A stretch of 34,720 nucleotides of DNA from Kutzneria sp. 744 (GTDB lineage Bacteria > Actinomycetota > Actinomycetes > Mycobacteriales > Pseudonocardiaceae): NCBI RefSeq assembly GCF_000568255.1, contig NZ_KK037166.1:6477524-6512243 (forward strand). Direction: 5' to 3'. The first letter of the stretch is position 1, and every line of letters begins with the position of its first letter. Below are positions 1 to 34,720 of this stretch, piece by piece. The position numbers and the translations under genes are program-made. A model generated the notes under the pieces. The model saw nothing but the letters and a program-made list of their open reading frames with translations, was not told the origin of the DNA and did no database searches.

Positions 1-1
1 C

Positions 2-793
2 AAGGCGGCCGTCGAGGCCGTGCAGGCCGGCGTCGGCGGCCTGATGGTGTACGGCGTGCCGCTGACCCACGACGCCGTCGGCTCCGGTGCGACCGACCCC
101 AACGGCATTCTCAACGTGGCCCTGCGCGACCTGCGCAACGAGCTCGGCGACGACACCGTGCTGATGTCCGACCTGTGCCTCGACGAGTTCACCGACCACG
201 GCCACTGCGGCGTGCTCGACTCCGACGGCGCCGTGGACAACGACGCCACCCTGCGCGTCTACGCCGACATGGCCATCGAGCAGGCCCGCTCCGGCGCGCA
301 CATGGTCGGCACCAGCGGCATGATGGACGGCCAGGTCGGCGTGGTCCGCGAGGCACTGGACGAGGCCGGCTACCTGGACACCGCGATCCTGGCCTACACC
401 GCCAAGTACGCGTCGGCCTTCTACGGCCCGTTCCGCGAGGCCGTCGGGTCCCAGCTCAAGGGTGATCGCAAGACGTACCAACAGGATCCGGCCAACGCGC
501 GGGAGGCGCTGCGCGAGCTGTCGCTGGACGTGGCCGAGGGCGCGGACATCGTGATGGTCAAGCCGGGCCTGCCGTACCTGGACGTGCTGCGGGTCGTCGC
601 GGACAACTCCGAGGTGCCGGTCGCGGCCTACCAGGTGTCCGGCGAGTACGCGATGGTCGAGGCCGCGGCGGCCAACGGCTGGCTGGACCGGCAGCGCACC
701 ATCCTGGAGACGCTGACCTCGTTCCGCCGGGCCGGCGCCGACATGATCCTCACCTACTGGGCCGCCGAGGCCGCGCACTGGCTGTCCGCGTGA
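2..793 (+). CDS. hemB: Porphobilinogen synthase (delta-aminolevulinic acid dehydratase), 5' truncated
   Basis: Condenses two 5-aminolevulinate molecules into porphobilinogen in cytosolic haem/corrin biosynthesis. The frame is open from the window edge, so the N-terminal part of the barrel lies outside; 263 codons remain. Visible family marks are the metal-site region [14 protein letters not shown], the segment [13 protein letters not shown], and [11 protein letters not shown], whose lysine is the Schiff-base residue in the family. The C-terminus [14 protein letters not shown] is typical. The stop overlaps the next start (GTGA), so downstream membrane genes are probably translationally coupled. 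hemL, the enzyme that makes the substrate, lies about 13 kb downstream on the same strand. Confidence 0.96.
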
Positions 794-1308
794 CCGCTCC
801 TCGTTCGGTCGACGTGGCGCGCTGGCTGTGGGTGGTCAGCGCGCTGCTGTCGGCCGTCCGGTCGCTGGTGGTGCTGGCCGACCGTCAGGGACTGCGCGAC
901 CAGGTCCGCGGCGTCGACCCGGCGCTGACCATGCAGCAGGTCGAGGCGGCCGTCAACGGCGAGATCCTTCTCGGCCTGCTGTTCAGCGCGGGCATCGTCG
1001 CGCTGTACGTGGTGGTGGCCAACAAGATGCGGGTCGGCAAGGCGTGGGCCCGAGTGCTGCTCACCTTCTTCGGCGTCATCTTCGTGGTGCTGGGCGCGCT
1101 GGGCATGGTCGGCCTCGCCGGCGGCCTGGCCGAGTCCCAGGGCCTCACCGTGGACCCGACCGAGGTGGCGCTGTCGGCCCTCGGGCTGGTGGTCGACGTG
1201 GCCGCGCTGGTGTCGATGTGGCTGCGCCCGTCCAACGACTACTTCCGGGCCATGGCCGCGCACATCGCGATGCCACAACAACCGCGCCAGGACCAGTTCC
1301 CGCGCTGA
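790..1308 (+). CDS. Four-helix hypothetical membrane protein
   Basis: Function unknown. The 172-residue protein has about four hydrophobic segments (residues roughly 8-30, 57-77, 90-115 and 125-150) and a short polar C-terminal tail ending in QPRQDQFPR. The GTG start overlaps the hemB stop by 4 nt. The central basic loop ([19 protein letters not shown]) and the end of the last helix ([12 protein letters not shown]) resemble the next gene product (KANRRVRILLTVVVFLE and LPRSNAYFAELK), so the two look like diverged tandem duplicates. This type of protein is often found beside hemB in actinomycetes, but no haem role is shown. Confidence 0.85.
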
Positions 1309-1340
1309 CTGTGCTGGTGGGGCGCGTGTACGGTGCGGCC

Positions 1341-1784
1341 GTGACCATTGACGAATCGGGCGAGCAGGACGTCGCCCACCGGCCAAGGATCGTCAGCACC
1401 GCCGTCGTGCTCTGGTCCCTGTCGGCCGTCGTCTACCTCGGCGGGTCGGCGTGGGTGATGAGCATGCACCAGGCCCAGGTCGACGCGGCGATGGTGAACC
1501 TGCCCAAGACCATCACCCGGGACCAGGTCAGCGGGCTGCTGACCGTCGGCGAGTTCAGCGCGCTGATCATCGGAGTGCTGGCCGCGGCCGGCGTGTACCT
1601 GCTGATGAAGGCCAACCGCCGGGTGCGCATCCTGCTGACCGTGGTCGTGTTCCTGGAGCTGCTGTCCCAGCTGCTGTTCGGCCTCATCGCCGCCGGCACG
1701 CTGCTGGGCGTGCTCGGCCTGCTGCTGCTGTACCTGCCGCGCTCCAACGCCTACTTCGCCGAGCTCAAGCGCCTGGCGGTGTGA
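1341..1784 (+). CDS. Four-helix hypothetical membrane protein, paralogue of the preceding gene
   Basis: A 147-residue protein with about four transmembrane helices. The start is taken as GTG at 1341 (VTIDESGEQ), just before the first helix; the frame is open further upstream but that part lies over the preceding gene. It shares with its neighbour the basic central loop before helix 3 and the closing motif (R)SNxYF. The stop overlaps the next GTG start by 4 nt. No function can be assigned beyond an integral membrane protein co-transcribed with hemB. Confidence 0.8.
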   Translation: MTIDESGEQDVAHRPRIVSTAVVLWSLSAVVYLGGSAWVMSMHQAQVDAAMVNLPKTITRDQVSGLLTVGEFSALIIGVLAAAGVYLLMKANRRVRILLTVVVFLELLSQLLFGLIAAGTLLGVLGLLLLYLPRSNAYFAELKRLAV

Positions 1785-2203
1785 CCGTTCGCTATGCCGA
1801 GCCCGGCTCGTCGTTCTGGCCGGTGCTGTGGGCGCCGGGCTTCGCGCTGCTGGGCCTCGGCGTCGAGGCGATGACCGGCACGGTGCACGTGCTGGGCTGG
1901 GCGCTGGCGGCGGTGCTGCTCGCGGGCGTGTGGGCGCTCTGGGTGGCCGCCCGCCGCCGGCTGCGGTCCGTGTCGCTCACGGACGAGGTGCTGCGCCTGG
2001 GCGAGGAAGAGCTGCCGGTCGCGGACATCGCCGCCGTCGAGGAGGAGGAGCCCGAGGCGGCCAAGGTGCTCGGCGGCGGCTGGGGCACGCCCAAGGGCAC
2101 CGGCGCGGTCCCGCTGCGACTGAAGGACGGCAAGATCGTGCTGGCCTGGGCCCGTCGCCCGGACGAGCTGAGGGCGGCGCTACAGGCCATGTTGGCGGCG
2201 TGA
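1781..2203 (+). CDS. Two-helix membrane protein with a C-terminal soluble domain (DUF3093-like)
   Basis: A 140-residue protein: two adjacent hydrophobic helices (about residues 10-30 and 35-56), a basic stop-transfer patch (AARRRLR), then a roughly 80-residue soluble domain beginning SVSLTDEVLRLGEEELPV and ending ARRPDELRAALQAM. The layout (two helices, a small beta-rich domain, and a final R-R-P-x-E-L-x-x-A-L helix) resembles actinobacterial DUF3093 proteins. That family link is from memory of the pattern and is tentative. GTG start overlaps the upstream stop by 4 nt. Confidence 0.75.
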   Translation: MTVRYAEPGSSFWPVLWAPGFALLGLGVEAMTGTVHVLGWALAAVLLAGVWALWVAARRRLRSVSLTDEVLRLGEEELPVADIAAVEEEEPEAAKVLGGGWGTPKGTGAVPLRLKDGKIVLAWARRPDELRAALQAMLAA

Positions 2204-2216
2204 GACGCTGGTGTGC

Positions 2217-2534
2217 ATGAGCAGCCCCCGGTTGAACCAGCCGTGGCGCGCCGCGGTGGCGGGCGGCCTGGTGGTCGTCGCCGCGCTCGCGGTGCTGGCC
2301 GCGGTGTGGAGCTGGCAGCACGGGATCGTCACGTACGACCTCCCGGCCGGCCAGGGCACACCGGAGCTGGTGTCGACCCGCTTCGTCGGCAGCTGGATGG
2401 CCGGCGCGGTCGGCCTGGGCACGCTGGCGGCGCTGCTGCTGGTCGGCGCCGGCCGGCAGCTGGTGCTGGCCCTGCGCACCCGTGACAGCAATCCGCTGCC
2501 GCCGGTGCAGTCCGCGGAGCCCCCGGCCGCCTAG
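2217..2534 (+). CDS. Small two-helix membrane protein
   Basis: A 105-residue hypothetical protein with one helix at about residues 13-31 and another at about 60-83, a short external loop (QHGIVTYDLPAGQG) and a proline-rich cytosolic tail (NPLPPVQSAEPPAA). ATG at 2217 is preferred to the in-frame GTG at 2211. It is the last gene of the hemB-led string. Its stop shares the palindromic tetranucleotide CTAG with the stop of the convergent TetR gene, so there is no room for a separate terminator. Confidence 0.7.
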   Translation: MSSPRLNQPWRAAVAGGLVVVAALAVLAAVWSWQHGIVTYDLPAGQGTPELVSTRFVGSWMAGAVGLGTLAALLLVGAGRQLVLALRTRDSNPLPPVQSAEPPAA

Positions 2535-3178
2535 ATCTTGGGCAGCACCGGCGGCGCGGGCAGCACCGGCCAGGTCCGCGGGGTCGACGGCCCGCCGGCC
2601 ATGCGCAGCGCCAGCTCGATGTAGCGGCGGTGCATCTCGGTCGGCGTGAGCGAACCGTCGTCACGGAACCACTCGCTGATCAGCCCGCACATGTCCAACA
2701 CCGCCCGCGCGGTGGTGGCCGCGGAGCCGCCGACGAGGTCGAAGACGCCGGCTTCCTGTCCGGCGGTGAGGACATCGGCCAGCTCGTCGCGCAGGCGGCG
2801 GCGGCTGGCGTTCACATCCTCCAGCCGGGCGCCGGTGAGCCAGCGGTACTCGTGGTTGCCGACCCGCGAGCGCTCCCGGTACTGCGCGTGGGCGGCGACG
2901 TGCACCGCGACCAGGGCGGCGTACTGGTCGACCGGATCGTCGCCGGCGGTGGCGCGGGCCCGGCTGGTGTGCCGTTCGAGCTCGGCGTGGATGTCCAGCA
3001 CCAGGACGTACAGCAGCTCGTCCTTGGACGGGAAGTGGTTGTACAGCGCGCCCTGGGTGAAGCCGCAGGCCTGGGTGATCTCCTTCACGGAGGTGGCCAG
3101 GAAGCCGCGCTCGTAGAACAGCGTGGTGGCCGCGGCCAGCAGTCTGTCGCGGGACCGCAGGGTCTCCACACTCGTCAT
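2531..3178 (-). CDS. TetR/AcrR-family transcriptional regulator
   Basis: A 215-residue DNA-binding regulator. The N-terminal TetR helix-turn-helix is clear: RDRLLAAATTLFYERGF followed by TSVKEITQACGFTQGALYNHF and the SKDELLY helix, at about residues 9-55. The rest is the ligand-binding and dimerisation domain, ending in a proline-rich tail. It diverges from a periplasmic-binding lipoprotein, and the 99-nt shared upstream region carries two inverted repeats, one directly before this start. Autoregulation and control of the lipoprotein are therefore likely; the ligand is unknown. Confidence 0.93.
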   Translation of the reverse strand: MTSVETLRSRDRLLAAATTLFYERGFLATSVKEITQACGFTQGALYNHFPSKDELLYVLVLDIHAELERHTSRARATAGDDPVDQYAALVAVHVAAHAQYRERSRVGNHEYRWLTGARLEDVNASRRRLRDELADVLTAGQEAGVFDLVGGSAATTARAVLDMCGLISEWFRDDGSLTPTEMHRRYIELALRMAGGPSTPRTWPVLPAPPVLPKI

Positions 3179-3203
3179 CGGTCAATAGTCGCCCACTTGA
3201 CCG
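3179..3203. promoter_or_regulatory. Inverted repeat abutting the TetR start (candidate operator)
   Basis: Perfect 7-nt arms CGGTCAA (3179-3185) and TTGACCG (3197-3203) with an 11-nt spacer, immediately upstream of the TetR ATG. The right arm also contains TTGACC, a plausible -35 for the divergent lipoprotein gene, with TAGGAC at 3221-3226 after an 18-nt spacer. A protein bound here could block both directions. The operator role is inferred from position and symmetry. Confidence 0.45.
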
Positions 3204-3242
3204 CGGCGGCGGACAACCGGTAGGACGTCCCGGGGTATATGA

Positions 3243-3257
3243 ACGGTCATTTACCGT
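3243..3257. promoter_or_regulatory. Inverted repeat upstream of the lipoprotein gene (candidate operator)
   Basis: ACGGT (3243-3247), five-nucleotide spacer CATTT, ACCGT (3253-3257), next to a TATAT stretch at 3235-3240 that could serve as a -10. It lies 20 nt before the chosen TTG start at 3278. With the 3179-3203 repeat it gives the TetR-lipoprotein intergenic region two symmetric sites. The two sites share a CGGT core only partly, so they may not bind the same protein. Confidence 0.35.
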
Positions 3258-3277
3258 ACGAACGTGAAGGGTCCACG

Positions 3278-4438
3278 TTGTCCTCCACTCGACTTGTCGC
3301 CTTGACCGCCGTGCTCGCCCTGGCGCTGACCGCCTGCTCCGGAATGTCGGGCACACCGAAGCCGACCAAGTCCTCGGTGGACTACAGCGCGCAGGCCATG
3401 CAGGCCACCCAGGCCGCCATCAGCGGCACCTACCACGAGCCCTCGGCCCAGCCTCGGCCCGCGGCCCCGGGCAAGAAGCTGGCGGTCATCTCCTCCGGCC
3501 AGAACGCGATCAGTTCGGTGGTGCCGGCCAACGCCGTGCTGGAGGCGGCCAAGGCGATCGGCTGGGACGCCCAGATCTACGACGGCAAGCTGAACCCGCA
3601 GTCCTGGCCCGAGCTGGTGGAGCAGGCGGTGACCAGCGGCGTGTCCGGCATCGTGCTGGTGGCGGTGGACTGCCCGGTGGTGGCCAAGCCGCTGGCCGAG
3701 GCCAAGGCCAAGGGCATCAAGGTGGTCGGCATCTTCGCCTTCGACTGCAACGACCCGCTGTTCGGCGGCAACGGCCCGTCGCTGTTCAGCTCGTACGTCG
3801 ACTTCGGGCCGCCGGTCAACCGCAACATCGACGACTTCTCCGACCTCTACGGCGCCGACCAGGCCAACACCATCATCGCCCAGACCAACGGGTCGGCCAA
3901 GGTGGTGCTGGTGACCGACAACGAGTTCACCTCGATCCGGCACGTCATCCAGGGCTTCCGCAACACCATCGCCAAGTGCGCCACCTGTTCCGTCGTCGGC
4001 GAGGTGGACATCAAGGCCGCCGACCTGACCGGGCCCAACGCCGAGGCGGAGGTGGAGAAGGCGCTGCGCGACCACCCGGACGCCAACGCCGTGAAGAGCC
4101 CGTACACCGCGGCCACGCTGGCCGCGGTGAGCCCGGCGGTGATGAAGGTCAACCGCGCGGCCTCGCTGTACGTCATGGGCGGCGAGGGTTTCGAGCCGGA
4201 GCTCGACCTGATCCGCAAGCACCAGGGCGTCTCGGCGGTCACCATCATCCCGTCCGACTGGTACGGCTGGGCCGCGGTCGACACCGTCAACAGCCTGTTC
4301 CTCGGCCGGGAGCCGGCCGACTCGGGACTGGGCTGGCAGCTGATCGACGACGAGGTGAACCCGCCGTCCAACAACGCCTACAAGCCGACAATCGACTTCC
4401 GCAGCGCATATCGGGCGGCCTGGGGAAAGACCGGCTGA
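3278..4438 (+). CDS. Periplasmic-binding-protein-type lipoprotein (sugar ABC solute-binding family)
   Basis: A 386-residue secreted lipoprotein. The start is taken as TTG at 3278: GAAGGG lies about 7 nt upstream, and from here the protein begins directly with a signal peptide (SSTRLVALTAVLALALTAC) with lipobox LTAC and the modified Cys at about residue 20. An ATG at 3239 would add 13 polar residues and put the operator-like repeat inside the gene. The body has the type-1 periplasmic-binding-fold look (KLAVISSGQNAISS, GVSGIVLVAVDCPVV, AKVVLVTDNEFTS, YVMGGEGFEPEL). No permease or ATPase of a sugar importer is nearby, so it may be an orphan receptor. Confidence 0.85.
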   Translation: MSSTRLVALTAVLALALTACSGMSGTPKPTKSSVDYSAQAMQATQAAISGTYHEPSAQPRPAAPGKKLAVISSGQNAISSVVPANAVLEAAKAIGWDAQIYDGKLNPQSWPELVEQAVTSGVSGIVLVAVDCPVVAKPLAEAKAKGIKVVGIFAFDCNDPLFGGNGPSLFSSYVDFGPPVNRNIDDFSDLYGADQANTIIAQTNGSAKVVLVTDNEFTSIRHVIQGFRNTIAKCATCSVVGEVDIKAADLTGPNAEAEVEKALRDHPDANAVKSPYTAATLAAVSPAVMKVNRAASLYVMGGEGFEPELDLIRKHQGVSAVTIIPSDWYGWAAVDTVNSLFLGREPADSGLGWQLIDDEVNPPSNNAYKPTIDFRSAYRAAWGKTG

Positions 4439-4445
4439 GCCACCT

Positions 4446-4478
4446 TCAGGCAACTCACAGGCAGCGTCCAGTCTGGTG
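4446..4478 (+). promoter_or_regulatory. Three 11-nt direct repeats upstream of the MacAB-like operon (candidate response-regulator site)
   Basis: Units TTCAGGCAACT (4446-4456), CACAGGCAGCG (4457-4467) and TCCAGTCTGGT (4468-4478) repeat with an exact 11-nt period and share CAG at positions 3-5 of each unit. OmpR/PhoB-family regulators bind head-to-tail direct repeats of about this period, and the operon ends with an OmpR-type regulator. Further down the leader is a possible hairpin: CCTGGGG (4515-4521) with CCCCAGG (4541-4547), 19-nt loop. The ribosome binding site GAGGA is at 4566-4570. Binding is inferred. Confidence 0.45.
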
Positions 4479-4574
4479 ACAGGGTGAACACAGAAGATCG
4501 GAGGTGGACACCGCCCTGGGGCATGGAAGCTGCCGCGCTCCCCCAGGCAGGGAAGCGAGCAGAGTGAGGAACCC

Positions 4575-6056
4575 GTGTTGTCGAGATTTCGACTGCGCCT
4601 GACCAGACGGCGGGTGATCATCATCGTGGCCGCCGTGGTGGTGGCCACCGGCGGTGGCGTGGCGTGGGCCGCGACCAGACCGGCCGCCGACGCCACGACG
4701 ACGTCCTTCGCCACCGCGACCACCGCGACGCTGAAGCAGACCGTCTCGTCGTCCGGCACCATCCAGCCGGCCCAGCAGCAGAACCTGAACTTCGCCGTCT
4801 CCGGCCAGGTCACCGGGGTCACCGCGACCGTGGGCCAGCAGGTGACCGCCGGCCAGGCCCTGGCCACCGTGAACTCCGCGGCGCTGGCCGCGAACGTCGC
4901 CGAGGCGCAGGCGACCGTGTCCACCGACCAGGCCCGGCTGAGCTCGGACCAGACGGCCGGCGCCTCCAGCGCGCAGATCGCCGCCGACCAGGCCGCGGTC
5001 ACCGCCGCGCAGAACTCCCTGACCAACGCCCAGAACGCCCTGGGCGAAGCCACGCTCACCTCGCCCATCGACGGCACGGTCGCATCCGTGAACCTGACGG
5101 TGGGTCAACAGGTTTCCGGCGGCAGCACGTCGTCGAACGGCTCGGGCTCGGGCGAACGTACAAATTATTTATAGCACACTCACGTCTATGCATCCGACCT
5201 CCTCAACCATACTCAGTTTGCATACAGCCAAGCTTCTCGTAGCTACGTACCCCAGGAATGATAGTATGCGGCATAAAGTATCCACTGGACAACAGAAGGC
5301 AAGATTCTCATCCCCTAACACCCGCTGGCCTCCGGCCTAGTATCCCACCCGGGTCTGTCAACCGTTTAGTGGTGTATTGAAAGGTTCCTTCTATCTGATC
5401 ACTTTGAGCGGCGCTCAAGTTATTTAGCCCGCTCAGTACAGTCAAACCCAAAATATAGACATGTAGCATGACGGGGGTTTTAATTAGTGTAGGGCGCTGA
5501 CTCTCTGTTCTGCTGCTAACTCACTCAAAGAGCGCGCTGACCTGACTTCATCACCTCGGTGGCGATGCTGGCCAGCTCCTCGGCCACGGTCCCGAGCTAC
5601 CCGGTGACCATCGCCGTCACCGGCACGCCGACCGGCCTGCACCCGGGGGCCAGCGCGACCGTGGCCATCACGGTCAAGCAGGTCACCGACGCCGTGGTCG
5701 TGCCGACGGCCGCGATCCACTACGAGGGCGGCAATGCCGTCGTCTACCAGATGTCCGACGGCAAGCAGGTCTCCAAGCAGGTCACCACCGGCATGACGTC
5801 CGGCGGCCAGACCCAGATCGTCAGCGGCCTCAACGACGGCGACCAGATCGTGGCACCCAGCCGTGGCACCGGAACCGGCACCACCCGGGGCGGCACCGGG
5901 ACCGGCACCGGCGGAACCGGCCGCGGCGGCTTCGGCGGCGGCACGGGCGGTTTCGGGGGCGGGGCCGGCGGCTTCGGCGGTGGAGCCGGTGGTTTCGGTG
6001 GCGGCGGACGCGGCGGCGGCGCGACCGGCGGGGCCCCGCAGGGGAACGGCGGCTGA
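4575..6056 (+). CDS. MacA/HlyD-like efflux adaptor protein 1, interrupted by low-GC sequence
   Basis: Membrane-fusion/adaptor subunit for the adjacent MacB-like ABC transporter. GTG start at 4575 follows GAGGA. Order: cytosolic basic N-terminus, one helix (about residues 14-35), first half of the lipoyl-like domain (VSGQVTGVTATVGQQVTAG), Ala/Gln-rich coiled-coil hairpin (EAQATVSTDQARLSSDQ), second lipoyl half (SPIDGTVASVNLTVGQQV). Coding sense is lost near 5153 and resumes in the same frame near 5550 (TSVAMLASSSATVPSYPVTI, then the beta-barrel and membrane-proximal domains). It ends in a long glycine-rich tail (about 5860-6056). The break removes part of the beta-barrel and adds stops, the first at 5172. 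I treat the gene as real with a foreign or filled stretch. Confidence 0.8.
5153..5546. other. Low-GC, non-coding sequence inside the adaptor 1 gene (probable filled gap)
   Basis: About 390 nt of roughly balanced base composition between flanks of about 70% G+C. No codon bias in any frame, no long open frame, and no terminal inverted repeats or target duplication that I can find. It begins right after a Gly/Ser-rich coding stretch (SNGSGSG) and ends just before coding resumes near 5550. The boundaries are judged by composition and good to about 10 nt. It looks like random sequence. An assembly gap filled with arbitrary bases is the simplest explanation, and a recently acquired element is possible but unsupported. 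Confidence 0.75.
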
Positions 6057-6059
6057 GCC

Positions 6060-6803
6060 ATGAGCCTCGACATGACCACGCCGATCCCACCGGTGATCGG
6101 CGGGCCGAAGACGGTCATCGGCATCCAGGACGTCACCAAGATCTACCAGACCGGCTCGGTGGAGGTGGCCGCGCTCGGCGGCGTCTCGCTCCGTATCGAC
6201 GAGGGCGAGTACGTGGCGATCATGGGGCCCTCGGGCTCCGGCAAGTCCACCCTGATGCACATCATCGGCTGCCTGGACGTGGCCACTGCCGGCAGCTACT
6301 TCCTGGCCGGCGAGGACGTGAGCGGGCTGTCCGAGAACGAGCTGGCGGTGATCCGCAACAAGCGCATCGGCTTCGTGTTCCAGCAGTTCAACCTGCTCAC
6401 CTCGCTCACCGCCTGGCGCAACGTCGAGCTGCCGCTGAGCTACGCCGGCGTGCCCAAGGCCGAGCGCAAGCGGCGGGCCGTCGCCGAGCTGGAGCGAGTG
6501 GGCCTCGGCGACCGCGTGGAGCACAAGCCGACCGAGCTCTCCGGCGGCCAGCAGTCCCGCGTGGCGCTGGCCCGGGCCCTGGTCAACGCGCCGTCGCTGA
6601 TCCTGGCCGACGAGCCGACCGGCGCGCTGGACTCCAAGGCCACCGCCGACGTGCTCAACGTCTTCTCCGACCTGCACCGCGCCGGCCACACCATCGTGCT
6701 CATCACGCACGAGGAGGACGTCGCCGCCCGCGCGCAGCGGGTCGTGCGGCTGCGGGACGGGTTCATCGAGTCGGACACCAGCAACCTTGTCGGGGGTGCC
6801 TGA
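6060..6803 (+). CDS. ABC transporter ATP-binding protein, MacB/LolD type
   Basis: Cytosolic ATPase (247 residues) that powers the adjacent permease. Walker A GPSGSGKST (about residues 56-64), Q-loop FVFQQFNLL, signature LSGGQQSRVALARAL, Walker B LILADEPTGALDS and H-loop LITHEE are all present, so it should be catalytically competent. Sequence around GCLDVATAG and LTAWRNVELPLSYAG is typical of the MacB/LolD/FtsE branch, not of importers. It starts 3 nt after the adaptor 1 stop and overlaps the permease start by 1 nt, as expected for a stoichiometric complex. Confidence 0.96.
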   Translation: MSLDMTTPIPPVIGGPKTVIGIQDVTKIYQTGSVEVAALGGVSLRIDEGEYVAIMGPSGSGKSTLMHIIGCLDVATAGSYFLAGEDVSGLSENELAVIRNKRIGFVFQQFNLLTSLTAWRNVELPLSYAGVPKAERKRRAVAELERVGLGDRVEHKPTELSGGQQSRVALARALVNAPSLILADEPTGALDSKATADVLNVFSDLHRAGHTIVLITHEEDVAARAQRVVRLRDGFIESDTSNLVGGA

Positions 6804-8032
6804 TGGGATGGCTGGAAACGCTGCGGACCAGTTGGGACGCAATCAGATCGCACCGCCTGCGGTCCGGGCTGACCATGCTCGGCATCCTCATCGGCATCGC
6901 GGCCGTGATCCTCACCGTCGGCCTCGGTGAAGGGGCGCAGCAGCAGGTCAGCAGCGCCATCAACGCCCTGGGCACCAACCTGCTCGTCGTCACGCCGGGC
7001 AGCTCGACCACCGGCGGCGTGCGCGGCGGCTCCGGCACCTCGGTGTCGCTGACCGCCAGCGACGCGACGGCGTTGGGGGACAAGTCGGTCGCGCCGGACA
7101 TCCAGGCCGTGGCCCCGAGCAACAGCCGCTCCGAGTCGCTGACCGCCGGCTCCACCAACTGGACGACCTCGGTCGTCGGCACCACCCCGGACTGGCTGGG
7201 CGTGCGGGCGCGAACCGTTGACGTGGGACGGTTCCTCACCAATCAGGACATCAGCGGCGAAGCGGCCAACGTCGTGCTCGGCCCGTCGACCGCCCAGGAG
7301 CTGTTCGGCGGGGCCGATCCCGTCGGCCGCACGGTGACGATCGGGAACATTCCCTTCACGGTGGTCGGCGTGCTGGCTTCCGAGGGAACCTCGTCCGCGC
7401 AGAACCAGGACGACCAGGCCGTGGTGCCGATCAGCACCGCCTCCGACCGGATCTTCGGCGGGTCGACCCGGACCTCCGTACAGTCGATATACGTGGAAGC
7501 GACGTCCGCGGACACCCTGTCGGCCGCCTACCAGGAGGCCAACCAGGAGCTGCTGACCCTGCACCACGTGACCGACCCGACCGCCGCCGACTTCACCATC
7601 GCCAGCCAGGAGTCGCTGCTGTCCACCGCGACCTCGGTCAGCAAGACGCTGACCATCCTGCTCGGCGGCGTGGCCGCGCTGTCCCTGCTGGTCGGCGGGA
7701 TCGGGGTCATGAACATCATGCTGGTGTCGGTGACCGAGCGGATCCGCGAGATCGGCCTGCGCAAGGCGCTGGGCGCGAGCCCCACCCTGATCCGCCGGCA
7801 GTTCCTGGTCGAGGCGTCCGTGCTCGGCCTGGCCGGCGGCCTGCTGGGCGCGCTGCTGGGGATCGTGGGCGCGCTGGTGCTGCCGGGGCTGATCTCGTCC
7901 ACCATCACCGTGTCCCCGACCGCGACCGTGCTGGCCATCCTGACCTCGATCGCCATCGGCATGGCCTTCGGCGTGTACCCGGCCAGCCGGGCCGCCCGCC
8001 TGGCCCCGATCGACGCACTCCGTAGCGAATGA
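6803..8032 (+). CDS. MacB-like ABC transporter permease
   Basis: A 409-residue FtsX/MacB-type permease. One helix near the N-terminus (LRSGLTMLGILIGIAAVILT, about residues 19-38) is followed by a large extracytoplasmic domain of about 230 residues (MacB_PCD), then three C-terminal helices (about 285-305, 335-362, 372-395). The coupling segment SVTERIREIGLRKALGAS and the ending ASRAARLAPIDALRSE are diagnostic of the family. These mechanotransmitter exporters act with MacA-type adaptors to extrude peptides, lipids or antibiotics. The substrate cannot be read from the sequence. Confidence 0.95.
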   Translation: MGWLETLRTSWDAIRSHRLRSGLTMLGILIGIAAVILTVGLGEGAQQQVSSAINALGTNLLVVTPGSSTTGGVRGGSGTSVSLTASDATALGDKSVAPDIQAVAPSNSRSESLTAGSTNWTTSVVGTTPDWLGVRARTVDVGRFLTNQDISGEAANVVLGPSTAQELFGGADPVGRTVTIGNIPFTVVGVLASEGTSSAQNQDDQAVVPISTASDRIFGGSTRTSVQSIYVEATSADTLSAAYQEANQELLTLHHVTDPTAADFTIASQESLLSTATSVSKTLTILLGGVAALSLLVGGIGVMNIMLVSVTERIREIGLRKALGASPTLIRRQFLVEASVLGLAGGLLGALLGIVGALVLPGLISSTITVSPTATVLAILTSIAIGMAFGVYPASRAARLAPIDALRSE

Positions 8033-8046
8033 GCTGGAGCCCAACG

Positions 8047-9382
8047 ATGTCCGTGCAGATCCGCAAGGCCGCCCTCGGCGTTTTGGCCGGTGCGCTGGCG
8101 TTCACGCTGGCCGCCTGCGGCGGCTCCTCGCCCGCCGCGCCGGCCGGCAACCCCAGCGGCAAGCAGCAGACCCCGGGCGGCAACCGCAACGGCGGCGCGC
8201 CGCCCGGGGTGTTCGGCAGCATCGCCGCGGTGTCCGGCCAGACGCTCCAGGTGCAGAACCCGCAGAGCGGCCAGACCGCCGTCACCTACGACGGCTCCAC
8301 CAAGATCACCAACTCGGTGGCCGGCACGCTGGCCGACGTCACCTCCGGGGCCTGCGTGAGCGTGGTCGGCACCTCCACCGGCCAGGGGCAGCCGGTCGGC
8401 GCCACCGCCGTGACGATCACCCAGGCCGGGGCCGACGGGTGCACCAGAGGCGCCAGTGCCCTCGAACACATTATACAGGGCTAGACAATCCAAGTATAAA
8501 ATTCTTGTGACTTCCAGCACTCGTTCAGCATCAGGTGCGACTTCAACTCCAAGGACTAAAATGACATTCCTTAGACGCAAGAAATACGACTCACCGCCCT
8601 GCGTTGAGTAGCAGCTTGGTACAAGGGTTAGCCAAAGAGCAAGCTTAGGGCGTGGCACCTCTAGACGGCCAGCGTAGTGAGAGCGATGCACGTCATGTGA
8701 AGGCACGGAAGGAAAGCTAGTCCGTCGCAACAGTGGAACCATTCATTCGATCCAAAGGGGGTTATCGTCTACTAGTTGAGGTTTATAGCGATCTTAAGAC
8801 CATAACTATTGCTCCTCCCGTCGACCCCTCTCCGCGTCGTAAATCCGGGTCCCTGGATTAAGCCAGTATCTACTTTCGCTCGCGCTAGGAGGGTTTCTTC
8901 AGCGCACGGGGACTGGGTAATGGCCCATATACCCTTCACAGTATGGGACGAACGGGAGCAGCCTGAGAAAATTAGGGAGATTAACGGCCAGTCTGAACAA
9001 CATAAGGGGCGCATCCCATGACCCAACACCCGCAGCGCACGGGGCATTAGCATTCATTAAACGGGATACTCTGACTACGATAATTCTGATGCCATTAGTG
9101 GCCACTTCAGCTGCGCGCTTCCAGCTTCGGCGACGACGTACACCAAGACCGTCACCGCCGATCCCGCCCGCGCTCGTCGTGGGCGCATGCGTTGCGGCGC
9201 AAGGGAAGGCCGACGACACCGGCGCGGTGGCGGCGACCTCCATCGCCGTCAGCAAGGCCGGTCCCAACGGCTGCACCGGTGGCTTCCGTGGCGGTCGCGG
9301 CGGTTTCGGCGGCGGCCGGGGCGGCGGCAACGGTGGGGGTAACGGCGGCGGCGGTAATGGTGGTGGCAATGGCAACGGCTGA
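8047..9382 (+). CDS. DUF5666 lipoprotein with two repeats, interrupted by low-GC sequence and one frameshift
   Basis: Secreted lipoprotein. ATG at 8047 has GGAG at 8036-8039; signal peptide with lipobox LAAC (Cys about residue 24). Repeat 1 reads VFGSIAAVSGQTLQVQN to GACVSVVGTS and AVTITQAGADGC. After the anomalous stretch the same pattern ends a second repeat (TTYTKTVTAD, then VVGACVAAQGKADDTGAVAA, then SIAVSKAGPNGC), closing with a glycine-rich tail. Both parts therefore appear to be one two-domain gene. In addition, one extra C in the C-runs at 9163-9169 shifts the frame: deleting it restores ADPAALVVGAC. DUF5666 is a small beta-barrel-like repeat of unknown function. The position between the permease and adaptor 2 suggests a role in the export complex. 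Confidence 0.72.
8455..9120. other. Low-GC, non-coding sequence inside the DUF5666 gene (probable filled gap)
   Basis: About 665 nt of near-even base composition, starting just after the end of DUF5666 repeat 1 and ending before TTYTKTVTAD of repeat 2. Short open frames (for example 8772-9053 on the minus strand) lack actinomycete codon use and any recognisable motif. A 12-nt string CAGCGCACGGGG occurs twice in it, near 8899 and 9031; nothing else repeats. No transposase, terminal repeats or target duplication. Like 5153-5546, it replaces what should be a glycine-rich, very GC-rich linker, a typical place for an assembly gap. Confidence 0.75.
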
Positions 9383-11044
9383 GCCGAAAAGACGAGGGTT
9401 CCGCCGCCGGGTGGTGATCGGCATCGTGGTGCTGGTCCTGCTCGGGGCGGGGCGGCGGCCTACGCCGCGACCAGGAGCGACGTCCCCTCGTATCGGACCA
9501 CCACCGCCGGCCCGGCCAAGGTCACGTCGGTGCTCACCGGCACCGGCACCGTGCAGCCGGTTTCCCAGGCCACGGTGAGCTTCCCGGTCACCGGGCAGGT
9601 CGCGACCGTGAGCGTGAAGCAGGGCGACACGGTGACTTCCGGGCAGGTGCTGGCGCAGCTGAACACCACCACCCTGTCGGGCCAGCTCAGCTCGGCCCAG
9701 TCCACTTTGGCCACCGCGCAGGCCAAGCTGGCGGCCGACCAGAACAGCCAGACCACGGTCGTGCCGACCCCGTCGACGCCTTCGGGCGGGGGATCGGGCG
9801 GGGGCTCGTCGTCCAAGCTCACCCCGTTGCTGAAGTCCATCTCCACCGGGCAGAACGCGGTGCGCGGGGCGCAGCAGAAGGTGGACGCCGACCTCAAGCT
9901 GGCCGGCGCGGCGCTGAAGCAGGCGCAGACGACCTGCCCGGACATCATCAAGCAGCTCGGGTCCACTCCGCCTGCGGGGACCACTGATCCGACTTCGACG
10001 TCGACCTCCACCCAGCCGACGTCCACCACCCCGCCCCCGCCGGCCGCGCCGCCGGTGAGCGTCACCGACTGCACCGATCTGTTGCAGCAGGTTCAGGACG
10101 CGCAGGCCAAGACCGCCGCCGACGAGACCGCGCTCAGCCAGGCCGAGGCGTCGCTGTCGACGGCCCTCGGCCAGGCGGCGACCGCCGTGCAGCAGTCGTC
10201 CTCGTCTTCTTCCTCGACCGCAACGAAAACGCCCTCTGGTGGCACCGGCGGCAGCCAAGGCGGATCTCGTGGCGGCTCGTCGACGCCGCCCTCGGCCGAC
10301 CAGATCGCCGCCGACCAGGCGTCCGTCGACGCGGCCGACGCGCAACTGGCCGCCAACCAGCAGAACCTGGCCGCGGCCAGCCTGGTCAGCCCGATCGACG
10401 GCACCGTCGCCCAGGTCGACCTGGCCAGCGGCCAGAGCGCCTCGGCCAACTCGACCACCGCCAAGATCGTGGTCATCGGGACCGGCGGCAACCAGGTCAC
10501 CACCTCGGTCAACGACAACCAGGTCGGCCAGGTCAAGCCCGGGCAGCCGGCCACCGTCACCCCCGACGGCGCGGGCAAGCCGCTGACCGGCAAGGTCGTC
10601 GCCATCGGCGCGCTGGCCAGCACCACCACCGGTGGCGCGTCCGGCTTCCCGGTGACGATCTCCCTGGACGGCGGCGGCACCGGCCTGTTCGCCGGCTCCA
10701 CCGCGACCGTGGCGATCACGCTCGGCAGCGCCCAGGCCGCCGTCACCGTGCCGACCTCGGCCGTGCACACCCTCGGCGCCACCAGCTTCGTGACGACGCT
10801 GGTGGACGGCACGCCGGCCAGCAAGCGGGTCACCGTCGGCGTGATCGGCGCGACCGTCACCCAGATCACCGGCGGCATCAACGCCGGTGACGAGGTCGTG
10901 CTGGCCGACCTGAGCCAGGCCCTGCCGTCGGCCACCACCGGCGCCGGCGCCCGCGGCTTGACAGGCGGCGGCGGAGGCTTCCGCCCAGGTGGGACGGGCA
11001 CTGCGGGTGGCGGCGGCGCGACAGGAGGCCGGGGCGGCAGGTGA
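9369..11044 (+). CDS. MacA/HlyD-like efflux adaptor protein 2 (one frameshift near the N-terminus)
   Basis: Second adaptor of the locus, about 558 residues. ATG at 9369 lies inside the end of the preceding gene. The N-terminus (MATAEPKRRGFRRR, then a VVIGIVVLVLLG helix) is in one frame. The body, from AYAATRSDVPSYRTTT on, is one base out, explained by a missing G in the G-runs at 9444-9452. Order: helix, lipoyl half (VTGQVATVSVKQGDTVTSGQ), very long coiled coil broken by Ser/Thr/Pro-rich linkers (about 9755-10065 and 10195-10290) and two cysteines (TTCPDI, VTDCTD), lipoyl second half (SPIDGTVAQVDLASGQ), beta-barrel, glycine-rich tail. The larger helical region distinguishes it from adaptor 1. 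Confidence 0.85.
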
Positions 11045-11079
11045 AGCCCGACACGCTCGGTTCCGGGGTGGAGCAGTAT

Positions 11080-11786
11080 GTGCCTATGCCCGAGCCAAGC
11101 AAGCGCAGCCGGCTGCTCGTCGTCGAGGACGAGCCGAGCATCAGGGAGCTGCTCGCCGCGAGCCTTCGGTTCGCCGGATTCGACGTGGACACCGCGTCCA
11201 CCGGCACCGACGCGCTGCGCAGCGTCGAGCGGGAGCGGCCGGACCTGATCCTGCTCGACGTGATGCTGCCCGACCGGGACGGCTTCGAGGTCGTGCGGCG
11301 GCTGCGCTCGGGCGGGCTGGGCGTGCCGGTGCTGTTCCTGACCGCGCGGGACGGGGCCGAGGACAAGATCACCGGGCTGACCATCGGCGGCGACGACTAC
11401 GTCACCAAGCCGTTCAGCCTGGAGGAGGTCATCGCCCGGGTCAACGCGGTGCTGCGGCGGACCAAGGCGCAGCCGGAGCCGCCGGACAACCGGCTGCGCT
11501 ACGCCGATCTGGAGCTGGAGGTGGACAGCCACGAGGTGCGCCGGGCCGGGCGCCTCGTGCAGCTGTCGCCGACCGAGTTCAAGCTGCTGCACTTCCTGCT
11601 GCGCAACGCCGGCCGGGTGCTGTCCAAGGCACAGATCCTGGACCAGGTGTGGCACTACGACTTCAACGGCGAGGCCGGCGTGGTCGAGTCGTACATCTCC
11701 TACCTGCGCCGCAAGGTGGACGACGTGGAGCCGCGCCTGATCCACACCGTCCGCGGCGTCGGCTACGTGCTGCGGCAGTCCACGAC

Positions 11787-11790
<4 letters not shown>
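11080..11790 (+). CDS. OmpR/PhoB-family response regulator
   Basis: DNA-binding response regulator of about 236 residues. Receiver: acidic pocket VVEDEPS, phospho-acceptor Asp in LILLDVMLPDRDG (about residue 60), Thr in FLTARDG and conserved Lys in VTKPFSLEE. Winged-helix effector: LVQLSPTEFKLLHFLLRNAG to VESYISYLRRKVD and HTVRGVGYVLR. The GTG at 11080 is favoured because GGAG at 11070-11073 is well spaced; an in-frame GTG at 11041 (overlapping adaptor 2) and an ATG at 11086 are alternatives. Its stop overlaps the kinase start (ATGA). It probably regulates the export genes upstream through the 11-nt repeats at 4446-4478. Confidence 0.96.
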
Positions 11791-13271
<1,481 letters not shown>

Positions 13272-13554
13272 CCCCCGCGAGTCACGCTCTGCGGCACACC
13301 GAAATGCGGTTTCGAGCAGATCAGCGGCCTCGCCCCGAGGGGCGGGCCCGGGTGCGGTCGCGCCTTGGCGGCTCAACCACCGCCCGGCCGGGTCGTCCTC
13401 GTGGGTATGCGAACCGTCTGGATCACCGCCGCGCTGGTGCCGGCTCCCGGCACCGTCGCCGTGACGGTGTCACCGTGGCGAACCGCCGCCGCGGAACGCG
13501 GCGCAACAGCACTGTGACGGCGGCCACGTGGCGTCACCTGTAAGACTGGAGGTC
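13272..13554. other. Intergenic region between the sensor kinase and hemL
   Basis: 283 nt with no convincing gene. A GC-rich palindrome CGCCCCGAGGGGCG at 13331-13344 and a hairpin CACCGT (13451-13456) / ACGGTG (13464-13469) could weakly end the kinase operon or structure the hemL leader. A 35-codon frame from ATG 13407 (MRTVWITAALVPAPG) looks like a signal-peptide fragment but is too short to support. TAAGAC at 13541-13546 may be a -10, and GGAGG just before 13555 is a good ribosome binding site for hemL. Confidence 0.5.
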
Positions 13555-14878
13555 GTGACGATCGAGCAAGCAGCCAGCGTGGACACCTCCCGTGCGCTGT
13601 TCGACCGGGCGGCCAAGGCGACGCCGGGCGGGGTCAACTCGCCGGTGCGGGCCTTCCACTCGGTCGGCGGCACGCCCCGATTCATGGTTCGCGGCGAGGG
13701 CCCGCACCTGTGGGACGCCGACGGGAACCGGTACGTCGACCTGGTCAGCTCGTGGGGCCCGATGATCCTGGGCCACGCCCACCCTGAGGTCGTGGCGGCG
13801 GTGCAGCGGGCGGCGTCGGCGGGCCTGTCCTTCGGCACGCCGACCGAGGGCGAGGTGCTGTTGGCCGAGGAGCTGATCGCCCGCGTCGCGCCGGTGGAGC
13901 AGGTGCGCCTGGTCAACTCCGGCACCGAGGCGACGATGAGCGCGATCCGGCTGGCCCGGGGCTTCACCGGCCGCCGCAAGATCGTCAAGTTCGCCGGCTG
14001 CTACCACGGTCACGTCGACGCGCTGCTGGCCCAGGCCGGCTCGGGCGTGGCGACGCTGGGCCTGCCGACGACGCCCCGGTGTCACCGGCGCGCAGGCGGC
14101 CGACACGATCGTGCTGCCCTACAATGACATCGAGGCCGTCAAGGCGGCGTTCGAGGCCAACGAGGGCGAGATCGCGGCGATCATCACCGAGGCGGCGGCG
14201 GGCAACATGGGCGCGGTGGCGCCGGATCCCGGCTTCAACGCGGCCCTGCGCGAGGCCTGCCACACAGGAGGCGCGCTGCTGATCATGGACGAGGTGATGA
14301 CCGGCTTCCGTGTCTCCAAGGCCGGTTGGTACGGCCTGGAGCACGTGCCGGGCGACCTCTACACGTTCGGCAAGGTGATGTCGGGCGGCCTGCCGGCGGC
14401 GGCCTTCGGCGGCCGTGCCGACGTGATGGGCAAGCTGGCCCCGAGCGGCCCGGTCTACCAGGCCGGCACGCTGTCCGGGAACCCGGTGGCGGTGGCCGTC
14501 GGCCTGACCCAGCTGCGGCTGGCCGACGACGAGGTCTACCGCAAGCTGGACCGCAACGCCCGGCTGCTGGGCGAGCTGTTCGACGACGCGCTGACCGCCG
14601 AGGGCGTGGCCCACCAGGTGCAGTACGCCGGCAACCTGGTCAGCGTCTTCTTCAGCGAGGAGCCGGTCCGCGACTACGCCGGCGCGCAGGCGGCGCAGAC
14701 CTGGCGCTTCCCGCCGTTCTTCCACGCCCTGCTCGACCGGGGCGTCTACCCGCCGCCGAGCGCCTTCGAGGCGTGGTTCGTCAACGCCGCCATGGACGAC
14801 GCCGCGTTCGAGGTCATCGAGCAGGCGCTGCCGCACGCCGCGGCGGCCGCCGCCGCGGCCAAGGAGGACGGCCAGTGA
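13555..14878 (+). CDS. hemL: Glutamate-1-semialdehyde 2,1-aminomutase (single-base frameshift)
   Basis: PLP enzyme that converts glutamate-1-semialdehyde to 5-aminolevulinate, the C5 entry to haem. GTG start with GGAGG upstream. Family marks: [57 protein letters not shown], the PLP-lysine segment [17 protein letters not shown] and [10 protein letters not shown]. The frame breaks at a four-C run, 14074-14077: removing one C restores [17 protein letters not shown]. The flanking sequence is fully conserved and the gene is essential in most relatives, so I read this as a sequencing error. It heads a set with the phosphatase and resA, linked by 4-nt overlaps. Confidence 0.93.
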
Positions 14879-15505
14879 CTCGCACTCTTGTACACCTCAT
14901 GCGCCACGGCGAGGTGCACAATCCGACCGGCATCCTGTACGGCCGGCTGCCCGGATTCCGGCTGTCCGCGCAGGGCGAGAAGCAGGCCATCCGGGTCGCC
15001 GAGCACTTGGCCGACCGCGACATCGTGCACGTGGTCGCCTCGCCGCTGGAACGGGCCCAGCAGACCGCCGGCCCGATCGTCGCCTCGCACCGCCTCGAAC
15101 TGGTCACCGACGACCGGCTGATCGAGGCGGACAACCAGTTCGAGGGCCTGAAGGTCTCCGTCGGCGACGGCGCGCTGCGCTCGCCGAAGCACTGGGCCCA
15201 AGCTGCGGAACCCGTTCGAGCCGTCCTGGGGCGAGCCGTACCTGAAGATCGCCCACCGGATGCTCGGCGCAGTGCACCGCGCCCGCGCCGCCGCCGCCGG
15301 CCACGAGGCCGTCTGCGTGTCGCACCAGCTCCCGGTCTGGACCACGCGTTTGTTCCTGGAGGGCAAGCACATGTGGCACGACCCGCGGAAGCGGCAGTGC
15401 TCGCTGGCTTCGCTCACCACGCTCACGTTCGAGGACGAGATGTTGGTGCGGGTCAGCTACTCGGAGCCGGCCGGCAGCACCGACCCGAGGGTCACGGGCG
15501 CATGA
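14875..15505 (+). CDS. Histidine phosphatase (phosphoglycerate-mutase superfamily), single-base frameshift
   Basis: About 209 residues. The catalytic motif [20 protein letters not shown] is at the N-terminus, followed by [16 protein letters not shown], and the second histidine lies in [13 protein letters not shown]. The GTG start overlaps the hemL stop by 4 nt and the stop overlaps the resA ATG by 4 nt. The frame shifts at the C-run 15197-15199: removing one C gives [20 protein letters not shown]. Orthologues are regularly found between hemL and resA in actinobacteria; the substrate is not established and it is unlikely to be a glycolytic mutase. Confidence 0.9.
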
Positions 15506-16101
15506 GCGACAAGGGAGTCGCTCGGTTCAAGCGCGTCGCCGTCGCCGTCGCCGCGATGGCCGCGCTGGCCGCCTGCACCACCGGCAAGGACGCCGTCATC
15601 CAGGGCCAGGGCACGTTCCAGTTCACTGCGCCCGGCGGGCAGACCCACATCGACTACACCGGCCAGCAACGCCAGCCGCTCAAGGAGTTGTCCGGCGACA
15701 GCCTGCTCCAGGACGGCCAGCAGGTGAAGCTGAGCGAGTACACCGGCAAGATCGTCGTGATCAACATCTGGGGCGCCTGGTGCGGACCGTGCCGCAAGGA
15801 GGCTCCGCAGCTCCAGCAGGTCTACGACGAGACCAAGGACCAGGGCGTGCAGGTGCTGGGCGTGGACGTGCGCGACGACAAGTCGGCGGCGCTGGACTTC
15901 TACCACAACGCCAAACTGGACTATCCGTCGATTTTCGACCCGCCGGGGCGGTCGCTGCTGGTGCTGCAGGGTTATCCCCGCACCACGACGCCGTCGACGC
16001 TGGTGCTCGACCGTCAGCACCGGGTGGCCTGGGTGTCGCTTTTGCCGGTTGAGCGCGACGAATTGCTGTCCAAGGTGAAGCAACTCATCGCCGAGAAGTA
16101 G
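15502..16101 (+). CDS. resA: TlpA/ResA-family thiol-disulfide lipoprotein
   Basis: Membrane-anchored extracytoplasmic thioredoxin of 199 residues. Signal peptide with lipobox ALAAC, then the fold beginning at GDSLLQDGQQVKLSEYTGK with the active site WGAWCGPCRKEAP. ResA-type proteins reduce apocytochrome c haem-site cysteines before haem ligation, taking electrons from CcdA. The expected partners ccdA, resB and ccsB are on the same strand about 2.9 kb downstream, separated by an inserted phospholipase gene and a DUF1990 gene. ATGA overlap with the phosphatase. Confidence 0.9.
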   Translation: MSDKGVARFKRVAVAVAAMAALAACTTGKDAVIQGQGTFQFTAPGGQTHIDYTGQQRQPLKELSGDSLLQDGQQVKLSEYTGKIVVINIWGAWCGPCRKEAPQLQQVYDETKDQGVQVLGVDVRDDKSAALDFYHNAKLDYPSIFDPPGRSLLVLQGYPRTTTPSTLVLDRQHRVAWVSLLPVERDELLSKVKQLIAEK

Positions 16102-16107
16102 GGCCCA

Positions 16108-16129
16108 GTTCACCGCACGTTTCCGTTCG
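16108..16129 (+). promoter_or_regulatory. PHO-box-like direct repeat upstream of phospholipase C
   Basis: GTTCACC followed by GCAC (16108-16118), then GTTTCCG followed by TTCG (16119-16129): two 11-nt units. The first matches the 7-nt core GTTCACC described for actinobacterial PhoP sites exactly; the second only partly. Position, about 80-100 nt before the phospholipase start, and the product's likely role in phosphate scavenging are consistent with phosphate control. It is a pattern match only. Confidence 0.35.
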
Positions 16130-16205
16130 TATGACGGGTGTTCCGAACGCTTTCGAGCAATTAACCTCGCGTTCGGTCCCGCCCCACCACGGATGGAGCA
16201 TGTCC

Positions 16206-18245
16206 ATGGCCGACTCGAACTCCCACCTCACCAGGCGTCGGTTCCTCGGCGCCGCCGTCGGAACGGTCGCGGCGGCCGGTGCGCTCGGCGCGCTGCCGCC
16301 CGGCATGGCCGAGGCGCTGGCCGAGCCCCGCCGCCGCGGCCGCATCAGCGATGTGCAGCACGTGGTCGTCCTGATGCAGGAGAACCGCTCCTTCGACCAC
16401 TACTACGGCACGATGCGCGGCACCCGCGGCTTCGCCGACCGCAGCGCGGTGATCCAGGCAGGCGGCAAGGACATCTACCACCAGTACGACCTGCTGCGCA
16501 GCGACGGCAACGCGCTGCTTCCGTTCCATGTGGACACCAAAAAGGTGGACGGTCAGGACCTCGGCGACCTCGGCCACGGCTGGGACGACCAGCACCTGGC
16601 CATGAACGGCGGCGCCAACAACTCGTGGATCACCGCCAAGGGCGAGATGACCATGGGCTACTTCACCGAGCAGGACATCCCGTTCCACCGCGCGCTGGCC
16701 GACTCCTTCACCCTGTGCGACGCCTACCACTGCTCGGTGCAGGGCCCGACCACGCCCAACCGGCTGTACCTGTTCAGCGGCACCATCGACGCCGACGGCA
16801 AGTACGGCGGCCCGGTCAACTACAACCCGGCCGACTACAAGGGCGTGCTGCGCTGGACCACCTACCCCGAGCGGCTGCAGGACGCGGGCGTGTCGTGGAA
16901 GGTGTACGCAAACAAGGAGGTCGGCGACGACGGGGCGCACCCGTTCGTCGGCGACTACGGCGACAACCCGCTGTGGCTGTTCGAGCAGTACCACGCCGAC
17001 TACAACAGCGAGCTGTCCCGGCGGGCCAGCGTGTTCCAGACGTGGGAGCCGGATTCCGGCAAGGGCAAGGACGTCAACCACGTGCTGTCGGACTTCATCG
17101 CCGACTGCGCGGCCGGCACGCTGCCCAAGGTGTCCTGGATCGTCGCCCCGTACGGCTACTGCGAGCACCCCGAGGCGCGCCCGGTGGACGGCGCCGCCTA
17201 CACCCAGGCCGTGCTGAACGCCTTGTGGGCCAACAAGAAGCTCTGGGACAACACCGTGGTCCTGATCGACTACGACGAGAACGACGGCTTCTTCGACCAC
17301 GTGCCGCCGCCGATGGCCCCGGCCGGCACGGCCGGCGAGTTCATCAGCGGCAAGTCCATCGGCCTCGGCGCCCGCGTGCCGATGACGGTGATCTCGCCGT
17401 GGAGCCGTGGCGGCTGGATCAACTCCGAGGTCGCCGACCACACCTCGGTGATCCGCTTCCTTGAGCAGTGGACCGGTGTGCACGAGCCGAACATCACCGA
17501 CTGGCGTCGGGCCATCTGCGGCGACCTGACCAGCTGCTTCGACTTCGCCACGAAGAACGCCGCGATCCCGCTGCTGCCGGACACGGCCGCGCTGCGCAAG
17601 ATCGCCGACGACACCGAGACCAAGCTGCCCAAGCCGGCCCCGCCGGCCACCGGCAAGCAGGTCACGCCGCTGCAGGACCAGGGCACGCGCCCGGCCCGGC
17701 CGCTGCCCTACCAGCCGGCCGCCACCACGTCGCTCTCGGCCGACAAGGGCACGCTGACCACCACCTTCGCCAACTACGGCGCCGGCGACCTCCAGCTGTG
17801 GGCGTTCCGCGCCGACGGCAAGACCGACGGCCCGTGGCAGTACGACGTGCCGGCCGGCCAGCAGGTCAGCGACACGTGGAAGATCTGGAGCTACGGCTAC
17901 AAGTACAACGTCGCCGTGCACGGCCCGAACCGCTTCCGCTGGCAGTTCGCCGCCGACGTGAACAAGGCCGGCGCCATCGACGCCGTGGCCGGCTACACCT
18001 CCGACTTCAAGCTCAAGCTGGCGCTGACCAACCCCAGCGCCGCGGCCGTGAAGTTCACCGTCACGACCAACTACTACGGCAGCGGCAGGCAGAGCTTCTC
18101 GGTCGCCGCCGGCCAGACCGTCGAGCACACCTTCGCGCCGGTCGAGGGCTGGTACGACCTGAGCGTGACCATCGACGCCGACCCGGTCTTCCTGCGCCGC
18201 TACAGCGGCCACATCGAGAACGGCCGCCCCAGCATCACCGGCTGA
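16206..18245 (+). CDS. Tat-exported phospholipase C (phosphoesterase family)
   Basis: Secreted non-haemolytic-type phospholipase C of 679 residues, hydrolysing phosphatidylcholine-like lipids outside the cell. ATG at 16206 is preferred because GGAG ends 7 nt before it; the ATG at 16200 is too close. Twin-arginine signal TRRRFLGAAVG and Ala/Gly-rich core (about residues 9-40). Catalytic phosphoesterase marks: MQENRSFDHYYGTM (about 57-70), CSVQGPTTPNRLYLFSG, LIDYDENDGFFDHV, ARVPMTVISPWSRGG, DHTSVIRFLEQW. C-terminal beta-sandwich (DUF756) repeats from about residue 490 to the end. It has its own upstream region and interrupts an otherwise standard resA-ccdA series. Confidence 0.95.
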   Translation: MADSNSHLTRRRFLGAAVGTVAAAGALGALPPGMAEALAEPRRRGRISDVQHVVVLMQENRSFDHYYGTMRGTRGFADRSAVIQAGGKDIYHQYDLLRSDGNALLPFHVDTKKVDGQDLGDLGHGWDDQHLAMNGGANNSWITAKGEMTMGYFTEQDIPFHRALADSFTLCDAYHCSVQGPTTPNRLYLFSGTIDADGKYGGPVNYNPADYKGVLRWTTYPERLQDAGVSWKVYANKEVGDDGAHPFVGDYGDNPLWLFEQYHADYNSELSRRASVFQTWEPDSGKGKDVNHVLSDFIADCAAGTLPKVSWIVAPYGYCEHPEARPVDGAAYTQAVLNALWANKKLWDNTVVLIDYDENDGFFDHVPPPMAPAGTAGEFISGKSIGLGARVPMTVISPWSRGGWINSEVADHTSVIRFLEQWTGVHEPNITDWRRAICGDLTSCFDFATKNAAIPLLPDTAALRKIADDTETKLPKPAPPATGKQVTPLQDQGTRPARPLPYQPAATTSLSADKGTLTTTFANYGAGDLQLWAFRADGKTDGPWQYDVPAGQQVSDTWKIWSYGYKYNVAVHGPNRFRWQFAADVNKAGAIDAVAGYTSDFKLKLALTNPSAAAVKFTVTTNYYGSGRQSFSVAAGQTVEHTFAPVEGWYDLSVTIDADPVFLRRYSGHIENGRPSITG

Positions 18246-18308
18246 CCTTCACGCCGCCCCGCCCCCACCTCGCCCAGCCCTTCCCCTTCGCCTCTCTCCC
18301 TTTTTCTG

Positions 18309-18359
18309 CCACATGTGGCCCACATTCGACGCCGGAAGTCGAATGTGGGCCACATGTGG
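18309..18359. terminator. Long perfect hairpin between convergent genes (repeat element, copy 1)
   Basis: Left arm 18309-18330 and right arm 18338-18359 are exact 22-nt reverse complements around a 7-nt loop. Each arm begins or ends with the self-complementary decamer CCACATGTGG. It lies 63 nt after the phospholipase stop and 2 nt beyond the stop of the convergent DUF1990 gene. In the DUF1990 direction it is followed by a purine tract starting AGAAAAAGGGAGAGAGG. A homologous copy lies at 30595-30643. A bidirectional intrinsic terminator is the most likely role. Confidence 0.8.
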
Positions 18360-18361
18360 GG

Positions 18362-18874
18362 TCAGTTGAGGGAGGCGAGGTAGCGGTCGGTGAGGAGGTT
18401 CTGCGCCAGGCGGCCGACCGGGCCGCCCAGCTTCGCCAGAAGCGTCGCCGGGCGGGAGAACGCCGTCACCACGAACGACACCGCTCCGTCGTCGGCCCGC
18501 TCCACCACGAACGCCTCCTCGCCGCTGACCGGATGCCCCGGCAGCGTCCCGTAGGCGAAGCCCTGCCGGGTCGGCTCGTCGATGACGTGCACCACGCGGC
18601 ACGGCACCTGGATCGGGCCCAACCGCAGCACCACCACGGCATCCGGCTCCACCCGGGCCGACGACGCCTGCACCCGCAGCCCAGTCGCCACCTGTGGCCG
18701 CCAGCCCAACAGCCGGTCCGCGGCCTCGTCGAAGCCGGTGGACAGCCGCACGCGACGGCTGATCGTGCGGTAACCGGCCGGCAGCGCGCCGGCGGTCGCC
18801 CCGACCTCGGCGTAGGTGAACGGGGCCGCTTTCAGCTCGGCGGCACGGGCGGCGGACAGCAGTTGGACGGTCAC
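18362..18874 (-). CDS. DUF1990 family protein
   Basis: About 170 residues, cytosolic, function unknown. Family marks are AAPFTYAEVGATAGALPAGY near the N-terminus, RVRLSTGFDEAADRLLGW, and the C-terminal AFSRPATLLAKLGGP with NLLTDRYLASL. GTG at 18874 is chosen because it gives the usual family length; the frame is open upstream to 18991, which would add 39 residues unlike the family and leave only 17 nt to ccdA. It is transcribed against the cytochrome-maturation genes and its 3' end abuts the hairpin. Confidence 0.82.
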   Translation of the reverse strand: MTVQLLSAARAAELKAAPFTYAEVGATAGALPAGYRTISRRVRLSTGFDEAADRLLGWRPQVATGLRVQASSARVEPDAVVVLRLGPIQVPCRVVHVIDEPTRQGFAYGTLPGHPVSGEEAFVVERADDGAVSFVVTAFSRPATLLAKLGGPVGRLAQNLLTDRYLASLN

Positions 18875-19008
18875 CGGCCCATTGTCCTTCACAAAGATCA
18901 GATGCCCCGAGGTCGCGGCCGGCAAACCGGGTAGCACATCGCGCCGAAAACGGGCGGTGACCTGCCCCGGTTGCTCGGTGACCTGGGCCACTACCTACTC
19001 TCGGTCGA

Positions 19009-19788
19009 GTGAACGCGCTGGCCGAGCTAGCCACGTCGGGGCCGCTGTTGCTGGCCGCGGCGGTTGCCTTGCTCGCCGGCGCGGTGTCGTTCGCCTCTCC
19101 CTGCTGCCTGCCGCTGGTGCCCGGCTACCTGGCGTACCTGGCCGGCCTGGTCGGCGCGGACGCCCCGGCGGTGAGCGCCGACGAGCCGGCCAAGGCGGGT
19201 CGCTGGCGTGTGGTCGGGGCTTCGGGGCTGTTCGTGCTGGGCTTCACCGTGGTGTTCACCATCGGCTCCGTCACGCTGTTCGGGCTGACGGATCTGTTGC
19301 TGCTGAACGCGGAGTGGCTGCAGCGCATCGGCGGCGTGGTGACGATCCTGATGGGCCTGGTGTTCGTGGGCCTGGTGCCGATGTTGCAGCGGGATCTGCG
19401 CCTGCACCGCAAGCCGCGCGTGGGCCTGCTGGGCGCGCCGGTGCTGGGCGCGGTGTTCGGGCTGGGCTGGACTCCGTGCGTCGGACCGACGCTGGGCGGG
19501 GTGCTGTCGCTGACCGCCGGCACACCGGTGGGCCCGATCGCGCTGCGCGGCATCTTCCTCATCCTGATCTTCTGCATCGGCCTGGGCGTGCCGTTCGTGC
19601 TGATCGCCATGGGCGCCCGCTGGGCGGTGCGGGTCACCGGCTGGCTGCGCCGGCACGTGCGGGGCGTCCAGCTGGCCGGCGGCGGCCTGCTCATCGTCGT
19701 GGGCGTGCTGCTGGTCTTCGGCTGTGGGGCCAGCTGCTCGCGATCATTCAGGACAACTTCGCGACGAATGGCGTCGGTGCCGCTGTGA
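19009..19788 (+). CDS. ccdA: Cytochrome c biogenesis protein CcdA
   Basis: Six-helix membrane protein (259 residues) that passes electrons from cytosolic thioredoxin to ResA. The two redox motifs are visible: SFASPCCLPLVPGYLAYLAG (residues about 26-45) and GLGWTPCVGPTLGG (about 155-168). The stop lies in GTGA with the resB start, so gene ends are coherent. However, the last 22 residues as read (CGASCSRSFRTTSRR...) look unnatural, while one frame over the same DNA reads LWGQLLAIIQDNFATNG, a normal CcdA tail. A missing C near 19722 and a second compensating indel near 19770 may therefore be present. Confidence 0.92.
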   Translation: MNALAELATSGPLLLAAAVALLAGAVSFASPCCLPLVPGYLAYLAGLVGADAPAVSADEPAKAGRWRVVGASGLFVLGFTVVFTIGSVTLFGLTDLLLLNAEWLQRIGGVVTILMGLVFVGLVPMLQRDLRLHRKPRVGLLGAPVLGAVFGLGWTPCVGPTLGGVLSLTAGTPVGPIALRGIFLILIFCIGLGVPFVLIAMGARWAVRVTGWLRRHVRGVQLAGGGLLIVVGVLLVFGCGASCSRSFRTTSRRMASVPL

Positions 19789-21329
19789 CGAACGCTCTCG
19801 CCTACCTCCGCAACACCTGGCGCGGCCTGACGGCGATGCGCACGGCGCTGATCCTGCTGGCGCTGCTGGCCCTTGGCGCGCTGCCCGGGGCGCTGCTGCC
19901 GCAGCGGCAGCTGAACGCGGGCAAGGTCAGCGACTACATCACGGAGCACGGCTGGTGGGGCCGGCTGCTGGACACGCTCCAGTTCTACGACGTCTACGCC
20001 AGCGTCTGGTTCTCCGCGATCTACGTGCTGCTGTTCATCTCGCTCGTGGGCTGCCTGACGCCGCGCATGTTCGAGTACGCCAAGCAGGCCCGCCAGCAGC
20101 CGGTGATCACCCCTCGCAACCTGGCCCGGCTGCCGCACCACGGCACGTCCACTGTGGACGTCGCGGTGGACGACGTGGTCGAGGCCTCCCGCAAGCGCTT
20201 GCGGGGCTGGCGCATGGTCGTGCGCGAGGAGGACGACGGCGCCCGCACGATCAGCGCCGAGCGCGGCTACCTGCGCGAGACCGGCAACCTGCTGTTCCAC
20301 TTCGCGCTGCTGGGCCTGATCGTCGCCTTCGCCTTCGGCAAGCTGTTCGGCTACGCCGGCCAGGTCGCGGTGATCGCCAACGGCTCGCAGTTCTGCAACT
20401 CCGGCCTGTTCGCGTACGACAGCTTCACGCCCGGCCTCAAGGTCGACGGCACCGAGCTGGATCCGTTCTGCATCAAGGTGAACGACTTCAAGGCCACCTA
20501 CCTGCCGGACGGGCAGGCCAACAGCTTCGACACCGGCGTGCAGTACCAGACCGGCGCCGACCTGAACTCGGACCGGTGGGAGCCCTACGACCTGCGGTCC
20601 AACCACCCGCTGCGCACCGCGGGCGACCGCGTCTACCTGCTCGGCCACGGCTACGCCCCGCAGTTCACGGTCACCTTCCCGGACGGCCAGACCCGCACCA
20701 AGGCCATCCAGTGGAACCCCAGCGACCTGAACACCATGCTCTCCAGCGGCACCACCACGTTCGACCCGCCGAACACCACCGACGAGACCGAGCTGCGCAA
20801 GCACCAGATCGCCATCACCGGCCTGTTCGCGCCGACCGCGGTCTTCGACGGCACGCTGATGTCGTCGATCTACCCGGGGGCCAACGACCCGGCCGTCGCG
20901 GTCCAGGTCTACGAGGGCGACCTGGGCAACAACTCGGGCTACGCGCACAACCTGTTCACCATCGACCAGTCCATGGTGGAGCAGGGCCGGCTGGTGCAGA
21001 AGGCGATGAAGAACCTCAAGCTGGGCCAGGAGATCGCGCTCCCGGACGGCACGAAGATCAAGTTCGACAAGGCGCTGGAGTTCGTCGGCCTCCAGGTCTC
21101 GCACGACCCCAGCCAGGACTTCGTGCTGGTGTTCGCGGTGCTCATGCTGGTCGGCCTGATGGGCTCACTGGCCATCAAGCGCCGCCGGCTGTGGCTGCGG
21201 GTGACACCTTCGGGTGAAGGTACGGTTGTCGAGGTCGGAGGCCTGGCCCGCACGGACCAGGCCGGGTACGGCGAGGAATTCACCAGGCTTTCCGCCGAAC
21301 TCCTGACGGGGAAGAAGAGGGACACCTGA
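19785..21329 (+). CDS. resB: Cytochrome c biogenesis protein ResB
   Basis: System II (Ccs) haem-handling membrane protein of 514 residues. GTG start at 19785 within a GTGA overlap. Helices near the N-terminus (MRTALILLALLALGALPG, SAIYVLLFISLVGCLTPR), a third at LLFHFALLGLIVAFAFG, a large extracytoplasmic domain (about residues 200-440), and the last helix VLVFAVLMLVGLMGSLAI. Together with CcsB it exports haem and ligates it to reduced apocytochrome c. The 1-nt overlap with ccsB supports a ResB-CcsB complex. Confidence 0.95.
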   Translation: MTNALAYLRNTWRGLTAMRTALILLALLALGALPGALLPQRQLNAGKVSDYITEHGWWGRLLDTLQFYDVYASVWFSAIYVLLFISLVGCLTPRMFEYAKQARQQPVITPRNLARLPHHGTSTVDVAVDDVVEASRKRLRGWRMVVREEDDGARTISAERGYLRETGNLLFHFALLGLIVAFAFGKLFGYAGQVAVIANGSQFCNSGLFAYDSFTPGLKVDGTELDPFCIKVNDFKATYLPDGQANSFDTGVQYQTGADLNSDRWEPYDLRSNHPLRTAGDRVYLLGHGYAPQFTVTFPDGQTRTKAIQWNPSDLNTMLSSGTTTFDPPNTTDETELRKHQIAITGLFAPTAVFDGTLMSSIYPGANDPAVAVQVYEGDLGNNSGYAHNLFTIDQSMVEQGRLVQKAMKNLKLGQEIALPDGTKIKFDKALEFVGLQVSHDPSQDFVLVFAVLMLVGLMGSLAIKRRRLWLRVTPSGEGTVVEVGGLARTDQAGYGEEFTRLSAELLTGKKRDT

Positions 21330-22288
21330 TGCCGGTCAACGAGACGCTGGCCCGCTACAGCGACTGGAGCTACGTCTCCGCGGTCGTCGTCTACGTCCTG
21401 GCCATGGTGTTCTACCTGGTCGAACAGGCCATGACCAAGACCAGGCGGCAGGCCGCGCGCGAGCTGACCGCGGTCGGCGGCGGCAGCGCCGAGGCCGTCG
21501 AGGTCCCGGCCGAGTCGGTCGTCGTCACGCGCTCGCCCCGGGCCGACCGCTTCGGCCGCATGGGTTTTTCCCTCAACGTGCTCGGTGTCCTGCTGCACGC
21601 CGCCGCGGTGATCCTGCGCGGTGTGGCCACGGACCGCGTGCCGTGGGGCAACATGTACGAGTACGGCTCGGCTGTCTGCCTGTTCGCCGTGGTCGGCTGG
21701 CTGGTGCTGGCCAAGCGCTTCGACATCCGCCGCCTGAGCGTGTGGGTGCTGCTGCCGATCGTCGTGCTGCTGTTCCTCGGCGGCACCGCGCTCTACACCC
21801 CGGCCGCCCCCGTGCAGCCGGCGCTGCAGTCGTACTGGCTGGCCATCCACGTCACCGCGGTGTCCATCTCCAGCGGCCTGCTGCTGCTGCCCGGCGTGGC
21901 CAGCCTGCTGTACCTGTTCCGCGCCGCGTACGAGCGCAACGGTCGGTTCGCCGGCTTCGCCGCCCGGCTGCCCAAGGCCGAGGTGCTCGACCGGCTGGCC
22001 TACCGGGTCACCGTGGTCGGCTTCCCGCTGTTCACCTTCGCGATCATCTGCGGCGCGATCTGGGCCGAGTCGGCGTGGGGCCGGTTCTGGGGCTGGGACC
22101 CCAAGGAGACCTGCGCGTTCATCGCCTGGGTGATCTACGCCGTCTACCTGCACGCCCGGGCCACCGCCGGCTGGCGCGGCAACCGCGCGGCGGTGATCAA
22201 CATCCTCGGCTTCGCGTCGATGGTGTTCAACCTGTTCTTCATCAACCTGGTGACGTCGGGCCTGCACTCCTACGCCGGGGTCGCGTGA
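21329..22288 (+). CDS. ccsB: Cytochrome c biogenesis protein CcsB/CcsA (haem lyase)
   Basis: Integral membrane haem lyase of 319 residues, the partner of ResB. The haem-binding tryptophan-rich WWD signature is present as WGRFWGWDPKETCAFIAW, with conserved histidines in IHVTAVSISS, VYLHARATAG and the final SGLHSYAG. About eight helices, with a longer cytosolic loop after helix 1 (about residues 33-72). It starts at TGATG shared with the resB stop and closes the cytochrome-maturation operon. Confidence 0.95.
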   Translation: MPVNETLARYSDWSYVSAVVVYVLAMVFYLVEQAMTKTRRQAARELTAVGGGSAEAVEVPAESVVVTRSPRADRFGRMGFSLNVLGVLLHAAAVILRGVATDRVPWGNMYEYGSAVCLFAVVGWLVLAKRFDIRRLSVWVLLPIVVLLFLGGTALYTPAAPVQPALQSYWLAIHVTAVSISSGLLLLPGVASLLYLFRAAYERNGRFAGFAARLPKAEVLDRLAYRVTVVGFPLFTFAIICGAIWAESAWGRFWGWDPKETCAFIAWVIYAVYLHARATAGWRGNRAAVINILGFASMVFNLFFINLVTSGLHSYAGVA

Positions 22289-22375
22289 CCCCGTGTCGAC
22301 CCGGCCGAACGCGCCTACTACCGTCGTCAACGGACGGGGAGGTCTCGATCCGCTAGCGCAGGGAGGACCCCAGCG

Positions 22376-23629
22376 GTGACCGGTCGTTTTGATGAGTCCG
22401 AGGGCTGGAAGGCGCCCGGCCAGGATCAGGCCGTCCAGTCCGGTCCGCACCCCGTAGACCCGTCGTCCTCCGGGTCGTACCAGGTCAGCGGAGGTCAGTC
22501 CGGTCCGTATCCCGTGGGTGGCGGCCAGTCCGGCCCCTATCCGGTCGGCGGCGGCCAGTCCGGCCCGTACCCGGTGGACCCGGCCCAGCAGCCGCAGCCG
22601 CCCGTGCCGCAACCGCAGCCGGGCTACCAGCAGCAGCCCTACGCCCAGCCGGGTGGTTACCAGCAGCCGCAGTACGGCCAGCCGCCCCAGTACGGGCAGC
22701 AGCCCGGCCCCGGCCAGCAGGCGCTGTCCCCGCAGGAGCTGATCAAGCAGAACAAGCGGCCGCCGCAGTCCGGCTGGCGTCGCAGCCTGCACCAGCTCTC
22801 CGGCGGGCTGGTCAACCTGGGCGAGAGCCCGGCCGACGTGCGCCGCCGCGAGCTGATCGCCCGTATCAACCAGCCCCAGCGCGGCTGCTACAAGATCGCG
22901 ATGCTGAGCCTGAAGGGCGGCGTCGGCAAGACCACCACCACGACCACGCTCGGCTCCACCTTCTCCTCGCTGCGCGGCGACCGCGTGATCGCGGTGGACG
23001 CCAACCCGGACCGGGGCACGCTCAGCCAGAAGATCCCGCTGGAGACCACCGCCACCGTGCGGCACCTGCTGCGCGACGCCAAGCGGATCACCCGCTACAG
23101 CGACGTGCGGGCCTACACCTCACAGGGCCCGAGCCGGCTGGAAGTCCTTGCCAGCGAACAGGATCCGGCCGTCTCGGAGGCGTTCAGCGAGGACGACTAC
23201 CGGCGCGTCGTCGACCTGCTGGAGCACTTCTACAACATCGTGCTCACCGACTGCGGCACCGGCCTGATGCACTCGGCCATGGCCGGCGTGCTCGACCTGG
23301 CCGACTCGCTGGTGATCGTCTCCTCCGGCTCGGTGGACGGCGCCAACAGCGCGTCGGCGACCATCGACTGGCTGGAGGCGCACGGCTACCGGGACCTGAT
23401 CCGGCGCTCCGTGGCCGTGATCAACTCGGTGCGGCCGCGGGCCGGCAAGGTGGACCTGGACAAGCTGTCCCAGCACTTCGCCAGCCGCTGCCGCGCGGTC
23501 GTGCGCATCCCGTTCGACCCGCACCTGGAGGAGGGCGCGGAGATCGAGCTGGAGCGCCTCAGCCCGGACACGCGGCTGGCGCTGCTGGAGCTGGCGGCCA
23601 CGGTCGCCGACGACTTCCCCACGCGCTGA
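22376..23629 (+). CDS. MinD/ParA-like ATPase with disordered repetitive N-terminus
   Basis: A 417-residue protein. GTG start with GGAGGA about 9 nt upstream. Residues 1 to about 125 are Pro/Gln/Gly/Tyr-rich and disordered, with a ten-residue tandem repeat (GGGQSGPYPV) and QQPYAQPGGYQQPQYGQPP. The C-terminal P-loop domain has the deviant Walker A MLSLKGGVGKTTTTTTLGS, switch AVDANPDRGTLSQ and LTDCGTGLMHSAM. This layout is typical of actinobacterial ATPases associated with type VII (ESX) secretion, such as EspI. No ESX gene is visible here, so a positioning or scaffold role is also possible. Confidence 0.88.
   Translation: MTGRFDESEGWKAPGQDQAVQSGPHPVDPSSSGSYQVSGGQSGPYPVGGGQSGPYPVGGGQSGPYPVDPAQQPQPPVPQPQPGYQQQPYAQPGGYQQPQYGQPPQYGQQPGPGQQALSPQELIKQNKRPPQSGWRRSLHQLSGGLVNLGESPADVRRRELIARINQPQRGCYKIAMLSLKGGVGKTTTTTTLGSTFSSLRGDRVIAVDANPDRGTLSQKIPLETTATVRHLLRDAKRITRYSDVRAYTSQGPSRLEVLASEQDPAVSEAFSEDDYRRVVDLLEHFYNIVLTDCGTGLMHSAMAGVLDLADSLVIVSSGSVDGANSASATIDWLEAHGYRDLIRRSVAVINSVRPRAGKVDLDKLSQHFASRCRAVVRIPFDPHLEEGAEIELERLSPDTRLALLELAATVADDFPTR
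22487..22576 (+). repeat. Three 30-nt tandem repeats encoding (S/G)GGQSGPYPV
   Basis: Units at 22487-22516, 22517-22546 and 22547-22576 encode SGGQSGPYPV, GGGQSGPYPV and GGGQSGPYPV; a degenerate copy (QSGPHPV) precedes them. The units differ mainly at third codon positions, so the repeat is kept at protein level and is not a very recent slippage product. It lies in the disordered N-terminus of the MinD-like ATPase. Confidence 0.8.
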
Positions 23630-23642
23630 GCTGAGCTGGTCA

Positions 23643-24306
23643 TGACCGAGCCCTCCTCGTCGGCCGACGAGGAGGTGCAGCTGCGGGGCAGCAGCCTGGA
23701 GCTGCGTTGCTGCTGGCCGTGATCTGGTGGATGTGCGGGGCCTACACGTGGCTGACCAACGCCGTGCCGCCGCGCAGGACCTCCACCCGGGCGCTGCTGG
23801 TGGTGGCCATGGTCGCCTACCTGGTGATCGTGCTCGTGCACACCGGTCTGTTTCCTGACCGCCCAGGATCCCGGCAGCCGGCACGGCATGCTCCGGTTCC
23901 CCACCGGCGTCACCGTGCGGGCTTCACACTTCGTTGAGCGGCACGGGCTGGTGCTGATCATCGCGTTCGGCGAGTCCGTGGTGGCCGTCTGCATCGGCGC
24001 GGCCGCATCGCCGTCACACCAGGGCTGATCGTGGCGGCGGCGCTGACCACCGTGAGGCTGGCCGGGCTGGCGCTCGGCGGGGGCGTCGCGCTCTACCTGG
24101 TTGGCGACGTGCCGCTGCGGCTGGTGCTGCACCTCGGGTCGAACTGGACCCGCTGCGTCGCCGCGGTCCTTGCCGCGGCCAGCACGGTGGTGGGGGCGAC
24201 CGGATCGGCCGTCGCCCAGCTCGCCGTGTTGACCGCGGTGGTGCTCCTGCTGGTGGCAGCCGAGCACCTGGGCCGTCAGCCTGGCGGGTTGCCGTCCTCG
24301 GGGTGA
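23643..24306 (+). pseudogene. Decayed low-temperature-requirement (LtrA) membrane protein
   Basis: Fragments of one LtrA-family protein lie in order in different frames: SSLEL (N-terminus); LLAVIWWMCGAYTWLTNAVP with a following helix; VLVHTGLF, shifting frame to MLRFPTGVTVRASHFVERHG and LVLIIAFGESVVAVCIGAA; then LALGGGVALYLVGDVPLRLV and QLAVLTAVVLLLVAAEH. An intact member is about 350-400 residues, but only about 220 codons of space remain. Several internal segments are missing as well as frameshifts, including most of the first helices. Deletions of this size cannot be homopolymer errors, so this is a genuine relic. Its end overlaps the small gene on the other strand. Confidence 0.8.
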
Positions 24307-24467
24307 CGCTTGGCCTGCTCGGCCAGCTTGCGCAGGAACTCGGGGTCGTCATCGGGCCCGACACCGCGCTTGGCCTTGCTGCCGACGTGCACCCGGTCGG
24401 AGCCGAATGCGCGCCAGAGCAGATAGGCCACGGCTATCGCGCCGATCACCGCGAGCAGGTAGACCAT
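24276..24467 (-). CDS. Small single-helix membrane protein
   Basis: A 63-residue protein: N-terminal helix MVYLLAVIGAIAVAYLLWRA, then a charged cytosolic tail with DDDPEFLRKLAEQAKRHPED. GGAGG lies 6 nt before the ATG, a strong ribosome binding site. It follows bldC on the same strand after about 60 nt. Short proteins of this pattern (one helix, then D-x-E-F-L-R-x-L) are common in actinomycetes and have no known role. The last 30 nt overlap the LtrA relic. Confidence 0.78.
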   Translation of the reverse strand: MVYLLAVIGAIAVAYLLWRAFGSDRVHVGSKAKRGVGPDDDPEFLRKLAEQAKRHPEDGNPPG

Positions 24468-24529
24468 GCGGCACCTCCGGTCAACTGCTCCGAGACTATC
24501 TCGTGAACAGTTGGTTCGGGGTGTGCCGC

Positions 24530-24763
24530 TCAGGCGTTACGCACCGGCTCCGTCGCCTCGGTGGTCAGCTCGGCGAGCAGGGTCTTCACCTCGGACTCGC
24601 GGAATCGCCGGTGGCCGCCGGGGGTGCGGATGGAGCCGATCCGGCCCGCCGTCGCCCAGCGGGTGACGGTCTTGGGGTCGACACGGAACAGGGTGGCCAC
24701 CTCGCCGGGGGTGAGCAGGCGCTCTCCGGCGTGCTGGCGGGGGTGCGGCACGGTCGCGGTCAC
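24530..24763 (-). CDS. bldC: BldC-like MerR-family DNA-binding protein
   Basis: A 77-residue single-domain winged-helix protein. GTG at 24763 is chosen because GGAGG sits 6 nt upstream; an in-frame ATG at 24805 would add 14 residues. Core: LLTPGEVATLFRVDPKTVTR, then WATAGRIGSIRTPGGHRRF and RESEVKTLL, essentially the BldC pattern. In Streptomyces BldC is a developmental regulator that binds DNA cooperatively as head-to-tail monomers and controls the onset of differentiation. The short acidic C-terminal tail is typical. Confidence 0.93.
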   Translation of the reverse strand: MTATVPHPRQHAGERLLTPGEVATLFRVDPKTVTRWATAGRIGSIRTPGGHRRFRESEVKTLLAELTTEATEPVRNA

Positions 24764-24990
24764 TCTCGACCTCCCAGTCGCTTGGTTCGGGCGTTCCGGT
24801 CGCATCGTGGCATCTCACCCTGCGGGTACTCGAACGCTTGGGTGGAGGTAAAGAGGTAGTAAGGCCCAAAAGGTACAAAAGTGGGCAGCGGTGCATACGT
24901 TTGCACAGGCGCCCCCGACAGGGGCGTGGCGGGCCGTGCACCAATGATCACCCGTTCTACGCCGGTCCAGGTGCGGGCTCCGTGAAGTCC

Positions 24991-24996
24991 TAGGAT
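24991..24996 (+). promoter_or_regulatory. Candidate leaderless promoter -10 for the Lrp gene
   Basis: TAGGAT ends 6 nt before the ATG at 25003, so a transcript starting about 7 nt after the box would begin at the start codon, as in many actinobacterial leaderless mRNAs. There is no ribosome binding site in the gap. The 239-nt divergent region between bldC and this gene also holds two small inverted repeats: GTGCA-N6-TGCAC near 24892-24907 and CGCCCC-N5-GGGGCG at 24910-24926. Either could be an operator. Confidence 0.35.
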
Positions 24997-25002
24997 TCTC
25001 GG

Positions 25003-25470
25003 ATGGACGCCCTGGATCGTCAGATCATCGCCGCCCTGCGGGCCAACGGGCGGGCGACCTACGCCGACCTCGGCCGCCAGGTCGGCCTGTCCGCCTCCGC
25101 CGTGCACGAGCGGGTCGGCAAGCTGGAGTCCTCCGGCGTGATCACCGGCTACCACGCGGTCGTCGACCCGCGGCTGGTCGGCCTGGACGTGACCTCGCTG
25201 GTCGGCATCCACGTGTCCGACACCGGCGACGACGACGAGGTGGCGGCCGCGCTGGCCCGGCTGCCCGAGGTCGAGTCCTGCTACGCGGTGGCCGGCGACG
25301 AGGCCTTCGTGGTCAAGGTCCGGGTGGCGACCGTCGACGACCTGGAGCGGGCGCTGCGCCGGCTGCGCAAGATCGACGGCGTGGCCCGGACCAACACCAC
25401 GGTGGTGCTGTCCACCCGCTTCGAGGGCAGGCCCAACAGCCCCGAGGAGCTCGGTGCCTGGGCCGAGTAG
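25003..25470 (+). CDS. Lrp/AsnC-family transcriptional regulator
   Basis: A 155-residue feast/famine regulator. N-terminal helix-turn-helix: MDALDRQIIAALRANGRATY, then LGRQVGLSASAVHERVGKLE and SGVITGYHAVVDP. C-terminal RAM ligand domain: SLVGIHVSDTGDDDEVAAAL, VESCYAVAGDEAFVVKVRV, LSTRF. The following genes (DUF4229 protein, cysteine desulfhydrase) are on the same strand 11 nt and 265 nt on. Lrp-type regulators of cysteine desulfhydrases are known in enterobacteria (the YbaO/DecR type), so an amino-acid-responsive link to cysteine breakdown is a reasonable inference. Confidence 0.95.
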   Translation: MDALDRQIIAALRANGRATYADLGRQVGLSASAVHERVGKLESSGVITGYHAVVDPRLVGLDVTSLVGIHVSDTGDDDEVAAALARLPEVESCYAVAGDEAFVVKVRVATVDDLERALRRLRKIDGVARTNTTVVLSTRFEGRPNSPEELGAWAE

Positions 25471-25481
25471 CCTGGGCAGCC

Positions 25482-25739
25482 GTGGAGACCAGCACTTTCG
25501 GCCGTGACATCGCGCTGTACACGGGGGCCCGGATCGGGCTGCTCGTGGTGATCGCGTTCCTGCTCACGCTCGCCCATGTGCCGCTGCTCATCGCCCTCGC
25601 GGTCGGGCTCGTGCTGGCCTGGCCGCTGTCCATGGTGCTGCTGCGGCCGCTGAACGCGCGCATCGCCGCCGCGCTCACCGAGCGCCGGGCCGAGCGCCTG
25701 AAGATGCGCGCCGAGCTGCGCGGGGAGGCGTCCGAATGA
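25482..25739 (+). CDS. DUF4229 small membrane protein
   Basis: An 85-residue protein from GTG 25482: two helices ([20 protein letters not shown] and [20 protein letters not shown]) and a basic, alanine-rich C-terminal helix ([20 protein letters not shown]). The pattern matches the actinobacterial DUF4229 family, which has no known function. The stop overlaps the next ATG by 4 nt, so it is likely translated together with the desulfhydrase. Confidence 0.82.
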
Positions 25740-26812
25740 GCGTCGACGCCACCCGATGTTGGGTCCGTGAGGCCGTCCGCATCATCGAGGCCGACGCCAA
25801 CCGCAGCGCCGACACGCACCTTCTGGCCTTCCCGCTGCCGCGGGAGTGGGGCGTGGACCTCTATCTCAAGGACGAGTCAACTCACCCGACCGGTTCTCTC
25901 AAGCACCGCCTGGCCCGATCGCTGTTCCTGTACGCCATCTGCAACGGTTGGGTGACCAAGGGCACACCGGTGATCGAGGCGTCGTCCGGCTCGACCGCCG
26001 TCTCCGAGGCCTATTTCGCCCGCCTGCTCGGCCTGCCGTTCATCGCGGTCATGCCCCGGTCCACCAGCCGGGAGAAGATCACCCTCATCGAGCGCCAGGG
26101 CGGCACCTGCCACTTCGTCGACGAGCCCGGTGCCATCTACGACGAGTCCCGGCGGCTGGCCGGCGAGCTCAGCGGCCACTACATGGACCAGTTCACCCAT
26201 GCCGAGCGGGCCACCGACTGGCGGGGCAACAACAACATCGCCGAGTCGATCTTCGACCAGATGGCCTCCGAGCAGCACCCCGAGCCGGCCTGGGTGGTCG
26301 TCGGCGCCGGCACCGGCGGCACCAGCGCCACCATCGGCCGCTACGTGCGCTACCGCCGGCTGAGCACCCGCCTGGCCGTCGTCGACCCCGAGATCTCGGT
26401 GTTCTACGACGCCTGGCAGTCCGTCTCGCCCACACTGACCGGCTGCAAGGGCTCGCGCATCGAGGGCATCGGCCGTCCCCGCGTCGAGCCCTCCTTCGTC
26501 GGCGACGTCATCGACCACATGATCAAGGTCCCGGACGCCGCCTCCATCGCCACCATCCGCTACGTGCGCGACCTGCTCGGCCGCAAGGTCGGCGGCTCCA
26601 CCGGCACCAACCTGTGGGGCGCCTTCCAGATCATCGCCGGCATGCGCCGCCACGACCGCGCCGGCAGCGTCGTCTCCCTGCTCTGCGACGGCGGCGAGCG
26701 CTACGAGAACACCTACTACGACGACGCCTGGGTCGCCGCCCAGGGCCTCGACCTGCGCCCCCACACCCAGACCCTGGAGAAGTTCTTCGCCACCGGCGAC
26801 TGGGTCGCCTGA
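25736..26812 (+). CDS. cds1: PLP-dependent L-cysteine desulfhydrase, Cds1 type
   Basis: A 358-residue fold-type II PLP enzyme. The PLP lysine is in [13 protein letters not shown] (about residue 56); the substrate-binding loop is [14 protein letters not shown], and the phosphate-binding glycine loop is [15 protein letters not shown]. It differs from cysteine synthases in having no standard C-terminal sulphide-assimilation motifs, and it closely resembles mycobacterial Cds1, which converts cysteine to pyruvate, ammonia and hydrogen sulphide. ATGA overlap with the DUF4229 gene; probably under the Lrp regulator upstream. Confidence 0.88.
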
Positions 26813-26815
26813 CCC

Positions 26816-26968
26816 ATGCTGCCCTCACACTCGGCGGCCATTCACGAAGCGATTGCGTCGCGACGCGACGCCAGCCTCGCGGAGGCGTATCTGCTGGCGT
26901 GGGAAGAAGGGGAGTGCGACATCTGGGAGGCTGCCGTCGCTGACGGCCCTGCCGATCTGCCGGAGTGA
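26816..26968 (+). pseudogene. Truncated antitoxin remnant of a MazEF-like toxin-antitoxin pair
   Basis: A 50-codon frame: EAIASRRDASLAEAYLLAWE followed by ECDIWEAAVADGPADLPE. The pattern, a helical segment followed by an acidic, tryptophan-containing tail, resembles the C-terminal, toxin-binding part of small MazE/CopG-like antitoxins. The expected DNA-binding N-terminus is absent. It ends directly on the toxin remnant. The antitoxin identity rests mostly on that neighbour and is tentative. Confidence 0.45.
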
Positions 26969-27095
26969 CTCCAAGGCGCAGGCCGAACAGGTGCGCGCGG
27001 TGTCGACGGATCGACTGCGCGGCCGGATCGGGGAGCTTCCCGCCGAGATGCTGAAGCAGGTGGACGAGGCCCTTCGGCTGCATCTCGCGCTGTAG
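26967..27095 (+). pseudogene. C-terminal remnant of a MazF/PemK-family toxin
   Basis: About 42 codons encoding SKAQAEQVRAVSTDRLRGRI followed by GELPAEMLKQVDEALRLHLAL. The Q-V-R-(A/T)-V-S-x-D-R-L motif, the GxLP turn and the closing helix ALRLHLAL are characteristic of the last third of MazF/PemK endoribonucleases. The N-terminal two thirds, including the strands that carry the catalytic residues, are missing, and there is no start codon in this frame near the junction. A deletion running from the middle of the antitoxin into the toxin would explain both remnants. Confidence 0.6.
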
Positions 27096-27103
27096 GGCCT
27101 GAG

Positions 27104-27559
27104 CTACTCCTCCGCGCCTTCGTCGGGGCCGGGGTCGCCGCCCTCGGCGCGGACGAGCAGGCGGTCCAGGTAGTGGTTCCAGCCGATGCCGTGGGACTGG
27201 AACAGCTCCAGCGGCAGGCCGCGGTGGGTGAGGGTCAGCACGGTGGCGGCGCCGTCCGGCCGCAGGGTGATGTCCACAGTGGACGAACCGGGTGGCACGG
27301 GGTTGCCGGGTGTCTCCCAGCCCCAGGTGAAGGCGATGCGGTGGTAGGGCTCGACGGCGACGAAGCGGCCGGAGGCCACGTTGCCCTCGCGCACGTTCAT
27401 TCGGAACACGCCGCCGGGCCGCGGATCGATCTCGGCCTCCTCGCCCTGCCACAGCAGCCAGCGGTCGGCGTCGGTGAAGAACGAGAACACGGTCGGCGGC
27501 AGGGCGTTGATGCGCCGCTCCACGACCAGTTCCGGGGCCTGCGTCGACGGCTCGGTCAT
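27104..27559 (-). CDS. SRPBCC (AHSA1-like) domain protein
   Basis: A 151-residue Bet v1/START-fold protein: VVERRINALPPTVFSFFTDA, GGVFRMNV, RIAFTWGWE, PPGSSTVDITLRPDGAATVL, GWNHYLDRLL. Such proteins often pair with ArsR-type repressors; here the ArsR gene is immediately upstream with an ATGA overlap. The first domain of the divergent gene (27976-28944) is a clear paralogue sharing TWGWE and VPPGSSTV, so the locus probably arose by inverted duplication. The ligand is unknown. Confidence 0.92.
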   Translation of the reverse strand: MTEPSTQAPELVVERRINALPPTVFSFFTDADRWLLWQGEEAEIDPRPGGVFRMNVREGNVASGRFVAVEPYHRIAFTWGWETPGNPVPPGSSTVDITLRPDGAATVLTLTHRGLPLELFQSHGIGWNHYLDRLLVRAEGGDPGPDEGAEE

Positions 27560-27882
27560 GCCGACCGTCCCTCCTGTTCGGCGTTGTCCCGCTCGACCTG
27601 TTCGGCCAGAGCGGCGAGGGTGTCCAGCTCAGCGGTCCACATCGACTCCAGCCACGCGGCCAGCGGCCCGAGCGCGGCGCGGTCGGCGCGGTAGAGCCGC
27701 CGGTTGCCGTCCTTGCGCACGCTGACCAGCCCGGCCTTGCGCAGCACGGCGAGGTGCTGCGACACGGCGCCGAACGTCACGTCGAAGTGCGCGGCGACGT
27801 CGCCGGCCGAGCGCTCGGCGTCCCATACCAGGCGCAGGATCTCCCTCCGGCGGGGTTCGGCCACCGCGTGCAGCGCGTCCAC
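27556..27882 (-). CDS. ArsR-family transcriptional repressor
   Basis: A 108-residue winged-helix protein: HAVAEPRRREILRLVWDAER, then SAGDVAAHFDVTFGAVSQHL, AVLRKAGLVSVRKDGNRRLY. There is no cysteine anywhere, so it is not a classic thiol metal sensor; it belongs to the ArsR group paired with AHSA1 proteins. A TAAACT -10 lies 6 nt before the GTG start, suggesting a leaderless transcript, and the operator at 27891-27906 overlaps that -10, which points to autorepression. Confidence 0.94.
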   Translation of the reverse strand: MDALHAVAEPRRREILRLVWDAERSAGDVAAHFDVTFGAVSQHLAVLRKAGLVSVRKDGNRRLYRADRAALGPLAAWLESMWTAELDTLAALAEQVERDNAEQEGRSA

Positions 27883-27890
27883 GTCGGCAG

Positions 27891-27906
27891 TTTAGCGCCG
27901 ACTAAA
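27891..27906. promoter_or_regulatory. ArsR operator-like palindrome 1
   Basis: TTTAGCGCCGACTAAA: arms TTTAG and CTAAA around six nucleotides. On the minus strand the TAAACT -10 of arsR (27894-27889) overlaps it. It shares the frame TTTAGC-N4-(A/G)CTAAA with the site at 27936-27951, 45 nt away. A/T-rich symmetry in a region of about 70% G+C and the match between the two sites make a repressor-binding role likely. Confidence 0.6.
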
Positions 27907-27935
27907 GCTTGCGGACAGTGCCCGTCGGGGCTAAC

Positions 27936-27951
27936 TTTAGCCACGGCTAAA
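27936..27951. promoter_or_regulatory. ArsR operator-like palindrome 2
   Basis: TTTAGCCACGGCTAAA: perfect 6-nt arms TTTAGC and GCTAAA around CACG. The plus-strand box TAAAAT (27948-27953), a plausible -10 for the AHSA1-MDMPI gene, overlaps its right arm; the ribosome binding site GGAGGAG starts about 10 nt beyond. The arrangement mirrors palindrome 1 at the divergent promoter. Confidence 0.6.
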
Positions 27952-27975
27952 ATAGATTCGACGGAGGAGCCCGAG

Positions 27976-28944
27976 ATGACCGTGGACGTGAGCGTGCAGG
28001 TGCCGACGAGCGCCGAGGAGACCTACGCCTGGCTGACCGAGCCGGCCCGGCTGCGCCGGTGGCAGATCATCGCCGGCCGCACGGACCCGCGGGTCGGCGG
28101 CGAGTTTCGCTGGCTGATCGCCCCCGGCCACACCGCGCTGGGCGCCTTCACGGCGATCGAGCCGGGCCGGCTGGCCTCCACCTGGGGCTGGGAGAACAAC
28201 GAGGAGGTGCCGCCCGGTTCGTCCACTGTGGAGCTCACGGTCGAGCCGAATGCCGACGGGGCAACGGTTCGGCTCGTGCACGAGGGCCTGCCGTCCGACG
28301 CGCAGGCCAAGGGCCATACCGAGGGCTGGGAGCACTTCCTCCAGCGTCTCAAGGGTGTGACCACGACCGGCGACGCCGGCCCCGACGAGTTCTCGGCGAT
28401 GAGCGAGGAGAGCAGGCTCGACGCGGCCGAGGCGTCGCTGGCGGTCTGCCTCCGTGTGCTGCGGGCCATCGGCACCGACCACGGCACCGACCAGACGCCG
28501 TGCGCGAAGTTCACCGTGGACGACCTGCTCGACCACCTGCTCGGTTCGCTTGTCACCCTCGGGGGCATGGCCGGGCGCACGTTCGAGGCCAGCACCGTCG
28601 GCACGCCCGAGGAGCGGGTCGCCGACGCCGGCCTGCGCGCGACCGAGGCGTGGCGGGCTCGGGGCCTCGACGGCATGGTCACCAGCCGCGTCGGCGAGAT
28701 CCCGGCGGAGCTGGGGGCGTCCATCCTGTCGGTCGAACTTCTCGTGCACGCCTGGGATTTCGCCACCGCGACCGGCGTGGCCATCGCCGCCGACGACAAG
28801 CTCAGCGCCTACGTCCGGGAGCTGGCCGGCACCCTGATCGCGCCGCAGATGCGCGACGGCGACCAGTTCGCCGCCGAGGTTCCCGTCGGCCCCGATGCGG
28901 GCACCCTCGAGAAGCTCATCGCCTATACCGGAAGGGCGGCCTGA
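27976..28944 (+). CDS. AHSA1/SRPBCC domain fused to a mycothiol-type maleylpyruvate-isomerase-like (TIGR03086) domain
   Basis: A 322-residue two-domain protein. Residues 1 to about 135 form an SRPBCC domain (SAEETYAWLTEPARLRRW, GGEFRWLIAPGH, STWGWENN, VPPGSSTVELTV, GWEHFLQRL). Residues about 145-322 are a DinB/MDMPI-like four-helix domain: CAKFTVDDLLDHLLGSLVTL, a central TEAWRARG helix and VELLVHAWDFATATG with the expected metal-side histidine. The C-terminal domain suggests a mycothiol-linked or metal-binding activity. ATG follows GGAGGAG. The stop shares TGATG with the DUF899 gene. A separately encoded paralogue of the first domain lies across the divergent promoter. Confidence 0.88.
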   Translation: MTVDVSVQVPTSAEETYAWLTEPARLRRWQIIAGRTDPRVGGEFRWLIAPGHTALGAFTAIEPGRLASTWGWENNEEVPPGSSTVELTVEPNADGATVRLVHEGLPSDAQAKGHTEGWEHFLQRLKGVTTTGDAGPDEFSAMSEESRLDAAEASLAVCLRVLRAIGTDHGTDQTPCAKFTVDDLLDHLLGSLVTLGGMAGRTFEASTVGTPEERVADAGLRATEAWRARGLDGMVTSRVGEIPAELGASILSVELLVHAWDFATATGVAIAADDKLSAYVRELAGTLIAPQMRDGDQFAAEVPVGPDAGTLEKLIAYTGRAA

Positions 28945-29606
28945 TGGAGTACACGAACCTGGCCGAGTCCGCCGAGTACCTCAAGGCCCGCGAGGAACTG
29001 CGGCTCGCCGAGATAGACCTGATGCGACAACGGGAACGCGTCGCCCAGCAGCGCCGCGACCTCCCGCCCGGGCCCGTGATGCCGAACTACGCCTTCGACA
29101 ACGGCGCCGTGACGCTGGGCGACCTCGTCACCGACCGGCCGTTGATCGTCTATCACCTGATGTACGGCAAGAAGCAGACCACGCCCTGTCCGATGTGCAC
29201 GATGTGGCTCGACGGCTTCAACGGCGTCGCCCACCACATCGCCCGCAACGCCGACTTCGCGGTCGTCGCCGCGGCCGAGCCGGATGAGCTCCAGCGCTTC
29301 GGACGTGAGCGCGGCTGGGACCAGCTGCGGCTGCTTTCCTGCGGTGACAACACGTTCAAGCGCGATCTGCGCAGCGAGGACGAGGACGGCAACCAGGACT
29401 CCACCATCTCCGTGTTCGCCCGTGACGGCGAGGGCGAGATCCGGCACCACTACACGACCCGGCCGCGCATGGGGGAGGACATCCAGGAGCGTGGCATCGA
29501 CCTGTACGCCCCGGTTTGGCAGCTGCTCGACCTGACGCCATCCGGCCGTGGCGACTGGTATGCCGGTCTCGACTACGGTCGACTCGTCAGCGGGAACCGA
29601 ACCTGA
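28944..29606 (+). CDS. DUF899 thioredoxin-like protein
   Basis: A 220-residue cytosolic protein. Helical N-terminus (YLKAREELRLAEIDLMRQRE) followed by a thioredoxin-like fold: NGAVTLGDLVTDRPLIVYHL, CPMCTMWLDGFNG, HHIARNADFAVVAAAEPDEL. The CPMC pair sits where thioredoxin-type proteins carry their redox cysteines. The C-terminus has HHYTTRPRMGEDIQERGIDL and LDLTPSGRGDWYAGLDYGR, typical of the family. It is translationally coupled to the AHSA1-MDMPI gene, so the two likely serve one thiol- or ligand-related response controlled by ArsR. Confidence 0.9.
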   Translation: MEYTNLAESAEYLKAREELRLAEIDLMRQRERVAQQRRDLPPGPVMPNYAFDNGAVTLGDLVTDRPLIVYHLMYGKKQTTPCPMCTMWLDGFNGVAHHIARNADFAVVAAAEPDELQRFGRERGWDQLRLLSCGDNTFKRDLRSEDEDGNQDSTISVFARDGEGEIRHHYTTRPRMGEDIQERGIDLYAPVWQLLDLTPSGRGDWYAGLDYGRLVSGNRT

Positions 29607-29622
29607 GACGAGGACACGCGCG

Positions 29623-30579
29623 GTGAGCAATCCGGTGCGGTGGGGAATCATGGGCACGGGCGGGATCGCGGGGGCGTTCGCGACCGACCTGAAGCTGACC
29701 GACTCCGGCACGGTCGTGGCCGTCGGCTCGCGCAGCCAGGCCTCGGCCGACCGGTTCGCCGACGCGATCGGCATCGAGCGCCGGCACGCCAGCTACGAGG
29801 ACCTGGCCGCCGACCCCGACGTCGACGCCGTCTACGTCGCCACGCCGCACCCGCTGCACCACCCCAACGCGCTGCTGGCCCTGCGCGCGGGCAAGCCGGT
29901 CCTGGTGGAGAAGCCGTTCACCATGAACGCCGGCGAGGCCCGCGAGCTGGTGAAAGTGGCCCGGGACAACAACGTCTTCCTCATGGAGGCGATGTGGACG
30001 CGGTTCCTGCCCGGCATTCGGCACGTCCGCGAGCTGATCGGCGGCATCGGTGACGTCGTCACCGTCACCGCCGATCACGGGCAGTGGTTCGCCGAGGACG
30101 CCGAGCACCGGCTGTTCGCGCCCGCGCTGGGCGGCGGCGCGCTGCTGGACCTGGGCGTGTACGTGGTGTCCTTCGCGTCCATGGTGCTCGGCGCGCCCAG
30201 CAAGATCGTGTCCATGGTCGACCCGGCCTTCACCGGCGTCGACGGCCAGACCTCGATGATCCTCGGCTACGGCAGCGGCGCGCAGGCCGTGCTGACCTGC
30301 ACCCTGCGGGCCAAGAGCCCGACCCGGGCGGCCATCGTCGGCACCGACGGCCGGATCGAGATCGACGGCCCCTTCTACGCCCCGGCCACGGTCACCCTGA
30401 CCCCGCGCGACGGCGAGCCCACGGTGTTCGAGTCCGTGCACGAGGGCAGCGGCCTGCGCCACGAGGCCGACGAGGTGGCGCTGCGCCTGGCCGCCGGCGA
30501 CACCGAAAGCCCCCTCATGCCCCTGGACGAGACGATCTCCATCATGGAGACCATGGACACCGTCCTGGCCCAGGCTTAA
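29623..30579 (+). CDS. Gfo/Idh/MocA-family NAD(P)-dependent oxidoreductase
   Basis: A 318-residue dehydrogenase from GTG 29623. Rossmann fold: WGIMGTGGIAGAF, VVAVGSRSQASADRFAD; the EKP motif GKPVLVEKPFTMNAGEARE carries the conserved lysine. C-terminal substrate domain: GGGALLDLGVYVVSFASMVL, AIVGTDGRIEIDGPF. It resembles trans-1,2-dihydrobenzene-1,2-diol/D-xylose dehydrogenase-like members, but the substrate cannot be fixed. GACGAGG upstream is a plausible ribosome binding site 17 nt after the DUF899 stop, so it may be the last gene of the ArsR-controlled operon, ending at the hairpin. Confidence 0.93.
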   Translation: MSNPVRWGIMGTGGIAGAFATDLKLTDSGTVVAVGSRSQASADRFADAIGIERRHASYEDLAADPDVDAVYVATPHPLHHPNALLALRAGKPVLVEKPFTMNAGEARELVKVARDNNVFLMEAMWTRFLPGIRHVRELIGGIGDVVTVTADHGQWFAEDAEHRLFAPALGGGALLDLGVYVVSFASMVLGAPSKIVSMVDPAFTGVDGQTSMILGYGSGAQAVLTCTLRAKSPTRAAIVGTDGRIEIDGPFYAPATVTLTPRDGEPTVFESVHEGSGLRHEADEVALRLAAGDTESPLMPLDETISIMETMDTVLAQA

Positions 30580-30594
30580 CCCCCACTTTCTTGC

Positions 30595-30643
30595 CACATG
30601 TGGACCACATTCGACTTCCAGAGTCGAATGTGGTCCACATGTG
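30595..30643. terminator. Long perfect hairpin between convergent genes (repeat element, copy 2)
   Basis: Left arm 30595-30616 and right arm 30622-30643 are exact 22-nt reverse complements with a 5-nt loop. It lies 15 nt after the oxidoreductase stop, and the convergent menA gene ends at 30689. Outside the arms, CTTTCTT (30586-30592) and AAGAAAG (30650-30656) could add a 7-bp outer stem. Aligned with copy 1 read in the DUF1990 direction, arms and loop (CTTCC(A/G)G) are nearly identical. One stem pair differs on both sides (A:T here, C:G there), so pairing is kept. Confidence 0.82.
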
Positions 30644-30655
30644 TCGTCAAAGAAA

Positions 30656-30678
30656 GGGGAGGGGGAGGGAGGGGAGGG
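30656..30678 (+). other. G-tract array with quadruplex-forming pattern after the hairpin
   Basis: Five runs of three to five G separated by single A residues, directly after hairpin copy 2 and before the menA stop at 30689. This matches the standard intramolecular quadruplex pattern with one-base loops. The equivalent side of copy 1 is also purine-rich but with weaker G-runs. It may help polymerase pausing or simply belong to the terminator tail. Confidence 0.55.
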
Positions 30679-30688
30679 CCGGGGTGGG

Positions 30689-31567
30689 TCAGGAGCCTCC
30701 GAGGGCGAGGCCGGCGGCGGTGGCGACGGCCCACACCAGCATGGCCAGGCCCGTGTCCCGCAGCACCGGGATGAGGGCCTTGCCGCTGGCGCCCTTGATC
30801 ATCTTGCGGGAGCTGGTCAGCAGCAGCGGCAGGGCCAGGAAGCCCAGCAGCAGGTAGCCGTCGCGCAGGCTGCCGACGATGCTGACCAGGAACGGCACCA
30901 GGATCAGGCCCAGGTACAGGTTGCGGGTGTCCCGGTCGCCGATCAGCACGGCCAGCGTGCGCTTGCCGGACTCGGTGTCGGTGGGGATGTCCCGCAGGTT
31001 GTTGGCCACCAGCACGGCGCTGGAGAAGCAGCCGATGGCCACCGCCCCGCCGATGCCGTAGCCGCTGAACTGCCCGGCCTGCACGTACAGCGTGCCGAGC
31101 ACGGCGATCAGGCCGAAGCAGATGAACACCGCGACCTCGCCGAGGCCGGCGTAGCCGTAGGGGCGCTTGCCGCCGGTGTAGAACCAGGCCGCCGCGATGC
31201 ACAGCGCCCCGACCGCGATCAGCCAGTACGAGCCGCTCAGCACGGTCACGGCCAGGCCGGCGACCGCCGCCACGCCGAAGCAGACGAACGCCGCCAGGCG
31301 CACCGTCTGGGGCTTGGCGACCTTGGACCCGACCAGCCGCAGCGGGCCGACCCGCACGTCGTCGGTGCCCCGCACGCCGTCGGAGTAGTCGTTGGCGAAG
31401 TTCACGCCGATGATCAGGGCCAGCGCGACGACCAGCGTCAGCACGCCCCTCGTCACGTCGAACGCGCCGAGCGCGAGCGCGGCGCCGTTGCCCACCAGCA
31501 CCGGGGCGATGGCGTTGGGCAGGGTGCGCGGTCGGGCACCCTCGATCCACTGTGCGACCGTGGCCAT
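30689..31567 (-). CDS. menA: 1,4-Dihydroxy-2-naphthoate polyprenyltransferase
   Basis: UbiA-family membrane prenyltransferase that attaches the isoprenoid side chain to 1,4-dihydroxy-2-naphthoate, giving demethylmenaquinone. 292 residues from ATG 31567 (MATVAQWIEGARPRTLPNAI); an in-frame GTG at 31591 would add eight. First Mg-diphosphate motif NFANDYSDGVRGTDD and second DIPTDTESGKRTLAVLIGDR are intact; about eight or nine helices. It lies near menE and menB on the same strand, separated from them by a secreted-protein gene. Confidence 0.95.
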   Translation of the reverse strand: MATVAQWIEGARPRTLPNAIAPVLVGNGAALALGAFDVTRGVLTLVVALALIIGVNFANDYSDGVRGTDDVRVGPLRLVGSKVAKPQTVRLAAFVCFGVAAVAGLAVTVLSGSYWLIAVGALCIAAAWFYTGGKRPYGYAGLGEVAVFICFGLIAVLGTLYVQAGQFSGYGIGGAVAIGCFSSAVLVANNLRDIPTDTESGKRTLAVLIGDRDTRNLYLGLILVPFLVSIVGSLRDGYLLLGFLALPLLLTSSRKMIKGASGKALIPVLRDTGLAMLVWAVATAAGLALGGS

Positions 31568-31611
31568 GCCGTCATCTTCCGACACGGCCACGGCCGCCCG
31601 TCAACCAGGGC

Positions 31612-32563
31612 CTATGTCCACAGGTAGGTGACGGTCACCCAGGCGTTGTCGGTGAGCTTGAGGCCGTCGAGGAAGGTGCCGTCGGCCAGGTCGATGCCGG
31701 CCGGGTTGGAGACCTTGCGGCCGAACTGGTCCTTGCCGCCGTTGTAGCCGCTCTGGTACGCCGCCTGCGCCTCGGGCTTGCCCTGCGGCAGGTCCTTCCA
31801 GGACTGCCGGCTGGCCTTCGGGTTTCCAGTAGTCGTCCTTGGTGTTCCAGGGGCCGACGTCCCACACCGGGGCCGTCTCGCAGCGGCCGTTGGCCGCGCA
31901 CACCTTCACCTGGTACGTCTTCTTCCCGTTGGGGGACAAGGACTTTCCGGATGGCAGGGCGACGAAGTGGTCCCGCGACTTGATCTTGTGGCCGTTGGCC
32001 GTGGTGCTGCCGACCAGGCCCTCGCGGGTCGCGTACACCTTGTACGACCGCGACGCCAGCGGGGCGACCATGGGCGTCATGGCGGTGCCGGCCGTCAGCG
32101 TCAGCTTGCGCGCCTCCAGGCCGGTCGAGCCGGCGGGGGCGGTGAGCATCATTCGGGCCTGCACGGTCGCGCTGGCCTCGGGCAACACGGCCGGTGCGTC
32201 CGGGGTCGCCTCCGTCCACTCGGTCCACTGGCCGTCCGCGCGCAGGCCGCGCACGTCGACCGCCAGCTCCGAGTCGGCCGGCACGGTGGCGTCCACAGTG
32301 GCCGAGACGGTGTTCGACTTCGCCGGCAGCTGCCGCGGGTCGAACATGATGATGCCGGTCTCCAGGTCCAGCTGGTCGGTCGCGGCGTGGGCCGGGCCGC
32401 CGGCCAGGCGGACCAGGCCGTCGGCGTTGGCGATGTTGCTGTTGTCCTCGTTGTGCGACGCCAGATCGGCCGTCCAGGTGGTGCTCGTCGCGGCGGTGGC
32501 CGGGGCCGTCGCCGCCAGCGTGAGGGCGGCGGCCGCCGCCAGCAGCAGGGGTGTTGTTCGCAT
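31612..32563 (-). CDS. Secreted protein with a C-terminal double-psi-barrel-like domain (single-base frameshift)
   Basis: About 316 residues, function unknown. Signal peptide MRTTPLLLAAAAALTLAATA with an Ala-rich cleavage region. N-terminal half is a beta-rich module (TWTADLASHNEDNSNIANAD, AVDVRGLRADGQWTEWTEA). The C-terminal part, YATREGLVGSTTANGHKIKS, DHFVALPS, YQVKVCAANGRCETAPVWDV and GPWNTKDDYW, has the look of a 3D/RlpA-like double-psi beta-barrel with a probable disulphide. The frame breaks at 31823-31825: one base fewer restores YWNPKASRQSWKDLPQGKPE and a natural ending VTVTYLWT at 31612. It sits 92 nt after menE on the same strand. Confidence 0.72.
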
Positions 32564-32655
32564 GCACCGAGGGAATCGGTGACTTCGTGACTACTCAACG
32601 TGGTACGGCGATGTGCCCGTGAATTGCTCACAACGTCATCGGTCACGTCTGCCGG

Positions 32656-33792
32656 TCAGCCGAGTGCCTTCCTGAGGGCTGCTCGGTCCACCTTGCCCGG
32701 GCCCAGCAGCGGCAGCGCCGGCAGGAACCGGATCACCTTCGGCACCGCCGCGCGACCGGCCCGGGCCCGGACGGCCTCGCGCAGCTGCTGTTCGCTCGGC
32801 TCTCCGTCGGCGACCACCGCGGCGGCGACGATCTGGCCCCATTCCGGGTGTGGCAGGCCGACCACGCAGGCATCGGTGACGCCCACGACCGCCGTCAGGG
32901 CCCGTTCCACCAGCAGCGGAGCGATTTTCACGCCGCCGGTGTTGATCACGTCGTCGATCCGGCCGATCACCTCGAGACGGCCGTCGTCGGTCCAACGGCC
33001 GAGGTCGCTGGTGCGGAACCAGCCGTCCACGAACGGGGACTCGCCGTCGAAGTTGCGATAGCCGTCGGCCAGCATCGGCCCCCTGATGTCGATGCGACCA
33101 TCGCTCAGCCGGATCTCGACGCCGTCCAGCGGCACGCCGTCGTACACGCAGCCGCTGGCCGTCTCGCTCATGCCGTACGAGGGAACGGCGTTGACGCCTT
33201 CCTCTCGGCAGCCCCGAAGCAGGTCCTCGGGCATGGCCGCCCCGCCCATGACGATCGCGTCGAAGCCCCGGAGCGCCTCGAGGGCGCCGCCCTCGGCCAT
33301 CAGCCGGGTCAACTGGGTCGGCACCAGGGCGGTGTAGTGCCGCCCCGGTGCCTCCAGCGCTGCGAACGCCGCCTTGGTGAAGCTCTCCGCACGGAAACCG
33401 TCCGTCAGGTCGTCCACGACCGGCTCCGTGCCCGCGAGCAGCGAGCGGATCAGCACCTGAAGGCCGCCGACGTACCGTGCCGACATCGCCAGCAGCCATG
33501 TGCCTGGCCCGCCCAGACGGGCGTGGGTGGCCATGGCGGAGGCCTTGATGGCGTCGGACGACAGCAGAGCGCCCTTCGGTGCCCCCGTCGACCCCGACGT
33601 GCCGATGACCAGCGCGATCCGGTCGTCCACCGGCCGGTCCACCTCCAGCGCCGCCGGCAGACCAGGCTCCTGGTCGGTGACCGGCAGCAGCGCCGGGCCG
33701 TCGCCGGCCAGCGCCGCCGCCAGGGCCGGCAGCAGCGCCAGCACCTCGGCCGGCCGGGTCGGGACGGGCAGGACCCGCAGCTCGCGAGGCAT
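32656..33792 (-). CDS. menE: o-Succinylbenzoate-CoA ligase
   Basis: Adenylate-forming enzyme (378 residues) that activates o-succinylbenzoate to its CoA thioester in menaquinone synthesis. P-loop IGTSGSTGAPKGALLSS; A5-like YGMSETASGCVYDG; A7 DGWFRTSDLGRW; hinge IGRIDDVINTGGVKI; C-terminal catalytic lysine in PLLGPGKVDRAALRK. It is shorter than typical acyl-CoA ligases at the N-terminus, as is usual in actinobacterial MenE. Its ATG shares one base with the menB stop (TGATG), so the two are translationally coupled. Confidence 0.94.
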   Translation of the reverse strand: MPRELRVLPVPTRPAEVLALLPALAAALAGDGPALLPVTDQEPGLPAALEVDRPVDDRIALVIGTSGSTGAPKGALLSSDAIKASAMATHARLGGPGTWLLAMSARYVGGLQVLIRSLLAGTEPVVDDLTDGFRAESFTKAAFAALEAPGRHYTALVPTQLTRLMAEGGALEALRGFDAIVMGGAAMPEDLLRGCREEGVNAVPSYGMSETASGCVYDGVPLDGVEIRLSDGRIDIRGPMLADGYRNFDGESPFVDGWFRTSDLGRWTDDGRLEVIGRIDDVINTGGVKIAPLLVERALTAVVGVTDACVVGLPHPEWGQIVAAAVVADGEPSEQQLREAVRARAGRAAVPKVIRFLPALPLLGPGKVDRAALRKALG

Positions 33793-34705
33793 CAGAAGTA
33801 GTACGGGTAGTCGGACCAGTCGGGGTCGCGCTTCTCCAGGAAGGCGTTGCGGCCCTCGACGGCTTCGTCGGTCATGTAGGCCAGGCGCGTGGTCTCGCCG
33901 GCGAAGATCTGCTGGCCGACCAGGCCGTCGTCGATCATGTTGAACGCGTACTTGAGCATGCGCTGCGCGGTCGGGGACTTGCCGTTGACCTCGCGGGCCC
34001 ACTCCAGCGCGGTCTTCTCCAGGTCCTCGTGCGGCACTACCGCGTTGACCATGCCCATCTGGTGGGCCTGCTCGGCGGTGTAGGGGCGGCCGAGGAAGAA
34101 GATCTCGCGGGCGAACTTCTGGCCGGTCTGGCGGGCCAGATAGGCCGAGCCGTAGCCGGCGTCGAAGCTGCCGACGTCTTTTTTCGGTCTGCTTGAAGCG
34201 GGCGTGCTCGGGGCTGGCCAGGGTGAGATCGCACACCACGTGCAGGCTGTGCCCGCCGCCGGCGGCCCAGCCGGGGGACCACGGCGATGACGACCTTGGG
34301 CATGAACCGGATCAGCCGCTGGCACTCCAGGATGTGCAGCCGGCCGGCGCGGGCGCGGTCCACGGTGTCGGCGGTGTCGCCGGTCGCGTACTGGTAGCCG
34401 TCGCGGCCGCGGATGCGCTGGTCGCCGCCGGAGCAGAACGCCCAGCCGCCGTCCTTGGGAGACGGTCCGTTGCCGGTGATCAGCACGCAGCCGACGTCGG
34501 AGGACATCCGGGCGTGGTCCAGCGCGACGTAGAGCTCGTCCACGGTGTGCGGCCGGAAGGCGTTGCGCACCTCGGGCCGGTTGAACGCGATGCGGACCGT
34601 TCCCTGGTCCACGGCGCGGTGATAGGTGATGTCGGTGAAGGTGAAGCCGTCGACGGCGCGCCACGCGCTCGGGTCGAACAAGTCGGACACGTGTTCATCA
34701 GGCAC
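33792..34705 (-). CDS. menB: 1,4-Dihydroxy-2-naphthoyl-CoA synthase (two single-base frameshifts)
   Basis: Crotonase-fold enzyme that closes the naphthoquinone ring. Very close to mycobacterial MenB: FCSGGDQRIRGRDGYQYATG, GWAAGGGHSLHVVCDLTLAS, DVGSFDAGYGSAYLARQTGQ and the end DPDWSDYPYYF. Two homopolymers break the frame: the G-run 34273-34277 (one base too many before PGWAAGG) and the T-run 34179-34184 (one too many before DVGSFD). Between them the reading HSLHVVCDLTLASPEHARF is perfectly conserved in a third frame, which strongly favours sequencing errors. GTG start at 34705; TATTCT at 34713-34718 on this strand may be a -10 for a near-leaderless transcript. Confidence 0.92.
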
Positions 34706-34720
34706 ACCTGGGAGAATAGG

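Follow-up and report, generated by a model that had tools for sequence, protein, structure and literature searches.

In the genome of Kutzneria sp. 744, two junctions between convergent genes carry hairpins of nearly the same sequence, which raises the question of what such hairpins are and how they came to lie at both places. Both fall within one stretch of 34,720 nt (the window; contig NZ_KK037166.1, positions 6,477,524 to 6,512,243). The first lies between a phosphoesterase with a bacterial phospholipase C C-terminal domain (16131..18245, + strand; Pfam PF04185, PF05506) and a DUF1990 protein (18362..18991, - strand; PF09348), with stops at 18245 and 18362. The second lies between a Gfo/Idh/MocA oxidoreductase (29548..30579, + strand; PF01408) and a UbiA prenyltransferase (30689..31591, - strand; PF01040), with stops at 30579 and 30689. 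Genes were called with our own codon-usage caller, trained on the source genome (G000) only.

Stem 1 pairs 18309-18330 with 18338-18359 around a 7-nt loop, and stem 2 pairs 30595-30616 with 30622-30643 around a 5-nt loop; all 22 positions are paired in each. Both hairpins have z values of -9.2 to -11.2 against 200 dinucleotide shuffles on either strand, none of the 200 being as good. One base pair is C:G in element 1 (18319:18349) and A:T in element 2 (30604:30634). These stems, stops and base pairs confirm the original prediction of matching hairpins at two convergent junctions, with one pair altered on both sides. A palindrome had also been claimed for each arm; exact CCACATGTGG is intact in three of the four arms, and the fourth carries CCACATGTGT instead. 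A C/T-rich tract runs from the + strand stop to element 1 (18246..18307), in keeping with the C-rich composition behind stops in the family as a whole, and a purine-rich tract follows element 2 (30646..30688), which on the - strand is a pyrimidine-rich tract from the stop at 30689 to the hairpin. The same-side purine tract noticed earlier behind both hairpins is thus present. Reading either strand gives purines behind the hairpin, since in the family C and T prevail on the 5' flank and A and G on the 3' flank of both strands. An Rfam 15 search of the window gave no match at the gathering score.

The two 22-bp stems are shifted by one position relative to each other, and a unit of 53 nt is a better definition of what is repeated. 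Element 1 then occupies 18308..18360 (arms 18308-18330 and 18338-18360, linker 18331-18337) and element 2 occupies 30593..30645 (arms 30593-30615 and 30623-30645, linker 30616-30622), neither with an assigned strand. The 53-bp unit consists of two inverted 23-nt units around a 7-nt linker (23-7-23), and each 23-nt unit is in turn nearly palindromic around three central nucleotides that vary freely, so that the whole is a nested palindrome. The variable centre of the left dyad is GCC at 18318..18320 (partner 18348-18350) in element 1 and GAC at 30603..30605 (partner 30633-30635) in element 2. Over the family, the dyad inside a single arm reaches 6.7-7.5 of 10 pairs, compared with 2.5-2.7 in shuffled arms, and in 176 of 178 strands one long hairpin is the more stable structure, ahead of two separate ones.

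Searched with a strict pattern, G000 has 39 copies and Kutzneria sp. CA-103260 (G004) has 54; the 295 further Pseudonocardiaceae, five congeners among them, have no copy. The same pattern reversed has no match in G000, against 39 forward, so the family is far from chance, and the dispersed family that had been predicted from two copies does exist. The copies studied number 89 (four of the 54 in G004 were left out). Covariance model R1 scores element 1 at 68 bits (E 7e-16; copy L166) and element 2 at 66.7 bits (E 1.6e-15; copy L167), both copies being themselves among its rows. Both the pattern and R1 favour well-paired copies; since 41 of the 43 rows of R1 were picked for good pairing (at least 18 of 23 pairs), its covariation counts and constant 53-nt hit length are biased. 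It scored no more than 48 candidates in any genome, so that genome counts close to 48 are to be read as 'at least', and a palindrome matched on both strands adds two to the count. Outside Kutzneria, 21 genomes have a match; loci were obtained for 16, two of which were left out of the dyad count for weak ungapped pairing. Among 40 stretches matching the arm pattern, 12 alpha-proteobacterial contigs have a similar reading and no hairpin (best score 5-8) and are not copies; our guess is that they are coding sequence.

The placement of the copies relative to genes is far from even. Overlap with a predicted gene stays at or below 15 bases in all 89. Convergent junctions hold 50 of 88 copies, as against 46 of 367 among the other junctions of the same loci; 14.1 would be expected from intergenic length, so that convergent copies reach 3.5 times their share of intergenic DNA. 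Tandem copies lie closer to the upstream stop in 25 of 29 cases, and in convergent copies the stop-to-hairpin distance has a median of 30 nt and is at most 50 nt in 70 of 100. Two other hairpin families, in smaller samples, are convergent in 11 of 24 and 7 of 15 copies, and of their tandem copies, 10 of 13 and 6 of 7 are no more than 60 nt from the upstream stop. Siting at gene ends, mainly between convergent genes, is what had been expected of the elements; a lack of further copies, or copies inside genes, had been named as grounds for giving the idea up, and the search returned many further copies and none within predicted genes. Divergent gene pairs, between which messages would not be expected to end, flank nine of the 88 copies, an observation that counts against a gene-end role.

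The altered base pair had been read as a sign of selection for pairing. Among the 15 copies with matching inner arms, 14 have matching 3-nt spacers (4.1 expected); among the 74 hybrid copies, whose inner arms differ, only 11 do (15.2 expected). Pairing above chance is therefore confined to the perfectly palindromic minority, and simple compensatory selection at the changed position is ruled out for most copies. The spacer GTC occurs in 37 of 100 arms in G004 and 6 of 78 in G000. At the 13 junctions where these genomes share an element, changes affect 12 of 338 word positions, 30 of 78 spacer positions, 35 of 91 linker positions and 263 of 520 flank positions, and GTC is found in 12 of 26 arms in G004 and 2 of 26 in G000. 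The same spacer alleles thus recur across copies in species-specific proportions, which points to whole-unit copying, and such copying appears, from these sequence comparisons, to explain the paired change better than compensatory selection does.

The flanks of the copies are skewed in composition. In the first 30 nt past the stop, element junctions (61 stops) have a C content of 55% and a G content of 19%; for control junctions (111 stops) the values are 35% and 30%. With a U-tract taken as three or more T among the 8 nt that follow the hairpin, 34 of 178 strands have one; the other 144 have none, so the absence of the usual U-tract noted earlier holds for most copies. Three or more A in this 8-nt stretch are found in 106 of 178 strands, and equally many have three or more T in the 8 nt that precede the hairpin. 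Single folds had hinted at a stem lengthened by pairing of the C/T-rich with the A/G-rich flank; such an outer stem was rejected as a specific feature, the mean being 7.29 with a copy's own flanks and 7.25 with swapped ones. Tandem copies of the CACATGTG family show a sense-strand wobble bias (20 vs 6, 3 equal; p 0.009). Two other families do not reproduce it (0 vs 5, 15 equal; pooled p 0.15, not significant), and wobble polarity was dropped as support for a role at the RNA level.

Among known systems, the family is closest to the REPINs, REP doublets and BIMEs of Pseudomonas, Escherichia and others. It is repeated (39 and 54 copies), extragenic (0 of 89 in predicted genes) and built from palindromic units in inverted pairs. 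The Pseudomonas REPINs are longer than the 53-bp Kutzneria unit. REPINs and BIMEs are described, in excerpts of PMC3116915, PMC3733652 and PMC2817692, as dispersed extragenic pairs of imperfect palindromes, inverted relative to each other across a short linker and able to form one long hairpin or two small ones, and occurring as species-specific families with paired changes, behind genes and between convergent genes; the Kutzneria family is like them in folding, species specificity, paired changes and siting. Unlike REPINs, nearly all copies lack a border tag: within 10 nt outside the unit, GTAG and CGTC occur in one of 89 copies each (reverse complements in 2 and 4), and the inner 17 nt contain GTAG in 2, CGTC in 6 and GACG in 10. 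The 23-7-23 geometry is also nearly fixed, and the Y1 transposase (RAYT, PF01797) has no match in G000, G001, G002, G004, G005 and G006 (genome completeness 93-100%), with one partial match of 33 positions, barely above the cut-off, in G003; the same search matched in 5 of 14 control genomes. Spread by RAYT was rejected, since the enzyme was not found in six of the seven Kutzneria genomes. Ten predicted proteins beside elements (five G000 loci, four with close copy pairs) include no transposase, two of the ten having no Pfam family. As regards the target-site duplication of a MITE, none of the 89 copies has a direct repeat of 3-9 nt immediately abutting the 53-nt unit.

The likeness to terminators is of a different kind. 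A canonical intrinsic terminator has a U-rich tract directly after the hairpin, which most strands of the Kutzneria family do not show. The I-shaped terminators of actinobacteria are characterised in excerpts of PMC12288462 and PMC8269248 by a strong hairpin, about 50 nt or less from the stop, and the lack of a U-tract, and the family agrees with this description; I-shaped terminators are, however, a structural class and not repeated sequences. Whether I-shaped terminators act without a U-tract is disputed, the titles cited in PMC12288462 standing on both sides. U-less structured 3' ends are common in Streptomyces clavuligerus, where they make up 353 of 535 highly structured ends in the portion of PMC8269248 concerned, which favours a gene-end role. 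The same excerpt of PMC8269248 gives the U-rich bidirectional terminators of that species an A-tract upstream and a U-tract downstream; here too one element would serve two convergent genes, with the order reversed in Kutzneria (T before and A after the hairpin). For Rho-dependent termination or the 3'-end protection given by REPs, it is the C-rich, G-poor flank alone that fits.

On balance, we consider it fairly probable that the window hairpins represent a REPIN-like repeat that was dispersed over the genome and became a gene-end element. The main alternative, that they are selfish REPIN-like DNA with no host role, piling up behind genes only because other insertions are harmful, has to be judged against the related genomes. 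G002 is the nearest relative of G000 (in a tree of one 3.8-kb stretch) and has no member of the CACATGTG family. At 18 junctions with a G000 element, a hairpin of other sequence beats all 60 shuffles at eight in G002 (four of the GCTTCC type: L019, L027, L041, L168) and at seven in G003, under a strict scorer that passes G000's own junction at just 14 of 18. A GCTTCC hairpin also lies at G002's equivalent of the second window junction. No hairpin exceeds all shuffles at the other 10 junctions in G002 and 11 in G003, in several of which the genes abut, and therefore a hairpin is not required at those junctions. At L012, L018, L038 and L042 the aligned gene ends of G002 and G003 overlap or are at most 24 bp apart, which looks like gain of the element in G000. 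Such gains, the lineage-specific families with species-specific alleles, the spacing of 30-99 bp between some neighbouring copies and the nine divergent copies would all suit selfish DNA. However, the convergent excess goes beyond what gene avoidance by itself explains, relatives carry other hairpins at several of the same junctions, and the Y1 transposase is missing from most of the genomes; we regard a purely selfish element as rather unlikely.

It is improbable that the unit is instead a double-stranded binding site, whose two dyads, spaced by 30 bp, would be recognised by a DNA-binding protein (in chromosome organisation, for gyrase or as a roadblock). Word positions are nearly fixed, dyad centres vary and are complementary between hybrid arms no more than chance, and the 23-7-23 geometry is shared by two more Kutzneria families, a third having a member of about 22-7-22; these were detected independently of the model. 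But the arm words vary from species to species and genus to genus, so that a binding protein would need a new specificity every time, and word constancy is inflated by a search pattern that allows up to three changes. Template switching yields perfect stems and paired double changes, both of which are seen here. Nevertheless, ordinary U-less intrinsic terminators, alike only through such palindrome perfection and a shared base composition, are very improbable, even with U-less gene-end hairpins reported from actinobacteria in excerpts of PMC8269248 and PMC12288462, since template switching works in place and would not give 39-54 distant loci their shared words, and it does not explain the differing inner arm parts of 74 of the 89 copies.

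The original prediction had offered a bidirectional terminator or a domesticated palindromic repeat, and the gene-end, mostly convergent and mostly U-less family resembles both. The repeat is probably, as far as sequence can tell, a bidirectional 3'-end element (for termination or 3' protection) that spread by copying. The element would be transcribed from either side and fold as a hairpin of about 23 bp in both messages. It may set their 3' ends by U-less termination; alternatively, Rho may load on the C-rich sequence that leads from the stop to the hairpin, the message then being trimmed back to the hairpin. The element would also hold converging transcripts apart. Copies may spread and overwrite each other as whole units, by enzymatic transposition or conversion, and such overwriting would account for the house alleles of each species and for different families at one junction across species.

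Tentatively, the family may stand for a new class of actinobacterial repeat, a tag-less and RAYT-independent 23-7-23 nested palindrome that colonises gene ends across Pseudonocardiaceae, the whole family being rewritten in each species and successive families swapping at the same junctions while gene-end function is kept. No earlier description of the Kutzneria family was recognised among the titles and abstract openings of one library, so that a precedent in print is possible. It also has to be asked by what means a REPIN-like repeat is copied in genomes that lack the usual transposase. How messages end without U-tracts in high-GC actinobacteria is a disputed matter, and related gene-end hairpins, together with orthologous junctions with and without a hairpin in close species, form a natural experiment on U-less ends. 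If the proposed function is right, the elements could be used to insulate convergent genes in Kutzneria and its soil-dwelling relatives among the actinobacteria.

Both hairpins of the original prediction form 22 of 22 pairs (18309-18330/18338-18359 and 30595-30616/30622-30643) and fold more stably than shuffled sequence (z-scores, -9.2 to -11.2). Gene calls agree that each lies between convergent genes: those for a phosphoesterase of phospholipase C type and a DUF1990 protein flank the first, and those for an oxidoreductase (Gfo/Idh/MocA) and a prenyltransferase (UbiA) flank the second. The base pair said to differ on both sides of the stem does so (18319:18349, C:G; 30604:30634, A:T). Rfam at gathering scores gave no match in the whole window. 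The hairpins represent a 53-nt element (18308-18360 and 30593-30645) of two inverted 23-nt arms around a 7-nt linker. Searching with CACATGTG-N3-CACAT-N17-ATGTG-N3-CACATGTG and at most three mismatches yielded the anticipated further copies, with 39 matches in Kutzneria sp. 744 (G000), whose chromosome containing the window is 11.65 Mb, and 54 in Kutzneria sp. CA-103260 (G004). There were no matches in 295 further Pseudonocardiaceae genomes, five being congeners, or with the reversed-pattern control. In this study, 89 copies were analysed: all 39 of G000 and 50 of the 54 of G004.

With G-U counted, the stem is strong up to pair 23 and weaker outside the 53-nt unit; the last two pairs of the unit are formed in 84/89 and 71/89 copies, and the next two positions outside are paired in 55/89 and 29/89. 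No copy-specific flank complementarity was found outside the unit. Each arm is itself a near-palindrome around a free 3-nt centre, the spacer (7.5 of 10 pairs vs 2.7 in shuffled arms); pairing about this centre involves 0.67-0.75 of positions in all sets examined, against at most 0.44 for other tested centres. Therefore, two folds are open to each copy, one long hairpin or two small ones. The predicted folds average -30.0 and -14.3 kcal/mol, respectively, and the long hairpin is favoured in 176/178 strands. Most copies are hybrids, commonly with a TCGAC end on one arm and a GTGGC end on the other, and the same inner part in both arms is rarer (15/89 copies) than by chance (26.5).

Based on a purpose-written gene caller, none of the 89 copies overlaps a predicted gene by more than 15 bases, and the 88 with both neighbours are at 50 convergent, 29 tandem, and 9 divergent junctions, in line with the predicted siting at gene ends. 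Intergenic length alone predicts 14.1 convergent copies, and among the remaining junctions of these loci, 46/367 are convergent (Fisher p 4e-17). The median stop distance of convergent copies is 30 nt, and the upstream stop is the nearer one in 25 of 29 tandem copies. In the first 30 nt past the stop, C makes up 55% of bases and G 19% where an element is present (61 stops), compared with 35% C and 30% G for control junctions (111 stops). A U-tract is mostly absent, as proposed: at least three T occur in the 8 nt 3' of the hairpin in only 34/178 strands, and at least three A in 106/178. The nine divergent-gene copies are in loci L022, L026, L037, L044, L121, L123, L149, and L151. BIME-like pairs of G000 elements, 30-99 bp apart, occur at L022, L032, L035, L297:9270-9391, L299:11180-11301, and L300:9824-9971.

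The two-sided difference had been read as compensatory. Spacers match in 14 of 15 copies with matching inner arms (4.1 expected), and in 11 of 74 hybrids (15.2 expected). Therefore, the compensatory pair is a trait of the palindromic minority, where the claim stands, and does not extend to the hybrids. G000 and G004 have the element in common at 13 orthologous junctions, including both in the window. The fixed words of the pattern changed at 12/338 sites there, a figure biased low since the search tolerates up to three changes; spacers changed at 30/78 sites, linkers at 35/91, inner arm ends at 16/130, and the adjoining outer 20 nt at 263/520 ungapped sites. The pair in question is A:T in the G004 counterpart of element 1 and T:A in that of element 2. 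A GTC spacer is found in 12/26 arms of G004 vs 2/26 of G000 at these junctions (p 0.004), and in 37/100 and 6/78 arms across all studied copies. From these sequence comparisons, the spacer pattern looks like species-wide rewriting rather than independent repair of single pairs.

Several other Kutzneria genomes carry other hairpins; the comparison covered G001-G003, G005, and G006. In a tree from one 3.8-kb stretch of the window region, G000 is sister to G002 (94.5% identical) and the position of G004 is poorly supported. Pattern search found no CACATGTG copies in G002, which has a 23-bp hairpin of CACATGCGCTTCC type at the second window junction; there, the genes nearly abut without a hairpin in G001 and G003, G005 aligns on the UbiA side only, and G006 has a 28-bp hairpin of a different type 3' of the UbiA gene and a facing gene different from that of G000. 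At the first window junction, compared without G005 and G006, which are not alignable on both sides, predicted folds alone indicate other hairpins in G001, G002, and G003. With at most three mismatches, the CACATGCGCTTCC arm occurs (forward/reverse) 56/57 times in G002, 30/34 in G001, 34/31 in G000, 9/11 in G003, 4/7 in G004, and never in either G005 or G006; the reversed control gives 0-2 matches per genome. The G006-type arm occurs 70/65 times in its own genome, where the control gives 1/0, and no more than 2/2 times in any other. Samples of these two other families show a similar siting: GCTTCC-type copies are at 11 convergent, 13 tandem, and no divergent junctions, and G006-type copies at 7, 7, and 1, one overlapping a predicted gene. 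One junction, L038, holds both a CACATGTG and a GCTTCC element.

Twenty further G000 junctions were sought, and 18 were found in G002 and G003, some via a single flank. A hairpin better than all 60 shuffles is present at 8/18 in G002 (L019, L020, L021, L024, L027, L033, L041, L168), four being of GCTTCC type, and at 7/18 in G003 (L019, L020, L024, L033, L034, L039, L168); this strict scorer passes G000's own junction in 14/18, one via a second hairpin. In both G002 and G003, the two genes as aligned at L012, L018, L038, and L042 have ends that overlap or are separated by no more than 24 bp. L033 is not evidence of replacement, since a second hairpin, around CTCGCTTCCC, is kept in G000, G004, G002, and G003 (counterparts L270, L241, L261); unlike it, the adjoining CACATGTG element is present in G000 only. 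A further family, with arms like CTGAGTGGCTCATTTGGC, occurs in G002 and G003 at junctions where G000 has its element (L235:234-286, minus strand; L264:152-204, plus; L255, about 699-751, plus). In G002 and G004, long hairpins with a GCGAGTCCCGCTC foot, perhaps another dispersed family, lie close to two element junctions (L236, L273).

A covariance model built from 43 rows, of which 41 were picked for good pairing, matched 25/120 Pseudonocardiaceae genomes in 13/46 genera (E <= 0.001; up to 48 candidates scored per genome, palindromes counted on both strands): four Kutzneria, G005 not among them, and 21 others. Best-match loci were examined for 16 of the 21; 14 are well-paired 23-7-23 hairpins of different sequence, a constancy of length that is weak evidence because of model bias, 14 have no predicted-gene overlap, and nine lie between convergent genes. 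The arm pattern also occurs in one similar, perhaps coding, non-hairpin stretch of 12 alpha-proteobacterial contigs (L047, L049, L055-L057, L062, L067, L073, L077, L078, L084, L085).

The element shares with REP doublets (REPINs) and small BIMEs, as outlined in PMC3116915, PMC3733652, and PMC2817692, its species specificity, its extragenic position 3' of genes, and its two inverted palindromes. Two other REP traits are lacking: nearly all of the 89 copies have no GTAG/CGTC tag, and no PF01797 transposase was found in six of seven Kutzneria genomes. In structure, it also agrees with the U-less 'I-shaped' terminators, which are reported from mycobacteria (PMC12288462) and likened to 353/535 structured 3' ends in S. 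clavuligerus (PMC8269248). The nine copies at divergent junctions are not accounted for if the element acts purely as a terminator. The REPIN-like build and the 'I-shaped' structure together lead us to read it as a bidirectional, REPIN-like gene-end element. To the observed placement and anatomy this reading would add that the elements are transcribed and cause termination, perhaps with use of Rho, and that a copying enzyme may spread them.
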